Source: Rhodocyclaceae bacterium
GTDB lineage: Bacteria; Pseudomonadota; Gammaproteobacteria; Burkholderiales; Rhodocyclaceae
NCBI GenBank assembly: GCA_019455325.1
Contig: JACFMQ010000008.1
Location: forward strand, 122,748-186,747
Reading direction: 5' to 3'
Length of the DNA: 64,000 nucleotides
Part shown: in pieces, positions 1 through 64,000 of the stretch
Position numbering within the stretch: the stretch's first letter is position 1
Layout of the letters: each line of letters starts with the position of its first letter
Made by a program: the position numbers and the translations under genes
Notes under the pieces: generated by a model
The model's database searches: none
Told to the model about the DNA's origin: nothing
Seen by the model: only the letters and a program-made list of their open reading frames with translations

Positions 1-31
1 AAAGCTCCTGCAGCGCGGGGTGGCGTTTCAT
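1..31 (-). CDS. 5' end of a gene leaving the window, possibly hemerythrin-like
   Basis: Only the first ten codons lie in the window (MKRHPALQEL). They follow a good ribosome binding site (GAGGAG, seven bases before the ATG). Many bacterial hemerythrin-domain proteins begin with a very similar stretch, which makes that family a reasonable guess. It would fit the neighbouring DUF2249 and MIP18-type genes, but ten residues cannot prove it. The gene lies downstream of the GGDEF/EAL gene on the same strand. Confidence 0.45.
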   Translation of the reverse strand, partial: MKRHPALQEL

Positions 32-67
32 TGCGATCTCCTCATGTGCGATCGGCGGCGGCCCTAT

Positions 68-2341
68 TCAGGCAGCACGCCGCGCGTCGGGCGCCGCGCT
101 TGCGGCCAGGGCGGCGTCGGCCGGCTGCGGCCGGCCGAACAGCCAGCCCTGGCCCTGGTGGCAGCCGATCGCCGCCAGCCAGTCGCGCTGCCGGCCGCTC
201 TCGACGCCCTCGGCGATGACGCGCAGGCCGAGCTGGCGGCCGAGCGCGACGATGGCGACGACCACCGCCGCGTCCTCGCGGCTCTGCGGCGCGTCCGGCG
301 CCGCCGGGATGAAGCTGCGGTCGATCTTCAGCTTGTCCACCGGCAGCCGGGTGAGCCGCGCCAGCGACGAGTGGCCGGTGCCGAAGTCGTCGATGGCGAT
401 GGAAAGCCCCATACCGCGCAGCCGGCCGAGCGCGGCCTGCGCCGCCGCCGGGTCGGCCATGGCCGCGCTCTCGGTGATCTCCAGTTCGATCCAGGCCGGC
501 TCGCAGCGGGTCTCGGCGAGGATGGCGGCGATCGTCTCCGGCAGCGTCGGGCTGCGCAACTGGCGCGGCGAGAGGTTCACCGCCACCGGCAAAGGCCGAC
601 CGCGCGCGGCCCAGGCTGCGGCCTGGCGGCAGGCGGCGCGCAGCACCGCTTCGCCGAGCGGCAGGATCAGCCCGGTTTCCTCGGCCAGCGGGATGAAGCG
701 GTCGGGCGGGATGGCGCCGAGTTCGGGGTGGAACCAGCGGGCGAGCGCCTCGAAGCCGGTGATGCGGCCGTCGGCGAGATCGACCTGCGGCTGGTAGTGC
801 ACTTCGATCCGGCCGAGTTCGAGCGCCCGCTTCAGTTCGCTCTGCAGGTGCAGGCGCGCGCGCGCCTCGTCGTTCATGCCGGCGGAGAAGAAGCGGTAGC
901 CGCCGCGTCCGGCTTCCTTGGCGCGGTAGAGCGCGGCGTCGGCGTGGCGCAGCAGCGTCGCCGCGTCGTCGCCGTCCTTCGGGTAGAGGGCGATGCCGAG
1001 GCTGGCGCCGAGCGGGATCTCGCGCTCGGCCGCGCGCATCGGCGCGTCGAGCGCGGCGAGCACGCGCGCGGCGATGTCGGCGACGCCGGCCGCGGCGTCG
1101 TCGCCGGGCAGGTTCTCGACGAGCAGCACGAACTCGTCGCCGCCGAGCCGGGCGACGGTGTCGCCGCCGCGCGCGGCGGCGCGCAGCCGCGCGGCGACCT
1201 CGACCAGCACGCGGTCTCCGAAGTCGTGGCCGTCGCTGTCGTTGATCAGCTTGAAGCGGTCGAGGTCGACGAAGAGCAGCGCGCCGGGCGCACCGCGCTT
1301 GCCGCGGGCGATGGCGCGCTCGATGCGGTCGAGCAGCAGCGCGCGGTTGGGCAGGCCGGTCAGCGAATCGTGCGTGGCCAGGTACATCAGCCGCTCCTCG
1401 GCGGCGCGGCGGTCGGTGACGTCGTTGAGCACGCCGACGAAGTGCGTCAGCGCGCCGTCGTGGCTGCGCACCGGCGCGAGGAAGAGTTCGAGGTGGCGCG
1501 GCGTTCCGTCGTCGCCGGCGAGCGAGAGCACGGTGTAGCCCTGGCGGCCCTCGGCGATGGCCTGGCGCAGCGCGCCGACGCCGGGGCTTGGGCCGTGCTC
1601 GCCGCATTCTTGCCGCTCGCACGGGCAGGCCTTGCCCAGCGCCGCTTCGCGCTCGACGCCGAGCATGCGCGCGAAGGCCGGGTTCACGTAGGTCAGCGGG
1701 TGGCCTTCGCGCTCGGCGTCGGCGATGAAGATGCCGTTCACGCTCGACTCGATGGCCCGCTCGCGCAGCGCGATGGTGCGCTTGTCGGCGTCGAAGTAGG
1801 TGTCGAGCGTCAGGCACAGGTCGAAGAAGACGACCTTGAGCAGCGCGTCGTAGGTGGCGAGGAAGCGCGCCTCGTCGTCGCCGGCCCAGTCGCGGATGGT
1901 GCGCAGCATGGCCGAGAGATAGCGGCGGAAGGCGCCGGCGTACCACTCGGGCTTGAGGCCGATGCGCGCGTGCGTCAGCCCGACCTGCAGGCGGCGGGCG
2001 ACGTAGGCTTCGTCGTGCGGGCCGGCGATCAGCTCGGCGAAGTAGGTTTCGTGCGCGGCCTGCAGACGCTCGACGGTGGCGTCGTCCGGCAGCAGCGGCG
2101 CCAGTTCGGGGATGCGCCGCAGCGTCGCGTAGAAGGCGTCGCCGAAGCCGCGTCGGTCGTCGCCCGGGTTTGCGTACAGTGCTGCGTGCAGCGCGGCGAG
2201 GTGCGCGGTGTCGCCTTCGCCGACGTCGAGGAAGGCCAGCCGCCGGGCGATGTCCGCGTCGCCCAGGCCGAGGCTGGCGGCGACGTCGGCGAGCGGGTGG
2301 GCGGCGACCGTCGCGCGGTGCGGGCAGGCCGGTGCGGTCAT
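68..2341 (-). CDS. Diguanylate cyclase/phosphodiesterase with globin-like sensor and PAS domains
   Basis: This 757-residue protein probably makes and/or degrades cyclic di-GMP in the cytoplasm. The first ~185 residues resemble a sensor globin (helical, with an [10 protein letters not shown]-type segment). A PAS domain follows at about 195-310, then a GGDEF domain at about 325-480 with an intact GGDEF motif (LGGDEFVLL), then an EAL domain at about 495-745 with FEALARW and [10 protein letters not shown]. Both catalytic signatures are present, so either activity is possible. The ATG was chosen because it overlaps the chemoreceptor stop codon by four bases (ATGA), which implies translational coupling. 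An oxygen- or redox-sensing role is inferred from the globin-like region; heme ligands were not verified. Confidence 0.9.
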
Positions 2342-3456
2342 GGCTTCCTGCCGAAGATCGCCGCGCCGCCGACCTCGACCATGCGCTCGATGCCGTGCAT
2401 CACGGTCAGGTTGGCCTGTTCCATCGCCTCCAGCGCGGCCAGCGCGCGCTCCCAGTCGCCGGTGTAGTAGAGCGCGACGGCGCGTTTGGCGTGTTCGTGC
2501 ACGGCGCGGTGCGGCGTTTCCAGCTCGGCGTAGCCGGGCATGCGCGAGAAGTATTCCTTGCCCTCGCCGTCGTAGTACCACTGGCCGAGGCGGCACTGCG
2601 TGTCGTCCGGGATGTCTTCCGGCCGCGCCTGGGAGACGCCGAGGAAGACCTTGTACACCTCCAGCTTCAACGTCAGCTCCTCGATGTCGGCGAGCTCGAT
2701 GCCGGAGAGCAGCGCAGAGGAGGCGATGGTCCGCTCCATGCGCTGCGCCAGATCGAGCAGGCGGCCCATGCTGGCCTTGGCCGCGTCGCTCTCGGCCGAG
2801 TAGCGGGCGGCGTCGCCGGCGCCGACTTCCATCACCGCGCGCGCCTTGCCGGTTTCGTCCTGGATGCCGCTGACCAGCCCGGCGATCTCGCCGGTGGCCT
2901 TGGCCGTGCGCTCGGCGAGCTTGCGGACTTCGTCGGCGACCACCGCGAAGCCGCGGCCGGCTTCGCCCGCGCGCGCCGCCTCGATGGCCGCGTTCAAGGC
3001 GAGCAGGTTGGTCTGGTCGGCGATCTCCTTGATCAACTGCACGATGCCGCCGATCTGCCCGGCGCGCTGCGCGAGGCCGTCGACGCTTTGCGAGGCCTCG
3101 CTCATGCGCTCGAACATGGCGCGCAGGTTGTCGGCGATCTTCTCGAAGGCGGCGCGGTTCGCGTCCGACTCGGCGGCGGCCTCGGCGGCCGAGGACTTTT
3201 CCTGCTGCAGGCTGGTTGCCAGCCCGCGGAAGGAGACGGCGACGCCGTCGAGCGATTCGCCGAAGCGGTCGAGGTTGGTGGCGATGCCGTCGATCATGCC
3301 CTGCCGGCGCTGCAGTTGCGCGACCTCGGCGGCGAGCGCCGAGCGTTCCGCGTCGAGCACGGCGAGGCGGGCCTTGAGGCCGGCGTTCTCGTTGCGCAGG
3401 GCTTCGGCCTGGTCCTGGGCGACGCCCAGGGCTTCCTTGTGGCGGGTGAAAAACAT
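2338..3456 (-). CDS. Soluble methyl-accepting chemotaxis-type protein with C-terminal CZB zinc-binding domain
   Basis: A 372-residue cytoplasmic chemoreceptor without membrane segments. A coiled coil covers about residues 5-70. The signalling core carries the typical hairpin around [20 protein letters not shown] and [16 protein letters not shown]. The C-terminal ~120 residues form a chemoreceptor zinc-binding (CZB) domain with Cys in [11 protein letters not shown] and two His in the PHRAVHEHA helix. CZB domains elsewhere bind zinc and sense metal or oxidants. The ATG at 3456 has an AAAGGA site in front, and an upstream extension is unlikely. It is the first gene of a two-gene operon with the c-di-GMP protein, so one signal may feed both chemotaxis-like and c-di-GMP outputs. 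Confidence 0.92.
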
Positions 3457-3602
3457 GGCGCTGTCCTTTGTGTCGTTGGCTTCGGCGAATCCGGTGGCGC
3501 GGCGTCGGGAGCGGCCGCTCTTTAATATCAATGAATGATACAAAAGGACGGCCGGAGTTCCCAGTCCGATAGCATGATCGCCGCGCGCCGGTTCGCCTTA
3601 CG

Positions 3603-3881
3603 CTAGTGGCCGCAGGCTTTCGCCACCGGCGCGTCGGCGTCGGCGCGGCCGATGCGCACCTGCCAGACCTCGGGGCCGGCTTCCAGGTAGTCCCAGGTGA
3701 ATTCGCCGCGCGACTCGGCCTGGAACTGGTAGAAGAGCGGCTTCGGGTCGTGGTCGTTGATCAGCAGCAGGGCCTCGCCGGGCGCGAGTTCGTCGAAGGT
3801 GCCGAAGATCAGCGGGTGGCGCTCGCGCGGCGGGATCGTGCGGACGTCGACGGTGGTCTTGCAGGTCGGTGCGTTGCTCAT
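3603..3881 (-). CDS. DUF2249 family protein
   Basis: A 92-residue cytoplasmic protein of the DUF2249 family, with the typical core (DVRTIPPRERHPLIFGTF ... LLINDHDPKPLFYQF ... W.V.IGR). Members are often found next to hemerythrins, nitric-oxide reductases and MIP18-type proteins and are thought to act in redox or nitric-oxide stress; the biochemical role is unknown. The ATG follows an AAGGAG site. The gene lies 38 bases after the MIP18-type gene on the same strand, so the two are probably co-transcribed. Confidence 0.85.
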   Translation of the reverse strand: MSNAPTCKTTVDVRTIPPRERHPLIFGTFDELAPGEALLLINDHDPKPLFYQFQAESRGEFTWDYLEAGPEVWQVRIGRADADAPVAKACGH

Positions 3882-3919
3882 GGCGTTCTCCTTGATTGGG
3901 GTGGGTTGCGGGGGAAGGA

Positions 3920-4246
3920 TCAGTCGGCGCCGTCTGCCTGCCAGCCGAAGCTTTGCTTGGCGCGGTCGCTCATCATCGATGGGTGCCACGGCGGCTCCCA
4001 GACCAGCCGGATGTCGGCCGGCGGCGCGTCGGGAAAGGCTTCGGCCAGCTCGTGACGGGCCTCTTCAAGGATCAGGTCGCCCATCGGGCAGGTCGGCGAG
4101 GTCATCGTCATCTCGACGACGACGGCCGGTTCGGTCTCGATGCGGTAGACCAGACCGAGATCGACGACGTTCATGCCGACTTCCGGGTCGATCACATGGC
4201 GCAGCGCGGCACGGACGGCGTCGGTGGGGGCGAGGGTTTCGGTCAT
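3920..4246 (-). CDS. MIP18/PaaD-type (DUF59) iron-sulfur assembly protein
   Basis: A 108-residue protein with the DUF59 fold: IDPEVGMNVVDLGLVYRI at the N-terminus and the conserved TSPTCPMGDLI loop with its reactive cysteine. The family (SufT, PaaD, CIA2/MIP18) helps place or mature Fe-S clusters. Here it pairs with DUF2249 in a two-gene operon, a pairing seen in denitrifiers and nitrosative-stress regulons. It is followed by the chemoreceptor operon but separated from it by about 150 bases. Role in repair or assembly of Fe-S proteins is inferred from the family only. Confidence 0.88.
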   Translation of the reverse strand: MTETLAPTDAVRAALRHVIDPEVGMNVVDLGLVYRIETEPAVVVEMTMTSPTCPMGDLILEEARHELAEAFPDAPPADIRLVWEPPWHPSMMSDRAKQSFGWQADGAD

Positions 4247-4313
4247 GGCGACAAAAGAAGTAAATTAAATGCAGCTTTATCGTAGCACCGGAAAACCCTT
4301 AAAGCAAGAAGTA

Positions 4314-4324
4314 AAATACATCTT
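4314..4324 (-). promoter_or_regulatory. Possible NsrR half-site upstream of the MIP18-DUF2249 operon
   Basis: Read on the minus strand the sequence is AAGATGTATTT, an exact match to the half-site described for the nitric-oxide-sensing repressor NsrR (AAGATGYATTT). It lies about 70 bases upstream of the MIP18-type start codon. A good second, inverted half-site is not visible, so this is only suggestive. Confidence 0.4.
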
Positions 4325-4493
4325 TAAGGTGCGGCCCCGGCGCTGGCTCCGGGGTGTCGCCAGATCGCCCGGCAGCATGGCGCCGGACACGGTAGAATGG
4401 CCTCCTCCGCCGCAGGCTGCGCCGCTGCGTGCCGTCCCGGCGGAGAGTCCGATCCTGCGTTGTCCATCCCGTATCGCCGCCCCAGTCCGAACC

Positions 4494-6419
4494 GTGCCCT
4501 ACCTGACCCTCTCCGATGCCTCGCTCGCCTTCGGCCACGTGCCGCTGCTCGACCACGCCGACTTCCAGCTCGACCCGGGCGAGCGCGTCGCGCTGATCGG
4601 CCGCAATGGAACCGGCAAGTCCTCGCTGCTGGCGGCGCTCGCCGGCCGCGGCGCGCTCGACGACGGCGAGGTCTGGCGCCAGCCCGGCGCGCGCATCGGC
4701 TACGTGCCGCAGGAGCCGCCGTTCGACCCGGAACTCACGGTGTTCAAGGCGGTGGTCGCCGGCATGGGCGCGACCTCGGCGTTGTTGGCCGAATACCATG
4801 AGGTCTCGCACCGGCTGGCCGAGGCGGGCGCCGACCAGGAGGCGCTGCTCGCCCGCCTGCACGCGCTGCAGACCGAGCTGGAGGCGCTCGGCGCCTGGCA
4901 GTTCGAGTCGCAGGCCGAGCGCGTCATTGCCCGCTTCTCGCTCGACCCGGAGGCGCCGGTCGGCAGCCTTTCCGGCGGCCAGAAGAAGCGCCTGGCGCTG
5001 GCGCAGGCGCTGGCCGTGTCGCCGGACGTGTCGCCGGACGTGCTGCTTTTGGACGAGCCGACCAACCACCTCGACATCGGCGCCATCGAGTGGCTGGAGG
5101 ATCTGCTGATCGAGTCGAACGTGACGCTGCTCTTCATCACGCACGACCGGCGTTTCCTCGACCGGCTGGCGACGCGCATCGTCGAACTGGACCGCGGCCG
5201 GCTGGCCAGTTTTCCCGGCAGCTTCGCCGACTACCAGCGGCGCAAGGAGCAGATGCTGCACGACGAGGAGATCGCCAATGCCAAGTTCGACAAGTTCCTG
5301 GCGCAGGAGGAGGTGTGGATCAGGAAAGGGGTGGAGGCGCGGCGCACGCGCAACGAAGGCCGCGTGCTGCGTCTCGAACGTTTGCGCAGGGAGCGCACGG
5401 CGCGGCGCGAACGGCAGGGCAGGGTGGAACTGGCGCTCGACGCCGGCGAGAAGAGCGGTCAGCTCGTCGCCGAGCTGCAGCACGTGAGCAAGCGTTTCGG
5501 CGACAAGACGGTCGTGCGCGACTTCTCGTGCCGCCTGATGCGCGGCGACCGGATCGGCCTGATCGGCCCGAACGGCGCCGGCAAGACGACGCTGCTGCGC
5601 CTGATCCTCGGCGAACTCGCGCCGGACGAAGGCACGGTGCGCCAGGGCACGAAGACCCAGGTCGCCTACTTCGACCAGTTCCGCGCGCAGCTCGACCCGG
5701 AGGCGGCGCTGGTCGACGTGATCTCGCCGGGCTCGGACTACGTCGAAGTGGCCGGCGTCAAGAAACACGTGATCAGCTATCTCGGCGACTTTCTGTTCGC
5801 ACCGCAGCGCGCACGTTCGCCGGTAAAGTCGCTGTCCGGAGGCGAGCGCAACCGCCTGCTGCTGGCGCGCCTGTTCGCGCGGCCGGCGAACGTGCTGGTG
5901 CTCGACGAGCCGACCAACGACCTCGACATCGAGACGCTGGAACTGCTCGAAGAGCTGCTGCTGGATTACCCCGGTACGCTGTTTCTGGTCAGCCACGATC
6001 GCGCCTTCCTCGACGCGGTGGTGACGCAGACCATCGCCGCCGAGGGCAACGGCGTCTGGCACGAGTACGCCGGCGGCTACGGCGACTGGGCGGACTACCA
6101 GGCGCAGCGCCGCGCAGCGGCAGCCGCGACGCCGGCGGCGAAGGCGAAAGAGGCGCCGAAGCCGGCCGAACGGGCGCCGCGCGGCGGCAACAAGCTCTCG
6201 TACAAGGACCAGCGCGAGCTCGACGCGCTGCCGGAGAAGATCGCGGCGCTCGAAGAGGAACAGAAGTCGCTCACCGAACGGCTCGAAGACCCGGCGCTCT
6301 ACGCTGGCGACCCGCTGGCCGCGCAGGGCTTTGCCAACCGCCTCGCCGAGATCGACGACGAGTTGCTGCTGCTGCTCGAACGCTGGGAGGCGCTGGAGGC
6401 GATGGCGGCGCGGAACTGA
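4494..6419 (+). CDS. uup: ABC-F family ATPase, Uup type
   Basis: A 641-residue protein with two ABC ATPase domains and no membrane segment. Domain 1 has Walker A GRNGTGKSS, signature SGGQKKRLALAQAL and Walker B LLLDEPTNHLD. Domain 2 has GPNGAGKTTLL, SGGERNRLLLARLF and VLVLDEPTNDLD. The linker is charged and the C-terminus carries a Uup-type coiled coil (about residues 560-640). Uup proteins act on ribosomes or DNA to reduce transposon excision and resolve translation problems. The start is taken as GTG at 4494 because homology begins at VPYLTLSDASLAFG; the longer frame to 4269 is proline/arginine-rich and unconvincing. A 12-base tandem duplication inserts an extra SPDV just before Walker B of domain 1. 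Confidence 0.93.
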   Translation: MPYLTLSDASLAFGHVPLLDHADFQLDPGERVALIGRNGTGKSSLLAALAGRGALDDGEVWRQPGARIGYVPQEPPFDPELTVFKAVVAGMGATSALLAEYHEVSHRLAEAGADQEALLARLHALQTELEALGAWQFESQAERVIARFSLDPEAPVGSLSGGQKKRLALAQALAVSPDVSPDVLLLDEPTNHLDIGAIEWLEDLLIESNVTLLFITHDRRFLDRLATRIVELDRGRLASFPGSFADYQRRKEQMLHDEEIANAKFDKFLAQEEVWIRKGVEARRTRNEGRVLRLERLRRERTARRERQGRVELALDAGEKSGQLVAELQHVSKRFGDKTVVRDFSCRLMRGDRIGLIGPNGAGKTTLLRLILGELAPDEGTVRQGTKTQVAYFDQFRAQLDPEAALVDVISPGSDYVEVAGVKKHVISYLGDFLFAPQRARSPVKSLSGGERNRLLLARLFARPANVLVLDEPTNDLDIETLELLEELLLDYPGTLFLVSHDRAFLDAVVTQTIAAEGNGVWHEYAGGYGDWADYQAQRRAAAAATPAAKAKEAPKPAERAPRGGNKLSYKDQRELDALPEKIAALEEEQKSLTERLEDPALYAGDPLAAQGFANRLAEIDDELLLLLERWEALEAMAARN

Positions 6420-6469
6420 GCGGCTGCCGCGCGCCTCTGATTCGCAACATCGGAAACACGGGAACGACC

Positions 6470-6973
6470 ATGCTCAAGAAACTGCTGATTGCCCTCCTGG
6501 CCGCGACCGCGCTCGCCGGGGCCGGTGCCGCCGAGAAGAAGCTGCCGCCGGTCGAGGTCTACGTGCCGCACCTGTGCCTGGCCTGCCTCGACTGGGCCGA
6601 GCACCTGCGCCAGAACGGCTTTTCCAGGGTGACGGTGAAGGAGGTCGATGACCTGGCGGCGCTGAAGAAGAAGCTGAAGGTGCCGGAAGACCTCGAATCG
6701 GTGCACACCGCGGTCGTCGCCGGCTACTTCGTCGAAGGCCACGTGCCGGCCGAGGACATCGTCGAACTGCTCAGGGAAAAGCCGAAGGCGTACGGCATCG
6801 CCGTCCCCGGCCTGCCGCGCGGCGCGCCCGGCCGCGAGTTCTCGATGCCGACCTGCGAGACCGGCTGCACCATGCTCGACTCGCAGACCGCCGAGCGCGA
6901 GGTGCGGCGCGAGATGTTCAACACGATGGTGGTGTACAAGGACGGCCGCGTGAAGGTGTGGGCGCGGCATTGA
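6470..6973 (+). CDS. DUF411 family periplasmic metal-binding protein
   Basis: A 167-residue protein with a signal peptide (MLKKLLIALLAATALAGAGA). It has the DUF411 core: a CxxC motif in LCLACLDWAEHL, followed by GYFVEGHVPAEDI and AVPGLPRGAPG. DUF411 proteins are often linked to copper resistance. The usual conserved CHT segment reads VHT here, so one expected metal-ligand cysteine is missing. A C-terminal extension contains two further cysteines (MPTCETGC). It follows uup by 50 bases and probably reads from its own or the uup promoter. Confidence 0.82.
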   Translation: MLKKLLIALLAATALAGAGAAEKKLPPVEVYVPHLCLACLDWAEHLRQNGFSRVTVKEVDDLAALKKKLKVPEDLESVHTAVVAGYFVEGHVPAEDIVELLREKPKAYGIAVPGLPRGAPGREFSMPTCETGCTMLDSQTAEREVRREMFNTMVVYKDGRVKVWARH

Positions 6974-7108
6974 GCGTTTTCCCGCAATGAGCGCGTATGC
7001 CCGGCGCCGCGCAATGTGATCGTTTCGGCGCGGCGGTGAAGAGGCATGGATTTGTAGCTGCACAACCAGTATGATCATAACGGTCAAACTGATTTGCAGG
7101 AGCCCGGT

Positions 7109-7399
7109 ATGATTACCGAGACAAGTGCCGTCACCTTTCGTCAGAACCTCGGCGAGATGCTCAACCTCGTCCAGTATCGTCACGACAGCGTGGTCATCAA
7201 CAAGGACGGGAAACCCGTCGCTGCCTTGGTCGACGCTCGCCTTTTCGAACGCATCCGGCGCATGCAGGGGCGGTTTGATGCTCTGTGTCAGCGGATCGAG
7301 GCAGGGTTTTCCGGCGTTTCCGAAGCAGACGGGATGGCGGAGATCGAGGCTGCAATCGCCGAGGACCGGCAAGCGCAAGGCAAATCCGCTCCCCGCTGA
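7109..7399 (+). CDS. Antitoxin, Phd/YefM family
   Basis: A 96-residue protein with the Phd/YefM N-terminal DNA-binding fold (TFRQNLGEML ... DSVVINKDGKPVAALVDARLF). The C-terminus is acidic and probably binds the toxin. The ATG at 7109 has GGAG in front. The PIN toxin begins two bases after the stop. A short palindrome, TATGATCATA, lies at 7070-7079 and may be the autoregulatory operator. Confidence 0.87.
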   Translation: MITETSAVTFRQNLGEMLNLVQYRHDSVVINKDGKPVAALVDARLFERIRRMQGRFDALCQRIEAGFSGVSEADGMAEIEAAIAEDRQAQGKSAPR

Positions 7400-7401
7400 A
7401 C

Positions 7402-7836
7402 ATGGGTCAGACCTTGCGGGTCGTCCTGGACACCAATGTCCTGCTTTCCGGCATCGCGTTTCCGGGCAGCGTCCCCGGCAAGATTCTGTCTGCCTGGCGG
7501 CTGGGCTCGCTCGATGTCGTCCTTTCGGAGTTCATCATCGAAGAGTTGCGCCGGGTATTGCCCCGGCTTGTCCATCGGCATGGTCTGACATCGGCGGAAA
7601 TCGACGATCTGCTGGACATCCTGTCGATCCAGGCCGAGATCCTGGCGCCGCACGCCCCCGACGAACAACTGCTCAGGGACATGAACGATCTGCCTGTACT
7701 TGGCACCCTGCTGGCGGCCATTCAGTCGGGCAGCGTCGATTACCTGATTACGGGCGACAAGGATCTGCTCGTCCTCGGTGATCGTTACCCCATCGTCTCT
7801 CCCGCCGACTTCTGGGCACGGCATGGCGGGCTCTGA
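7402..7836 (+). CDS. PIN-domain toxin (COG1569 type)
   Basis: A 144-residue PIN-domain ribonuclease toxin. Acidic metal-binding residues are visible in VVLDTNVLLSG, in the central IIEELRR helix, and in YLITGDKDLL. PIN toxins cleave RNA when released from the cognate antitoxin. The gene starts two bases after the Phd/YefM antitoxin and the two form an operon. Base composition is slightly less GC-rich than the surroundings, as is common for mobile toxin-antitoxin modules. Confidence 0.88.
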   Translation: MGQTLRVVLDTNVLLSGIAFPGSVPGKILSAWRLGSLDVVLSEFIIEELRRVLPRLVHRHGLTSAEIDDLLDILSIQAEILAPHAPDEQLLRDMNDLPVLGTLLAAIQSGSVDYLITGDKDLLVLGDRYPIVSPADFWARHGGL

Positions 7837-8000
7837 TCGTGCGGGAGGCTGCTTCCGATAGCGGTACGCCCCGAAAGAAGATTCCTCGCTCCTGTTCGAC
7901 GCCCCTGTTTTCGCTGCATATCTGGCGATAGCGCGCGCTCGGTCGGCGACAAACCCGGTATCGACAAAACGAATCGGGCGTCGCCCTGCGCAGGATGACA

Positions 8001-8026
8001 GGCTCCGGCAGTTTCTTGCCGGAGCC
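8001..8026. terminator. Perfect hairpin between the PIN toxin and the receptor remnant
   Basis: A 10-bp perfect inverted repeat, GGCTCCGGCA and TGCCGGAGCC, is separated by six bases. It sits between two convergent units and could act as a bidirectional terminator. There is no T-tract on either side, so the function is uncertain. The rest of 7837-8053 shows nothing recognisable. Confidence 0.4.
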
Positions 8027-8053
8027 ATGCATTGGCGGTGAGCCGGGCTGGCT

Positions 8054-8230
8054 TCAGAATTTGTATTCCAGCGTAGCCCGGTAGCTGCGCGGCGTGCCCC
8101 ACATCACCTGTTCGTTGAAGTTCACCGATGTGTAGTACCACTTGTCGAACAGGTTATCGACGTTGAACTGCAGCGACAGTTGCGGCGCGAACTGATAGCG
8201 CGCCATCAGATTCGCCAGCAGATCATGCAG
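8054..8230 (-). pseudogene. C-terminal remnant of a TonB-dependent siderophore receptor
   Basis: The last ~55 codons of a TonB-dependent receptor are preserved: LMARYQFAPQLSLQFNVDN, NLFDKWYYTS, then the terminal strand PRSYRATLEYKF ending in the usual aromatic residue. No start codon, plug or barrel precedes it; upstream the frame turns into low-complexity sequence opposite another gene. It is therefore the tail of a deleted or truncated receptor, of the FpvA/FecA group by resemblance. It differs from the tail of the intact receptor near 63 kb. Confidence 0.75.
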
Positions 8231-8292
8231 CGGTAGCTTCGTTGATTCGTGGTGTTGCGGTCGAAACGGGGCATGTCGCTGCGTTCGAGGCT

Positions 8293-8880
8293 TCAGGCAA
8301 AGACGTTCAGCCGCGTTCCGATCTCGCCGATTTCCGTCGTGCGGGCGCTGCCGCTGGCGTTGTAGGCCGCGATTGCGGGTGTTTCCGCGCCGGTGGGGGG
8401 TGATGCGCGGCCGTTTTCGCCGCTTTTTTCCTCGTTTTCTTCCCGCGCCATCTCCGCGCGCGCCTGCTGCTCCATCGACGCGGCCTCGGCGGCAACAGCA
8501 TAATCCTGCCCGGACGGTTCGGCCGGCGCGAGCGCGGCAGAGCGGATTTGGCGCGCCCTGTCGATGGTTTCCTCCGGCGTCTTCCCCGGTGCGGTGCTGA
8601 TGCGCACCTCGCCGCCGATCGCGTAATTCACGCCGTCCGGCCCGCGCTGGTAGGAGAAGGTCGCGCCGCTGGCCAGCCCGGCCCCGGCGGCCATGTGCGC
8701 GGCCTCGTGGGCGCGGACTTCCCGGTCGCGCGCCTTGAGTTCCTTCACCTGGGCCTCTTCCTCCGGCGTCAGCGTCTTCCCCGCTCGGCCGCCGCCGGCG
8801 CGCGCCACACCGCCGCTGCGGGCACTTTCGCCGAGCGGATCGTAGATGCTTGCTGCCGTGGATATTCCCGAAATGCTCAT
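8293..8880 (-). CDS. Putative SprA-type metalloprotease
   Basis: A 195-residue protein with a zinc-protease-like motif HEAAH inside EVRAHEAAHMAAGAGLASG, followed by FSYQRGPDGVNYAIGGEV. This is the pattern of the SprA-related putative metalloprotease family. The N-terminus is glycine-rich and the C-terminus contains a charged, probably disordered segment. No signal peptide is obvious. The family function is unknown. The gene stands alone between the receptor remnant and the nirS terminator. Confidence 0.78.
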   Translation of the reverse strand: MSISGISTAASIYDPLGESARSGGVARAGGGRAGKTLTPEEEAQVKELKARDREVRAHEAAHMAAGAGLASGATFSYQRGPDGVNYAIGGEVRISTAPGKTPEETIDRARQIRSAALAPAEPSGQDYAVAAEAASMEQQARAEMAREENEEKSGENGRASPPTGAETPAIAAYNASGSARTTEIGEIGTRLNVFA

Positions 8881-9010
8881 TGCGCGGTGCAGGTGAGGTT
8901 GCGGCCGATGCGCTGCGTCGCCGGAAAGTATGGAACAAGCGGGCGCTTATTTCCAGAATGGCGCCCGCCCGCGCACAACCGGGAAGACGTGTCCCTGAAG
9001 GGGGCTTGGC

Positions 9011-9045
9011 AAAAAAAAACGCCGCCACGGAAACCCGCAGCGGCG
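9011..9045 (-). terminator. Rho-independent terminator of nirS
   Basis: Read on the minus strand, a hairpin CGCCGC...GCGGCG (9020-9045, with internal CGG/CCG pairing) is followed by nine T residues (9011-9019). It lies 28 bases after the nirS stop codon. This is a textbook intrinsic terminator. Confidence 0.92.
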
Positions 9046-9072
9046 CAATCGGAGGGGAGGATCGAAGCCGTT

Positions 9073-10707
9073 TTAGTAGACGTCGTGCTGCGTGTTATGC
9101 ACGTTGAACTTGCCGGTCGGCGTCACCAGGCGCTTGTCCTTGATCACGTGCTTGACCTTGCGCGTCTTGTCGTCGATGACGACGATGGCCGACGGTTCGG
9201 TCTTGTTGCCGGTCCACACGGAGAACCAGATCTCGTCGCCCTTCTCGTTGTACTCGCCCTGGACCACGCGCTGCAGGCCCTTGGTCTGGCCGAGCCTGGC
9301 GGCGGCGGCGACGTCGATCACTTCCGGCTTGGCGTCCGCGCCGCCGAGTTCGGAGACCTTGTAGACCGTCACCGAGCCGGCCAGCTTCGGGTCCGGGTTC
9401 AGCGGCGAATCCGCCCACAGGTTGTCGGACTTCGGATGCGTCTTCACGAACAGCGAGTTGGCGCCGTGGTTCTTCAGCTCCTGCACGACCTTCCAGGCGT
9501 GTTCCGGACGGTTCTTCGGATCGGTGCCGATCAGCGTGATGACGTCGGCGCCGAGGTGCGAGGTCGCCCACACCGGGCCGTACTTCGGGTGGTTGATGTT
9601 GGCGCCGCGGCCCGGGTGCGGAATCTTGGCGGTGTCGACCAGCGCCTCGAACTTGCCTTCCTTGATGTCGACGACGGCGATCTTGTTCGACGCGTTGGCG
9701 GCGACGAGGAAGTAGCGCTTCGAGGAATCGTAGCCGCCGTCGTGCAGGAACTTGGCGGTGTTGATCGTGGTTTCGCGCAGGTTGGTCAGGTCGGAGTAGT
9801 CGACCATCTTCACCATGCCGGTTTCCTTGACGCTGATGAGGAACTCCGGCTTGGTCGTCGACGAGACGATGGAGGCCACGCGCGGTTCCGGATGGTAGGC
9901 GCCGTCGACCGTCGTGCCGCGCGTCGACACGTTCTTCAGCGGTTCGAGCGTCAGGCCGTCGAGGATCGTGTACTGCGGCGGCCAGTAGGAGCCGACGACG
10001 GCGTACTTGTCCTCGTAGCCCTTGGCCTTCGAGGTGTCGACCGAGCGCGTCTCGAAGCCGGCCTTGATGGTGGCGACGACGGTGGGCTTCTCGTACCACA
10101 GGTCGATCATGTCCAGCCGGCCGTCGCGGCCGACGACGTGGATGTAGCGGCCGGAGAGCGAGATGCGCGAGATGTGCACCGCGTAGCCGGTCTTGACGAT
10201 GCCCCAGATCTGCTTGGTGTCGCCGTCGATCAGCGCCACCTCGCCGGCGTCGCGCAGCGTCACCGAGAAGACGTTGTTCAGGTTCACGCTGTTCATCTTC
10301 CTGGTCGGGCGCTGGTCGACCGGCACGTGCAGCTTCCACGTCTTCTTCATGTCGTCCAGGCTCCACTCCGGCGGCGCTTCCGGCGGCATCTGGATGTAGG
10401 TGGCGATGTTCTTCAGCTCGTCCTTGGTCAGGATGTCGTCGAAGTTGGGCATGCCGCCCTCGGTGCCGTAGCCGATCACCTTTTCCAGGCGCGACTGGCC
10501 GAGCTTGGCGGAGTTGGCCGGCTCCAGGTTCTTGCCGGTGGCGCCCTTCCTGAGCATGCCGTGGCAGCCGGCGCAGCGTTCGAAGTAGATCTTGCCGCTG
10601 GCCGCCTTGGCTTCCGCCGACAGCGTCGGGGCATCGGCGGCGAAGGCCATGCTTACGGAAAACGGCAGCGCAGCGAGCGTAAGCGCGGTTCTCAGTCGTT
10701 TTTTCAT
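9073..10707 (-). CDS. nirS: Cytochrome cd1 nitrite reductase
   Basis: A 544-residue periplasmic enzyme that reduces nitrite to nitric oxide in denitrification. It begins with a Sec signal peptide (about residues 1-24). A cytochrome c domain follows with the heme motif CAGCH at about residue 47. The rest is the eight-bladed d1-heme propeller (for example GYAVHISRISLSGRY, VGSYWPPQYTILDG, HPGRGANINHPKYGPVW and GANSLFVKTHPKS). Length and motifs match known NirS proteins. The ATG has a strong GGAGAGGAA site. No other nir gene (nirC, nirF, nirJ and others) is in the window, so the d1-heme genes must lie elsewhere. An Fnr/Dnr-like box lies about 128 bases upstream and a terminator directly downstream, so it is monocistronic. 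Confidence 0.97.
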   Translation of the reverse strand: MKKRLRTALTLAALPFSVSMAFAADAPTLSAEAKAASGKIYFERCAGCHGMLRKGATGKNLEPANSAKLGQSRLEKVIGYGTEGGMPNFDDILTKDELKNIATYIQMPPEAPPEWSLDDMKKTWKLHVPVDQRPTRKMNSVNLNNVFSVTLRDAGEVALIDGDTKQIWGIVKTGYAVHISRISLSGRYIHVVGRDGRLDMIDLWYEKPTVVATIKAGFETRSVDTSKAKGYEDKYAVVGSYWPPQYTILDGLTLEPLKNVSTRGTTVDGAYHPEPRVASIVSSTTKPEFLISVKETGMVKMVDYSDLTNLRETTINTAKFLHDGGYDSSKRYFLVAANASNKIAVVDIKEGKFEALVDTAKIPHPGRGANINHPKYGPVWATSHLGADVITLIGTDPKNRPEHAWKVVQELKNHGANSLFVKTHPKSDNLWADSPLNPDPKLAGSVTVYKVSELGGADAKPEVIDVAAAARLGQTKGLQRVVQGEYNEKGDEIWFSVWTGNKTEPSAIVVIDDKTRKVKHVIKDKRLVTPTGKFNVHNTQHDVY

Positions 10708-10828
10708 TGTTTCCTCTCCATTAGATAAAGTGACAGCCCGGCGGGTGCTGCCTCGCCGGCTCCGACAATCCATGTGCTTCGCAGGCCTTGTCTGGCGATC
10801 ACTGTATGCGTCCGGTGCGGTGATTTTT

Positions 10829-10842
10829 TTGACCGACATCAA
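10829..10842. promoter_or_regulatory. Fnr/Dnr-type box of the nirS promoter
   Basis: TTGAC-CGAC-ATCAA matches the Fnr/Dnr consensus TTGAT-N4-ATCAA with one mismatch. It is centred about 128 bases upstream of the nirS ATG in the 380-base nirS/receiver-Fis intergenic region. Control by low oxygen or nitric oxide is expected for nirS. The divergent gene at 11089 could share it. The rest of the gap shows no other clear element. Confidence 0.7.
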
Positions 10843-11088
10843 GCAAAAAAGCCCGGGAGGCAAGGGCTCCGGTACAGTTTTGACGATTTTCCAAGGGAAC
10901 AGACGGAACGCATCGAAGCAAGGCCGGCTTGCCCCGCTGCGGCCATGTGGCCGGCCCGACGGGCGGAATTATCGGTTGAATCAATCTGTTCATTGAAAAA
11001 GTCGTCGTTTGTGTAACTTTTCATGACGCTTCCCGCTCCGCATGATCGAACGCGTGAACGCCGGCTTCCGCCGGCCCGGGAGCGAACG

Positions 11089-11526
11089 ATGAATGCACGG
11101 AAGAACCGCACCACCGCCGCGGCCGCGACGCCGGCGATGATCGAGCTGACCGTCGCCGACCTGCGGCGGCCGGGCGAGGCGGCGCGGCCGCTGATCGAGC
11201 GCCTGATCGACCTCGACCGGCTGCTCGCCGGCGACGCCGGCACGCGCGTGCTCGTCCTCGTCCGCCGCGAGGCGCTGGCGAAAGCCGGCGGCGAGCTGCG
11301 CCGGCGGGTCGCGGCGCGGGCGCCGGCGGCCGACGAGCGGGCTGCGCTGGTCGAACTGGCGCTGCCGTCCGGCGGCCGCCCGCCGCGCTGCCAGCCGTCG
11401 CTGGCGCACGTGCTGCGCGCGCACATGCGCAGCACGCTGGCCGAGCACGACGGCCGCTTCGGCGAGGCGGCGAAGGCGCTGTGCATCGCCGACAACACGC
11501 TGCGCCGGCGGCTCGGCGCGGCGTGA
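11089..11526 (+). CDS. Small Fis-type HTH protein with degenerate receiver-like N-terminus
   Basis: A 145-residue protein. The C-terminal ~40 residues form a Fis-type helix-turn-helix (HDGRFGEAAKALCIADNTL). The N-terminal part (ELTVADLRRPGEAARPLIER, then RVLVLVRREALAK) resembles the second half of a PrrA/ActR-type receiver domain with the front half missing. It may be a DNA-binding remnant of a redox response regulator. A related protein lies convergently seven bases downstream. The start at 11089 was chosen for its GGGAG site; an in-frame ATG at 11023 has no such site. It is transcribed divergently from nirS, so a role in its control is possible but unproven. Confidence 0.65.
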   Translation: MNARKNRTTAAAATPAMIELTVADLRRPGEAARPLIERLIDLDRLLAGDAGTRVLVLVRREALAKAGGELRRRVAARAPAADERAALVELALPSGGRPPRCQPSLAHVLRAHMRSTLAEHDGRFGEAAKALCIADNTLRRRLGAA

Positions 11527-11533
11527 GGCCGGC

Positions 11534-11941
11534 TCAGTTGCCGGCGCGGGCGAGCTTGCGGCGCAGCGTCGTCACGTGGATGCCGAGGGCGCGCGCTGCC
11601 GCCGTCTTGTTGCCCCGGTGCAGCGCCAGCACGCGGCGGATGTGCGCCGCCTCGACGTCGGCGACGGCAGCCGCCGCCGGCGTTTCCGGCGCCGCCGGCG
11701 CGGCCAGGCCGAGGCGGCCGGCGTGCGCGGCGTCGGCGAGGTAGCGGCGGGCGCGGCCGGGCGCCGCGTCGGCGATCTCCGGCCGCGTGCCGAGGACGAC
11801 GACGCGGGCGCCGGGGTCGAGCGCCAGCAGGCGTTCGATCAGTTGCAGCTTGTCGATCAGGATCAGGCCGGGGTCGCCGGCCGGCCGCAGGTCAACCACG
11901 GCCAGCCCGTCCGCGGCGCCGTCCGTTGCCGGCCCGCTCAT
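11534..11941 (-). CDS. Second small receiver-like/Fis-type regulatory protein
   Basis: A 135-residue paralogue of the protein encoded at 11089-11526. The N-terminus reads like a truncated receiver (AVVDLRPAGDPGLILIDKLQ, ARVVVLGTRPEIADAAPG). The C-terminus is a Fis-type HTH (HRGNKTAAARALGIHVTTLR). Its ATG overlaps the stop of the MocR-type regulator by four bases (ATGA), so it is the second gene of that operon. The pair resembles the DNA-binding half of PrrA/RegA-type redox regulators. The phosphoacceptor pocket is not complete. Confidence 0.68.
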   Translation of the reverse strand: MSGPATDGAADGLAVVDLRPAGDPGLILIDKLQLIERLLALDPGARVVVLGTRPEIADAAPGRARRYLADAAHAGRLGLAAPAAPETPAAAAVADVEAAHIRRVLALHRGNKTAAARALGIHVTTLRRKLARAGN

Positions 11942-13383
11942 CGCCCGGCCAGCCAGGCGAGCGTGCCGAGGGCGCCGGCGATCTGCGGCGACCACGGGTG
12001 GCCGGTGTTGATGCGCAGGCAGTTGCGGAACTCGCGCTGCGCCGAGAAGATCGGCCCGGGCGCGACGCTGACGCCCTGCGCCAGCGCCTGCCGGTGGATG
12101 GCCAGCGCGTCGGCGCCGGGCGGCAGTTCCAGCCAGACGAAGTAGCCGCCGCGCGGCCGCGCCAGCCGGGTGCCGGTGGGGAAGGCGCGCTCGATCTCGG
12201 CGACCACCGCCGCCTCCTGCGCGGCCAGCGTCGCGCGCAGGTGGCGCAGGTGCCGTTCGTAGCCGCCGCGCTTCATGAAGTCGGCGAGCGCGGCCTGCGC
12301 CGGCACGTTGGTGGCGATGCTCGACGAGAGCTTCAGGCGGCGGATCTTCTCGGCGAAGCGGCCGGCGGCCACCCAGCCGACGCGGTAGCCCGGCGCCAGG
12401 CACTTGGCGAACGAGGAGACGTGCATGACCAGCCCCTCGGCGTCGAGCGACTTGCTCGGCAGCGGTCGCTTGGCGTCGAAGTACAGCTCGGCGTAGACGT
12501 CGTCCTCGATCAGCGGGATACCGTGCCGGGCGAGCAGCGCGATCAGCGCGCGCCGCGCTTCGTCCGGCACCGTGCTGCCGAGCGGGTTCTGGAAGTTGAG
12601 CATGCACAGGCAGGCTTTCACCGGGTGCTGCGCGATGGCCGCTTCCAGCGCCGGCAGGCTGATGCCGTCGCGCGGGTGCGTCGGAATCTCGACCACCTTG
12701 AGGCCGAGCCGCTCGATCGCCTGCAGGCCGCCGTAGAAGCACGGCGACTCGATGGCGACGATGTCGCCCGGCTTGCACGCCGCCTGCAGGCAGAGGTTGA
12801 TTCCCTCCATGGCGCCCGAGGTGACGACGATCTCGGCCGGCGGCACGTCGGCGCCATCGGCCAGGTAGCGCAGCGCGATCTGCCGGCGCAGCTCCTCGTT
12901 GCCCGGCGGCAGGTCGGTGACCGTGCTGCGCGGGTCGAGCCGCCGGGCGGCGGCGGCGAGGCTGCGCGCCAGCCGGTCGAGCGGGAACAGGTAGGGGCTG
13001 GGGAAGCTGGAGCCGAGCGGCGCCACGTCCGGATCGCGCACGGATTCGAGGATGTCGAAGATGAAGTCGCTGACGTCGAGTTCGGTCGAACTGACCGGCG
13101 GCCGGCTCATCTCCGGCTCCGGCAGGCGGCTGCCGATGCGCGCGCGCACGTAGTAGCCGGAGCGCGGCCGCGCCTCGATCAGCCCGCGCGCCTCCAGCAG
13201 GTAGTAGGCCTGGAGCACGGTGATCGGGCTCAACTGGTAGGCGTCGCAGGCCTGGCGCACGGAGAGCAGGCGCTCGCCGGGGCGCAGCGTGCCGGCGGTG
13301 ATGGTGTCCGCGACCCGCTCCGCCAGTCGCTGGTAGAGGATGGGCGGCGGCGCGTCGTCGCGGCTTGCGGAAACGGTCTTCAT
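11938..13383 (-). CDS. MocR-type transcription regulator (GntR HTH fused to aminotransferase-like domain)
   Basis: A 481-residue regulator. Residues ~12-80 form a winged GntR helix-turn-helix (LSVRQACDAYQLSPITVLQAY). Residues ~115-475 form a fold-type I aminotransferase domain with the PLP lysine at K327 (SSFAKCLAPGYRVGW) and the conserved NFQNPLGS and EDDVYAELYF motifs. MocR proteins usually sense PLP, an amino acid or an amine and control nearby genes. It is co-transcribed with the small receiver-Fis protein and divergent from ccoG. The effector and target cannot be told from the sequence. Confidence 0.92.
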   Translation of the reverse strand: MKTVSASRDDAPPPILYQRLAERVADTITAGTLRPGERLLSVRQACDAYQLSPITVLQAYYLLEARGLIEARPRSGYYVRARIGSRLPEPEMSRPPVSSTELDVSDFIFDILESVRDPDVAPLGSSFPSPYLFPLDRLARSLAAAARRLDPRSTVTDLPPGNEELRRQIALRYLADGADVPPAEIVVTSGAMEGINLCLQAACKPGDIVAIESPCFYGGLQAIERLGLKVVEIPTHPRDGISLPALEAAIAQHPVKACLCMLNFQNPLGSTVPDEARRALIALLARHGIPLIEDDVYAELYFDAKRPLPSKSLDAEGLVMHVSSFAKCLAPGYRVGWVAAGRFAEKIRRLKLSSSIATNVPAQAALADFMKRGGYERHLRHLRATLAAQEAAVVAEIERAFPTGTRLARPRGGYFVWLELPPGADALAIHRQALAQGVSVAPGPIFSAQREFRNCLRINTGHPWSPQIAGALGTLAWLAGR

Positions 13384-13664
13384 CGTCGGGCCTCGTCTGC
13401 GGAGCGGCGTCCGCATCGTCGCCATTGTCGCGCCGTCGCGGCGCAGGCACAGATACAGAAATGCCGTCAGCCGATGGTAACAGCGGCCCGCGCCGGGGTC
13501 GGGCCAGGGGCGGACGAAGCCGGCGCCTGCGACCGCGCCGCCGGCGCGCGGGAACATCTGTTCCCATCATAATCCTGTGTCTCTGGATCTGTAACCGTAC
13601 AGTCGCCGGTGGTCTACTCGCCGCCATGCCGGAGCATCCCGCCGCCGGCCGGAAGGAGCGGAAG

Positions 13665-15074
13665 ATGAGCCGGATTCGCCAGGCCAAGATCGAGCTGTAC
13701 CGCCGCAAGGGCAAGATTCATCCGCGCGCCGTCGGCGGGCGCTTCGACACGCTGCGCTGGGTCGCGGTCTGGTTCACGCAGGTGGTCTTCTACGGTGCCT
13801 GCTGGCTCGACTGGAACGGCCGCCAGGCGATCCTCTTCGATATCCCGAACGAGCGCTTCCACGTCCTGGCCTGGACCTTCTGGCCGCAGGACGCGCTGCT
13901 GCTGGCGCTGGCGCTGATCTTCGCCGCCACCCTGCTGTTCTTCGTCACCGCGCTCGCCGGCCGGCTGTTCTGCGGCTTCGCCTGCCCGCAGACGGTCTAT
14001 ACGTCGATCTTCGTCTGGATCGAGGCGCGCGTCGAAGGCGACCACGTCGCCCGCCTGCGCCTCGACGCCGCGCCCCACGGCCCGAAGAAGCTGCTGCTGC
14101 GCGCCGCCAAGCACGCGCTCTGGCTGCTCGTCGCGCTGTGGACCGGCATCACCTTCGTCGGCTACTTCTCGCCGGTCGACGAACTGCTGGCGCGCCTCGC
14201 CGCCGGCGCGCCCGGCCCGTGGGAGGGCTTCTGGACGTTCTTCTACGCGCTGTTCACCTACGTCCAGGCCGGCTTCGCGCGCGAGGCGGTGTGCCAGCAC
14301 ATGTGCCCGTACTCGCGCTTCCAGGGCGTGATGTTCGACGCGGCGACGAAGAGCGTCGCCTACGACGCGCGGCGCGGCGAACCGCGCGGCGCCCGCCGCG
14401 AGACCGGCGTGCGCGGCGACTGCGTCGATTGCGGGCTGTGCGTGGAGGTCTGCCCGACCGGCATCGACATCCGCGACGGCCTGCAATACCAGTGCATCAA
14501 CTGCGGCCTGTGCGCCGACGCCTGCGACCAGGTGATGACGCGCATCGGCGCGCCGACCGGGCTGATCCGCTTCGCCGCCGAGCGCGAGCTCGCCGGCGAG
14601 GCGCCGCCGCCGGGGCGTCCGCGCGTCGCGGTCTACGGCGCCGCGCTCGTCGCCGTCGCCGCCTACGGCGGCTGGCTGCTCGCCGAGCGCAGCCCGCTGC
14701 TGGTCGACGTGCTGCGCGACCGCGGTGCGCTGCTGCGCGAGACCGGCGACGGCATCGAGAACGCCTACACGCTGCGCCTGAGCAACCGGGGCGCGGCGGA
14801 CGATGCGTTCGCGATTTCCGCCTCCGGGCCGCCGGGCCTGCGCGTCGTCGGCGACGACGTCGTCCGCGCCGAGGCCGGCAGCGTGCGCTCCGTGCCGCTG
14901 ACGCTGGCCGTGCCCGAAGGCACGCCGGGCGCCGGCATGCAGCCGATCCGCATCGACGTGCGCTCGCTGCGCGATCCGGCCGTGCGGCGCAGCGAGCGCA
15001 GCAGCTTCGCGCTGCCGGCGCAGCGATCTTCGGCGGATCAGTCGCCGGCGGCCGGCGCCGCGCCGCCGGTGTAG
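13665..15074 (+). CDS. ccoG: Cytochrome cbb3 oxidase accessory protein CcoG (FixG family)
   Basis: A 469-residue membrane Fe-S protein. It has four or five membrane segments, a CGFACP motif near C103/C107 at the membrane, and two ferredoxin-type motifs, CVDCGLCVEVCP and CINCGLCADAC. An immunoglobulin-like FixG C-terminal domain fills about residues 340-460. CcoG reduces copper during assembly of the CuB site of cbb3 oxidase. No ccoNOQP genes are in the window. ATG 13665 was chosen for the AAGGAG site; an in-frame ATG at 13626 is the alternative. Its 3' end overlaps the convergent XRE-cupin gene by 37 bases. Confidence 0.93.
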   Translation: MSRIRQAKIELYRRKGKIHPRAVGGRFDTLRWVAVWFTQVVFYGACWLDWNGRQAILFDIPNERFHVLAWTFWPQDALLLALALIFAATLLFFVTALAGRLFCGFACPQTVYTSIFVWIEARVEGDHVARLRLDAAPHGPKKLLLRAAKHALWLLVALWTGITFVGYFSPVDELLARLAAGAPGPWEGFWTFFYALFTYVQAGFAREAVCQHMCPYSRFQGVMFDAATKSVAYDARRGEPRGARRETGVRGDCVDCGLCVEVCPTGIDIRDGLQYQCINCGLCADACDQVMTRIGAPTGLIRFAAERELAGEAPPPGRPRVAVYGAALVAVAAYGGWLLAERSPLLVDVLRDRGALLRETGDGIENAYTLRLSNRGAADDAFAISASGPPGLRVVGDDVVRAEAGSVRSVPLTLAVPEGTPGAGMQPIRIDVRSLRDPAVRRSERSSFALPAQRSSADQSPAAGAAPPV

Positions 15075-15667
15075 CAGATGAGGTCGTGGCAGACCGCCGG
15101 CGCGTCGCCGCGGTTGCGGTAGCCGTGCGGCCTGTCGGCCGGAAAGCGCACCGCCTCGCCTTCGTTGAGCGTGCGCCAGCGGCCGTCGACCAGCACCTGC
15201 AGCGTGCCGCGGACGACGGTGACGTGCTCGAAGACGCCGGCCAGGTGCGGCTCGGAGCGCCGCTCGTAGCCGGGCGCCAGCGTCAGTTCGAGCAACTCGA
15301 AGCCGAAGCGCGCGTCGTAGGGAAAGAGCGGCGCCACCCACATCGGATCGCTCGCCGGCCGGTCGCGCAGCGCGGCGGCGGCGCGGAAGAGCGGCTTGCC
15401 GTCGTGCGCCGGCGGCTCGATGAAGGCCGACAGCGGCGTGCGGAAGCCGGAGGCGATGCGCCACAGCGTGGCCACCGTCGGGCTCGATTCGGCGCGCTCG
15501 ATCTGGCCGAGCATGGCCTTGCTGACGCCGGTCTCGGCGGCGGCGCGGTCGAGGCTCCAGCCGCGTCCGGCGCGCAGGCGCTGCAGCGTCCGCGCGAGAT
15601 GGGCGGCGAGCGCCGGCGTGCCGGCGGGGGCGGGCGGGGTTGCCGTGGCGTCGGGTTTCTTCGGCAT
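15038..15667 (-). CDS. XRE-family regulator with C-terminal cupin domain
   Basis: A 209-residue repressor-type protein. Residues ~25-80 contain an XRE helix-turn-helix (GWSLDRAAAETGVSKAMLGQ). Residues ~130-200 form a small-ligand-binding cupin (HLAGVFEHVTVVRGTLQVL, ADRPHGYRN). Proteins of this architecture often control the transporter or catabolic gene beside them. It is divergent from benE, and the shared intergenic region carries two near-identical 16-bp palindromes. These are probably its binding sites, giving autoregulation and control of benE together. Confidence 0.9.
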   Translation of the reverse strand: MPKKPDATATPPAPAGTPALAAHLARTLQRLRAGRGWSLDRAAAETGVSKAMLGQIERAESSPTVATLWRIASGFRTPLSAFIEPPAHDGKPLFRAAAALRDRPASDPMWVAPLFPYDARFGFELLELTLAPGYERRSEPHLAGVFEHVTVVRGTLQVLVDGRWRTLNEGEAVRFPADRPHGYRNRGDAPAVCHDLICYTGGAAPAAGD

Positions 15668-15707
15668 GGCGCGGGGGCGGTTCCTTTCTCGGCCGGTGCG
15701 TCGGCTT

Positions 15708-15723
15708 GTGCGCTATAGCGCAC
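15708..15723. promoter_or_regulatory. Operator 1 of the XRE-cupin/benE divergon
   Basis: A perfect 16-bp palindrome, GTGCGCTATAGCGCAC, lies in the 121-base gap between the regulator and benE. It is the partner of a second copy centred 34 bp away, about three helical turns, which is the geometry expected for two dimers on one DNA face. Confidence 0.8.
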
Positions 15724-15741
15724 GCTGCTATGCTCGGTTTC

Positions 15742-15757
15742 GTGCGCTATGACGCAC
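15742..15757. promoter_or_regulatory. Operator 2 of the XRE-cupin/benE divergon
   Basis: GTGCGCTATGACGCAC is the same palindrome as the neighbouring operator with two changes in the right arm. It lies 31 bases before the benE ATG, so a bound protein would block or control benE transcription. Confidence 0.78.
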
Positions 15758-15788
15758 GACCATCGGATTAGACCAGAAAGGGCGAAGC

Positions 15789-16961
15789 ATGGGCAACCAC
15801 GGCGCCGCATCGGGCCTCGCCCGCCATCTGCCGCCGCTCGCGGCCGGCTTCATCGCCGTGCTCGTCGGCTACACCAGCTCGGCGGCGATCGTCTTCCAAG
15901 CCGCGCACGCCGCCGGCGCGACGCCGGCGCAGCTCGCCTCGTGGCTGTGGGCGCTCGGGCTGGGCATGGGCGTCACCTGCATCGGGCTGTCGCTGCGCTA
16001 CCGCACGCCGATCCTCACCGCCTGGTCGACGCCGGGCGCCGCGCTGCTCGCCACCGGCCTCGTCGGCGTGCCGATGGAGGAAGCCGTCGGCGCCTTCCTG
16101 TTCGCCTCGGCGCTGATGGCCGCGCTCGGCTTTTCCGGCGGCTTCGAGCGCGTCATGCGCCACGTGCCGCCGTCGCTGGCGGCGGCGATGCTCGCCGGCG
16201 TTCTGCTGCGCTTCGGCCTCGGCGCCTTCGCCGCGCTCGGCGACGACTTCGTCCTCGTCGGCGCGACGATCGCCGTCTTCTTCGCCGGCCGCCGCTGGTG
16301 GCCGCGCTACGCGGTGCCGCTCGCCTTCGTCGCCGGGCTGGCCGTCGCCGGGGCCGGCGGCGGCATCGCGGCCGACGGCATCGAATGGCGGCTGGCGGCG
16401 CCGGCGTTCGTGACGCCGCGCTTTTCCGCGTCGACGCTGATCGGCGTCGGCCTGCCGCTGTTCGTCGTCACGCTCGCCTCGCAGAACGTGCCCGGGCTGG
16501 CCGTGCTGCGCGCCAACGGCTATGCGACGCCGGCCTCGCCGCTGCTCGGCTGGACCGGCGTCACCGGCCTCGCGCTGGCGCCCTTCGGCGGCTTCTCGTT
16601 CAACCTGGCGGCGATCACCGCCGCCATCTGCATGAGCCGCGACGCCGACCCCGACCCGGCGCGGCGCTACCTGGCGTCGGTCTGGGCCGGCGGCTTCTAC
16701 CTGCTCACCGGCATCGGCGGGGCGACGGTGGCGAGCCTGCTCGCCGCCTTCCCGCAGGCGCTGGTCGTCGCCATCGCCGGCCTGGCGCTGCTGGCGACCA
16801 TCGGCGGCAGCCTGGCGACGGCGCTCGCCGACGAACCGGGGCGCGACGCGGCGCTGGTCGCCTTTCTCGTCACCGCGTCGGGGCTGACCCTGTTCGGCGT
16901 CGGCAGCGCGTTCTGGGGGCTGGCGTTCGGCTACGCGGCGAGCCGCATCGGCCGGCGCTAG
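15789..16961 (+). CDS. benE: BenE-type benzoate/H+ symporter family transporter
   Basis: A 390-residue inner-membrane transporter with about 12 hydrophobic segments and almost no soluble domain. BenE hallmarks are visible: FIAVLVGYTSSAAIVFQAA near the start, the TPILTAWSTPGAALLA loop, VTLASQNVPGLAVLRANGY, and GGFSFNLAAITAAICMS. Family members import benzoate or related carboxylates with protons, but some are broader. No benzoate catabolic genes are nearby, so the substrate is unproven. The neighbouring XRE-cupin protein and two palindromic operators point to substrate-responsive repression. Confidence 0.88.
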   Translation: MGNHGAASGLARHLPPLAAGFIAVLVGYTSSAAIVFQAAHAAGATPAQLASWLWALGLGMGVTCIGLSLRYRTPILTAWSTPGAALLATGLVGVPMEEAVGAFLFASALMAALGFSGGFERVMRHVPPSLAAAMLAGVLLRFGLGAFAALGDDFVLVGATIAVFFAGRRWWPRYAVPLAFVAGLAVAGAGGGIAADGIEWRLAAPAFVTPRFSASTLIGVGLPLFVVTLASQNVPGLAVLRANGYATPASPLLGWTGVTGLALAPFGGFSFNLAAITAAICMSRDADPDPARRYLASVWAGGFYLLTGIGGATVASLLAAFPQALVVAIAGLALLATIGGSLATALADEPGRDAALVAFLVTASGLTLFGVGSAFWGLAFGYAASRIGRR

Positions 16962-17019
16962 CCGCGCGCCGGGTTAAGATTCGTCTCCGTCAACCGATTT
17001 TCGTCAGCGACGAACCGCC

Positions 17020-17598
17020 ATGAAACAGCAAATCGAGGAATTGCTGCTCCGCATCCAGGAACTCCAGGAGGAACTGGAGGAGGAATACCGGCGGAAGCAC
17101 CAGGAATTCGAGCGCAAGCGCGCCGAGCTGGCCGGCGAATTCCTGCGCCAGCAGCGGCGCTACAAGGTCGGCCTGTTCCGCTTCCTGCGCCGCACGCGCT
17201 TCCTGGTCGCGCTCACCGCGCCGGTGATCTACGCCGGCTGGATTCCGTTCCTGCTGATGGATCTCTTCGTCAGCGTCTACCAGGCGATCTGCTTCCCGGT
17301 GTACGGCATCCCGAAGGTGCGGCGCGCCGACTACATCGTCTTCGACCGCGAGGATCTGCCCTACCTGAACGTCATCGAGAAGTTCAACTGCTTCTACTGT
17401 TCCTACGGCAACGGCGTTGCCGCCTACACGCGCGAGGTGGCGGCGCGCACCGAGCAGTACTGGTGCCCGATCAAGCACGCGCGCCGCATCCGGGGCGCGC
17501 ACGACCGCTATCCGAAATTCTTCGACTACGGGGATGCGGAGGCTTTCCGCCAGGGGCTGACGCGGCTGCGGCGGCAGTACGGGGAGCGCGAGGAATAG
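17020..17598 (+). CDS. Hypothetical coiled-coil membrane-associated protein
   Basis: A 192-residue protein of unknown function. The first ~50 residues are a highly charged coiled coil. Two hydrophobic stretches follow (about residues 62-90), then a soluble tail containing NCFYCSYGNGVAAYTRE, with a CxxC-like pair, and later another cysteine in YWCPIKHARR. The tail cysteines could bind a metal or heme. I do not recognise the family. It lies 58 bases after benE on the same strand with no clear terminator between. Confidence 0.8.
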   Translation: MKQQIEELLLRIQELQEELEEEYRRKHQEFERKRAELAGEFLRQQRRYKVGLFRFLRRTRFLVALTAPVIYAGWIPFLLMDLFVSVYQAICFPVYGIPKVRRADYIVFDREDLPYLNVIEKFNCFYCSYGNGVAAYTREVAARTEQYWCPIKHARRIRGAHDRYPKFFDYGDAEAFRQGLTRLRRQYGEREE

Positions 17599-17638
17599 CG
17601 GCCGTGCGCGTCGCCCGCCGTTCCGGGCGGACCGGGGC

Positions 17639-18172
17639 ATGAGCGGCAATCCGACGATCCGGCCGATGGCGGAGCGCGACCTGCCGGCCGTGCTGGCCGT
17701 GCAGGCGGCGTGCTATGCGGCGTCGATCGCCGAGTCGGGCGGATCGCTCCTGTCCAAGCTGCGCGCCTCGCCGTCGACCTGCTTCGTCGCGCTCGTCGAC
17801 GGGGCGGTGGCCGGCTATCTGATTTCGCTGCCCTGGGCGTTCGCGGCGCCGCCGGCGCACAACCTCGAAGTGTGTCGCCTGCCGGATCGGCCTGACTGTC
17901 TCTACCTGCACGACCTCGCCGTGGCGCACGTCGCCCGGAAGACGGGGGCCGGCCGGGCGCTGGTCGAATCCTTCCTGGCCGGATCGCGGGCGCTCGGGCT
18001 GGCGCGCGCGAGCCTGATCGCCGTGCAGGACTCCACCCGCTACTGGGCGCGGCACGGATTCCGGGTCGTGCCGCAGGATTCCGCGCTGCGCGAGAAACTG
18101 TCGGGCTACGGGCCGGGCGTCGAGTACATGCAGCGGATGGCGTCCGCCGCGCCGGCGCGGCCCGGCCGCTGA
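17639..18172 (+). CDS. GNAT family N-acetyltransferase
   Basis: A 177-residue GNAT-fold acetyltransferase. The N-terminus has the IRPMAERDLPAVLAVQAACY pattern. The acetyl-CoA region is LYLHDLAVAHVARKTGAGRALVESF, though the usual R/Q-x-x-G-x-G/A loop is somewhat diverged (RKTGAGRA). The substrate is unknown. It follows the coiled-coil protein by 41 bases. Confidence 0.87.
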   Translation: MSGNPTIRPMAERDLPAVLAVQAACYAASIAESGGSLLSKLRASPSTCFVALVDGAVAGYLISLPWAFAAPPAHNLEVCRLPDRPDCLYLHDLAVAHVARKTGAGRALVESFLAGSRALGLARASLIAVQDSTRYWARHGFRVVPQDSALREKLSGYGPGVEYMQRMASAAPARPGR

Positions 18173-18259
18173 GGGGCTGCGCTCCTTTTCCCGCCGCCGC
18201 GGGATCGTGCCATCATGCGCCCTGTTGCCGTCCCGCCTTCCACCCAGGAGAAACAGACC

Positions 18260-18703
18260 ATGCCCATGTTCGTCGACACCTCGCCGCCCGGCCAGTGCAT
18301 CTTCTGCCGCCTGGTGGCGGGCGAAATCCCCGCGGCCCGCGTCTACGAGGACGAATCGACCATCGCCTTCATGGACATCGGCCAGGTTAACCCCGGCCAC
18401 GTGCTGGTGGCGACGCGGCGCCACGCGGCGACGCTGCTCGACCTCACGCCGCAGGAGGTGGCGGCCGTGGCGCAGACGGCGCAGCGCATGGCGCAGGCGG
18501 TGCGCGCCGCCTTCGACCCGCCGGGCCTGACGCTGCTGCAGGCCAACGGCCGCGAGGGCGACCAGACGGTGTTTCACTTCCACCTGCACGTGCTGCCGCG
18601 CCACGCCGGCGACGGCGTCGCGCTCGCGTGGCCGCGCAAGGATCCGCCGCCCGCGGTGCTGCAGGACTACGCCGCCCGGCTGCGCGCGGCGCTGGCGGAC
18701 TGA
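18260..18703 (+). CDS. HIT-family nucleotide hydrolase
   Basis: A 147-residue histidine-triad protein. CIFCRLVAGEIPA near the N-terminus can bind zinc, and the catalytic triad HFHLHVLPR is intact. HIT proteins hydrolyse AMP-linked or dinucleoside substrates such as AMP-NH2 or Ap4A. The ATG has an AGGAG site. An in-frame upstream ATG at 18215 lacks one. Confidence 0.92.
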   Translation: MPMFVDTSPPGQCIFCRLVAGEIPAARVYEDESTIAFMDIGQVNPGHVLVATRRHAATLLDLTPQEVAAVAQTAQRMAQAVRAAFDPPGLTLLQANGREGDQTVFHFHLHVLPRHAGDGVALAWPRKDPPPAVLQDYAARLRAALAD

Positions 18704-18715
18704 GCGCGGGGCGGA

Positions 18716-18731
18716 TGGCACGTTCGTTGCT
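18716..18731 (+). promoter_or_regulatory. Sigma-54 promoter upstream of the isochorismatase-fold hydrolase
   Basis: TGGCACG-TTCG-TTGCT is an exact match to the sigma-54 -24/-12 consensus (TGGCACG-N4-TTGCW) with correct GG-to-GC spacing. It lies 112 bases before the hydrolase ATG. The activator and its binding site were not identified; NtrC-type nitrogen control is one possibility. Confidence 0.75.
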
Positions 18732-18842
18732 GTTCGCTCCCTGAGCCGTGGCGGAAAGTCCTGCGACGGCTCCGTCCATTTTTTCCGACCACGCCGGGAG
18801 ACAGCTCCCGCGCCGCGTCTCAACCGACAAGGAGCCCGCACC

Positions 18843-19460
18843 ATGACGACCCCCACCACCCTGCGCAACATCGCCGGCCTGCCCGCCACGCCGCCCGCCC
18901 TGGCCGATGCGGCGCTGGTCCTGATCGACTGCCAGAACACCTATCGCGAAGGCGTCATGGCGCTGAGCGGCGTCGAGGCGGCGCTGGACGAGGCGGCCCG
19001 GCTGCTCGCCGCGGCGCGCCGCCTGGGTGTTCCAATTTTTCACATCCAGCACGACGCCGGCCCCGGCTCTCCCTACGACGTCCGCCAGCGGATCGGCGCC
19101 ATCGCCGACCCGGTGGCGCCGGCCGCGGACGAGCCGGTGATCGTCAAGCGCTTCCCGAACTCCTTCGTCGACACCGATCTGGAAGCGCGGCTGAAGGCGA
19201 GCGGCCGGCAGCAGGTGGTCCTCGCCGGCTTCATGACGCACGTGTGCGTCAATTCGACGGCGCGCGGCGCCTTCAATCTCGGCTTCGCGCCGACCGTGGT
19301 CGCCGCGGCGACGGCGACGCGCGACCTGCCGGGCGCCGACGGCAGCGTGGTGCCGGCCGCCGCCATGCAGGCCGCCAGCCTGGCCGCTCTCGGCGACCTG
19401 TTCGCCATCGTCGTGCCCGACACGGCCGCGCTGCTGCCGGCCGGCGACCGCTCCGCGTGA
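18843..19460 (+). CDS. Isochorismatase-fold cysteine hydrolase
   Basis: A 205-residue cysteine hydrolase. The catalytic triad is visible: Asp in LVLIDCQNTY, Lys in PVIVKRFPNSF, and Cys in GFMTHVCVNSTARGA. The family includes nicotinamidase, ureidoacrylate and N-carbamoyl amidases, and isochorismatase. Nothing fixes the substrate here. A strong AAGGAG site precedes the ATG, and a consensus sigma-54 promoter lies upstream. That suggests induction by a specific signal, perhaps nitrogen limitation, because many relatives release ammonia. Confidence 0.88.
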   Translation: MTTPTTLRNIAGLPATPPALADAALVLIDCQNTYREGVMALSGVEAALDEAARLLAAARRLGVPIFHIQHDAGPGSPYDVRQRIGAIADPVAPAADEPVIVKRFPNSFVDTDLEARLKASGRQQVVLAGFMTHVCVNSTARGAFNLGFAPTVVAAATATRDLPGADGSVVPAAAMQAASLAALGDLFAIVVPDTAALLPAGDRSA

Positions 19461-19483
19461 TGCCGTAATCCCGATCCGCCGCG

Positions 19484-19536
19484 ATGCCCCGGACCGTTTC
19501 GAGACAGCGTGCCTGCTCGTAACGGTCCGAGGGCAT
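19484..19536. repeat. Long imperfect hairpin downstream of the isochorismatase-fold gene
   Basis: ATGCCC-CGGACCGTT at 19484-19498 pairs with AACGGTCCG-A-GGGCAT at 19521-19536, with a single bulged A. An inner CGAG/CTCG stem continues the structure. It lies 24 bases after the stop codon. It may terminate or stabilise the mRNA, but there is no T-tract. The remaining gap to 19743 shows nothing else clear except a short direct repeat CGAGCCAGCC near 19600 and 19623. Confidence 0.5.
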
Positions 19537-19742
19537 TCGGTGTCGTCGAACCCCTGCCGCCGCTTTGAAATTCCCATGGCATCGGGTTAGACTCCGGCCC
19601 CGAGCCAGCCAGAAAAAACCTTCGAGCCAGCCCGTTGCGCGTTCCGTCGCAAGGCATCGGCCGGGATGGAGCGCGATCCGTTTCGTTTTGCGCGTTGTCG
19701 CCGGGAAAGCGCGACACCTCCATCTGCAAAGGACCGAACACC

Positions 19743-20600
19743 ATGCGACGAATCACCCTCACCTCGTTCCTGTCGGCTCTGGCCGGCAGGGCATTGCTCC
19801 TGGCTGCCCTGTTCTGCGGCAGCGCGCAGGCCGACGGCTTCAGCGTGGAGGCGCTGATCGAGAAGTCCGGCCTCGGCGCCCAGCTCGACGTCATGCCGAG
19901 GAGCATCAAGATCGGCTTCGGCCACGCCTTGAAGCAGGGCACCCTGCGCCTGAGCGCGGAGCAGATCCGCGACATCCACGTCGTCTTCGACCGCGCCTAC
20001 GCGCCGCAGAAGCTGCGGGCGATGATGGTCGAGCGCATCCCGGCGAGGATCGACGCGGAGACCGGGGCGCGCATCATCGCCTTCCTCGATTCGCCGCTCG
20101 GCCAGCGGATCGTGGAGAAGGAGGCGCAACTGGCGCAGCCGAAGATACAGAGCGAGATCCAGGAGAACGCGGCGAAGATCGTCGCCGACATCGGCGCCAA
20201 TTCTTCCCGGCTGGCGCTGTACGCGGCGCTCGACCGGGCGATGGAGTCGACGCAGCGCGGCGTCGCCGCCTACATCGGATCGGCGCTCGCCAGTGCCGCC
20301 GCCGTCCTCGCCAAGATGCCGGATTCGCCGGAGCGGCCGACGCTGGAGCAGATCAGGAAGAACCTGGACGGGCAGCGGCTGGCGATCGCGGCGGCCATGT
20401 CGCAGGCCGTCCTCAGCAACTCGGCCTACGCCTACAAGGATCTCTCGGAGGAGGATCTGAACGCCTACCTCCAGTTCGCCCTCTCGCCCGACGGCGTCGC
20501 CTATTCGCGGGGGGTCGGCGACCTCTTCGCCGAGGTGCTCGTGGAATGCGCTGCCGACGTCGGCCGGCTCTCCGCGGCGCAGCGGCAGGGGCCGATCTGA
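19743..20600 (+). CDS. Periplasmic DUF2059-like protein
   Basis: A 285-residue protein with a signal peptide ending near AQA (residue ~30). The mature part is all-helical and carries a DUF2059-like segment (ARIDAETGARIIAFLDSPLGQ, near residue 110) and a second similar one later (EEDLNAYLQFALSPDGVAYS). The internal repetition suggests two related helical modules. Function is unknown. No operon partner is evident. Confidence 0.8.
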   Translation: MRRITLTSFLSALAGRALLLAALFCGSAQADGFSVEALIEKSGLGAQLDVMPRSIKIGFGHALKQGTLRLSAEQIRDIHVVFDRAYAPQKLRAMMVERIPARIDAETGARIIAFLDSPLGQRIVEKEAQLAQPKIQSEIQENAAKIVADIGANSSRLALYAALDRAMESTQRGVAAYIGSALASAAAVLAKMPDSPERPTLEQIRKNLDGQRLAIAAAMSQAVLSNSAYAYKDLSEEDLNAYLQFALSPDGVAYSRGVGDLFAEVLVECAADVGRLSAAQRQGPI

Positions 20601-20661
20601 GCGCGCGCCCGGCGGCGTTTCGGCGGAGAATGCGGACAGAACGTCCGCCCGGGAGATTCGC

Positions 20662-21903
20662 ATGAACGCCCCCCTGCCGCTCGACCTCGCCGCCCTGCAC
20701 GCCGCGCGCGCCCGCATCGCCGGCGCGGTGCTGGCGACGCCCCTGTGGGCCAACGATCCGCTGTCGCACGAGCTGGGCGCGCCGATCCACATCAAGCTGG
20801 AGAACCTGCAGCGCACCGGCTCGTTCAAGCTGCGCGGCGCCTGCCACAAGATCGACCGCCTGCTGCGCGCCGGCGCCGCGGCCAACGGCGTCATCGCCGC
20901 CTCCGCCGGCAACCACGCGCAGGGCGTGGCGCGCGCGGCGATGGCCGCCGGCCTGCCGGCGACCGTGGTCATGCCGGCGGACGCGCCGTTGACCAAGATC
21001 GAGGCGTGCAAGCGCCTCGGCGCCGAGGTCGTGCTGCACGAGGGCGCGCTGGAAGAGGCGAAGGCCGAGGCCGAGCGGCTGGCGCGCGAGCGCGGGCTGG
21101 CCTTCGTCCATCCCTACGACGACTGGGACGTGATCGCCGGCCAGGCCGGCGTCGGGCTGGAGATCGTCGAGGCGCTGCCGGAGGCGGCGCAGGTGGTCGT
21201 GCCGCTCGGCGGCGGCGGGCTGCTCGCCGGCGTGGCGCTGGCGGTGAAGCTGCAGCGGCCGGACGTGCGCGTCGTCGGCGTGCAGGCCGAGGCCGTCGCG
21301 CCGTGGCGCCACTTCCTCGCCGACGGCGCCTTCGAGGCGGTCGCCGCCGACGCGCACACCATCGCCGACGGCATCAAGGTGAAGACGCCGGGCCTGCTGA
21401 CGCGGCAGGCGATCGCGCGCCACGTCGACGCCATCGTCGCCGTCGACGACAACGCCATCGCCGAGGCCATGGTGACGCTGCTCGAACGCACGCGCACGAT
21501 CGGCGAGGGCGCCGGCGTCGTCGGCCTGGCGGCGCTGATGCGCGGGCTGATCCCGCTGCCGCCGGCGGCGCCGACGGTGATCGTGATCAGCGGCGGCAAC
21601 GCCGACATGACGCTGGTCGGCCGCTCGATCGATTACGGGCTGGCCGCCAGCGGCCGGCTGATGAGCGTCGCCGTGCTTTCGCCGGACAGCCCGGGGCGGC
21701 TCGCCGCGCTGCTCGGCCTGGTCGCCGGGCACGGCATGAACGTGCGCCACGTCGAGCACCGCCGCGGCGAGCTGCACGTGCCGGTGGGCATGACCGAGAT
21801 CATCCTGCAGATCGAGACGCGCGACTTCGCGCACCAGCGCGAGCTGCTCGAACACTTCGCGCGCCAGGGCCTGTCGGTGCGCAACCTGATCGACGCGCCC
21901 TGA
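20662..21903 (+). CDS. ilvA: Threonine ammonia-lyase with C-terminal ACT domain
   Basis: A 413-residue PLP enzyme that deaminates threonine (or serine) to 2-ketobutyrate for isoleucine synthesis or catabolism. The PLP lysine is in GSFKLRGA (K54), the PLP-phosphate loop is PLGGGGLLAGVALA, and ASAGNHAQGVARAA is typical. An ACT regulatory domain fills the last ~75 residues. The length matches the short form with one ACT domain. Whether it is biosynthetic or degradative is not resolved. Confidence 0.92.
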   Translation: MNAPLPLDLAALHAARARIAGAVLATPLWANDPLSHELGAPIHIKLENLQRTGSFKLRGACHKIDRLLRAGAAANGVIAASAGNHAQGVARAAMAAGLPATVVMPADAPLTKIEACKRLGAEVVLHEGALEEAKAEAERLARERGLAFVHPYDDWDVIAGQAGVGLEIVEALPEAAQVVVPLGGGGLLAGVALAVKLQRPDVRVVGVQAEAVAPWRHFLADGAFEAVAADAHTIADGIKVKTPGLLTRQAIARHVDAIVAVDDNAIAEAMVTLLERTRTIGEGAGVVGLAALMRGLIPLPPAAPTVIVISGGNADMTLVGRSIDYGLAASGRLMSVAVLSPDSPGRLAALLGLVAGHGMNVRHVEHRRGELHVPVGMTEIILQIETRDFAHQRELLEHFARQGLSVRNLIDAP

Positions 21904-21955
21904 GCGCGGCCGGCCTTCGGCTATCATCCGTCCTTTTCCGGCGACGACGAAGACG

Positions 21956-22513
21956 ATGAGCAAGGCGTTCACCCGCGAAACCGATGACGACGACGATGAG
22001 GCGCCGTCGCCCGGCCTGCAACTGCCGCAGGGCGCGAAGAACTACATCTCGCCCGGCGGCCACGCGCGGCTGAAAGCCGAGCTAGACCACCTGCTGCGCG
22101 TCGAGCGGCCGCAGGTCGTCGAGGTCGTGGCCTGGGCGGCGTCGAACGGCGACCGCTCGGAGAACGGCGACTATATCTACGGCAAGCGCCGGCTGCGCGA
22201 GATCGACCGGCGCATCCGCTTCCTGACCAAGCGCCTGGACATCGCCGAGGTGGTCGACCCGCTGCGCCAGCCGAACCGCGACCAGGTCTTCTTCGGCGCC
22301 ACGGTCACCGTCTGCGACGCGGACGGCGCCGAGAACGTCTACACCATCGTCGGCGTCGACGAGACCGACCTCGGCCGCGGCCGCATCAGTTGGGTGTCGC
22401 CGCTGGCGCGCGCGCTGATCAAGGCAAAGGAGGGCGACACCGTGCGCTTCCAGAGCCCGGCCGGGCTGCGCGAGATCGACGTCGTCGCCGTCGAATACAA
22501 GGCCATCGACTGA
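21956..22513 (+). CDS. greB: Transcription elongation factor GreB
   Basis: A 185-residue Gre factor that stimulates RNA cleavage by paused RNA polymerase. The N-terminal coiled coil carries the acidic tip (SNGDRSENGDYIYGKRRLRE), and the C-terminal FKBP-like domain includes GRISWVSPLARAL. YIYGKRRLREIDRRIRFL is characteristic of GreB over GreA. An extra acidic stretch (DDDDDE) lies near the N-terminus. Confidence 0.95.
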   Translation: MSKAFTRETDDDDDEAPSPGLQLPQGAKNYISPGGHARLKAELDHLLRVERPQVVEVVAWAASNGDRSENGDYIYGKRRLREIDRRIRFLTKRLDIAEVVDPLRQPNRDQVFFGATVTVCDADGAENVYTIVGVDETDLGRGRISWVSPLARALIKAKEGDTVRFQSPAGLREIDVVAVEYKAID

Positions 22514-22590
22514 AGTCTGCCGGCGGGGCTTGAAATCCGCCGGCGCGCCCCCATCTGCCGCGGGTCTTGAACCACAAACGGAGTTTTTGC

Positions 22591-24486
<1,896 letters not shown>

Positions 24487-24510
24487 CCGGCGCCGCCCGC
24501 CCGCTCGCAA

Positions 24511-24535
24511 CGCCCCGGCCCGCCGGGGCGTTTTT
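24511..24535 (+). terminator. Rho-independent terminator of htpG
   Basis: An 8-bp GC stem (CGCCCCGG...CCGGGGCG) with a four-base loop is followed by five T residues. It lies 25 bases after the htpG stop. Confidence 0.92.
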
Positions 24536-24597
24536 CATGGGGTATGCTCTGCGGCTGCAGCACCCATACCAACGATACCCATTCCAGGAGACCAGCC

Positions 24598-25425
24598 ATG
24601 ACCGTACCCGTGCCGCAACTGTCGACGATCGCCCTGCGCGTCGACGGCGCCGTCGCCGAAATCACCCTCAACCGTCCCGACCGGTCGAACGCGCTCAACG
24701 AAGCGATGTGGCAGGAGTTGCGCGCGGCCATGCGCTGGGCCGACATGACGCCCGAGGTGCGCGCGGTCGTGCTCGCCGGCGCCGGGCGGAACTTCTGCGC
24801 CGGCATCGACCTCGCCATGCTCGGCGGCGTCGCCCAGGCCGTGGCGCACGCCGACCCGGCGCGCAGCCGCGAGAAGCTGCGCCGGCTGATCCTCGACCTG
24901 CAGGACTGCCTGAGCAGCATCGAGTCCTGTCGCAAGCCGGTGCTGGCGGCGATCCACGGCGCCTGCGTCGGCGGCGCGCTCGACCTCGTCTGCTGCTGCG
25001 ACGTGCGCTATGCGGCCGCCGACGCGACCTTCTCGGTGCGCGAGGTCGACGTCGGCATGGTGGCCGACGTCGGTACGCTGCAGCGGCTGCCGCGCCTGGT
25101 CGCCGACGGCGTGGCGCGCGAGCTGGCCTACACCGGCCGCGACTTCGGCGCCGACGAGGCGGCGCGGATCGGCCTGGTGAACCGCGTCTTCGCCTCGCCG
25201 GAGGCGCTGGCGGCGGGCGCGCTGGAGGTGGCGCGGACGATTGCCGCCAAGTCGCCGCTGGCCGTGCGCGGCACCAAGGAGATGCTCAACTACGGCCGCG
25301 ATCACTCGGTCGCCGACGGCCTCAACTACGTCGCCACGTGGAACGCGGCCATGCTCATGTCGGCCGACCTCGACGAGGCGATGGCGGCGGCGAAGGAGCG
25401 GCGCGCGCCGCGCTTCGCCGACTGA
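24598..25425 (+). CDS. Enoyl-CoA hydratase/isomerase, dienoyl-CoA isomerase type
   Basis: A 275-residue crotonase-fold enzyme. It resembles delta3,5-delta2,4-dienoyl-CoA isomerase (ECH1): the oxyanion loop is GRNFCAGIDLAMLGG, and the catalytic acidic residues are retained in CCDVRYA and EVDVGMVADVGTLQRLPR. These enzymes shift double bonds during oxidation of unsaturated fatty acids. No other beta-oxidation genes are near. The ATG is preceded by AGGAGACC. Confidence 0.9.
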   Translation: MTVPVPQLSTIALRVDGAVAEITLNRPDRSNALNEAMWQELRAAMRWADMTPEVRAVVLAGAGRNFCAGIDLAMLGGVAQAVAHADPARSREKLRRLILDLQDCLSSIESCRKPVLAAIHGACVGGALDLVCCCDVRYAAADATFSVREVDVGMVADVGTLQRLPRLVADGVARELAYTGRDFGADEAARIGLVNRVFASPEALAAGALEVARTIAAKSPLAVRGTKEMLNYGRDHSVADGLNYVATWNAAMLMSADLDEAMAAAKERRAPRFAD

Positions 25426-25440
25426 GGGCCGATCGCGCGC

Positions 25441-25488
25441 TTGACGATCGGTATCGGTTGATCCATATTGATGGCATCAAACGATACC
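25441..25488 (+). promoter_or_regulatory. Promoter with overlapping operator of the RES/Xre module
   Basis: A -35 box TTGACG (25441-25446) and a -10 box CATATT (25464-25469) are spaced by 17 bases. A 13-bp inverted repeat with one mismatch overlaps them: GGTATCGGTTGAT at 25450-25462 and ATCAAACGATACC at 25476-25488. It ends 10 bases before the antitoxin ATG. This is the layout expected for autorepression. Confidence 0.8.
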
Positions 25489-25498
25489 GGATCAAGCC

Positions 25499-25927
25499 AT
25501 GATTCTCGTCTCCCCCGACAAGATCGCCGCGGTCATGTCCCTCACCGCGGTGCCGCATTCCTTCGCCGAACTCGACGAACTGGTGGCGCACGGCCTGCCC
25601 AAGAGCGCCCTGAAGGCGAGCGTGGAGCGCATCTGCAGGAGCAGCGAGGAGCGCCGGCTCCTGCTGCACCGGATCGTTCCCGAAGCGACCTACAAGCGCC
25701 GGCGGGAGCGGCTGACGGCGGAAGAGTCGGAGCGCGCCGAACGCCTGGCGCGGGTCTATGCGACGGCCCAGTACGTGTGGGACTCCGAGGACGATGCGCG
25801 GGCCTTCCTGAACACGCCGCACGCCATGCTGCGCGGGGAAACGCCCCTCGACGTCTCGTTCACCGAGCTGGGCGCCCGGCGCGTCGAGGAACTGCTCTGG
25901 CGGCTGTACTACGGAATCGCCGCCTGA
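25499..25927 (+). CDS. Xre/MbcA/ParS-type antitoxin
   Basis: A 142-residue protein of the Xre-MbcA-ParS antitoxin family (DUF2384 at the C-terminus): YVWDSEDDARAFLNTPHAML and ETPLDVSFTELGARRVEELL. The front part is a helical DNA-binding region. It neutralises the RES toxin encoded next and represses the operon. Its stop codon overlaps the toxin ATG (TGATG). A palindromic operator covers the promoter. Confidence 0.9.
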   Translation: MILVSPDKIAAVMSLTAVPHSFAELDELVAHGLPKSALKASVERICRSSEERRLLLHRIVPEATYKRRRERLTAEESERAERLARVYATAQYVWDSEDDARAFLNTPHAMLRGETPLDVSFTELGARRVEELLWRLYYGIAA

Positions 25928-26388
25928 TGCGGCTCTTCCGGATCGGCGACGAACGGCATCCGATCTGGGACGGCACCGGCGCCGCGCTGCTCGGCGGCCG
26001 CTGGAACAGCGCCGGCAGGCCGGTCATCTACGGCGCCCTGAGCTATTCGTGCGCGCTGCTGGAAACCCTCGCCCACGCCGGCATCGGCCGCATTCCCCGC
26101 ACGCACCGTCACGTGACGGTGGACGTGGCGGACGGCGTATCGGTCGAGCACCGCGACGCCGACGCGCTGCCCGACGGCTGGGATGCCGAGGGCAGCGCCT
26201 CGGCGAGGGCCTTCGGCGACCGATGGCTCGACGAACGGCGCAGCGCCGTGCTCGTCGTGCCGTCCGTCGTCGCCCGCCTCGACCGGATCGCCTTGGTCAA
26301 CCCGCGGCACCCGGATGCCGCGCTGCTCCGCCCGTCCGAACCGGAGCGGGTGGTGTGGGACCGGCGGCTTTTCGAGCGGACCCGCTAG
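25927..26388 (+). CDS. RES-domain toxin
   Basis: A 153-residue RES-domain toxin. Relatives degrade NAD+ or ADP-ribosylate targets when free of the antitoxin. The conserved Arg (MRLFRI), Glu (CALLETLAHAG) and Ser (LVVPSVVAR) of the active site are visible, together with GGRWNSAGRPVIYGA. Length matches family members. It is translationally coupled to the antitoxin. Confidence 0.9.
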   Translation: MRLFRIGDERHPIWDGTGAALLGGRWNSAGRPVIYGALSYSCALLETLAHAGIGRIPRTHRHVTVDVADGVSVEHRDADALPDGWDAEGSASARAFGDRWLDERRSAVLVVPSVVARLDRIALVNPRHPDAALLRPSEPERVVWDRRLFERTR

Positions 26389-26400
26389 GCCGGGATTTTC

Positions 26401-26476
26401 GCCGCGCCTACAGCCGCCCCTGCTTGCGATACACGTATTGCGGCTGATGCCGAGCTGGCGGGCCGCGTCGAGCGCC
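26401..26476 (-). pseudogene. Decayed copy of the 3' end of the AcoR-type regulator gene
   Basis: About 66 bases match the last codons of the regulator at 27304-27370 (the Fis-type HTH end). There are three substitutions, a one-base deletion and a 24-base deletion between two GGCCGC repeats. The reading frame is broken. Copy and original flank the PIN/Phd module, so the toxin-antitoxin genes sit between direct repeats about 0.9 kb apart. Confidence 0.8.
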
Positions 26477-26481
26477 GATTT

Positions 26482-26898
26482 TCATCGAATCACCGCCAGA
26501 AACGCGGCAGGGGGAACGATGGGAATGTCGCGCCAGGGATGCAGCGCGGTGAGATGCGGATCGCTGGCGACGATCAATTCCGCGCTGGCTGCTTCGGCCA
26601 GCGCGAGAAATTTGTTGTCGGCAGCGTCGACGCAGTCGGCCACCGTCTGATCCACCGCGACGAGCCGGGCATGGCGCCGATAGCCATCGATGAATTCCCG
26701 TCGCAGCGCCGTCGTGGCGTAGCGATCGAACTTGGCGCGGCCGAGGACCGTTTCCAGTTCGGCCAGCGTTGCGGTGGAAATGCACAGTTCGAAGTGGAGC
26801 AATGCCTTTTCGAAGGCCAGTGCGGGGATCGATTCGGGCAGGATTGCGGCGCTGACCAGCACGCCCGTGTCGAACACGACCCGCCTAGCGAAGCTCAT
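26482..26898 (-). CDS. PIN-domain toxin
   Basis: A 138-residue PIN-domain protein. Acidic residues are visible in VVFDTGVLVSA, in ATLAELETVL, in DAADNKFLALAEA and in IVASDPHL. It is a likely ribonuclease toxin. Its start overlaps the end of the upstream antitoxin by 14 bases. It lies between the decayed regulator tail and the antitoxin. Confidence 0.88.
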   Translation of the reverse strand: MSFARRVVFDTGVLVSAAILPESIPALAFEKALLHFELCISTATLAELETVLGRAKFDRYATTALRREFIDGYRRHARLVAVDQTVADCVDAADNKFLALAEAASAELIVASDPHLTALHPWRDIPIVPPAAFLAVIR

Positions 26899-27160
26899 GC
26901 ACCAGTCCGTCGATCTCCGCTTCGGTCAGAGCCGGCGCCTCGCCGGCCGGCCGGGCTGCCACCTGCCGGCGGTATTCGGCATACCAGCGCGCAGCATCCT
27001 CGCGCCGCCGGCGCAAATCGACCACTTCGCGCATGTCGTGTTCGGAGACGACATAAGCTACCGCGCGCCCGCGCCGCGTGACCTCCACCGGTTCGCGCTG
27101 CGAGCGGTCGATCAGTTCGCCGAAACGGCTTTGGGCCTCGACAGAGGTGACGGTGATCAT
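26885..27160 (-). CDS. Antitoxin, Phd/YefM family
   Basis: A 91-residue antitoxin: TVTSVEAQSRFGELIDRSQR and PVEVTRRGRAVAYVVSEHD form the DNA-binding fold, and the C-terminus is the toxin-binding part. The ATG at 27160 has GGAG in front; two upstream in-frame ATGs fall within the operator and lack a good site. It forms an operon with the PIN toxin. Confidence 0.88.
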   Translation of the reverse strand: MITVTSVEAQSRFGELIDRSQREPVEVTRRGRAVAYVVSEHDMREVVDLRRRREDAARWYAEYRRQVAARPAGEAPALTEAEIDGLVHELR

Positions 27161-27173
27161 TGCGAGACTCCAT

Positions 27174-27219
27174 GAAATGTCCAATATGGCCATATTAGCC
27201 ATTTCACCCGGTTTGACAA
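27174..27219 (-). promoter_or_regulatory. Promoter and nested palindromic operator of the PIN/Phd module
   Basis: A perfect 14-bp palindrome AATATGGCCATATT (27183-27196) is framed by outer arms GAAATG (27174-27179) and CATTTC (27200-27205), giving a 32-bp symmetric element. On the minus strand it overlaps a -10 box TAATAT (27192-27197), spaced 16 bp from a -35 box TTGTCA (27214-27219). This fits autorepression by the antitoxin. Confidence 0.8.
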
Positions 27220-27310
27220 AGCGTGGCGAGGAAGCTCCCGCCTGCAGGCGGGAGTGACTGACGTCCTGCCGGGAATGGCGCCGGAAGCGGCGGGGTAGCC
27301 CCCGCCGCGC

Positions 27311-29296
<1,986 letters not shown>

Positions 29297-29399
29297 TTCA
29301 ACTCCTCCTCTCCCCTCGTTTCGGGTTTTGTCGTTTTGTCTCATAACGTAGCACTTGCCCATTTTGTAAGCAACGAATTGAGCAGTGCCGCAGGCGTGA

Positions 29400-29415
29400 A
29401 GCAACGGCTGTGCCA
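29400..29415 (-). promoter_or_regulatory. Sigma-54 promoter of the AcoR-type regulator gene
   Basis: On the minus strand, TGGCACA-GCCG-TTGCT matches the -24/-12 consensus with one change and correct spacing. It lies about 104 bases before the regulator ATG, which suggests autoactivation. Confidence 0.65.
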
Positions 29416-29482
29416 TAAGTAATAGGTGATGGAGCCTGCCCGTTGCGCCGAAATGCGTGCCTTCACGGGCTTTTCCGGCGAT

Positions 29483-29498
29483 TGGCACACGCCTTGCT
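29483..29498 (+). promoter_or_regulatory. Sigma-54 promoter of the cytochrome c550 operon
   Basis: TGGCACA-CGCC-TTGCT matches the -24/-12 consensus with correct spacing. It lies 51 bases before the cytochrome start and shares 15 of 16 bases with the promoter of the lanthanide-type alcohol dehydrogenase. A possible activator site, GCAACGAATTGAGCA at 29370-29384, lies about 100 bases upstream. Confidence 0.8.
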
Positions 29499-29548
29499 GA
29501 ACCGCGCTCCGTCGGACGGAAGATCCCGCCATCACCAAAGGAGCCAAC

Positions 29549-29977
29549 GTGAAACACCCGAACCGAACCCTCCGCGGCCTCGCCGCCGCGCTGATTATCG
29601 GACTCTTTGCCGGCCAGGCGCTGGCGCACGGCGACGTCGTGCCGCAGGCGGTCGACACCAGCGGCCTCGCCGACCTCGGCGCCGACTGGCGCGCCGCCAA
29701 TCCGTACCGCAAGAACCCGCGCGCCATCGAGATCGGCGACTCGGCGTACAACCAGAACTGCGCGCGCTGCCACGGCCTCGGCGGCGTCTCCGGCGGCATC
29801 GCGCCGGACCTGCGCTTCCTGCCCGAGGACGACGAGGGCGACGAGATCTTCATGCAGCGCATCCGCAAGGGCGCGGTGCGCGACGGCAAGGTGTACATGC
29901 CGCCATTCGAGGGCACGCTGAGCCAGGAGGCGATGTGGGCGATCCGCGCTTGGCTGGAGACGGTCCATGAAAATTGA
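29549..29977 (+). CDS. Periplasmic cytochrome c550 (PedF/ExaB-like)
   Basis: A 142-residue secreted c-type cytochrome with a signal peptide ending near ALA (residue ~27). It has one heme motif, CARCH, and a distal Met in YMPPFEG. The segment WRAANPYRKNP...SAYNQNCARCHG closely parallels the second cytochrome at 45377. It would accept electrons from PQQ alcohol dehydrogenases and pass them to the terminal oxidase. Translation starts at a GTG behind AAAGGAG. Its end overlaps the binding protein gene by 11 bases. Confidence 0.92.
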   Translation: MKHPNRTLRGLAAALIIGLFAGQALAHGDVVPQAVDTSGLADLGADWRAANPYRKNPRAIEIGDSAYNQNCARCHGLGGVSGGIAPDLRFLPEDDEGDEIFMQRIRKGAVRDGKVYMPPFEGTLSQEAMWAIRAWLETVHEN

Positions 29978-30818
29978 GCGCCGCGCCTGCCTGCGCGCGC
30001 TGGCCGCCTTGCCGCTGTGCCTGGCGCTGCCGGCGGCGGCCGACGACGACGACCTGGAGGCGATCCGCCGGCGCGGCCGGCTGCGCATCGCCGTCTACAA
30101 CGATTTCCCGCCCTACGCCGATGGCGGCAAGGGCATCGACGTCGACCTCGGCCGCGCTATCGCCGAAAAGCTCGGCCTCTCGCCCGAGATCGTCGGCTTC
30201 AACGCCGACGAGGACATGAACGACGATCTGCGCAACATGGTCTGGAAGGGGCACTATCTGGGCACGCAGCCGGCCGACGTGATGATGCACGTGCCGGTCG
30301 ACGAGACCCTCGCGCGCGCCAACGACAAGGTGCGCATCCTGGCGCCGTATCACCGCGAATCGCTGGCGCTGGTGCGCGATCCGGCGCGCGTTCCGACGCC
30401 GCTCGCCGGGTCGGCGGCGGTGGCGCTGGAGGTGTTCACGCGCGAGAAGGTCGGCGTCGAGACGGCGACGCTGGCCGACGCCTTCCTGCTCGGCGCGCTG
30501 CACGGGCGCCTGCACGAGAACATCGTGCACTTCCGCTCAGTCGCCGAGGCCGTCGCCGGTCTCAAGGCCGGCGCCCTGGCGGCGGTGCTGGCGCCGCAGG
30601 GCGAGCTGGAGGCGGCGCTCGCCGGCGAGACGCGGTTTCCCGTGGACGCCGCCCGCTTCGCCGAGCTGAAGGTCGACGGCTGGCCGCTCGGGCTGGCCGT
30701 CAAGGCCGACCGGCCGGTGCTCGCCGAGGCGCTCGCCGCCGCCGTCGCCGAACTGAAGCGGGACGGCACCGTCGCCGCCATCTTCAGGCGCCACGGCATC
30801 ACCCACCAACCCGCCTGA
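29967..30818 (+). CDS. Quinoprotein-associated periplasmic solute-binding-like protein (PedG/MxaJ type)
   Basis: A 283-residue periplasmic protein with a signal peptide (RRACLRALAALPLCLALP...). The fold is that of family-3 solute-binding proteins: RLRIAVYNDFPPYADG and GIDVDLGRAIAEKLGLSPEI. Related proteins (PedG, MxaJ, XoxJ) are tied to PQQ alcohol dehydrogenases and help their maturation or activity. No ABC permease or ATPase is adjacent, which fits that role better than transport. It is coupled to the cytochrome c550 gene by an overlap. Confidence 0.88.
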   Translation: MKIERRACLRALAALPLCLALPAAADDDDLEAIRRRGRLRIAVYNDFPPYADGGKGIDVDLGRAIAEKLGLSPEIVGFNADEDMNDDLRNMVWKGHYLGTQPADVMMHVPVDETLARANDKVRILAPYHRESLALVRDPARVPTPLAGSAAVALEVFTREKVGVETATLADAFLLGALHGRLHENIVHFRSVAEAVAGLKAGALAAVLAPQGELEAALAGETRFPVDAARFAELKVDGWPLGLAVKADRPVLAEALAAAVAELKRDGTVAAIFRRHGITHQPA

Positions 30819-30830
30819 GGAGGCTTCCCC

Positions 30831-31778
30831 ATGCGCCACCCGCAAGCGAAACGTCTCGGCGCGCTGCTGCTCGCCGCCTTTGCGCTGTCCGCCGAGGCGG
30901 CCGGGCCGCACGCCTACGTGCCGAACGAGAAATCGGGCAGCGTCAGCATCATCGACGTGGCCACCGACCGCCGCGTCGGCGAGATCGCCGTCGGCAAGCG
31001 GCCGCGCGGCAACGCCACCGACGGTCGCCTGCTCTACCTGACCGAGGCCGAGGGCGGGCTTCTGCTCGTCGTCGATCCGGAGGCGCGCCGCGTCGTCAGG
31101 AGCGTGCCGCTCGGCAAATCGCCGGAAGGGATCGGCGTTTCCGCCGACGGCCGCCTGCTGGCCGCGGCGGTGGAGGCCGACAACAGCGTCGTCCTCTTCG
31201 AGGCGGCGAGCGTGCGCGAACTGGCGCGCATCCGCGTCGAGGGGAAGAACCCGGAGCACGCGGTGTTCTCGCCCGACGGCCGCTGGCTCTACGTCAGCGC
31301 CGAGGATGCCGAGCAGGTGGACGTGGTCGACGTGGCGCTGCGCCGGCAGGTGGCCAGCATCGCCGTCGGCAAGCGGCCGCGCGGCATCGTCTTCACGCCC
31401 GACGGCCGGCGCGCCTACGTCGCCTGCGAGATCGCCGGCAAGGTCTACGCCATCGACGTCGCCGAGCGCAAGGTGCTCGCCGCGATTCCCGCCGGGCAGT
31501 TCCCGAACGGCGTGGTCGCGCACCCGGACGGCCGCCGCGTCTTCGTCTCGAACGGCCGCGACGGCACGGTGATGGTCATCGACACGGCGAGCAACGCCGT
31601 CGTCGGCAGCGCCGCCGTCGGCAAGCGGCCGTGGAACATGGCGCTGACCCCGGACGGCGGCAAGCTCTACGTGGCCAACGGCCGCTCGAACAGCGTTTCG
31701 GTGATCGACACCGGCAGCCTGAAGACGCTCGCCGAGGTCGAGGTCGGCGAGTCGCCCTGGGGCGTCAGCATCCGATGA
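30831..31778 (+). CDS. YVTN-type beta-propeller protein linked to PQQ catabolism
   Basis: A 315-residue periplasmic beta-propeller. A signal peptide is followed by about seven repeats of the type AYVPNEKSGSVSIIDVATD, LYVSAEDAEQVDVVDVA and VFVSNGRDGTVMVIDTAS. This group of propellers is commonly encoded with PQQ-dependent alcohol oxidation genes, but its biochemical role is unknown. It overlaps the cytochrome b561 start by four bases (ATGA). Confidence 0.88.
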   Translation: MRHPQAKRLGALLLAAFALSAEAAGPHAYVPNEKSGSVSIIDVATDRRVGEIAVGKRPRGNATDGRLLYLTEAEGGLLLVVDPEARRVVRSVPLGKSPEGIGVSADGRLLAAAVEADNSVVLFEAASVRELARIRVEGKNPEHAVFSPDGRWLYVSAEDAEQVDVVDVALRRQVASIAVGKRPRGIVFTPDGRRAYVACEIAGKVYAIDVAERKVLAAIPAGQFPNGVVAHPDGRRVFVSNGRDGTVMVIDTASNAVVGSAAVGKRPWNMALTPDGGKLYVANGRSNSVSVIDTGSLKTLAEVEVGESPWGVSIR

Positions 31779-32311
31779 GCGCCGGCGAACGCTACGCCTG
31801 GCCGGCGATGCTGCTGCACTGGCTGCAGGCGGCGCTGGTGCTGTGGCTGCTGTGGCTCGGCTGGAACATGGTCGATCTGCCCAAGGGCGCCGAGCGCAGC
31901 GCCGCCTACGCGCTGCACAAGTCGCTCGGGCTGCTGGCGTTCGGCCTGGTGGCGCTGCGCCTGGTCGTCCGCCGCCTGTCGCCGCCGCCGGCGCCGCTCG
32001 CCGCCGGCCGCGAGGCGCGGTTGGCCGCCGTTGCGCACGGCCTGCTTTACGCGCTGCTGCTGGTGCTGCCGGTGGCCGGCTACCTGGCCTCGGCGTTCAC
32101 GCCGTACGCGATGAAGTTCTTCGGCGTCGAGCTGCCGCGCATCGCCGCGCCCGACGAGGCGATGAACGCGCTTTTCAAGCGCGTGCACTTCGTCGCTGCC
32201 TGGGCGCTTGCCGCGCTCGTCGCGCTGCACGTCGCCGCCGCCGTGCGCCACGCGCTGCGCCGCGACGGCACGCTGGCGCGCATGCTGCCCGGCGGGCTGT
32301 CGAGAAATTGA
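31775..32311 (+). CDS. Cytochrome b561-family membrane protein
   Basis: A 178-residue membrane protein with four hydrophobic helices and histidines positioned to bind two b hemes: ML-LHWLQAAL, ALHKSLGLLAFGL, AVAHGLLYALLLVLPVAGY and VHFVAAWALAALVALHVAA. It may pass electrons between the quinone pool and the periplasmic cytochromes. It is the last gene of the c550 operon. Confidence 0.9.
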   Translation: MSAGERYAWPAMLLHWLQAALVLWLLWLGWNMVDLPKGAERSAAYALHKSLGLLAFGLVALRLVVRRLSPPPAPLAAGREARLAAVAHGLLYALLLVLPVAGYLASAFTPYAMKFFGVELPRIAAPDEAMNALFKRVHFVAAWALAALVALHVAAAVRHALRRDGTLARMLPGGLSRN

Positions 32312-32314
32312 GCA

Positions 32315-32335
32315 ACTGCTCCAAAATGGAGCAGT
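32315..32335. promoter_or_regulatory. Perfect inverted repeat after the cytochrome b561 gene
   Basis: ACTGCTCC-AAAAT-GGAGCAGT has 8-bp perfect arms. It lies directly after the operon end and before a convergent gene, so it could be a terminator, although no T-tract follows. The same arms occur at 36615-36634 and, partly, at 47902-47920, both between sigma-54 promoters and their upstream regions. An activator binding site is therefore an alternative. Confidence 0.5.
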
Positions 32336-32354
32336 GCTTTCGGCGAGCAGCGGT

Positions 32355-33320
32355 TCACCGCGCGGCGGCGGTCGGCGCCGTCGCCACCACGCCGCCGACC
32401 GCCGGCGGTTCGCCCTGCCACAGCAGCGCCAGCACGCCGGCGACGAAGCGCTTGTGCTCCAGCGGCGCGTTGTCGTACCAGTTGCGCAGGTAGTCCTCGA
32501 GCGTGCCGCGGGCGTCGTCGGGGTCCAGGTTGAGGTAGGCGAGCGCGTCCCAGTTCTGCGGATCGCTGGCGAACAGCGGCAGCAGCAGGTTGGCGACGAC
32601 CTCGTTCTTCTCGCGCAGGTAGGGGTTCTGCCGCAGCGCCGTCTCGTGCTCCCGCAGCCAGGCCGACAGCGGCGCGTGCGCCGGCAACTGGCGGTGCCCC
32701 TCGGCGATCAGGTGCTCGAAGAAGCGCCGCAGCCGGCGCGCCTCGGCGGCCCAGTGCGGCGCCGGCGGCGATGTTTCCCAGCGTTCGGCCAGGCGGGCCA
32801 GCGTGAACAGCGAGGCCGTCTCGCACAGCGTCTCCTCGAACCACTGGTTGTGCTTGACCGTCTCCGGGCCGACGTTGTGCTCGTAGTTGGAAAGGATGTG
32901 GCACAGCTCGTGGGCGAATTCGTAGACGTAGAGGTGCCACTTGTCGCCCCTGGCGTGCAGCCGCACGCGGTATTCGCCGCCGGGGCCGCGTTCGTACAGC
33001 GCCACCGGCGCGCGCTCGGTGTGGCTGACGACGATCGGCGCGGCGAGCTTTTCCGGCAGCCGCGACAGCAGCGTGTCGGCGACTGCGTGCAGCACCGTCT
33101 CGATGTGGCGCGTGTCGGCGCCGCCCCAGCCGCCCGGCTCGACGCGGATGACGAGCCCCGGCTTGCGGCCGCCGCCCGCCTTGAGCGCCGGCGCTTCCCG
33201 GCCGGCGTCGGCGTGCGCCAGCGAGCAGGCGATCGAGGCAATGATCAGCGGCAGCCGCATGCGGCGCACGATCCACGCCCGCGGCGTGCCGCGCCGCCGC
33301 TCTTCCCGCTTTCCTGCCAT
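32355..33320 (-). CDS. Putative exported zinc-metallopeptidase-like protein
   Basis: A 321-residue protein of unknown function. A hydrophobic signal-like stretch (RLPLIIASIACSLAHA) follows a basic N-terminus. The mature part contains HELCH in YEFAHELCHIL, matching the HExxH zinc-protease signature, and a downstream FEETLCETASLF helix that could give the third ligand. The ATG at 33320 has a GGAAGG stretch; an internal ATG at 33260 would start right at the signal peptide. It lies convergent to the c550 operon. Confidence 0.75.
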   Translation of the reverse strand: MAGKREERRRGTPRAWIVRRMRLPLIIASIACSLAHADAGREAPALKAGGGRKPGLVIRVEPGGWGGADTRHIETVLHAVADTLLSRLPEKLAAPIVVSHTERAPVALYERGPGGEYRVRLHARGDKWHLYVYEFAHELCHILSNYEHNVGPETVKHNQWFEETLCETASLFTLARLAERWETSPPAPHWAAEARRLRRFFEHLIAEGHRQLPAHAPLSAWLREHETALRQNPYLREKNEVVANLLLPLFASDPQNWDALAYLNLDPDDARGTLEDYLRNWYDNAPLEHKRFVAGVLALLWQGEPPAVGGVVATAPTAAAR

Positions 33321-33522
33321 GTCCGTCCTTCCCCGTGGCCGCGCCGCATGTGCCTGCCGGCGCGTTCCTGTGACCATGGACCGGGGCGGCGGCCGCATCG
33401 TTCCCGGGCGGCGGCGCAAAAGAAATTTTGATACGAACCAACGCGGGACGGTCCTGTCGAAAATCGACCAAGCGGATGACCATCGATCTTGCAGGGAGGC
33501 AATTCTCTGAAGGAGACATGTC

Positions 33523-33981
33523 ATGAAGACACAGCGCTTTTCCAAGCAGGCATGCGCCCTCGTCGTCGGGGTCGCCGGCGCGCTGGCGCCATTCGGTTCG
33601 GTGCAGGCCGCCGATGAACTGGCCGATCGCTATCTCAACGGCTACCTCCACGACCCCTACACCAGCGAGAGCGAAATGCCCGTCGGCCGGGCGAGCGTGT
33701 TTCCCCCCGGCGTCAGTTCCATCGACACCGCCGATGCGCGCGGCGCCGAGGGGCCGATCCGCGACGACGCCGGCATGAAGCCGGAGTCCTTCCGCAGCGA
33801 CCAGCCGCTCGAGCTGTACATGGGCTACACCGGCGAGGATGCCGGCACGGCGCGCGGCGCCGAAGGGCCGATCCGGAGCAGCCCCGCCGACATGGACGGC
33901 GGACCGACGAAGCCCGTCGAGCGTCTGCCCGACCACCAGTTCGGCGAACTGTACGATCCGCCGGTGACGACGGGCGAGTGA
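33523..33981 (+). CDS. Hypothetical periplasmic protein with internal repeat
   Basis: A 152-residue protein with a signal peptide ending near VQA (residue ~29). The mature part is acidic and proline/glycine-rich, probably flexible. The motif ARGAEGPIR occurs twice about 37 residues apart within longer similar segments. I do not recognise the family. The ATG has a clear AAGGAG site. The 200-base gap before it holds no clear regulatory element. Confidence 0.75.
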   Translation: MKTQRFSKQACALVVGVAGALAPFGSVQAADELADRYLNGYLHDPYTSESEMPVGRASVFPPGVSSIDTADARGAEGPIRDDAGMKPESFRSDQPLELYMGYTGEDAGTARGAEGPIRSSPADMDGGPTKPVERLPDHQFGELYDPPVTTGE

Positions 33982-34000
33982 GCGACGGCGTCCGGCGGGC

Positions 34001-34022
34001 GGGCGGCGTCGCCGCCCGTTTC
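34001..34022 (+). terminator. Probable terminator after the repeat protein gene
   Basis: GGGCGGC and GCCGCCC form a 7-bp hairpin with a three-base loop, followed by GTTTC. It lies 20 bases after the stop codon and just before the convergent cytochrome gene. Confidence 0.5.
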
Positions 34023-34035
34023 GCGCCGGGCCGGA

Positions 34036-34350
34036 TCACTCCAGCGCCAGCACCCAGTCGATCACCGCCTTCAGGTCGGCGTCGCCGATGCGGTCGGCCG
34101 GGTGCGGCATCATCGGCACCTGCCCCCAGACGCCGCTGCCGCCCTGACGCACCTTTTCGGCGAGGCGGGCCGGCGCGCCGGCGTCGCCGCGGTATTTGGC
34201 GGCGACGTCGCGGTACGAGGGGCCGACCATCTTCTTGTCGACGGCGTGGCAGGCGATGCAGCGCGCCTTCTTGGCGATCGCTTCGGACGCCTGTGCCGGC
34301 AGCGCGGCGAAGGCGGCGAGAAGGAGGGGGAGGGCGGTGCGGTAATGCAT
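34036..34350 (-). CDS. Cytochrome c551-type small c-type cytochrome
   Basis: A 104-residue secreted cytochrome with a signal peptide ending near AQA (residue ~20). The heme motif is CIACH, and the distal Met lies in VPMMPHP. Length and pattern match the c551/c552 family, which donates electrons to nitrite reductases or oxidases. It follows the DUF779 and aldehyde dehydrogenase genes on the same strand, so it probably belongs to that group. Confidence 0.9.
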   Translation of the reverse strand: MHYRTALPLLLAAFAALPAQASEAIAKKARCIACHAVDKKMVGPSYRDVAAKYRGDAGAPARLAEKVRQGGSGVWGQVPMMPHPADRIGDADLKAVIDWVLALE

Positions 34351-34378
34351 GGCAAAGCCTTTCTTTCGATTCGTGGGT

Positions 34379-34762
34379 TCAGGGGGACGCCGGGCCGGGG
34401 TCGAACAGTCCGAGTTCGACCAGCTCGGCGTCGTTAAAGAGACGTGACCGGGTGTGAAAAGCCTTGCCGGTGTTGCCTTCGAGGGAGAAGGTGCCGCCGT
34501 GGCCGTCGATCACGTCGAGGATGAGCTGCGTGTGCTTCCAGTACTCGTACTGGGCGGCGCCGATGTAGAACGGCACGCCGCCGACCTCGCCGAGATGCAC
34601 GTCCTGCGCCCCGATCGTCAGATCGCCGGCGAGATAGCAGTTGGCCGCGCTGTTGTCGCAGCAGCCGCCGGACTGATGGAACATCAGCCGCGGCCCGTGC
34701 TCGGCCTGCAGGCGCGCGATCAGCGCCAGCGCGGCAGGGGTGGCGATGACGCGATCGACCAT
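34379..34762 (-). CDS. DUF779 family protein
   Basis: A 127-residue cytoplasmic protein of the DUF779 family: HGPRLMFHQSGGCCDNSAAN, with its paired cysteines, and HTQLILDVIDGHGGTFSLEG. These proteins are very often encoded with acetaldehyde or alcohol-derived aldehyde dehydrogenases. Their role is unknown; the CC motif may bind a metal. It follows the aldehyde dehydrogenase after 116 bases containing a terminator-like hairpin. Confidence 0.9.
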   Translation of the reverse strand: MVDRVIATPAALALIARLQAEHGPRLMFHQSGGCCDNSAANCYLAGDLTIGAQDVHLGEVGGVPFYIGAAQYEYWKHTQLILDVIDGHGGTFSLEGNTGKAFHTRSRLFNDAELVELGLFDPGPASP

Positions 34763-34774
34763 GGCGCTCTCCCG

Positions 34775-34808
34775 AAAAAACGGGGGCGGAAAGCGGACTT
34801 TCCGCCCC
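34775..34808 (-). terminator. Terminator or attenuator between aldehyde dehydrogenase and DUF779
   Basis: On the minus strand, an 11-bp perfect stem (GGGGCGGAAAG/CTTTCCGCCCC, loop of four) is followed by CG and six T residues. It ends 13 bases before the DUF779 ATG, so it would reduce but perhaps not abolish read-through. Confidence 0.85.
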
Positions 34809-34878
34809 GAAGCTGCCCGCAGCAGGCAAGAGGAGGAGATCGGCGGCCACCCGCGCGGGCGGCCGCCCGGGGCAGTGA

Positions 34879-36399
<1,521 letters not shown>

Positions 36400-36490
36400 G
36401 TTGTCTCCTCGTGACTCTGTGATGTTGAGCGATAGCGGTGCCGCAGGGCCGGGGCGCGGCGACGCCGCGACCGACTCTCGACCCCGTGCA

Positions 36491-36506
36491 GGCATGGCCT
36501 GTGCCA
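36491..36506 (-). promoter_or_regulatory. Sigma-54 promoter of the aldehyde dehydrogenase gene
   Basis: On the minus strand, TGGCACA-GGCC-ATGCC fits the -24/-12 consensus with ATGC in place of TTGC and correct spacing. It lies 92 bases before the ATG. Confidence 0.7.
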
Positions 36507-36614
36507 GGCCGCGTACGGATGCAGACGAAGGCTTGCGGCGCAAGGTTTTCGGCCGCACGCGGCGGCGCCGCGGCGAGCGTATATGCCGATGCCCTGTTGA
36601 TCAATTGCGCAACA

Positions 36615-36634
36615 ACTGCTCCGCGATGGAGCGT
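36615..36634. promoter_or_regulatory. Candidate activator binding site in the aldehyde dehydrogenase/activator gap
   Basis: ACTGCTCC-GCGAT-GGAGCGT is an inverted repeat about 110 bases upstream of the sigma-54 promoter, and about 45 bases before the divergent activator gene. The same arms occur at 32315 and, partly, at 47902. It could serve as the enhancer-like site of an AcoR-type regulator. Confidence 0.55.
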
Positions 36635-36677
36635 TCGCACGGCCGCAGAAGCCCGCCGGCACGGGGAATCGACGGGC

Positions 36678-38591
36678 ATGGAATATGCGTGGACGAGCGC
36701 CGTGAAAGACGACGACATGAACGGACCCCCGCCCGGCGACGCTGGTGGCATCGTCACGCGCTCCTGGCAGCGCTGCAACGACGCCGGCCTCGACGTCGGG
36801 CAGGCGCTGCCGGAGCCGTCGTGCGCGCCGGCGACGCTCGCCGAACGCCTGGAGGCCAACGCCCGGCTGGTGGCCTACGCGCAGCCGATGCTCGAAGGGC
36901 TGTACCAGCACCTGGCGCGCTCGTCGTCGATGGTGCTGCTTGCCGACGACGCCGGCATGATCCTGCGCTCGGTCGGCGACGCCGACTTCATGGCGCGCGC
37001 CGCCCGCTGCCACCTGCAGCCGGGCGCCGTCTGGTCGGAGCCGGAGATGGGCACGAACGCCATCGGCACGGCGCTGGTCGAGCGGCGCACCGTCGCCGTC
37101 GTCGGCGGCGAGCACTTCCTCGACCGCAACCGCTTCCTGACCTGCATCTCGGCACCGATCCTGGCGCCCGGCGGCGGCGTGCTCGGCGTGCTCGACATTT
37201 CCGGCGACGCGCGCGTGGCGCAGGTGCACGGCGCGGCGCTGGTCGAGATGAACGCCGGCATCATCGAGAACCGGCTGATCGAGACGCTGCCCGACGCCGC
37301 CGTCGTGCTGCGCCTGCACGCCAGCGCCGAAGGGCTCGGCTCGCACCTCGACGGCCTGCTCGCGCTCACCGAGGACGGCCGCTGTCTCGCCGGCAACCGC
37401 CGCCTGCCGCGCCTCTTCGGCCGGCCCGCCGGCTGGTCGCCGGCCGGCGCCGGCTTCGCCGAGCTGTTCGCCACGCCGTGGCCGGCGCTGCTCGAACACG
37501 CCTGGCGCTGCGGCGAGGAGCCGCTGGCCGTGCGCACGCAGCGCGGCGGCGAGCTGTTCGCGCGCGTCGGCCTGCGCGGCGGCGGCCGCGGCGTCGCGGT
37601 CGCCGTCATGCCGGCGGCGGACGCCGAGCGCGAGGCCGAGGCCGTCGCCGAACGCCGCCGGCCGCCCGCGGCCGGCGGCCTGCACGAGCTGGACGGCGGC
37701 GATCCGCGCATGGCCGAGGCCGTGCGCCGCGCCGCGCGCATCGCCGAATGCGACATCCCGCTGCTCATCCAGGGCGAGACCGGCAGCGGCAAGGAGTGGT
37801 TCGCGCAGGCCTTCCACCGGAGCGGCGCGCGCCGCGACGGCCCCTTCGTCGCCGTGAACTGCGCGGCGATCCCGGCGACGCTGATCGAGGCCGAGCTGTT
37901 CGGCCACGTCGAAGGCGCCTTCACCGGCGCGCGGCGCAGCGGCACGCGCGGCAAGATCCGCGAGGCCGACCGCGGCACGCTCTTTCTCGACGAGATCGGC
38001 GATATGCCGCTGCCGCTGCAGGCGGTGCTGCTGCGCGTGCTGGAGACGCGGCGCGTGGCGCCGCTCGGCGGCGACGGCGAGGAAGCGGTCGACTTCGCGC
38101 TGGTCTGCGCCAGCCATCAACTGCTGCGCGCGCTGGTCGACCGCGGCCAGTTCCGCGCCGACCTCTTCTTCCGCCTTTCCGGCATGACCGTCTCGCTGCC
38201 GCCGCTGCGGGAGCGGCAGGACTTCGACCGCGTCGTCCGCCGCATGCTCGCCGAGGAGGCGCCGAACCGCGAGCTGCGCATCGCGCCGGCGGCGCTCGAC
38301 CTGCTGCGCCGCCACCCATGGCCGGGCAACCTGCGCCAGTTGCGCAACGTGCTGCGGCTGGCCGTCGCGCTGCTCGGCGACGAGCGCCAACTGACGCCGG
38401 ATTGCCTGCCGCCGGAGATTCTCGACGTCGGCGGCAAGGGCCGCGGCGAATCCGGGCTGCGCGCCGTGCAGATCCGCCTCGTCCGCGAGACCGTCGAACG
38501 CCACGGCGGCAACATCTCCGCCGCCGCGCGCGAGCTGGGCATCACGCGGACGACGCTCTACCGCAAGCTGGCGGAGGGGCGGGAGGGGTAG
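36678..38591 (+). CDS. Second AcoR-type sigma-54-dependent activator
   Basis: A 637-residue activator related to the one at 27311. A GAF-type sensor lies at ~50-210 (MVLLADDAGMILRSVGDADF, MGTNAIGTALV). The AAA+ domain has Walker A GETGSGKE, the GAFTGA loop (HVEGAFTGARR) and LFLDEIGDMPL. A Fis HTH ends it (GGNISAAARELGITRTTLYR). It is divergent from the aldehyde dehydrogenase and probably controls it. ATG 36678 is a tentative start; 36717 is an alternative because the N-terminus is not conserved. Confidence 0.9.
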   Translation: MEYAWTSAVKDDDMNGPPPGDAGGIVTRSWQRCNDAGLDVGQALPEPSCAPATLAERLEANARLVAYAQPMLEGLYQHLARSSSMVLLADDAGMILRSVGDADFMARAARCHLQPGAVWSEPEMGTNAIGTALVERRTVAVVGGEHFLDRNRFLTCISAPILAPGGGVLGVLDISGDARVAQVHGAALVEMNAGIIENRLIETLPDAAVVLRLHASAEGLGSHLDGLLALTEDGRCLAGNRRLPRLFGRPAGWSPAGAGFAELFATPWPALLEHAWRCGEEPLAVRTQRGGELFARVGLRGGGRGVAVAVMPAADAEREAEAVAERRRPPAAGGLHELDGGDPRMAEAVRRAARIAECDIPLLIQGETGSGKEWFAQAFHRSGARRDGPFVAVNCAAIPATLIEAELFGHVEGAFTGARRSGTRGKIREADRGTLFLDEIGDMPLPLQAVLLRVLETRRVAPLGGDGEEAVDFALVCASHQLLRALVDRGQFRADLFFRLSGMTVSLPPLRERQDFDRVVRRMLAEEAPNRELRIAPAALDLLRRHPWPGNLRQLRNVLRLAVALLGDERQLTPDCLPPEILDVGGKGRGESGLRAVQIRLVRETVERHGGNISAAARELGITRTTLYRKLAEGREG

Positions 38592-38603
38592 CGGCGCCGG
38601 CGC

Positions 38604-39011
38604 TCAGGCGTCGGCGTGCCGCCGGATGGCGGGAATGACCGAGGCGTCGTGGAAGCGGGCGAACAGCGTCGGGCTGCCGAGGGCGACGTGCCTGGCGATG
38701 CGGTGTACGCCGTCGAGAATCCAGCGCCTTTCCGCCAGGAGCAGCACGTCGATCGGATGATGCAGGTCCGCCTCCCGCAGGCGCCGGGCCTGGTAGTCGG
38801 AAACGCCGGGATCGCGGATGACGTCGAGCGGGCGGATGTCGAACAGCATTCCCCGCTTGGCGACGGAGGACCACAGGGGCAGTTCCAGCAGGTAGGCGAA
38901 TTCGGCGCACGACACCGGCACCGCCGGCGCGTCGAGCGCCCATACCTTGCGGACGTCCCAGTCGAACGGGAGGATGTGGTCCTTGAGGATGTCGGGGATG
39001 GTCCTGGGCAT
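38604..39011 (-). CDS. ParB/sulfiredoxin-fold-like hypothetical protein
   Basis: A 135-residue protein of unknown function. The segment PIDVLLLAERRWILDGVHRI resembles the DGxHR loop of the ParB/sulfiredoxin N-terminal fold. FDIRPLDVIRDPGVSDYQAR is another conserved-looking block. It may bind or hydrolyse nucleotides, but this is a guess. It lies convergent to the activator, 12 bases away. Confidence 0.7.
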   Translation of the reverse strand: MPRTIPDILKDHILPFDWDVRKVWALDAPAVPVSCAEFAYLLELPLWSSVAKRGMLFDIRPLDVIRDPGVSDYQARRLREADLHHPIDVLLLAERRWILDGVHRIARHVALGSPTLFARFHDASVIPAIRRHADA

Positions 39012-39033
39012 CGGCCAGGCTGTACGTGCTTCG

Positions 39034-39297
39034 TCAGGACCGGCGGCTGGCTGGCAGCCGCCCGACGAGCGCGCCCAGGCCGAATCCGACGAAGGCCGCC
39101 GGGAGCCAGTTGCCGAAGGCGAAATGCCCGATCAGCGCACCGATGCCCATGCCGGCCAGAATCCAGCCGGCCCTGCGGTGCCGGGCCGCAAGCTGCCCTG
39201 TTGCCGCTTGCCTCTTCTCGGCGGCGGTGGCCTGGGCGGCGCGCCGTTCCAGCATCAGCGCCTCGGCGGCGGCATCGGCCTGGTTCGGGTTGAGCAT
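39034..39297 (-). CDS. Small glycine-zipper membrane protein
   Basis: An 87-residue protein. An N-terminal Ala/Arg-rich helix (residues ~10-45) is followed by a hydrophobic part with GxxxG motifs (GMGIGALIGHFAFG, GFGLGALVGRL). It resembles small inner-membrane glycine-zipper proteins and is of unknown function. The ATG follows GAGGAAC. It lies between two other small genes on the same strand. Confidence 0.75.
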   Translation of the reverse strand: MLNPNQADAAAEALMLERRAAQATAAEKRQAATGQLAARHRRAGWILAGMGIGALIGHFAFGNWLPAAFVGFGLGALVGRLPASRRS

Positions 39298-39351
39298 TTC
39301 TGTTCCTCGATTGACGGCCTGTGTGGTTTTCCGTTTGGCCTGGAGAAAAGC

Positions 39352-39376
39352 AAAAGGCCGGAAACTTTCCCGGCCC
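39352..39376 (-). terminator. Terminator of the small coiled-coil gene
   Basis: On the minus strand, GGCCGG...CCGGCC with an eight-base loop is followed by TTTT. It lies 22 bases after the stop of the coiled-coil gene. Confidence 0.75.
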
Positions 39377-39397
39377 TTTCGTTGTGGTGGCTGCTGA

Positions 39398-39637
39398 TCA
39401 GCCGCTGATTTCCAGACGCCGCTCGATGCGTTCGAGGCGTTCCGTGATCCGATCGATGCGCAGGCTCTGCTCGGCGGTGGCTTCCTCATTGTGCGCGATG
39501 TCGCGGCGCAGGCCGGCGACGGCGACTTCGATGCGACCAAGCCGCGTCGTGTTCTCCTTCAGATCGGCCTTGATCGTGCCGATGTCGGCACGAATCGCCT
39601 TCAGGTGTTCCAGCAGCAGATTTTCGACGCTACTCAT
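39398..39637 (-). CDS. Small coiled-coil protein
   Basis: A 79-residue, highly charged helical protein (IRADIGTIKADLKENTTRLG, RIDRITERLERIERRLE), predicted to be an extended coiled coil. There is no known domain. A very strong ribosome site (AGGAGG) and its own terminator show it is a real, probably well-expressed gene. Similar small proteins often sit in the flank of membrane or phage loci, but no such context exists here. Confidence 0.8.
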   Translation of the reverse strand: MSSVENLLLEHLKAIRADIGTIKADLKENTTRLGRIEVAVAGLRRDIAHNEEATAEQSLRIDRITERLERIERRLEISG

Positions 39638-39810
39638 GATTGAGCCTCCTGTGCGTCAAAGGATACCGGCAAGCCGGCGAAGTTCAAAGTTGCCCGGCGG
39701 TTCTGGCGATGGCGGCCTTGATTTCGGCGCGCGCAGAGTGTTTCCGGGTGCTGGCATGGACGCATGGAGCGGCCGTACCTCTCGGTACAGTCGCTCGGGG
39801 GCCTACCCGC

Positions 39811-40659
39811 TCACTCGCTATAGAACCCCACCCCGATCAGACTCCCGTTCGCCCGCCGCACGAAGCTGCGCTTCTTCTCCACGGCGTTCGTCACCGGGTT
39901 GCGCCACACGTAGTCGACGCGCCCCTCACCGCTGGCCTTCACCTGCGCCAGCATCTCCTGCACCAGCGCGCGGCCCTCGACGTCGCGCAGTTCGCCGGCG
40001 TCGGTGCCGGTCCATTTCGGGTTCATGCCGTGCGCTTCGAACTTGCCGGTGTCGAGGTTGATGGCGAAGACGTAGAGGTCGTCGCGGACGAAGCCGCCGC
40101 GCGGGTCGTTGAAGGCCGTGAGCGCTTTGGCCAGGCCGTCGTGGCCGACCAGCGCGGCCGCGTCGTCGAGCAGTTTGCGCGCGTCGCCGGCCGTGGCGCG
40201 CGGCGCGTAGTAGCCGACGCCGAGGATGTGCTCGCCGCTCTTCCGCAGCCAGGCGAACTTCGGCTCGACGTGGTTGGTCTTGCGGTTCAGCCAGACGTAG
40301 CGGATGCGCGCCTCGTCCTGCTTTTCGGTGACCGCGATCATCTGCCGGAACAGCGGGTTGCCGGCGGCGTCGACGCTGTCGAGCACCTTCAGGCCGATCA
40401 GACTGTCCGGCGCCGCGCCGTTGGCGACGTAGACGCCCTGGCGGTCGATCACGTAGACATAGAGGTCCTTCTTCACGAACGGGCCGTGGCGGTCGTTGAA
40501 GGCGGCCCAGGCTTTCTCCGGGCCGTGCTCCTGCAGGTATTTGACGGCCTGGTCGAAGAAGGCGCGCGCCTCGCGCGGCGTGGCGCGTTCGGCGGCGGCG
40601 AGCGTGCCGGCGGCGAGCAGGGCCAGAACGGCGAGGGCGGATTTCAGTTTTCGGTGCAT
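39811..40659 (-). CDS. Periplasmic protein with two tandem Cache domains
   Basis: A 282-residue exported protein with a signal peptide ending near AAA (residue ~23). Two similar ~120-residue sensor modules follow: AVKYLQEHGPEKAWAAFND...KKDLYVYVIDRQG and DDAAALVGHDGLAKALTAFN...RDDLYVFAINLDTG, each ending in VWRNPVTN/VWLNRKTN-type strands. Cache domains bind small ligands outside the cell. No signalling domain is attached, so it may present a ligand to the two-component system beside it. The response regulator gene ends 43 bases upstream. Confidence 0.85.
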   Translation of the reverse strand: MHRKLKSALAVLALLAAGTLAAAERATPREARAFFDQAVKYLQEHGPEKAWAAFNDRHGPFVKKDLYVYVIDRQGVYVANGAAPDSLIGLKVLDSVDAAGNPLFRQMIAVTEKQDEARIRYVWLNRKTNHVEPKFAWLRKSGEHILGVGYYAPRATAGDARKLLDDAAALVGHDGLAKALTAFNDPRGGFVRDDLYVFAINLDTGKFEAHGMNPKWTGTDAGELRDVEGRALVQEMLAQVKASGEGRVDYVWRNPVTNAVEKKRSFVRRANGSLIGVGFYSE

Positions 40660-40702
40660 CGCAGGGTCTCCGTGGGGGTTGAAATCGTTGGCGGCGGCGG
40701 GC

Positions 40703-41350
40703 TCAGAGTCCGACGTCGCGGCGCAGGTCCACCAGCCCGTGCCGGGCGGCGAGGTGGAGCAGCTTGAAGTCGCTGTCGGTGTCGAGCTTCTGCCGGATCA
40801 GCGAGACGTAGTTGAGGACGGTCTTCGGGCTGAGGTGCATCGAGCTGGCGATGCCGCTCGCCGATTCGCCGTGCGCCAGCATGCGCAGCACCTCGAATTC
40901 GCGCGGCGTCAGTTGCGTCAGCGGGCCGTCGCTGCCGACTGCCTCGTGCGCCAGCACGTCGGCGATCTCCGGCGAGAAGACGCGCTTGCCGGCGGCGACG
41001 CGGCGGATGCCGTCGATCACGTCCTCCGGCTCGCAGTATTTCGTCAGGTAGCCGCGCGCGCCGGATTTCAGCGCCTGCGTGACGTGGCCGGCGCCGTCGT
41101 GCATCGACAGGACGAGGACGGCGAGCCCCGGCCGGCGCGCCAGCATGCCGCGCATCGCCTCGATGCCGCTGCTGCCCTTGAGGCTCAGGTCGAGCAGCGC
41201 GACGTCGGGCTGCGTGCGCAGCACCAGCGCGTTGGCCTCGCCGGCGCAGGCCGCTTCGCCGACCACCTGGAAGTCGTCCTCGGCGTCGAGCAGGCGGCGG
41301 TAGCCGGTGCGGACCACGGCGTGGTCGTCGATCAGTGCGATGCGGATCAT
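40703..41350 (-). CDS. NarL-family response regulator
   Basis: A 215-residue regulator. The receiver has the acidic pocket (IALIDDHAVVRTG) and phosphoacceptor D54 (VALLDLSLKG). The C-terminal LuxR-type HTH is at about 145-205 (LTPREFEVLRMLAHGESASG). It overlaps its kinase by four bases (ATGA). Next to a divergent calcium-type quinoprotein it resembles regulators such as PedR2/ErbR that control PQQ alcohol dehydrogenases. Confidence 0.92.
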   Translation of the reverse strand: MIRIALIDDHAVVRTGYRRLLDAEDDFQVVGEAACAGEANALVLRTQPDVALLDLSLKGSSGIEAMRGMLARRPGLAVLVLSMHDGAGHVTQALKSGARGYLTKYCEPEDVIDGIRRVAAGKRVFSPEIADVLAHEAVGSDGPLTQLTPREFEVLRMLAHGESASGIASSMHLSPKTVLNYVSLIRQKLDTDSDFKLLHLAARHGLVDLRRDVGL

Positions 41351-42642
41351 CCCTCGTGCTCCTCTTCGTTTCGTGTCGGCAGCGTCGCCGTCAGGCGCAG
41401 GCCGCCGGCCGCGCCGGGCGCCAGTTCGAGGCGCCCGCCGACCATGTCCAGCCGCTCGGCCATGCCGCTCAGGCCGCCGCCGGCGGCGCCCGGCGGCAGG
41501 CCGCGGCCGTCGTCCTCGATCTCCGCGCGGATCGCGCCGCCGTCCGTCGCCAGCCGCACGTCGCAGCGGCGCGCGCCGCTGTGCCGGACGACGTTGGTCA
41601 ACCCTTCCTGGACGACCCGGTAGAGGGTCAGCGCCGCCTCGTCGCCGAGCGGCGGCAGCGGCATCGGCAGTTCGAGCCGGAAGGCGATGCCGGTGGCGCG
41701 CGCCCGCCAGCCGTCGACCAGTTCGCGCAGCGCGCCGCCGAGGCCGCCGGCATCGAGCCCGTGCGGGCGCAGCGATTTAAGGATGCCGCGCAACTGTCGA
41801 CCGCAGGCGCGGATGTCCCGGCGCAGCTCGCCGGCGCATTCGACGATCCCGGCGGCCTCGCCGGCGCCGGCGCGGCGTTCGAGGTGCGCCGCGGTGGCGT
41901 TGATGGCGGTCAGCGTCTGCCCCATCTCGTCGTGCAATTCCCTTGCCAGCGTGCGGCGCTCGTCCTCCTGCACGCGGATCAGCCGGCGGGCGAGCGAGCG
42001 CTGCGCGGCGCGCGATTCCCGGAGCGCGGCGGCCAGCGCTTCGATGGCGCCGGCGATGCGATCGAACTCGCGCAGCCGGAACGCCGGCAGCCCGGCCGCC
42101 GGCTCGCCGCGCGCCAGCCGCGCCAGTCCGGCCTCCAGCTCGCGCACCGGGCTCAGCGCGCGATGCGCCGACCACCAGGCGACGAGCAGCGTTGCTCCAG
42201 AAAAGAGCAGCAGGGTGATCAATAGTCGAACAATGTCGCCGAAGCGCTCGTCGATTTCGGAGGCCGGGTTGGGGGTGATGCGCAGTTCGTGGTCGCCGAT
42301 GCGCAGGCTCTCGCCGGCGTGCTCCGGCGCATCGGCGCCGAACAGGCGGGCGAGGGGGCCGGCGGCGTGCGGCGGCGTCGCTTCGGCGCCGTCGAGCGAG
42401 ATCGTCAGATGGCGCAGCGCGCCGTCGCTGGCGATGGCGCGCAGTTGCGCGGCGGCCTCGTCGGCCGGCAGCGCCGGGTCGATGCGGGCGGCGGCGAGCA
42501 GCGCGTGCGCCAGGCGCGTCGAGGCGCCGATCTCGGCGGCGACGTCCTCGCGCAGCGAATGCAGGTGGATGGCCGTGGCCACCACCAGCAGGCCGGCGAG
42601 CAGGGCGCCGAGAGCGTGCAACAGTCGTTTGCGCAGGTCCAT
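41347..42642 (-). CDS. NarX-type sensor histidine kinase
   Basis: A 431-residue membrane kinase. Two membrane helices (about 10-30 and 140-160) flank a periplasmic sensor of about 110 residues, then HAMP, then a HisKA_3 domain with the phosphorylated His in LARELHDEMGQ, and a HATPase domain (VVQEGLTNVVRHSG, DDGRGLPPG). The signal is unknown; alcohol, aldehyde or metal are plausible. It is divergent from the calcium-type alcohol dehydrogenase. The start follows the family N-terminus; the frame extends upstream without homology. Confidence 0.9.
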   Translation of the reverse strand: MDLRKRLLHALGALLAGLLVVATAIHLHSLREDVAAEIGASTRLAHALLAAARIDPALPADEAAAQLRAIASDGALRHLTISLDGAEATPPHAAGPLARLFGADAPEHAGESLRIGDHELRITPNPASEIDERFGDIVRLLITLLLFSGATLLVAWWSAHRALSPVRELEAGLARLARGEPAAGLPAFRLREFDRIAGAIEALAAALRESRAAQRSLARRLIRVQEDERRTLARELHDEMGQTLTAINATAAHLERRAGAGEAAGIVECAGELRRDIRACGRQLRGILKSLRPHGLDAGGLGGALRELVDGWRARATGIAFRLELPMPLPPLGDEAALTLYRVVQEGLTNVVRHSGARRCDVRLATDGGAIRAEIEDDGRGLPPGAAGGGLSGMAERLDMVGGRLELAPGAAGGLRLTATLPTRNEEEHEG

Positions 42643-42729
42643 GGAAGCGTCCGCGGGGTGATGCGCGCTACTCAGCAGGTTTCGTACCCGCCGCTCGGGA
42701 AGTTTTCCCGGTTCTGCGGTGACCGCCTC

Positions 42730-42786
42730 CCGAGACTCGGCCGCGGCGCCGGTCCGATACTCGGCCCACCTGTCGGAACGGACAGG
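42730..42786 (+). promoter_or_regulatory. Repeat-rich operator region of the calcium-type alcohol dehydrogenase
   Basis: Two near-palindromic boxes, CCGAGACTCGGCC (42730-42742) and CCGATACTCGGCC (42754-42766), lie 24 bp apart. They are followed by the inverted repeat CCTGTC-N6-GACAGG (42769-42786). No sigma-54 promoter is seen here. These are candidate binding sites for the NarL-type response regulator. Confidence 0.5.
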
Positions 42787-42833
42787 CCGGCCCGATGCGT
42801 CGGGCAGCGGAAACGACACACACTCAGGAGACG

Positions 42834-44732
42834 ATGAAAAACATGGACGCGATCCGGTTCGACCACCGCCAGACCCCCCGCCAGATCTTCCTCGCCGCGC
42901 TGCTCGCGGCCACCTTCAGCACGCCGGCGATGGCGGGCAAGACGGTGAGCTGGGAAGACATCCTCAACGACGACAAGAGCACCGGCGACGTGCTGTCCTA
43001 CGGCCTCGGCCTCAAGGCGCAGCGCTTCAGCCCGCTGGCCAAGATCGACACCAGGAACGTCGAGCACCTGGTGCCGGCGTGGAGCTTCTCCTTCGGCGGC
43101 GAGAAGCAGCGCGGCCAGGAGGCGCAGGCGCTGGTGCACGACGGCGTGATCTACGTCACCGCCTCGTACTCGCGCATCTTCGCCATCGACGCGCGCAGCG
43201 GCAAGCGCCTGTGGGAATACGAGGCGCGGCTGCCGGACGACATCCGTCCGTGCTGCGACGTGGTCAACCGCGGCGCCGCCATCTACGGCGACAAGATCTT
43301 CTTCGGCACGCTGGACGCGGCCGTGGTCGCGCTCAACAAGGACACCGGCAAGGTCGTCTGGCGCAAGAAGTTCGGCGACCACAAGGTCGGCTACACGATG
43401 ACCGGCGCGCCCTTCGTCGTGAAGGACCAGAAGAGCGGCAAGGTGCTGCTGGTGCACGGCTCGTCGGGCGACGAGTTCGGCGTCGTCGGCTGGCTGTTCG
43501 CGCGCGATCCGGACACCGGCGAGGAAGTCTGGGCGCGGCCGATGGTCGAGGGCCACATGGGCCGCCTGAACGGCAAGGATTCGACGACCACGGGCGACGC
43601 CAAGGCGCCGTCGTGGCCGCGCGACAAGGACGGCAAGCTGGTCGAGGCCTGGCATCACGGCGGCGGCGCGCCGTGGCAGACGGCGAGCTACGACGTCGAG
43701 AAGAACATGGTGGTCATCGGCTCCGGCAACCCGGCGCCGTGGAACACCTGGCACCGCACCAAGGAAGGCGACGACCCGCGCAACTGGGACAGCCTGTTCA
43801 CCTCCGGCCAGGCCTACGTCGACGCCAATAGCGGCGAGCTGAAGGGCTTCTACCAGCACACGCCGAACGACGCCTGGGACTTCTCCGGCAACAACTCGGT
43901 GGTGCTCTTCGAGTACAAGGACCCGAAGACCGGCAAGCAGGTGAAGGCTTCGGCGCACGCCGACCGCAACGGCTTCTTCTTCGTCACCGACCGCGAGAAG
44001 CTGACCAGCGGCGCCGGCTACCCGAACAAGCCGACCTCGCTGATCGGCGCCTGGCCGTTCGTCGAGGGCATCACCTGGGCCAAGGGCTTCGACCTGAAGA
44101 CCGGCAAGCCGCAGATCGTCGACGGCCAGCACCCGCCGAAGCCGAAGGACGGCGCCGACAAGGGCGAGTCGATCTTCGTCTCGCCGCCCTTCCTCGGCGG
44201 CACCAACTGGATGCCGATGAGCTACAGCCCGCAGACCGAGCTGTTCTACATCCCGGCCAACCACTGGGCGATGGACTACTGGACCGAGAAGCTGACCTAC
44301 AAGGCCGGCTCCGCCTACCTCGGCCAGGGCTTCCGCATCAAGCGCCTGTTCGACGACCACGTCGGCACCCTGCGCGCCATCGATCCGAAGACCGGCAAGA
44401 TCGCCTGGGAGCACAAGGAGAAGTTCCCGCTCTGGGCCGGCACGCTGACCACCGCCGGCGGCCTCTTGTTCACCGGCACCTCGGACGGCTACGTGAAGGC
44501 CTTCGACAAGCGGAACGGCAAGGAGCTGTGGAAGTTCCAGACCGGCTCCGGCGTCGTCTCCGTGCCGATCACCTGGGAGATGGACGGCGAGCAGTACGTC
44601 GGCATCCAGTCCGGCTACGGCGGCGCCGTGCCGCTGTGGGGCGGCGACATGGCCGACCTGACCAAGCAGGTGACGCAGGGCGGCTCGATGTGGGTGTTCA
44701 AGCTGCCGAAGGTGGTGGCGCAGGCGAAGTAA
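42834..44732 (+). CDS. PQQ-dependent alcohol dehydrogenase, calcium type (PedE/ExaA-like)
   Basis: A 632-residue periplasmic quinoprotein that oxidises primary alcohols with PQQ. A signal peptide ends near AMA (residue ~34). The eight-bladed propeller has W-motifs ([28 protein letters not shown]). The vicinal cysteine pair is C140-C141 (RPCCDVV). Metal ligands predicted by alignment are E214, N299 and the catalytic D349. The residue two after D349 is Ser (WDFSG), as in calcium enzymes, instead of the Asp of lanthanide enzymes. There is no C-terminal heme domain. It is followed by the pentapeptide protein and cytochrome genes. Confidence 0.95.
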   Translation: MKNMDAIRFDHRQTPRQIFLAALLAATFSTPAMAGKTVSWEDILNDDKSTGDVLSYGLGLKAQRFSPLAKIDTRNVEHLVPAWSFSFGGEKQRGQEAQALVHDGVIYVTASYSRIFAIDARSGKRLWEYEARLPDDIRPCCDVVNRGAAIYGDKIFFGTLDAAVVALNKDTGKVVWRKKFGDHKVGYTMTGAPFVVKDQKSGKVLLVHGSSGDEFGVVGWLFARDPDTGEEVWARPMVEGHMGRLNGKDSTTTGDAKAPSWPRDKDGKLVEAWHHGGGAPWQTASYDVEKNMVVIGSGNPAPWNTWHRTKEGDDPRNWDSLFTSGQAYVDANSGELKGFYQHTPNDAWDFSGNNSVVLFEYKDPKTGKQVKASAHADRNGFFFVTDREKLTSGAGYPNKPTSLIGAWPFVEGITWAKGFDLKTGKPQIVDGQHPPKPKDGADKGESIFVSPPFLGGTNWMPMSYSPQTELFYIPANHWAMDYWTEKLTYKAGSAYLGQGFRIKRLFDDHVGTLRAIDPKTGKIAWEHKEKFPLWAGTLTTAGGLLFTGTSDGYVKAFDKRNGKELWKFQTGSGVVSVPITWEMDGEQYVGIQSGYGGAVPLWGGDMADLTKQVTQGGSMWVFKLPKVVAQAK

Positions 44733-44748
44733 GGCGCGCGCCGCGAAA

Positions 44749-44772
44749 GCTCCCTCCCCGCCGGGGGGGAGC
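44749..44772 (+). terminator. GC-rich hairpin after the calcium-type dehydrogenase gene
   Basis: GCTCCCTCCCC pairs imperfectly with GGGGGGGAGC around a three-base loop. No T-tract follows, so it may only dampen read-through into the pentapeptide gene or stabilise the upstream mRNA. Confidence 0.4.
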
Positions 44773-44799
44773 CCCCTCAATCCATCGGAGCGGAAAACG

Positions 44800-45372
44800 A
44801 TGCTGCGTATCCTGATGCTTGTCCTGCTGGCGATGCCGCTGGCGGCGTCGGCCGCCGATGCGGACGCCGACGATCCGCCGGTGATCGGCGGCTGCGGCAT
44901 ATGGCCGCACACGCGCTGCGCCGGCGCCGACCTGCGCCACGCCAACCTGGCCGGCAAAAACCTCGCCGGCGCCGATTTCAGCGGCGCGAAGATGGCCCGC
45001 GTCGACCTGCGCGGCGCCCTCCTGGCCGGCGCCAACTTCGACGGCGCCGACCTCACCGGCGCCAAGCTCGGCAAGGCCACGGCGCCGACCGCGACCTTCC
45101 GCGGCGCGCGGCTGGTCGGCGCGGATCTCGAATTCGCGCGGATCTTCCGCGCCGATTTCACCGACGCCGATCTGACCGCCGCCAACCTGGAGGCGGCCAA
45201 GGCCAATTTCGCCTGGTTCGAGCGGGCGCGCCTGGTCGATGCCAACCTGCAGGAAACCAAGCTGTTCACCGCCGACCTGCGCGGCGCCGACCTCTCCGGC
45301 AGCTTCCAGCGCTTCACGGTGTTCCAGGACGCCGACTTCGAGGGCTGCACCGGCTGCCCGACCGACTGGTGA
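44800..45372 (+). CDS. Periplasmic pentapeptide-repeat protein
   Basis: A 190-residue exported protein with a signal peptide (MLRILMLVLLAMPLAASA). About 20 pentapeptide repeats of the A(D/N)LxG type follow (ADLRHANLAGKNLAGADFSG), which fold as a right-handed square helix. Four cysteines lie in the mature part. Similar proteins are encoded beside the PedE-type dehydrogenase in pseudomonads; their role is unknown. It is followed after four bases by the cytochrome gene. Confidence 0.9.
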   Translation: MLRILMLVLLAMPLAASAADADADDPPVIGGCGIWPHTRCAGADLRHANLAGKNLAGADFSGAKMARVDLRGALLAGANFDGADLTGAKLGKATAPTATFRGARLVGADLEFARIFRADFTDADLTAANLEAAKANFAWFERARLVDANLQETKLFTADLRGADLSGSFQRFTVFQDADFEGCTGCPTDW

Positions 45373-45376
45373 GCGC

Positions 45377-45835
45377 ATGCGCAGACTGTCCATCCTGATC
45401 CTCGCCGCCGTCCTGTCGGCGGCTGCCTGGGCGAACGAGGTCGCCGTCGCGCCGGTCGTCGACGCCTCGGCGCTGCCGCCGCTCGGCGAAGTCTGGCGCG
45501 AGACCAATCCCTACCGCGGGCTGCCGGAGGCGCTCGCCGTCGGCCAGTCGGCCTACAACCAGGCCTGCGCCCGCTGCCACGGCGCCGACGCGGCGACGCG
45601 CGCGGCGCCGGCGCCCGACCTGCGCAACCTCGACCGCGGCTGCCGGCGCATCGTCGGCAGCGAACTGAAGGCGCGCTGCATGGCCGACAACGACGCCTAT
45701 TTCGCGAAGACGGTGCGGCGCGGCAAGACCATCGTCGGCGTCGTGCACATGCCGCCGTGGGACGGCGTGCTGCCGCAGGAAGTGGCCTGGGCCATCCAGG
45801 TTTTCTTTGAAGCGCGCGCGCGGGAGGGGCGGTGA
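45377..45835 (+). CDS. Periplasmic cytochrome c550 paralogue
   Basis: A 152-residue cytochrome with a signal peptide (MRRLSILILAAVLSAAAWA). One heme motif, CARCH, and a distal Met in HMPPWDG are visible. WRETNPYRGLPEALAVGQSA parallels the cytochrome encoded at 29549. An extra cysteine pair (CRR...ARC) lies between heme and Met. It most likely accepts electrons from the adjacent calcium-type dehydrogenase, possibly also from the lanthanide type. Confidence 0.92.
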   Translation: MRRLSILILAAVLSAAAWANEVAVAPVVDASALPPLGEVWRETNPYRGLPEALAVGQSAYNQACARCHGADAATRAAPAPDLRNLDRGCRRIVGSELKARCMADNDAYFAKTVRRGKTIVGVVHMPPWDGVLPQEVAWAIQVFFEARAREGR

Positions 45836-45856
45836 ACCGGCCGGCGGCGCGGAATG

Positions 45857-45888
45857 AAAAACGGCGCGCCGGGCGAAGCCGGCGCGCC
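45857..45888 (-). terminator. Rho-independent terminator of the lanthanide-type dehydrogenase gene
   Basis: On the minus strand, a perfect 10-bp stem (GGCGCGCCGG/CCGGCGCGCC) with a six-base loop is followed by a T run (45857-45861). It separates the convergent cytochrome and dehydrogenase genes. Confidence 0.9.
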
Positions 45889-45930
45889 GCGTCGTCGGGA
45901 CGCCGCGCGCGGCGGCGTCCGTCGTCGGCA

Positions 45931-47709
45931 TCAGCCCTTGTGCAGCTTGAACACCCAGACCGAACCGCCCTGTTCGAGGTAGTTCACGCGCTTGGCGACG
46001 TCGCCGCCCCACAGCGGCACGGCGCCGCCCCAGCCGGTGGCGACGGCGATCATCTGCTCGCCGTCCTGCTCCCAGGTGACGGGCGGTGCGACGATGCCGG
46101 TGCCGGTCTGGAAGGACCACAGTTCCTTGCCGGTCTTCGCATCGACCGCCTTCAGGAAGCCTTCCGGCGTGCCGTAGAAGGCCAGCCCGCCGGCGGTGGT
46201 CAGCACGCCGCCCCACAGCGGCGCGTAGTTCTTGTTTTCCCAGACGATCTTGCCGCTGATGGGATCGACCGCGCGCATGACGCCGATGTGATCCTCGTGC
46301 AGCGGCTTGATCGTGAAGCCGGCGCCGAGGTAGGCGGCGCCCTTCTTGTAGGCCACCGGTTCGTTCCAGATGTCCATGCCCCACTCGTTGGCCGGCACGT
46401 AGAAGAGGCCAGTCTGCGGGCTGTAGGCGATCTGCTGCTGGTTCTTGCCGCCGAGGAAGGAGGGCGCCGAGAACACCGTCTTGCCCTTCTTGCCGTCGCC
46501 CGCCGTCGGGTCGCCCGGACGGTTGGCGTCGTCGTAGATCGGCCGGCCGCTGGCGATGTCGATGCCCTTCGCCCAGGTGATCTTGTTCACGAACGGGAAG
46601 GCGTTCAAGAGCTTGCCGTTGGTCCGGTCGTTCACGAAGAAGAAGCCGTTGCGGTCGGCCTTGCCGCCGGCCTTGATCGTCTTGCCGGTCTTCGCGTCCT
46701 TGTAGTCGAACGAAACGAATTCGTTCACGCCGTCGAAGTCCCAGCCGTCGTGCGGCGTGCTCTGGTAGTGCCAGGCGATCTTGCCGGTGTCGGCGTCGAT
46801 GGCCACGGTGGACGACGAGAACAGGTTGTCGCCGGGGCGCAGGTGGCTGTTCCACGGCGCGGGGTTGCCGGTGCCGGCGAAGATCAGGTTGGTGTCCGGA
46901 TCGTAGGTGGCGCCGTTCCAGGTGGCGGCGCCGCCGGTCTTCCACAGGTCGCCGGACCAGGTGGCATTGGTCGTGCCGGAGATGCCGTTCTCCTTCTTGT
47001 TGCCGTCCTTGTCGAAGACGTAGCCCATGTGCCCTTCGACCGTCGGCCGCGTCCACAGCAGCTTGCCGGTCAGCGGATCGCGCGCGTCGATGCGGCCGAC
47101 GATGCCGAATTCGCCGCCGGAGACGCCGGTGATCAGCTTGCCCCTGGCGATGGTCGGCGCGGCGGTGATCGAGTAGCCGGCGGCGTAGTCGTCGACCTTC
47201 TCCTTCCACACCACCTTGCCGGTGTCCTTGTTCAGCGCGACGAGCTGCGCGTCGAGCGTGCCGAAGATGACCAGGTTGCCGTAGAGCGCGGCGCCGCGGT
47301 TGACCACGTCGCAGCAGGGCATGATGCCGTCGGGCAGGCGGTGCTCGTACTTCCACAGCTTCTTGCCGGTCCTGGCGTCGATGGCGAAGATGCGCGAGTA
47401 CGAGGCGGTGACGAACATCTTGCCGTCGTGGACCAGCGGCTGCGACTCCTGGCCGCGCTGCTTCTCGCCGCCGAAGGACATCGACCAGGCCGGCACCAGG
47501 TTCTTGACGGTGCCGGTGTTGATCGCGGCGAGCGGCGAAAAGCGCTGGCCCTGCGTGCCGAGGCCGAAGCTGACGACGTCGCCGGGCGTCTTCGCGTCGT
47601 TCACGATGTCGGCGTCGGTGACGTCCTTCGCTGCTGCCGAACCGCCGGCAAAGGCCGACGCGACGAGAAGGGCGAGCCCGATCCGCCGGGGATTGTGCTG
47701 TCGATGCAT
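45931..47709 (-). CDS. PQQ-dependent alcohol dehydrogenase, lanthanide type (PedH-like)
   Basis: A 592-residue periplasmic quinoprotein with a signal peptide ending near AAA (residue ~27). The vicinal pair is C132-C133 (PCCDVV). Predicted ligands are E200 (GGEFG), N282 (GNPAPW), the catalytic D324 and D326 (GWDFDGVNE). The extra Asp two residues after the catalytic one is diagnostic for lanthanide-dependent enzymes such as XoxF and PedH. Numbering differs by only one from P. putida PedH. No heme domain is present. It has a sigma-54 promoter, lies divergent to the TonB-receptor/pqqE operon and ends at its own terminator. Confidence 0.95.
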
Positions 47710-47789
47710 GGATTGTCTCCTTGGTTGTCCATTTCACACGGACCGCGGCCCTCCATTCCCTGAGCCGGCCGCGGCGCAGCGCAGCGGTC

Positions 47790-47805
47790 TGCAAGGCGTG
47801 TGCCA
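47790..47805 (-). promoter_or_regulatory. Sigma-54 promoter of the lanthanide-type dehydrogenase
   Basis: On the minus strand, TGGCACA-CGCC-TTGCA matches the -24/-12 consensus. It is identical in 15 of 16 bases to the promoter of the c550 operon at 29483. It lies 80 bases before the ATG. Confidence 0.85.
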
Positions 47806-47901
47806 GTCGCCCCCGGCGCGCCGCCTGACGCCCGGCGCTCGGGGCGCGGCGCGGTCGCGGGGCGCCGCCGGCGGGCCGGGCCGTGTTTCAAATGTCACCA
47901 C

Positions 47902-47920
47902 CTGCTCCAAAGTTGCGCAG
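47902..47920. promoter_or_regulatory. Shared candidate activator site between divergent sigma-54 promoters
   Basis: CTGCTCC-AAAGT-TGCGCAG is an imperfect inverted repeat. It lies about 97 bases from the dehydrogenase promoter and 77 bases from the operon promoter, a distance typical of sigma-54 activator sites. Its left arm equals those at 32315 and 36615. The rest of the 452-base gap is GC-rich without other clear features. Confidence 0.55.
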
Positions 47921-47996
47921 CCACGCCGCCCGCCGGCAGCCGCCGCGCGCCCGTGAATCCCGCGGCGGCGGGCCTCGCGGGCGCGGGTGCGGGGCG

Positions 47997-48012
47997 TGGC
48001 ACGCTGCTTGCG
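47997..48012 (+). promoter_or_regulatory. Sigma-54 promoter of the TonB-receptor/pqqE operon
   Basis: TGGCACG-CTGC-TTGCG matches the -24/-12 core exactly except for the last base. It lies 47 bases before the leader ORF and about 150 bases before the TonB-like gene. Confidence 0.8.
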
Positions 48013-48058
48013 ATCCTCCTTCGGCAAAACAGGCCGTCAGGCCGGGAGGAGACGAGGG

Positions 48059-48175
48059 ATGCGAATCGGGATCAAGGCGGGCGGCGCCGCGTATCCGGCG
48101 CCGGCGGCGTTCGGCGCCGGACGGGCAGGGCGTTTCCGGCGCGCTGCGCCGATGTCGCGCCATGTGGCCGGCTGA
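48059..48175 (+). CDS. 38-residue leader ORF at the head of the operon
   Basis: An ATG behind a strong GGAGGAG site opens a 38-codon frame (MRIGIKAGGAAYPAPAAFGA...). Its stop lies 13 bases inside the TonB-like gene, whose own ribosome site is poor. This layout suggests translational coupling. The peptide is Ala/Gly/Arg-rich with one Tyr and no Glu, so it does not match the PqqA motif (ExxxY). A precursor peptide role is possible but unsupported. No homologue is recognised. Confidence 0.5.
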   Translation: MRIGIKAGGAAYPAPAAFGAGRAGRFRRAAPMSRHVAG

Positions 48176-48902
48176 ACGTATCTGCCCCGGCGGCGAGCGG
48201 CGCTTCCTGGCGCTGCTCGCCGTCTCCGCCGCGCTGCACGCGCTGGCGCTGGCCTGGGTGCGGATGCCGGAGGCACCGCGCCCGGGGGCGCCGGCCATGC
48301 TCGCGGTCCTCAACGCAAGCCTGCGCGTCGGCGGCGTTGCGCCCGAGCGCGACGCCGCGCCGTCGCATCCGGCGCCGCCGCCGGTCGTCCAGACGGCGGC
48401 GCGGCAGCCCTCGGCGCGCCGCGCGCCGCGCGCGCTGCCGGCGGCGCCGGAGGTTGCCGGGCCGACGGCTGCGCCATCCGCTGCGCCATCTGTGGCGGCT
48501 GTAGCCGCCGTCGCCGAAACGACGACGCCGGCGGTGCCAACCCCGGTCGCCGCGCCGCCGCCGCCGGCGCCGCCTGCCGCCGACGCGGCGCGGCTGCTCG
48601 ACGACTACGGCCAGCGCCTCGCCGATCTCTTCTCGCGCCAGCAGGAATACCCGCGCCTGGCCGCCCTGCGCGGCTGGGAGGGCGAGGTGCGCGTGCGCCT
48701 CTCGGTGGCGCGGCGGGGCAACCTGACCGCGGTGCGGCTGGAGCGTTCGAGCGGCTACGAGGTGCTCGACCGGCACGCGCTGGCCATGGTCGAGGCCATC
48801 GGCCAACTGCCGCCGCCGCCCGCCGGTTTCATCGAATCCTCACCCACCGGCGACGTCCAGGTCGTCGTTCCCGTTCACTACAAACTGAGAAAACCCGTAT
48901 GA
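48162..48902 (+). CDS. TonB-family energy transducer
   Basis: A 246-residue protein. One membrane helix ([19 protein letters not shown]) is followed by an Ala/Pro-rich periplasmic spacer (about residues 45-155) and a C-terminal TonB domain ([37 protein letters not shown]). It would couple the proton-motive force to the receptor encoded next. No exbB or exbD is nearby. It overlaps the receptor gene by four bases (ATGA) and is the first long gene of the operon. Confidence 0.9.
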
Positions 48903-51397
48903 AAACGCAACGTCGCAAACCCCTCGCCGGTCTCCTCTGTGTTGCCCTCGCCGGTGCCGCCGGCGCCGCGGAACCGACTTCCGGGGTCGTCGAGACGGCC
49001 CCCGTGCACGTCATCGGCACCATGCCGCTGCCCGGCGTCGGCCTGCCGCGCGACCAGATCCCGGCCAACGTGCAGACCGCCGAGGGGGCGCAACTGGCGG
49101 ACCCGGCCGATACCAGCGTCGCCGATTTCATGAAGCGCCGGCTCGGCAGCGTGCATGTCAACGACATCCAGAACAACCCGTTCCAGCCCGACGTCAATTA
49201 CCGCGGCTACACCGTCTCGCCGCTGCTCGGCACGCCGCAGGGCCTGTCGGTCTATGTCGACGGCGTCCGCCTCAACCAGCCGTTCGGCGACGTGGTCAAC
49301 TGGGATCTGATCCCGCGTTCGGCGATCGCCTCGCTGGCGATGATGCCCGGTTCCAACCCGGTCTTCGGCCTCAACACGCTCGGCGGCGCGCTCTCCCTGC
49401 GCACCAAGGACGGCCTTTCCAGCCCGGGCACCGCGGTGCAGGCGCTGGCCGGCAGCGACGGGCGGCGTTCGCTCGAATTCGAGCACGGCGGCAGCAATGC
49501 GCAGGGCCTGAACTGGTTCGCCACCGGCAGCGGCTTCCGCGACGACGGCTGGCGCGACGACTCGCCGAGCCGCGTCAAGCAGCTCTTCGGCAAGCTCGGC
49601 TGGGCCGACGCCAGGACCGACCTGTCGTTGAGCCTGGCGCTCGCCGACAGCAAGCTCACCGGCAACGGCCTGCAGGAGCAGCGTTTCCTCGAACGCGACT
49701 ACAGCAGCGTCTACACCAAGCCCGACGAGACCGAGAACAAATCGCTGCACCTCAACCTGTCCGGCCAGCGCAGCCTGAGCGACGACCTGCAGCTTGCCGG
49801 CAACGTCTACTACCGCAAGCTGCGCACCCGCACCTACAACGGCGACATCAACGAGGACGCCTTCGACCAGGCGGTGTACCAGCCCAGCGCCGCCGAGCAG
49901 GCGGCGCTGGCGGCGGCCGGCTACAGCGGCTTCCCGACCTCCGGCGCCACGGCCGCGAACACGCCGTTCCCGTTCTGGCGCTGCCTCGCCAACGTGCTGC
50001 TCGACGACGAGCCGGCGGAAAAGTGCAACGGGATGATCAACCGCACCCGCACCGAACAGGACAACTACGGCGTCTCCGGCCAGCTCACCTCGTTCGCCCC
50101 GCTGTTCGGCCGCAAGAACCAGTTCACCGCCGGCGCCGGCTTCGACGCCAGCCGCATCCGCTTCCACCAGTCGGCCCAGTTCGGCTACCTCAATCCGGAC
50201 CGGAGCATCACCCCGGTGGACGCCTTCGCCGACGGCAGCGCGATCGACGACGACGGCGGCCTGATCGACAGCCGCGTCGACCTCAGCGGCCGCACCCGCA
50301 CCTGGAGCATCTACGCCAGCGACACGCTGACGCTGAACGAGGTCTGGCACCTGACGCTGGCCGGCCGCTACAACCGGACGACGGTGAAGAACCGCGACCA
50401 CCTGACGCCGGGCGGCGGCAGCGGCTCGCTCGACGGCGACCACACCTTCGACCGCTTCAACCCGGCGCTCGGCCTGGCCTTCACGCCGACGCCGGCCTTC
50501 AGCGCCTACGCCGGCTACAACGAGGGCAGCCGCACGCCGACCGCGGTCGAGCTGGGCTGCGCCGATCCGGCCAACCCGTGCAAGCTGCCGAACGCCATGG
50601 CCGGTGATCCGCCGCTCAAGCAGGTCGTCACCAAGACCTGGGAGGCCGGCCTGCGCGGCATGCTCGGGGCGAAGACACGCTGGAACGCCGGCGTCTTCCG
50701 CGCCGACAACTACGACGACATCATGTTCGTCGCCGACGACACGTCCGGCTTCGGCTACTTCCGGAACTTCGGCAAGACCCGCCGCCAGGGCGTCGAACTC
50801 GGGCTGGACGGCACGCTCGGCCGCGTCGACTTCGGCGTCAACTACACCTTCCTCGACGCCACCTACCGCAGCGCCGAGACGGTCAACGGCGCCGGCAACA
50901 GCAGCAACGACGCCTCCCGGCCGGGCCTGGAAGGCAACATCGACGTCCGTTCCGGCGACCGCATCCCGCTGATCCCGCGCCACATGCTCAAGGCTCACGT
51001 GGACTGGAAGATCGACGACGCCTGGTCGGTCGGCCTCGGCATGGTCGCCGTCGCCGGCAGCTATGCGCGCGGCAACGAAAACAACCAGCACCGGGCCGAC
51101 GGCGTCTACTACCTCGACCCGGGCAAGAGCAGCGGCTACGCCGTCTTCGACCTCGGCGGCAAGTACCGTGCGACGCCGCAGTTGAGCTTCTTCGCCCAGG
51201 TGAACAACCTCTTCGACCGCGAGTACCACACCGCCGCGCAGCTCGGCGCCACCGGCTTCGGCAACGACGGCGGCTTCGTCGCGCGGCCGTTCGCGCCGCC
51301 GGCGGCCAACAACGAGCAGCAGTTGGGCGCCACCTTCTACGCTCCGGGCGCACCGCGCAGCTACTGGGTCGGCCTGCGCTACGCCTTCGGCAAATGA
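48899..51397 (+). CDS. TonB-dependent outer-membrane receptor, possibly for lanthanides, a lanthanophore or PQQ
   Basis: An 832-residue receptor with a signal peptide (about 1-24). The plug follows ([38 protein letters not shown]), then a 22-strand barrel ending in GLRYAFGK. There is no N-terminal STN signalling domain. The acidic loop [14 protein letters not shown] is notable. The substrate is inferred only from context: it is divergent from a lanthanide-type dehydrogenase and in an operon with pqqE. PQQ uptake, as by E. coli YncD/PqqU, is an alternative. It overlaps the kinase gene by four bases. Confidence 0.88.
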
Positions 51398-52803
51398 AGC
51401 TGCCGCGTCGCCCCAGCCTGCGCACGCGCATCAGCCTGCTGCTGACGGCGCTGGCGGCGGCGCTGCCGCTCGCCCTCGGCGGCCTCTGGCTGCACGGCGC
51501 GCGCGCCGGCATCCACGAGGAAATCGAGGCGGCGACGCGCGTCTCGGCGCAGTGGCTGGCGTCGCTGGCGCGCGAGGCGCAGGGCGACGCGGCCGCCGCC
51601 GATCGCCTGGGCGGGCAACTGCGCGCGCTCGGCCGCATCCGCGCCAGCGAACTCGAAATCCTCGCGCCGTCCGGCGAGCGCCTCTACCGCTCGCCGCCGG
51701 CCGTCTACAAGGCCGGCCGCGACGCGCCCGCCTGGTTCGCGGCGCTGGCCACGCCGTCGTTCGCCGAGCGCCGCTTCGACGCCGGCAGCTTCGTGCTGGT
51801 GCTCTACCCCGATCCGTCGCGCGCCGTGCTCGATGCCTGGGACGATCTCGTCGCCATGGCCGGCTGGGCGGCGGCGCTGCTCGGGCTGCTCTTCGTCGCC
51901 GTGCGCGGCGCGCTCGCCCGCGCGCTGCGGCCGCTCGACGCGGTGGTGGCGGCGCTCGACCGCACCGCGCGCGGCGACGCCGGCCGCCGCTTCGCCGCGC
52001 GCCTGCCGGTGGGCGACGCGCCCGAACTCGACCGCCTGGCGCGCGCCTTCAACGGCATGGCCGACCGGCTGGCGCAGGCGGTCGACGAGAACGTGCGCCT
52101 GGAGGCCGACCGCGAGATCGCGCGCCGCCTGCGCGCCGGGCTGGAGGACGAGCGCCGCGCCATCGCGCGCGAGCTGCACGACGAACTGGCGCAGGGCATC
52201 ACCGCCGTGCGCGCGCTGGCCGGCGCCATCGTCCAGCGCAGCGACGACCGGCCGGCGCTGGCCGAGCCGGCGCGGCACATCGTCGCCGTCGCCGGCGAGA
52301 TGCAGGACGGCGTGCGCGCGATCCTGCAGCGCCTGCGTTCGCCGATTGCCGCCGACGGCCTGGCGGCGGCGCTGCACCGGCACTGCGCGGCCTGGCGCGA
52401 GCGGCATCCGCGCATCGCGCTGGAACTGCGCTGCGCGCTCGGCGACGCGCCGGTCGGCGAGGCCGCGGCCGAGGCCGCGCTGCGCATCGTCCAGGAGGCG
52501 CTGACCAACGTCGCCCGCCACGCCGGCGCCGCGCGCGTCGAGGTCGCGGTCGACGCCGCCGGCGGCTGGCTCGCGCTGTGCGTCGCCGACGACGGCCGCG
52601 GCCTCGCCGCCGGCGCCTCGCCGCGGCCCGGCTGCGGCCTCGGGCTGGCCGGCATGGCCGAGCGCGCGGCCGCGCTCGGCGGCGAACTGCGCGTGACCGA
52701 CCGCCCCGGCGGCGGCGTCCGCGTCCTCGCCCGGTTGCCCGACGCGGCGCCGGCGCGCCAGGATGAAGGCAGCGCGCCGGCCGGCGCCGCCTGCCCGCGC
52801 TGA
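51394..52803 (+). CDS. NarX-type sensor histidine kinase
   Basis: A 469-residue membrane kinase. Two helices (about 12-32 and 148-170) frame a periplasmic sensor domain of about 115 residues. HAMP, a HisKA_3 domain with His in [11 protein letters not shown], and a HATPase domain ([23 protein letters not shown]) follow. It overlaps the receptor gene (ATGA). A sensor encoded directly after its receptor suggests it reads the imported ligand, perhaps lanthanide, as PedS2 does in P. putida. Confidence 0.92.
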
Positions 52804-52842
52804 ACGGTTTCCACTTTCCCCATGCCGACCGGAGGCACCACG

Positions 52843-53502
52843 ATGAATCCGACCACGAACCTTCCCCTGCGCGGCTGCCGCGTGCTGCTCGCCGACGACC
52901 ACGCCGTCGTCCGCCTCGGTTTTCGCCTGCTGCTCGAAGGCGCCGGCGGCGAAGTGGTCGGCGAGGCCGACAGCGGCGAGGCGGCGCTGCGCCTTTACGG
53001 GGAACTCTTCCCCGACGTGCTGGTGATGGACGTGTCGATGCCCGGCATGGGCGGGCTGGCGGCGCTGGAACGGCTGCGCGCGGCGCAGCCGGCGGCGCGC
53101 GCGCTGATGCTCTCGGCGCACCACGACGCGGCGATCCCGGCGCGCGCGCTGCGCCTCGGCGCCTGCGGCTACCTGTGCAAGCGCGCGGCGCCGGAGGAAT
53201 TCCTGCGCGCCGTGCGCGAGATCGCCGCCGGCCGCCGCTACCTCGACCCGGAACTGGCGCCGGCGCTGGCGCTGGCGCAGATCGCCGGCGCCGCCGACCC
53301 GGTCGCCGCGCTGACCGAGAAGGAGTTCGCCGTCTTCATGAAGCTCGCCGCCGGGCATTCGGTGAACGAGGTCGCCGAGACCTTCTTCCTCAGCCCGAGC
53401 ACGGTCGGCACGCACCTCTATCACATCAAGCAGAAGCTGAACCTGCGGAACGCCGCCGACATGGCGCTGCTCGCCGTGCGCAGCGGGCTGGTCGAGGCGT
53501 GA
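52843..53502 (+). CDS. NarL-family response regulator
   Basis: A 219-residue regulator. The receiver has the pocket VLLADDHAVVRLG and phosphoacceptor D63 (VLVMDVSMPG). The LuxR-type HTH is at about 150-210 (LTEKEFAVFMKLAAGHSVNE), with unusual KEF in the usual place of REx. It follows its kinase by 39 bases and overlaps the hydrolase start by one base (TGATG). Target sites are unknown. Confidence 0.92.
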   Translation: MNPTTNLPLRGCRVLLADDHAVVRLGFRLLLEGAGGEVVGEADSGEAALRLYGELFPDVLVMDVSMPGMGGLAALERLRAAQPAARALMLSAHHDAAIPARALRLGACGYLCKRAAPEEFLRAVREIAAGRRYLDPELAPALALAQIAGAADPVAALTEKEFAVFMKLAAGHSVNEVAETFFLSPSTVGTHLYHIKQKLNLRNAADMALLAVRSGLVEA

Positions 53503-54467
53503 TGGTGGCGGCGGACGGCGACGGCCTCTTTCCCGCGGCGCCGCCGTTCGCCGAACGCCGCCTGCCGGTCGGCGACGGCCACGCGCTGCACGTCGAGGAA
53601 TGCGGCAACCCGGACGGGCTGCCGCTGCTCTTTCTGCACGGCGGGCCGGGCAGCGGCTGCTCGCCGCGCCAGCGCCGGCTGTTCGACCCGCGGCGCTTCC
53701 GCGCGGTGCTCGTCGACCAGCGCGGCTGCGGCCGCAGCGCGCCGCTCGGCGGGCTGGCCGGCAACGACACCGCCGCGCTGGTCGCCGACTGCGAGCGCGT
53801 GCGCGCGGCGCTCGGCGTCGACCGCTGGCTGCTCTGCGGCGGCTCCTGGGGCAGCCTGCTCGCGCTCGCCTACGCCCAGGCGCATCCGCACGCGGTCGCC
53901 GGCCTGGTGCTGCGCGGCGTCTTCCTCGGCTCGCGCGAGGAGGCGCACGGCTACGCGCGCGGCGCGGCGCGCGCCGCCCGGCTGCTGCCGCCGGGCAACG
54001 CCGACTTCGTCGCCGATCCGCTGGCGCCGTGGGTCAGCCGCATCCTCAGCGCCGATCCGGAACGGTCGCGGCCGGCGGTCCGCGCCTGGCTCGACCACGA
54101 ACGCGCGCTGATGGGCGAAGCGCCGCTCGCCGCGCCGGCCGACGCGATGCAGACGGCGAAGGCGCGCATCCAGATGCACTACCTGATGCACGACTGCTTC
54201 CTGGCGCCGGGCCGCCTGCTCGCCGGCGTACCGGCGATCCGCCACCTGCCGGCGGCGATCGTGCAGGGGCTGGCCGATCCGGTCTGCCCGCCGCTCGCCG
54301 CCGCGCGCCTGCGCGCCGCCTGGCCGGAGGCGGAGTGGACCGGCATCGCCGGCGCCGGCCACGGCGGCCTGACGCCGGCGCTGGCGTCGGCGATCATCGC
54401 GGCGCTGGCGCGCGTCGCCGACCGCGCCGAACGGCGCGGCCGCGACCGGAACAGCGAGCGGGGCTGA
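53502..54467 (+). CDS. Prolyl iminopeptidase-like alpha/beta hydrolase
   Basis: A 321-residue cytoplasmic hydrolase. The oxyanion motif is LFLHGGPGSGC, the nucleophile Ser is in GGSWGSLLALAYA, and the late His is in GAGHGGL. This pattern is that of proline iminopeptidases, which cut N-terminal Pro from peptides. In an operon with pqqE it may trim a peptide precursor. The PQQ pathway normally uses other peptidases, so this role is inference. Confidence 0.9.
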   Translation: MVAADGDGLFPAAPPFAERRLPVGDGHALHVEECGNPDGLPLLFLHGGPGSGCSPRQRRLFDPRRFRAVLVDQRGCGRSAPLGGLAGNDTAALVADCERVRAALGVDRWLLCGGSWGSLLALAYAQAHPHAVAGLVLRGVFLGSREEAHGYARGAARAARLLPPGNADFVADPLAPWVSRILSADPERSRPAVRAWLDHERALMGEAPLAAPADAMQTAKARIQMHYLMHDCFLAPGRLLAGVPAIRHLPAAIVQGLADPVCPPLAAARLRAAWPEAEWTGIAGAGHGGLTPALASAIIAALARVADRAERRGRDRNSERG

Positions 54468-54577
54468 AAGCGCGCCTAGCGAAAATCGGGAGGCCGCAAT
54501 CCCGATCCGCCGGATGCCGCGGCGGCCGCCGCCGCGCACACTGGGCCATCGGCATCTTCCGACGAAAGGAACGGGCC

Positions 54578-55723
54578 ATGCCCACCGAACAGAAAGGTCT
54601 CAGCCTCGACGGCCAGGGCCGGCCGCTCTGGCTGTCGCTGGAACTGACCTACCGCTGCCCGCTGAAATGCTCGTGGTGCAACAATCCGCTCGACTTCGCC
54701 GACTACGCGGCGCGCGAGCTTTCCACCGACGAATGGAAGGCGGTGCTGCGCGACGGCCGCGAACTGGGCGCGCTGCAGCTCGGCTTCACCGGCGGCGAGC
54801 CGCTCTTGCGCGACGACCTGGAGGAACTGGTCGCCTATGCGGACGCCATCGGCTACTACACCAACCTGATCACCTCCGGCGTCGGCCTCGACGATGCGCG
54901 CCTCGCAGCGCTGAAGGCGGCCGGGTTGAAGCAGGTGCAGCTTTCCCTGCAGTCGACCCGGGCCGATCTCACCGACGCGCTGGTCGGCGCCCGCGCGCAT
55001 GCCGCCAAGATCGAGGCGGCGCGGCTGATCAAGGCGCACGGCCTGCCGATGGTGCTCAACGTGCCGGTGGTCCGGCAGAACGTCGAGCGGATCGGCGAGG
55101 CCATCGAATGGGCGGCCGGCCTCGGCATCGAGTACGTCGAGTTCGCCAACATCCAGTATTACAACTGGGCGCTGATGAACCGCGACGAGCTGCTGCCGAC
55201 GCTCGAACAGGTCCGCGCCGCCGAACGCACGGTGAACGAATGGCGCGCCCGGCTCGGCAAGGCGATGACGATCTACTTCGTCATCCCCGACTACCACGAG
55301 GGCCGGCCGAAGGCATGCATGAACGGCTGGGGCGCCATCCACCTGACCGTGGCCCCGGACGGCGTGGCCATGCCGTGCCAGGAGGCGCGCGCCATCCCCG
55401 GCCTGGAATTCCTGTCGGTGCGCGAGAAGCCGCTGGCCTGGCTGTGGCACGAGTCGCCGCTGTTCAGGAAATACCGCGGCGTGGACTGGCTGCCCGAGCC
55501 CTGCGGCTCGTGCCCGGAAAAGGAGAAGGACTTCGGCGGCTGCCGCTGCCAGGCCTTTCTGCTCACCGGCGACGCCGGCAACGTCGACCCGGCGTGCAGC
55601 CGCTCGCCGCACCATCACCGCGTGCGCGAGGCGGTCGCCGCCGCCGCGCAGCCGCTGCGTTTCCGCAAGCCGCTGGTCCGGCGCTCGGCGCGCGCGGTGG
55701 AAACCGCGTTCATGGGAGATTGA
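54578..55723 (+). CDS. pqqE: PqqE-type radical SAM/SPASM enzyme
   Basis: A 381-residue radical SAM enzyme. The [4Fe-4S] motif is C27-x3-C31-x2-C34 (CPLKCSWC). The SPASM region at the C-terminus has CGSCPEKEKDFGGCRCQAF and ACSRSPHHH, as in true PqqE. PqqE links Glu and Tyr of the PqqA peptide, the first step of PQQ synthesis. pqqA, B, C and D are absent from the window. It follows the hydrolase by 110 bases with AAAGGA before the ATG. Either it serves the standard pathway encoded elsewhere or it acts on another peptide. Confidence 0.95.
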   Translation: MPTEQKGLSLDGQGRPLWLSLELTYRCPLKCSWCNNPLDFADYAARELSTDEWKAVLRDGRELGALQLGFTGGEPLLRDDLEELVAYADAIGYYTNLITSGVGLDDARLAALKAAGLKQVQLSLQSTRADLTDALVGARAHAAKIEAARLIKAHGLPMVLNVPVVRQNVERIGEAIEWAAGLGIEYVEFANIQYYNWALMNRDELLPTLEQVRAAERTVNEWRARLGKAMTIYFVIPDYHEGRPKACMNGWGAIHLTVAPDGVAMPCQEARAIPGLEFLSVREKPLAWLWHESPLFRKYRGVDWLPEPCGSCPEKEKDFGGCRCQAFLLTGDAGNVDPACSRSPHHHRVREAVAAAAQPLRFRKPLVRRSARAVETAFMGD

Positions 55724-55726
55724 GCA

Positions 55727-55819
55727 ATGAGACACCCCTACGACACCGCCACCGGCACCGTCGCGCTCGGCGTCGCGCTGACCGCGCTGCTCGTCGCGCT
55801 GCTGCGCTTCATCGGCTGA
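55727..55819 (+). CDS. 30-residue single-pass membrane peptide
   Basis: A 30-codon frame starts three bases after the pqqE stop and ends seven bases before the PuuD-like gene. The peptide is a short polar head (MRHPYDTATG) plus one hydrophobic helix (TVALGVALTALLVALLRFIG). Its tight fit between two genes supports a real product. It lacks the Glu of PqqA, but has one Tyr. It could be a small membrane subunit or an assembly factor. Confidence 0.6.
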   Translation: MRHPYDTATGTVALGVALTALLVALLRFIG

Positions 55820-55826
55820 GGCGGCG

Positions 55827-56333
55827 ATGGATCTTTCCGCGCTCGACCTGCTCGCCCGCTGGGCGCACTTCATCGCCGGCATCGTCTGGGTCGGCCACAA
55901 CTACGCCAGCGTCGTGCAGCGGCCGAGCTGGCGGCCGCTCGCCGCCGCCGACCTGATCGACGACGCCGGCCCGCGCTTCCAGGCTTTGCTCAACCGCGAG
56001 CACGGCTTCTTCCGCTGGGCCTCGGTGGTCGCCTGGGGCGCCGGCATGTTCATGCTCTGGCAGCGCGGCTGGCTGGCCGACGCGCTGACGCTGCGCGGCG
56101 GCCTGGCGCCGCTGGGCGTCGGCGTCTGGATCGGCACGCTGATGATGATCAACGTCTGGCTGGTGCTCTGGCCGCACCAGAAGAAGGTGCTCGGCCTGGC
56201 GCCGGCGAGCGTCGAGGAACGGCTGCGCTGCGCGCGCATCACGCACCTCTCGTCGCGCACCAACACCATGCTGTCGATTCCGCTGCTGTTCTTCATGGCT
56301 GCCGGGGCGCACGGCGGCTTTCTGTTCGGGTAG
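55827..56333 (+). CDS. PuuD-like (DUF989) membrane protein
   Basis: A 168-residue inner-membrane protein with about four helices. ARWAHFIAGIVWVGHNYASV and VGVWIGTLMMINVWLVLWPH resemble the membrane domain of urate hydroxylase PuuD. The C-terminal cytochrome domain of PuuD is missing. Histidines in the helices could bind heme. No purine catabolism genes are nearby, so urate is not a likely substrate. It may feed electrons to or from the cluster enzymes. Confidence 0.82.
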   Translation: MDLSALDLLARWAHFIAGIVWVGHNYASVVQRPSWRPLAAADLIDDAGPRFQALLNREHGFFRWASVVAWGAGMFMLWQRGWLADALTLRGGLAPLGVGVWIGTLMMINVWLVLWPHQKKVLGLAPASVEERLRCARITHLSSRTNTMLSIPLLFFMAAGAHGGFLFG

Positions 56334-56339
56334 CGGGGC

Positions 56340-57434
56340 ATGGTGGCGCCGTTCGCCGACGCCTACAGCTTTGCCGCCGGCCCGGCGCGCCTGCCCGACG
56401 CGGTGCTCGAACGCGCCCGCGACGAACTCTTCCGGCGCGGCCGTGACGGCGCTTCGGCCGTCGAGCGGCCGTTCGCCGACGACGCCTTCCGCGCGACGCT
56501 GGCGCGCGCCCGGGCGCGGCTCGCCGGGCTGCTGGCGCTGCCGGCGGACTACCGCATCTTGTTCCTGGCCGGCGGCGCCATGCAGCATTTCTCGCTGCTG
56601 CCGATGAACCTGCTCGGCCCGTCGCGCGGTGCCGCCTACGCCGACTCCGGCTACTGGTCGCGGCGCGCCATCGACGAGGGGCACAAGCGGGCGACGGTCC
56701 GCGTCGTCGCGCGGCCGCCGGCCGGCGCGCCGGCGGCGCCCGACGCGCGCGGCTGGGATATCCCGGCCGACGCCGCGTACTGTCACGTGACGCCGAACGA
56801 GACCGCCGACGGCGTCGCCTGGCCCGCGCTGCCGGACACCGGCGCGGTGCCGCTGGTCGCCGACTGCACTTCGTGCTTCCTTGCTGCGCCGCTCGACGTG
56901 GCGCGCTTCGGGCTGGTCTACGCCGGCGCGCAGAAGAACGTCGGCGTCGCCGGCGTGTCCATCGTCATCGTCCGCGAGGATCTGCTCGAACGCGCGCCGC
57001 TCGACCTGCCGGCGCCGTTTTCCTACGCCGCGCAGGCGGCGCAGGATAGTTGCGTGAACACGCCGCCGACGCCGGCGATCCACGTCGCCGCGCTGGTCCT
57101 CGACTGGATCGCCGAGTCCGGCGGGCTGGCCGCGATGGCCGCCGCCAACGCGGCGAAGGCGGCGCGGCTGTACGACTTCATCGACGCCAGCGGCGGCTTC
57201 TACGCGGCGCCGGTGCGGCGCGACTGCCGTTCGAACGTGAACGTCCGCTTCCATCTCGCCGACGGCTTCGACGAGGCGCGCTTCCTCGCCGAGGCCGAGC
57301 GCCACGGACTCTTCCACCTGCGCGGCCATCCGCGCGTCGGCGGCCTGCGCGCCAGCCTCTACAACGCCATGCCGACGGCCGGCGTCGACGCGCTGCTCGG
57401 CTTCATGGCCGAGTTCATGAGCCGGAACGGGTGA
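56340..57434 (+). CDS. SerC-like class V aminotransferase with altered substrate pocket
   Basis: A 364-residue PLP enzyme close to phosphoserine aminotransferase. It has YSFAAGPARLP at the start, FLAGGAMQHFS, DCTSCFLAAPLD and the PLP lysine K199 (GAQKNVGVAG), equivalent to K198 of E. coli SerC. The N-terminal S-H-R phosphate-binding motif of SerC reads R-P-F here, and the C-terminal GHR reads GHP. These changes argue against phosphoserine as substrate. It overlaps the TIM-barrel gene by four bases (GTGA). Confidence 0.88.
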   Translation: MVAPFADAYSFAAGPARLPDAVLERARDELFRRGRDGASAVERPFADDAFRATLARARARLAGLLALPADYRILFLAGGAMQHFSLLPMNLLGPSRGAAYADSGYWSRRAIDEGHKRATVRVVARPPAGAPAAPDARGWDIPADAAYCHVTPNETADGVAWPALPDTGAVPLVADCTSCFLAAPLDVARFGLVYAGAQKNVGVAGVSIVIVREDLLERAPLDLPAPFSYAAQAAQDSCVNTPPTPAIHVAALVLDWIAESGGLAAMAAANAAKAARLYDFIDASGGFYAAPVRRDCRSNVNVRFHLADGFDEARFLAEAERHGLFHLRGHPRVGGLRASLYNAMPTAGVDALLGFMAEFMSRNG

Positions 57435-58174
57435 GCGTTGCCGCGCCGGCGTTCGCTCTCGGCATCGGGCTCGCCGGCGGCATCGACCGCGACGGCCGCC
57501 GGGCGCGCGAACTGCTCGCCGCCGGTTTCGACAGCGTCGAGTTCGGCAGCGTCGCCGCCGGCATCGACGGCTTTCCGGACGATGGCGCGGCGACGCTCGC
57601 CGCGCGCCTCGCCGCGCAGGCGCATGGCGACGGGCCGCGCATCGGCGTCGGCCTCGGCCGGCCGCCCGGTGCGCCGCCGGCGGCGCTCGTCGATTGCTGG
57701 ACCGCCGGGCTGGAAGCGGTCGCCGGCGTCGCCGACTACGTCAGCCTCAACCTGACGGCGGCGGCCAACCGGCCGCTGCTGGCGCCGGAATATCGGCCGC
57801 TGCTGGCGCGCGCCTTCGCCGCCGTCGCCGCGCGCCGCGATGCGCTCGCCGCCGGCGGCCATCGCGTCGACCTCGCCGTCAAGCTGCCGCTCGACGGCCC
57901 CGGCGAGCCCTTGCCGACCGTCGGCCTGCTCGCCGTCGCCGCCGGCTTCGAGCGGCTGACGTTGGTGCGCAGCGACGGCGACGCCGGCTTCGCGCGCTTC
58001 GCCGAGCTGGTGCGGCAAATCGACGGACGGGCGGCGCCGGTCGCCGTCGGCGGCATCCGCAGCGCCGCCGACGTGGCCGCGGCGCGCGAAGCCGGCGCCG
58101 CCGGCGTGCAGGTGCACCGGCTCTACGCCGAGCGGGGCGCGGCGTGCCTGGCCGGGCTGCGCGCGGCGACGTGA
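57431..58174 (+). CDS. Dihydroorotate-dehydrogenase-like TIM-barrel flavoprotein
   Basis: A 247-residue protein resembling the FMN domain of dihydroorotate dehydrogenase but shorter than the usual ~310-340. Visible parts are FDSVEFGSVAAG near the N-terminus, DYVSLNLTA, the FMN-contact Lys in DLAVKLPLD, and the phosphate loop GGIRSAADVAAAREAGAAGV. The GTG start overlaps the aminotransferase stop. No pyrimidine gene is near. It may reduce or oxidise a product of the cluster. It is the last gene of the operon. Confidence 0.82.
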   Translation: MSVAAPAFALGIGLAGGIDRDGRRARELLAAGFDSVEFGSVAAGIDGFPDDGAATLAARLAAQAHGDGPRIGVGLGRPPGAPPAALVDCWTAGLEAVAGVADYVSLNLTAAANRPLLAPEYRPLLARAFAAVAARRDALAAGGHRVDLAVKLPLDGPGEPLPTVGLLAVAAGFERLTLVRSDGDAGFARFAELVRQIDGRAAPVAVGGIRSAADVAAAREAGAAGVQVHRLYAERGAACLAGLRAAT

Positions 58175-58225
58175 GCCGCCGGCCGGGGAGGGAGCATTCG
58201 ACAGCGCCCTCGTTTATCCAAGATA

Positions 58226-58242
58226 ATGGGAATTGTTCCCAT
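58226..58242. promoter_or_regulatory. Fur-like box upstream of the FecI-type sigma factor
   Basis: ATGGGAA-TTG-TTCCCAT is a perfect 7-3-7 inverted repeat of Fur-box type, within a longer partly symmetric region. It covers an in-frame ATG at 58226, which is therefore not the start of the sigma factor. Confidence 0.65.
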
Positions 58243-58270
58243 CTTGTCCGGACTATCGACGCCACCGCCC

Positions 58271-58735
58271 ATGGCCGCGCATTTCTATACCGAACTGCTC
58301 AATTTCTTCTCCCGGACGCTGCGCGATCGCGACGCCGCCACCGACGTGGTGCAGGAAAGCTACGCCCGCGTGCTGGCCATGGAGAGCCAGGCGACGATCC
58401 TCGACGTGCGCGCCCTGCTTTACCGGACCGGCAAGAACATCGTGATCGACGCGGCGCGCTCGCGGCAGGCGGAGCTGCGGATGATCGAGACGCTGAGCCT
58501 GATCAGCCCGGACGAATCCCCCTGCCTGGAACGCACCGTCGGCGCCCGGCAAAGCCTGCGCCGACTGGCCGCCCGCCTCGGCGCGCTGCCGCGCAAGCGG
58601 CGCGAGGCCTTCATCCTGGTCCGCATCTACGGCTTCACGCACGCGGAAGCGGCGGCGCACCTCGACACCACGCCGGTGTCCATCGAAAAACACATCGTGC
58701 GCGCGGTCTGCGACCTGATGGCAGCGGCGGCCTGA
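58271..58735 (+). CDS. FecI-type ECF sigma factor
   Basis: A 154-residue iron-starvation sigma factor. Region 2 has RDAATDVVQESYARVLAMES and LLYRTGKNIVIDAARSRQ; region 4 has LGALPRKRREAFILVRIYGF and TTPVSIEKHIVRAV. The ATG at 58271 gives the typical start (AAHFYTELLNFFSRTLRDRD). It is controlled by the Fur-like box and released by the FecR-type protein next to it. Confidence 0.92.
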   Translation: MAAHFYTELLNFFSRTLRDRDAATDVVQESYARVLAMESQATILDVRALLYRTGKNIVIDAARSRQAELRMIETLSLISPDESPCLERTVGARQSLRRLAARLGALPRKRREAFILVRIYGFTHAEAAAHLDTTPVSIEKHIVRAVCDLMAAAA

Positions 58736-58736
58736 C

Positions 58737-59750
58737 ATGGGCAAAGCCACCGACGCCGCACAGCAGCGCCTGTTCGAGCAGGCCCTGCTGTTGGTCGTCC
58801 GCCGGCACGGCGGCTCGCCGGCCGAGGCGGCGGCCGCCGCCCGCGAACTGGCCGACTGGGAAAGCCGCGACGCCGCCCACGCCGACGCCTGCCGGGCGGC
58901 GCTGGACGCCTGGCAACGCACCGACGCCGCCGCGCTGCGCGACGCCTTCGCGCTGCCGCCATCGGCCGACGCGCGCCAGCGGCGGACCCGCCGCCGGCTG
59001 ACCGCACTGCTCGGCTTCGGCGGGCTGGCGCTGCTTGCCGGCGGCGTCGGCCGCTGGTACTGGCAGCAGCCGTCGTTCACGCTGGTCGCCCGCACCGGGC
59101 AGGGGCAGATCGACAGCCGCGAACTGCCGGACGGCAGTCGCATCGACCTGGCAGCGCGTTCCGAAATCGCCGTCGCCTATCACCGCCAGCGCCGGCTGGC
59201 GCATCTCGCCGCCGGCGAGGTACGTTTCGACGTGGCGCCGGACGCCCGGCGCCCGTTCGAGATCGACACGCGGCACGGCCGGGTGCATGTGCTCGGCACC
59301 GCGTTCTCTGTGCGCGTGCAGGACGACGGCCTGCGCGTCGCCGTCGCCCGCGGGCGCGTCGCCGTATGGCGCGCCGGGCAGCCGCCGGACGCGGCGCCGG
59401 ATAGCGAGCTTGCCGCCGGCGACGCCGTTTTCGTGCCGGTGGACGGCGAAGCGCGGCGCAGCCGCATTGCGCCCGACGAGGTCGGCGCCTGGCGCCAGGG
59501 CTGGCTGGTCTTCGACGGCATGCCGCTCGACCTGGCGGTCGACCGCTGGAACGACTATCTGGCGACGCCGCTGACCATCGCGCACCGCCCGGCGCTGGCC
59601 CGCCTGCGGCTGACCGGCAGCTTCCCGATCGGCAACCCGCTCGCCTTCCTGGAAACGCTGCCGCGCACCCATCCGGTCGAGGTCGTCGCGCAGGGCGGCG
59701 GGCGCTTCACGGTGCGGCCGCGACCGGCCGCCGAACACAACGAAAAATAA
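58737..59750 (+). CDS. FecR-type anti-sigma/regulator protein
   Basis: A 337-residue protein that spans the membrane once (LTALLGFGGLALLAGGVG, about 82-100). The N-terminal cytoplasmic part binds the sigma factor. The periplasmic FecR domain (QIDSRELPDGSRIDLAARSE, RVHVLGTAFSVRV) and a C-terminal STN-contact domain follow. It passes the receptor signal to FecI. It starts one base after the FecI stop. Confidence 0.92.
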   Translation: MGKATDAAQQRLFEQALLLVVRRHGGSPAEAAAAARELADWESRDAAHADACRAALDAWQRTDAAALRDAFALPPSADARQRRTRRRLTALLGFGGLALLAGGVGRWYWQQPSFTLVARTGQGQIDSRELPDGSRIDLAARSEIAVAYHRQRRLAHLAAGEVRFDVAPDARRPFEIDTRHGRVHVLGTAFSVRVQDDGLRVAVARGRVAVWRAGQPPDAAPDSELAAGDAVFVPVDGEARRSRIAPDEVGAWRQGWLVFDGMPLDLAVDRWNDYLATPLTIAHRPALARLRLTGSFPIGNPLAFLETLPRTHPVEVVAQGGGRFTVRPRPAAEHNEK

Positions 59751-59765
59751 GCACCCCAAGGCGCG

Positions 59766-60332
59766 TTACGCAAACGGACTGCCGTCTTGCCCGCGTTTCT
59801 GCGAATCCAGCCAGGCGGCATCTTCCTCAAGACGCCTTTTCGCCCTTGCGCTTTCGTCCGTGTCGAAGAAAACGGTTTCCCGGAATCGATACCTCAAGGT
59901 CGGGACGGAAAGGATGCCGGCGAGCAGACCAGCCCTGATCCACTCCTTGTCGCGATCTTCCAGCCGGGCGTACTTGGAAACGGCAGCATCGTTCGGCTCG
60001 AGAAACCACGCGGCCACGCCGCTTTCAAATACGATCGGAATCAGCCGGGACTCCCAGCCAGCGGGAAGTGTCGGCAAAAAAGGAGAAACGGGATCGACGT
60101 AATAGCCGAACCGCTGCTCGAACTCGCTGCCCAGGCCAAGGGGAGCCGCGAGGTCCGACGCCCTGTCCGGATCGTTCTTCGGGTACAGATCGACATCGAT
60201 GGACATCAGCATCCTCTCCGGCGGAGGGCTGTTGCAGCCCAGGACCGACAGGCTGCCGATGATCACGTAGTCCTTGTGATGAATGAGCTTTTGCGCGGCC
60301 TCGAGTTCCGTCTGGATCGCCTTCCTGTCCAT
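59766..60332 (-). CDS. DUF6036-like nucleotidyltransferase-type protein
   Basis: A 188-residue protein. VIIGSLSVLGCN...RMLMSIDVDLYPKND resembles the Gly-Ser and DxD elements of the DUF6036/nucleotidyltransferase fold. LEPNDAAVSKYARLEDRDKE is a block common in such proteins. The pair with the upstream small gene resembles two-gene toxin-antitoxin or abortive-infection modules. The ATG lies six bases from the partner stop. Its base composition is lower in GC than the neighbours, consistent with transfer. Confidence 0.7.
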   Translation of the reverse strand: MDRKAIQTELEAAQKLIHHKDYVIIGSLSVLGCNSPPPERMLMSIDVDLYPKNDPDRASDLAAPLGLGSEFEQRFGYYVDPVSPFLPTLPAGWESRLIPIVFESGVAAWFLEPNDAAVSKYARLEDRDKEWIRAGLLAGILSVPTLRYRFRETVFFDTDESARAKRRLEEDAAWLDSQKRGQDGSPFA

Positions 60333-60338
60333 CAAAGG

Positions 60339-60659
60339 TCAACGCAGGGACAGGAAGCCGAAAGGGGTGTTCTGGCGCAGGGCCGGGCCGTCGCCGTCGG
60401 GTTGCAGAATCGCCTTCGACGCGGCATCCGGCGGCATCGACAGGATATTCCGCCAGGCGTCGATGTAGTGCTGCGAGCACAAACGGCCGGCTTCCCATTT
60501 CCGGATCTGGTCCGATGCCTTTTGCACGACCGACTCGGCATCAGGCCCCATCAGCGCGTCGACCGCCCTGCGGTGGAGCTCGAACAAGGCAATATCCGCA
60601 TGCGCCTTGACGGCTCTTGCCTGCTGCCTTGCCTGAAAAATCCGGGAGCGACTGTCCAT
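60339..60659 (-). CDS. Small partner protein of the nucleotidyltransferase-like gene
   Basis: A 106-residue helical protein of unknown family. SVVQKASDQIRKWEAGRLCS and YIDAWRNILSMPP resemble the antitoxin-like partners of DUF6036 genes. It is the first gene of the pair. The frame is well formed, with an ATG at 60659 and its stop just before the downstream ATG. Confidence 0.65.
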   Translation of the reverse strand: MDSRSRIFQARQQARAVKAHADIALFELHRRAVDALMGPDAESVVQKASDQIRKWEAGRLCSQHYIDAWRNILSMPPDAASKAILQPDGDGPALRQNTPFGFLSLR

Positions 60660-60805
60660 GCGCTCATTATCGGGAATACATCAAAGAGATCAAGGGATTG
60701 ATGCCTCGATGCACGACAAATTCCCCCAGCCGAAAAAATAATTGTCCGGTTGTCGGCCGGACCAACGTCTTCACCGGGAAAGCAACCCAAACGAGGACGT
60801 TCATC

Positions 60806-63250
60806 ATGCACGCTGTTTCACCTTCGCTTCGCCCCCTCCTTCGCCGGCGCCTGCTGCCGCTGGCCGTCGCCGCCGCGCTCGGCGGCCTCGCCGCGCTGCC
60901 GGCTTACGGCCAGGGCACGACGCCGGCGGCCGTGCAGCAATTTTCGCTGCCCGCCCAGCCGCTCGGCCAGGCGCTGAATGCGCTGGCCCGCCAGTCCGGC
61001 GTCGCCGTCTCGGCCGATTCGGCGCTGGTCGCCGGCAAAACGGCGCCGGCGCTGCAAGGCACGATGACGCTGCGCGAGGCGCTGCAACGCGTACTGGCCG
61101 GCAGCGGCCTGGTGGCCGAATCGACCGGTTCGGCCTACACCGTTCGCACGGCCGGCAGTCCGGGCGGCGGCACGATGCTGGCGCCGCTGACCGTCACCGC
61201 CCAGGCCGACCGGGCGACCACCGAAGGCAGCGACTCCTACACCACGCGCAGCATGCAGACCGCCACCCGCCTGCCGCTGTCGATCCGCGAAACGCCGCAA
61301 TCGGTCAGCGTCATGACCCGTCAACGCATGGAGGACCAGGGCCTGATGCAACTGCCTGATGTCATCCAGCAGACCACCGGACTGATCATGGCCAAGTCGG
61401 GCGATCATGGTTCCGACTCGTCGCCGATTTATGCACGCGGCTTCATCGTCGAGAACTATCAGGTCGACGGCATCAGCCACCTGCATAGCAGCTATACCTA
61501 TATTTTCCAAAGCAGCGACATGGCTATCTTCGACCGTGCCGAGGTGGTGCGCGGCGCCACCGGCCTGATGAACGGCATCGGCACGCCGAGCGCGACGATC
61601 AACCTGATCCGCAAGAAGCCGACGGCCGAATTCCAGGGTTACATCAAAGCAGAAGGCGGTTCGTGGGATCGCTATCGACTGGAGGCCGACGCGTCGTCGC
61701 CGCTCAATGCTGCAGGCACGCTGCGCGGGCGCGGCGTCGTCGCCTGGCAGGAGAACGGGTCGTCCGTCGATCGCTTCAAGGAAGAAAAGAATCTTGCCTA
61801 CGGCATCGTCGAAGCCGACCTCACGCCGGACACGCTGCTGAGTGCCGGCATTACGTACCAGCGGCATCGTGCAACCGGCAATTCACGCTATGGCCTGCCG
61901 CTGTTCAACAGCGACGGCGCTTATGCAAACTGGCAGCGGTCCGACTCGGCCGCCGCCTCGTGGGCCTACTCCAGGCGCGAGAATCTGGCAGCCTTCGCGG
62001 CACTCGAACATCGCTTCGCCAACGAATGGCGGGTCAAGGGCACCTATTCTTACGACAGCACCAAATACGACGAACAGATGGGGTATGCCGACGGCGGTTT
62101 TCCGGACAAGGCGACCGGGGAGGGGGTGATGATGACCGCCGGCCGTTGGGCCAGCCCGCCGGTACAGCACAGTATGGACGTCTATGCCGGTGGCCCGTTC
62201 ACGCTGCTCGGCCGCAAGCATGACCTGGTGCTTGGTGTGATGGCATCGAGCACAAAAGAAGACAGCGAATCGTATTACACTTGGCATGTCTTTCCCATAC
62301 CGAACATCTACCGTTGGGATGGCAGCATCCCGGGCCGGCCGGACAGTTCCGCCACTGGCGACTCCAATTACAAGGAAAAGACCCGAAGCGCCTACGTCAC
62401 GGCGCGTTTCAAGCCGTTTGACCCGCTGTCGGTAATCGTCGGTGCACGCACGACGACGTGGGAGGATAGAAAATACACCCGCCCATATGCCTCCGGTATC
62501 GCTTCGACCGTCAAGCGCAAATGGAGCGACCAGGTCACGCCGTATGTCGGCATCGTCTTCGACCTGTCGTCGCAATGGTCGGTCTACGCCAGTTACACCG
62601 ACATCTTCAAGCCCCAGAGCAACAGAAAGGATGTCAGCGGTAACTACATCGACCCGCTGCTCGGCCAGGTTTACGAAATCGGCACCAAGGCCGAACTGTT
62701 CGACGGCAGGCTGAACCTGGCAGCCGCGGTCTACGACATCAAGCAGGACAATCTCGCCGTTCGTATTCCCGGTGTCTTCGCCCCCGACGGCACGGGCGCC
62801 TACCGCGCTGCACAGGGCACCAAGACAAATGGTTTCGAGGTTGAACTGGGCGGGCAAATCGCTCCCAACTGGCAGGCATCCGTCGGTTTCGCCCGCAACC
62901 TGTCGCGGGATGCCGATAGAAATCTGCTGAATACCGACATCCCGCAAAATACGCTCAAGCTGTTCTCCACCTATCGCATGCCATGGGTCGGCAACGGCCT
63001 GACCGTAGGCGGCGGCCTGCGCTGGCAGAACCGGACCGAGGCTGACTTTTCGTGGGCGCCCGGTTCGCCGAAGGTGAAGCAGGAAGCCTATGCACTGGTG
63101 GACCTGATGGCTCGCTACGACATCACAAGGCATATCAGTGCGAGCTTCAACGCCTACAACCTGTTCGACAAGTCCTACCTGAGCACTCCGTGGTCAGCCT
63201 ACTATGGTGAGCCGCGCAGCTTCAGGCTGGGGCTGACCTACCGTTTCTGA
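60806..63250 (+). CDS. TonB-dependent siderophore receptor with signalling STN domain
   Basis: An 814-residue outer-membrane receptor. A signal peptide ends near AYG (residue ~33). An STN domain (about 40-105; QFSLPAQPLGQALNALARQS) passes the signal to FecR. The plug (SIRETPQSVSVMTRQRMEDQ) and barrel follow, ending in FRLGLTYRF. It resembles ferric-pyoverdine or ferric-citrate type receptors. It belongs with the FecI/FecR pair but is separated from it by the DUF6036-like pair. The central part is less GC-rich than its flanks. Confidence 0.93.
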   Translation: MHAVSPSLRPLLRRRLLPLAVAAALGGLAALPAYGQGTTPAAVQQFSLPAQPLGQALNALARQSGVAVSADSALVAGKTAPALQGTMTLREALQRVLAGSGLVAESTGSAYTVRTAGSPGGGTMLAPLTVTAQADRATTEGSDSYTTRSMQTATRLPLSIRETPQSVSVMTRQRMEDQGLMQLPDVIQQTTGLIMAKSGDHGSDSSPIYARGFIVENYQVDGISHLHSSYTYIFQSSDMAIFDRAEVVRGATGLMNGIGTPSATINLIRKKPTAEFQGYIKAEGGSWDRYRLEADASSPLNAAGTLRGRGVVAWQENGSSVDRFKEEKNLAYGIVEADLTPDTLLSAGITYQRHRATGNSRYGLPLFNSDGAYANWQRSDSAAASWAYSRRENLAAFAALEHRFANEWRVKGTYSYDSTKYDEQMGYADGGFPDKATGEGVMMTAGRWASPPVQHSMDVYAGGPFTLLGRKHDLVLGVMASSTKEDSESYYTWHVFPIPNIYRWDGSIPGRPDSSATGDSNYKEKTRSAYVTARFKPFDPLSVIVGARTTTWEDRKYTRPYASGIASTVKRKWSDQVTPYVGIVFDLSSQWSVYASYTDIFKPQSNRKDVSGNYIDPLLGQVYEIGTKAELFDGRLNLAAAVYDIKQDNLAVRIPGVFAPDGTGAYRAAQGTKTNGFEVELGGQIAPNWQASVGFARNLSRDADRNLLNTDIPQNTLKLFSTYRMPWVGNGLTVGGGLRWQNRTEADFSWAPGSPKVKQEAYALVDLMARYDITRHISASFNAYNLFDKSYLSTPWSAYYGEPRSFRLGLTYRF

Positions 63251-63945
63251 CCTACCGCGAGGCGTGTGCGTCCGGCGACGGGAGGCACGCCTCGCTGCCG
63301 GCATCCAGTGGATAGTATCCGAAGCCCGTGTGGCGTATGGATGTGCGCGACCAGATGCGCCAGCGCGCCAGATGGTGCGGATAGCACGGAAACCGGCGCA
63401 TCGAGCGTCAGCGACGAAAGCAACCGAGAGATGCGGTCCGGGTCCGGGTGAACGATCTCGAGCCTGGCAAGAGAGAGCCCTCTGTCTTCAAGCCTGGCGG
63501 CGGGGTGCACATCGGCGTGCCACTGGATGAGGGCCGGGGCGATCCCGTCCAGAGGCACCGAACCGTCGGCGGGAATGGTGATGAGCCAGTCGAGCGCGCC
63601 GCGGCTCATGGGCTCGATATTCCCGAGGGGTTCGGAGGATGCGGCAACGGCGGCGCGGATATCGGCAGTGCGAACGACCCATGTGGACAGGGAGGGCGGC
63701 GACTGCGGCCCGAGACCGTCGAGGGCAAACCAGCGAGGCCGCGCAGGCGCCGGGACCGCCGGATTCGGCGCGATGACTTCGAGAAACATGGCGTCGCCGA
63801 GGCGCAGCAGGAGATTGTGGGTCGCCATGCGCGGGTGCTCGCCGCCGATCTGCGGAGAAACGCCGAGGGTCTCGCGGACGAAGGCGGCGCCTGTTTCGAG
63901 CGAGAAGGCGGTCACCGTGATGTGATCGAGAAAGGCGCTTGCCAT
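63238..63945 (-). CDS. Glyoxalase-like (VOC fold) protein
   Basis: A 235-residue protein of the glyoxalase-like VOC group. The front part (FLDHITVTAFSLETGAAFVR, NLLLRLGDAMFLEVIAPNP) and the second module (RLEIVHPDPDRISRLLSSL) show the paired folds. His and Glu residues could bind a metal. The substrate is unknown. It overlaps the receptor end by 13 bases in convergent orientation. The last 55 bases of the window hold nothing recognisable. Confidence 0.8.
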   Translation of the reverse strand: MASAFLDHITVTAFSLETGAAFVRETLGVSPQIGGEHPRMATHNLLLRLGDAMFLEVIAPNPAVPAPARPRWFALDGLGPQSPPSLSTWVVRTADIRAAVAASSEPLGNIEPMSRGALDWLITIPADGSVPLDGIAPALIQWHADVHPAARLEDRGLSLARLEIVHPDPDRISRLLSSLTLDAPVSVLSAPSGALAHLVAHIHTPHGLRILSTGCRQRGVPPVAGRTRLAVGQKR

Positions 63946-64000
63946 CTAACGAATGAAAGGGACTTCCCCGTCCCGAGGTTGCGGCGGAAGCCGCAGTCGG

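Follow-up and report, generated by a model that had tools for sequence, protein, structure and literature searches.

The operon at positions 48162 to 58174 (forward strand) of the analysed window, a 64,000-nucleotide stretch of contig JACFMQ010000008.1 from Rhodocyclaceae bacterium GCA_019455325.1 (here called the host genome), appears from its sequence to encode a variant PQQ biosynthesis set. Its core (PqqE'-peptide-PuuD'-SerC'-DHOD') would be a finishing branch that is independent of PqqB and PqqC and probably of O2, a reading to which we assign a probability of roughly 55%. The new observation is that the host genome keeps pqqA' and pqqD', yet pqqB and pqqC are cleanly deleted. PqqC, and probably PqqB too, needs O2, and denitrifiers run PQQ dehydrogenases without O2. 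Genomes that carry the core and lack pqqB and pqqC make the proposed O2-independent branch, so far speculation, directly testable; if it is true, relatives of SerC, DHOD, and PuuD would perform new chemistry on a ribosomal peptide product.

The operon comprises nine genes and a 30-amino-acid membrane peptide, with ends that mostly overlap or nearly touch, and every gene of the forward-strand row listed in the original prediction was found. The genes encode TonB (48162 to 48902; PF03544, 2.5e-14, and TIGR01352), a TonB-dependent receptor that by profiles and PDB search is only distantly PqqU-like (48899 to 51397), and, by domain profiles, a sensor histidine kinase with HAMP, HisKA_3, and HATPase domains (51394 to 52803) and a LuxR-type response regulator (52822 to 53502). 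They are followed by a prolyl-aminopeptidase-like alpha/beta hydrolase, a possible PqqA protease (53502 to 54467; 236 bits to TIGR01249, cut-off 260), and by PqqE' (54578 to 55723), a radical SAM/SPASM protein with CxxxCxxC at residue 27. Next come the 30-amino-acid hydrophobic peptide (55727 to 55819), recognized by hydropathy and its conserved position between pqqE' and puuD', the PuuD'-like four-helix membrane protein (55827 to 56333; Urate_ox_N, PF06181), the PLP enzyme SerC' (56340 to 57434), and DHOD' (57431 to 58174), an FMN-type barrel that by alignment and predicted fold has the class 2 DHOD fold minus the N-terminal extension. A predicted 38-amino-acid ORF lies at 48060. Because a 110-bp gap separates the peptidase gene from pqqE', we only infer that the whole operon is one transcript.

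PqqE' scored 472.6 bits against TIGR02109 (cut-off 381), was the only PqqE over the cut-off in the host genome, and fell in a clade of its own apart from canonical PqqE (support, 100/100). Intact pqqA' and pqqD' genes were located outside the window, at locus L116 on contig C15, where PqqA' has 24 amino acids with the motif EVTAY (E-x3-Y) and PqqD' scores 85 bits (cut-off 46). The host genome resembles canonical pqqABCDE in having a PqqA-type peptide with E-x3-Y, PqqD, and PqqE, but it differs in the separate clade of PqqE' and in lacking PqqB and PqqC. Neither was found anywhere in the host genome, while PqqB was present in 32 of the 36 genomes to which that search was confined and PqqC in 53 of 80 searched. 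A segment of 1880 bp with pqqB and pqqC in the genus mate G347 corresponds to 169 bp in the host genome, and because the flanks are collinear on one contig, we rejected the possibility that the two genes fall into an assembly gap where they normally lie. Three other genomes, G412 (99% complete, 10 contigs), G395, and G370, likewise lacked both genes, and all four still have the core together with a PQQ dehydrogenase. In total, PqqC was absent from 4 of 81 core genomes (4/31 plus 0/50), the same four that lack PqqB; the 50 genomes come from 80 core loci, of which 21 were set aside as presumably already among our G-numbered genomes and 9 because they lay on short contigs.

The core is not unique to the host locus, a possibility that we rejected, since it occurred in 31 genomes and in 80 loci (the best 80 of 190 found; the two sets overlap). 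PqqE', PuuD', and SerC' stood together in all 20 fetched SerC' loci and in 80/80 of those best loci, sets that again overlap. The 31 core genomes exclude G344, which has PqqE' but no PuuD', SerC', or DHOD' within the 19.9 kb read. A search of 300 genomes of the order with DHOD' gave only three matches, the host included; such a single-protein search misses diverged members. Both the kinase and the regulator were matched around the core in 25 of the best 80 of 190 loci, and profile scans 5' of PqqE' in L055, L058, and L066 assigned families to 1 of 10 ORFs.

PuuD' has four invariant histidines (H14, H24, H59, and H162) among 86 distinct sequences within length limits and an AF2 model with pLDDT 86; fold relatives were sought for it, with no PDB match at E <= 0.001. 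The corresponding sets of distinct, length-limited sequences numbered 81 for SerC' and 75 for DHOD'. SerC' passed NF003764 (399.6, cut-off 253), failed TIGR01364 (360.4, cut-off 443.6), and has P-F-A in place of S-H-R, which we take to be the phosphate-binding motif of SerC (F in 81/81, P in 78/81), while the PLP lysine K199 was kept in 81/81. In DHOD' (AF2 pLDDT 92; matched by Foldseek to PyrD of E. coli with TM 0.81), the position of what is presumably the catalytic Ser of class 2 DHOD is Ala in the host, and across the family it is Ala in 51/75 and Ser in 6/75; the FMN-site residues K151 (75/75), G207 (75/75), and G208 (74/75) were retained. Judged from these alignments, both enzymes keep their cofactor residues and have altered substrate sites. 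The 30-amino-acid peptide slot was above the hydropathy cut-off in 74 of 81 tandem loci, and the other seven have peptides of 30 to 37 amino acids below it.

The operon faces away from a PedH-like PQQ alcohol dehydrogenase (45931 to 47709, reverse strand; 898 bits to PDB 6zcv/6zcw, 784.7 bits to TIGR03075). Its WDFDG aligns to the WDFDG of 6zcv, an Asp pair that we take to be the mark of lanthanide-type dehydrogenases, and the divergent dehydrogenase of that type named in the original prediction was thus supported. On the forward strand lie a second, PedE-like PQQ alcohol dehydrogenase with Ser for the second Asp (WDFSG; 42795 to 44732; TIGR03075, 717 bits), a pentapeptide-repeat protein (PF00805; 44800 to 45372) in a PedD-like position according to the ped gene table in PMC12997753, and a PedF-like cytochrome c (45377 to 45835) just under the cut-off (TIGR04494, 120.8 bits versus 122). 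In these four genes and the adjacent kinase/regulator pair, the neighbourhood resembles the ped cluster of Pseudomonas putida as far as the accessible part of PMC12997753 describes it; unlike that cluster, the window has two sigma-54 activator genes, exact sigma-54 sites, and PQQ genes with puuD/serC/dhod attached.

The sigma-54 sites of the original prediction were supported by an exact promoter-type match in each direction, one towards the dehydrogenase (47791 to 47805, reverse strand; TGGCACNNNNNTTGC) and one towards TonB and the operon (47997 to 48011, forward strand), with five exact TGGCAC-N5-TTGC matches in the window versus 0.09 expected from shuffles. Among seven relatives with the dehydrogenase and TonB side by side, the former site was present in six and the latter in five; L049, L065, L137, L151, and L153 have both, L050 has the dehydrogenase-side site only, and L067 has neither (L049 and L117 are one and the same genome). 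Other core loci carried FNR-type boxes 5' of pqqA'. Among loci with contiguous pqqA'D'E' and distinct upstream sequences, 10/44 had an exact box, 15/44 a box with at most one mismatch, and 33/44 one with at most two, compared with 0.6%, 3.3%, and 19.9% in an AT-matched background and 0, 3, and 9 of 44 for the best of 19 permuted half-sites; none of nine canonical pqqA upstreams had a box within two mismatches. The exact boxes are not independent, because six of the ten belong to genus g189, which has Denitromonas among its named members, and a scan of the host genome's own core showed no such box.

In the route that we propose, PqqE' and PqqD' would cross-link Glu and Tyr of PqqA' (E-V-T-A-Y), and the peptidase would probably help to release the cross-linked pair. 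PuuD', SerC' with PLP, DHOD' with FMN, and perhaps the 30-amino-acid peptide would then complete the ring system instead of PqqB and PqqC, with the quinone pool or cytochromes, rather than O2, accepting the electrons. TonB, the receptor, and the kinase/regulator pair would serve uptake and control, and sigma-54 would probably co-regulate the operon with the PQQ-using PedH-type dehydrogenase. We infer PQQ as the product, the replacement of PqqB and PqqC, O2 independence, and the electron route; HemN replacing HemF offers an analogy for such an O2-free replacement. The stronger version, in which a PLP enzyme of SerC descent, an FMN barrel of dihydroorotate dehydrogenase descent, the four-His membrane protein, and the 30-amino-acid membrane peptide act on cross-linked PqqA' and perform hydroxylation, cyclization, and oxidation without O2 as a complete PqqB/PqqC-free route and the only one of the lineage, we hold tentatively, at somewhat below even odds. 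The conserved core, the loss of pqqB/C, the FNR-type boxes elsewhere, and the altered SerC' and DHOD' sites count for a variant PQQ branch. The missing box in the host, the dominance of one genus among exact boxes, the rarity of a core alone, the longer PqqE' branch and higher pN/pS of the host, a DHOD' mostly without the catalytic Ser, and G344, which does without the puuD'-serC'-dhod' part nearby, count against it.

It is unlikely that the core yields another PqqA'-derived molecule (a modified form of PQQ, a different quinone cofactor, or a metal chelator). PqqA' is indeed distinct and near-invariant (EVTAY in 96/96 and Cys9 in 91/96 hits, found with an EVTAY query), 14 of the 31 core genomes have a second, canonical PqqE, and we know of no counterpart of SerC chemistry in the PQQ pathway. 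However, 13 core genomes and G344 have PqqE' as their sole PqqE together with PqqB and PqqC, and there A'D'E' must serve PQQ if those organisms make it; thus, A'D'E' very likely feed PQQ itself. We regard it as quite unlikely that the core is merely accessory to PqqB and PqqC (regeneration, repair, or low-O2 supply) and cannot finish PQQ alone, the genomes without pqqB/C being scavengers with leftovers. The retention of PqqC in 77/81 core genomes (27/31 and 50/50) argues for an accessory role and against a stand-alone branch, and those four genomes may scavenge PQQ, as all four encode a PqqU-like receptor; of 17 core genomes that have pqqB/C, however, 13 also encode such a receptor, and none of 30 genomes searched passed the PqqU model cut-off. 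Also in favour of the accessory reading, the host operon receptor, 45 to 46% identical to its counterpart in three genus mates, has been swapped, and PqqE' has evolved faster in the host (branch 0.19 versus 0.042 and 0.047 in genus mates; pN/pS 0.35 to 0.40 versus 0.20 to 0.29), as has PuuD' slightly by pN/pS (0.36 to 0.55 versus 0.22 to 0.34 among mates), a pattern that we do not take as relaxed selection because synonymous distances look depressed by GC bias. SerC' and DHOD' were not faster. Against the accessory reading, dN from host to mates was 0.093 to 0.121 for PuuD', 0.096 to 0.116 for SerC', and 0.150 to 0.217 for DHOD', like the values from G398 to other mates (0.094, 0.104 to 0.108, and 0.210 to 0.221). 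Every core gene is intact in the host genome, and two well-separated PqqE' lineages (host and G412) have kept the core without pqqB/C, which also speaks against leftovers.

The link to PQQ and a peptide-derived cofactor made in the original prediction was upheld, but its proposal of lanthanide or lanthanophore acquisition and sensing with synthesis of a peptide-derived chelator was unsupported and is very improbable. The adjoining PedH-like gene with its Asp pair, the ped-like neighbourhood, and TonB and the receptor within the operon fit it; many core loci, however, have no receptor or PedH-like gene within 10 kb on each side, and no lanthanide-specific feature was seen among the gene families identified in the core. 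The predicted co-occurrence with PQQ dehydrogenases held in 31 of 32 genomes with PqqE', each of which encodes one or more TIGR03075 enzymes; only G463 had none, a 90%-complete assembly of 260 contigs whose cluster contig starts inside TonB. Since the enzyme also occurred in 18/18 PQQ-gene-bearing genomes without PqqE' and in 3 of 10 without any PqqE, this supports a link to PQQ and not to lanthanides, and we dropped it as lanthanide evidence. At E <= 1e-5 the operon receptor matched nothing in the PDB but YncD/PqqU, the PQQ importer of E. coli (PMC12124388). The receptor reached only 109 of the 1200 bits of the PqqU equivalog cut-off, and a closer relative 3' of pqqD' on C15 (681 bits) also stayed below it.

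The combination had been thought undescribed, which is not quite right: the one account of the gene set and of O2-independent PQQ synthesis that we found, a 2025 paper (PMC12423496, available to us in part), describes pqqA-E-D-puuD-serC-pyrD in Hyphomicrobium denitrificans (Hden_0548-0553) and other denitrifiers and speculates that the set makes PQQ without O2, the same idea reached independently. The host shares pqqA, pqqD, pqqE, puuD, serC, and pyrD with that cluster, although its pqqA and pqqD lie apart from the rest. The examples in the accessible part of PMC12423496 carry the classical pqqABCDE set or an additional pqqE as well, whereas the host lacks pqqB and pqqC; unlike that cluster, its pqqA'D' are unlinked, a TonB-receptor-kinase-regulator-peptidase unit is attached, and the operon has sigma-54 sites and lacks an FNR-type box. 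Section 2.9 of that paper does not include the 30-amino-acid peptide. The prolyl-aminopeptidase-like gene also adjoins the canonical pqq operons at L086, L091, L114, and L148.

The operon (48162-58174, plus strand, from gene calls and family searches) begins with genes for TonB and a TonB-dependent receptor, followed by those for a sensor kinase, its neighboring LuxR-type regulator and a hydrolase resembling prolyl aminopeptidase; then come, in this order, PqqE, a hydrophobic 30-aa peptide, a PuuD-like (Urate_ox_N) membrane protein, a PLP enzyme of SerC type and a DHOD-like barrel. Adjacent genes mostly overlap or almost abut, and 110 bp separate the hydrolase gene from pqqE. A motif scan of the window placed exact sigma-54-type sites at 47997-48011 (plus strand) and 47791-47805 (minus strand), and the window holds five such sites versus 0.09 expected. 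Among seven relatives with adjoining dehydrogenase and TonB genes, both sites were found in five (L049, L065, L137, L151, and L153), one of the two in L050, and neither in L067; L151 and L153 carry a third site about 70 bp before pqqA'. Left of the operon lies a PedH-like dehydrogenase with the Asp pair WDFDG, followed further left by a PedF-like cytochrome, a pentapeptide protein and a PedE-like dehydrogenase (WDFSG). This side also holds a kinase gene paired with a regulator gene, together with genes for a cache protein, a sigma-54 activator and an aldehyde dehydrogenase. The neighborhood resembles the ped cluster described in PMC12997753. Exact sigma-54 sites form another divergent pair at 29401-29497, between a gene for a sigma-54 activator (27314-29287) and one for a PedF-type cytochrome c (29570); the latter is followed by genes for a solute-binding protein and a PQQ-associated beta-propeller protein.

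The core of the operon, PqqE' to DHOD', recurs in relatives. Among the SerC matches listed in a search of 395 genomes of the family, 23 other genomes had SerC at 52 to 85% identity, and the rest fell below this group, at 50% or less. PqqE', PuuD' and SerC' were ordered in all 20 loci fetched around such matches, with DHOD' in 19, the exception (L061) being at a contig end. When the genome_contigs collection was scanned with a PuuD' alignment, 190 relatives were found; the best 80 all had PqqE'-PuuD'-SerC', and DHOD' was recognizable by tblastn in 71. The peptide between PqqE' and PuuD' was above the hydropathy cutoff in 74 of 81 loci, counting the window, and the remaining seven have peptides of 30 to 37 aa slightly under it. 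In the tree, PqqE' formed a single clade (29 sampled rows versus 8 canonical PqqE; support, 100/100). Named carriers include Dechloromonas denitrificans, Denitromonas, Thauera, Aromatoleum, Stutzerimonas, Methylotenera mobilis 13, Noviherbaspirillum autotrophicum, Herminiimonas, Pseudogulbenkiania and Sedimenticola, several of these genera being denitrifiers. Two loci with near-identical layouts and identities (L155 and L156), from records titled Dechloromonas agitata is5 and Acidovorax sp. 210-6, reflect either recent transfer or a mixed or mislabeled assembly.

The same gene set was noted in Hyphomicrobium and other denitrifiers in section 2.9 of PMC12423496, where the named examples have either a second pqqE or the classical pqqABCDE besides, and an O2-independent role is called "tempting to speculate." To that section we add the genomes lacking pqqB and pqqC, the FNR-type boxes, the signature residues of PqqA', the small peptide and the altered active sites, as well as the setting of sigma-54 sites, TonB and regulator genes.

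The pqqA' and pqqD' genes are located upstream of pqqE' or elsewhere in the genome. EVTAY was present in 96/96 PqqA' matches, although the query itself contained it and some genomes were counted twice, and Cys occurred at about position 9 in 91; five canonical PqqA among the matches had EITMY, EVTMY or EITLY. Three arrangements were found: B'C'A'D' that is either joined to the core or lies elsewhere; A'D'E' contiguous with the rest of the core, for the most part in genomes that have a separate canonical operon; and A'D'E'-core without pqqB and pqqC. A second, canonical PqqE was present in 14 of 31 core genomes, while in 13 others and in G344, a genome outside the core set, E' was the only PqqE beside PqqB and PqqC, which argues that A'D'E' would make the normal PQQ precursor. 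In G590, E' is the only PqqE, yet PqqB and PqqC are of canonical type. L091 has two canonical pqqA genes, one inside the pqq operon and the other beside an opposite-strand TonB-peptidase-kinase-regulator set (10398-10463 and 15858-15923). A prolyl-aminopeptidase-like gene also stands upstream of canonical pqqA, divergent from the pqq operon, in L086, L114 and L148, which suggests that its product is a PqqA-processing protease in these bacteria.

Genome searches found neither PqqB nor PqqC in G000, the source genome of the window. When the pqqBCAD region of its genus mate G347 was used as a query, both flanks matched contig C15 of G000 at 82 to 88%, and 169 bp there stand in place of 1880 bp holding pqqB and almost all of pqqC; pqqA' and pqqD' are intact. 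Both genes were likewise not found in G412 (99% complete, 10 contigs), G395 (320 contigs) and G370 (85% complete). PqqC was thus absent from 4/81 core genomes (4/31 surveyed and 0/50 named genomes), all four of which keep a PQQ dehydrogenase; its retention in the other 77 counts against the core as a stand-alone route. A PqqU-like receptor was found at an E value of ≤1e-80 in 23 of 30 genomes searched, none scoring above the model cutoff, and its presence in 4/4 core genomes without pqqB/C, versus 13/17 with them, means that the former possibly scavenge PQQ. In G344, PqqE' occurs together with B'C'A'D' (L112, 9116-12413), and no PuuD', SerC' or DHOD' was found within the stretch examined, so genomes with pqqB and pqqC may be able to do without the core; among the PqqE' rows of the tree, the terminal branch of G344 is the longest (0.75).

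On C15, a PqqU-like TonB receptor (L116, 5792-7972; 681 bits to the PqqU model) immediately follows pqqA'D', and G347 (L078) has the same order; PqqU-pqq synteny in four Burkholderiales genomes is reported in PMC12124388. The operon's own receptor (48899-51397) shares about 46% identity with those of three genus mates, which are far closer together (dN of about 0.47 versus 0.07 to 0.11 among the mates), and it has been replaced in the G000 lineage. Like this replacement, the longer PqqE' branch of G000 (0.19 versus 0.042 and 0.047 in genus mates) counts against a stand-alone core route, as do its higher pN/pS values for PqqE' (0.35 to 0.40 versus 0.20 to 0.29) and PuuD' (0.36 to 0.55 versus 0.22 to 0.34); SerC' and DHOD' were not outstanding.

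All 81 SerC' sequences keep the PLP Lys and the Asp, and 79 keep the C-terminal Arg (the other two are gaps), while the S-H-R of phosphoserine aminotransferases is mostly exchanged for P-F-(T/S), with F in 81/81. DHOD' retains the FMN-site Lys in 75/75 and Gly-Gly in 75/75 and 74/75, with Ala in 51 and Ser in 6 of the 75 at the catalytic Ser position; its AF2 model (pLDDT, 92) has a TM score of 0.81 to Escherichia coli PyrD, than which it is about 90 residues shorter. Four His are invariant in 86 PuuD' sequences, and the model (four long helices; pLDDT, 86) matched no PDB fold at an E value of ≤0.001, so heme is predicted from the PuuD likeness and these His residues. Plausibly, DHOD' would aromatize a Glu-derived ring (N-CH(COO-)-CH2, as in dihydroorotate), SerC' would use PLP to activate an amino-acid carbon, and PuuD' would carry electrons to the respiratory chain.

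TTGAT-N4-ATCAA, which we take to be an FNR/Anr-type box, precedes pqqA' in contiguous A'D'E' cores exactly in 10/44 (six from one genus), within one mismatch in 15/44 and within two in 33/44; 30 of these 33 lie 171 to 250 bp upstream. At the same thresholds, backgrounds from the same loci gave 0.6, 3.3 and 19.9% (1249 AT-matched stretches) and 0.2, 1.9 and 12.8% (2538 unmatched stretches), and the best of 19 permuted half-sites gave 0, 3 and 9 of 44. Where pqqA' lies separately, the counts were 0, 2 and 4 of 35; canonical pqqA had none within two mismatches (0/9), and G000 has no box before pqqA' or pqqE'.

The window spans 122748-186747 of contig C25 of G000, and its right end is the contig end. 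Directly downstream of the operon, an ECF sigma factor, FecR and an STN-type TonB receptor (58226-63250) form a separate siderophore-type signaling system. At 71-2596, a protein with Protoglobin-PAS-GGDEF-EAL domains is likely an O2-sensing cyclic-di-GMP enzyme.
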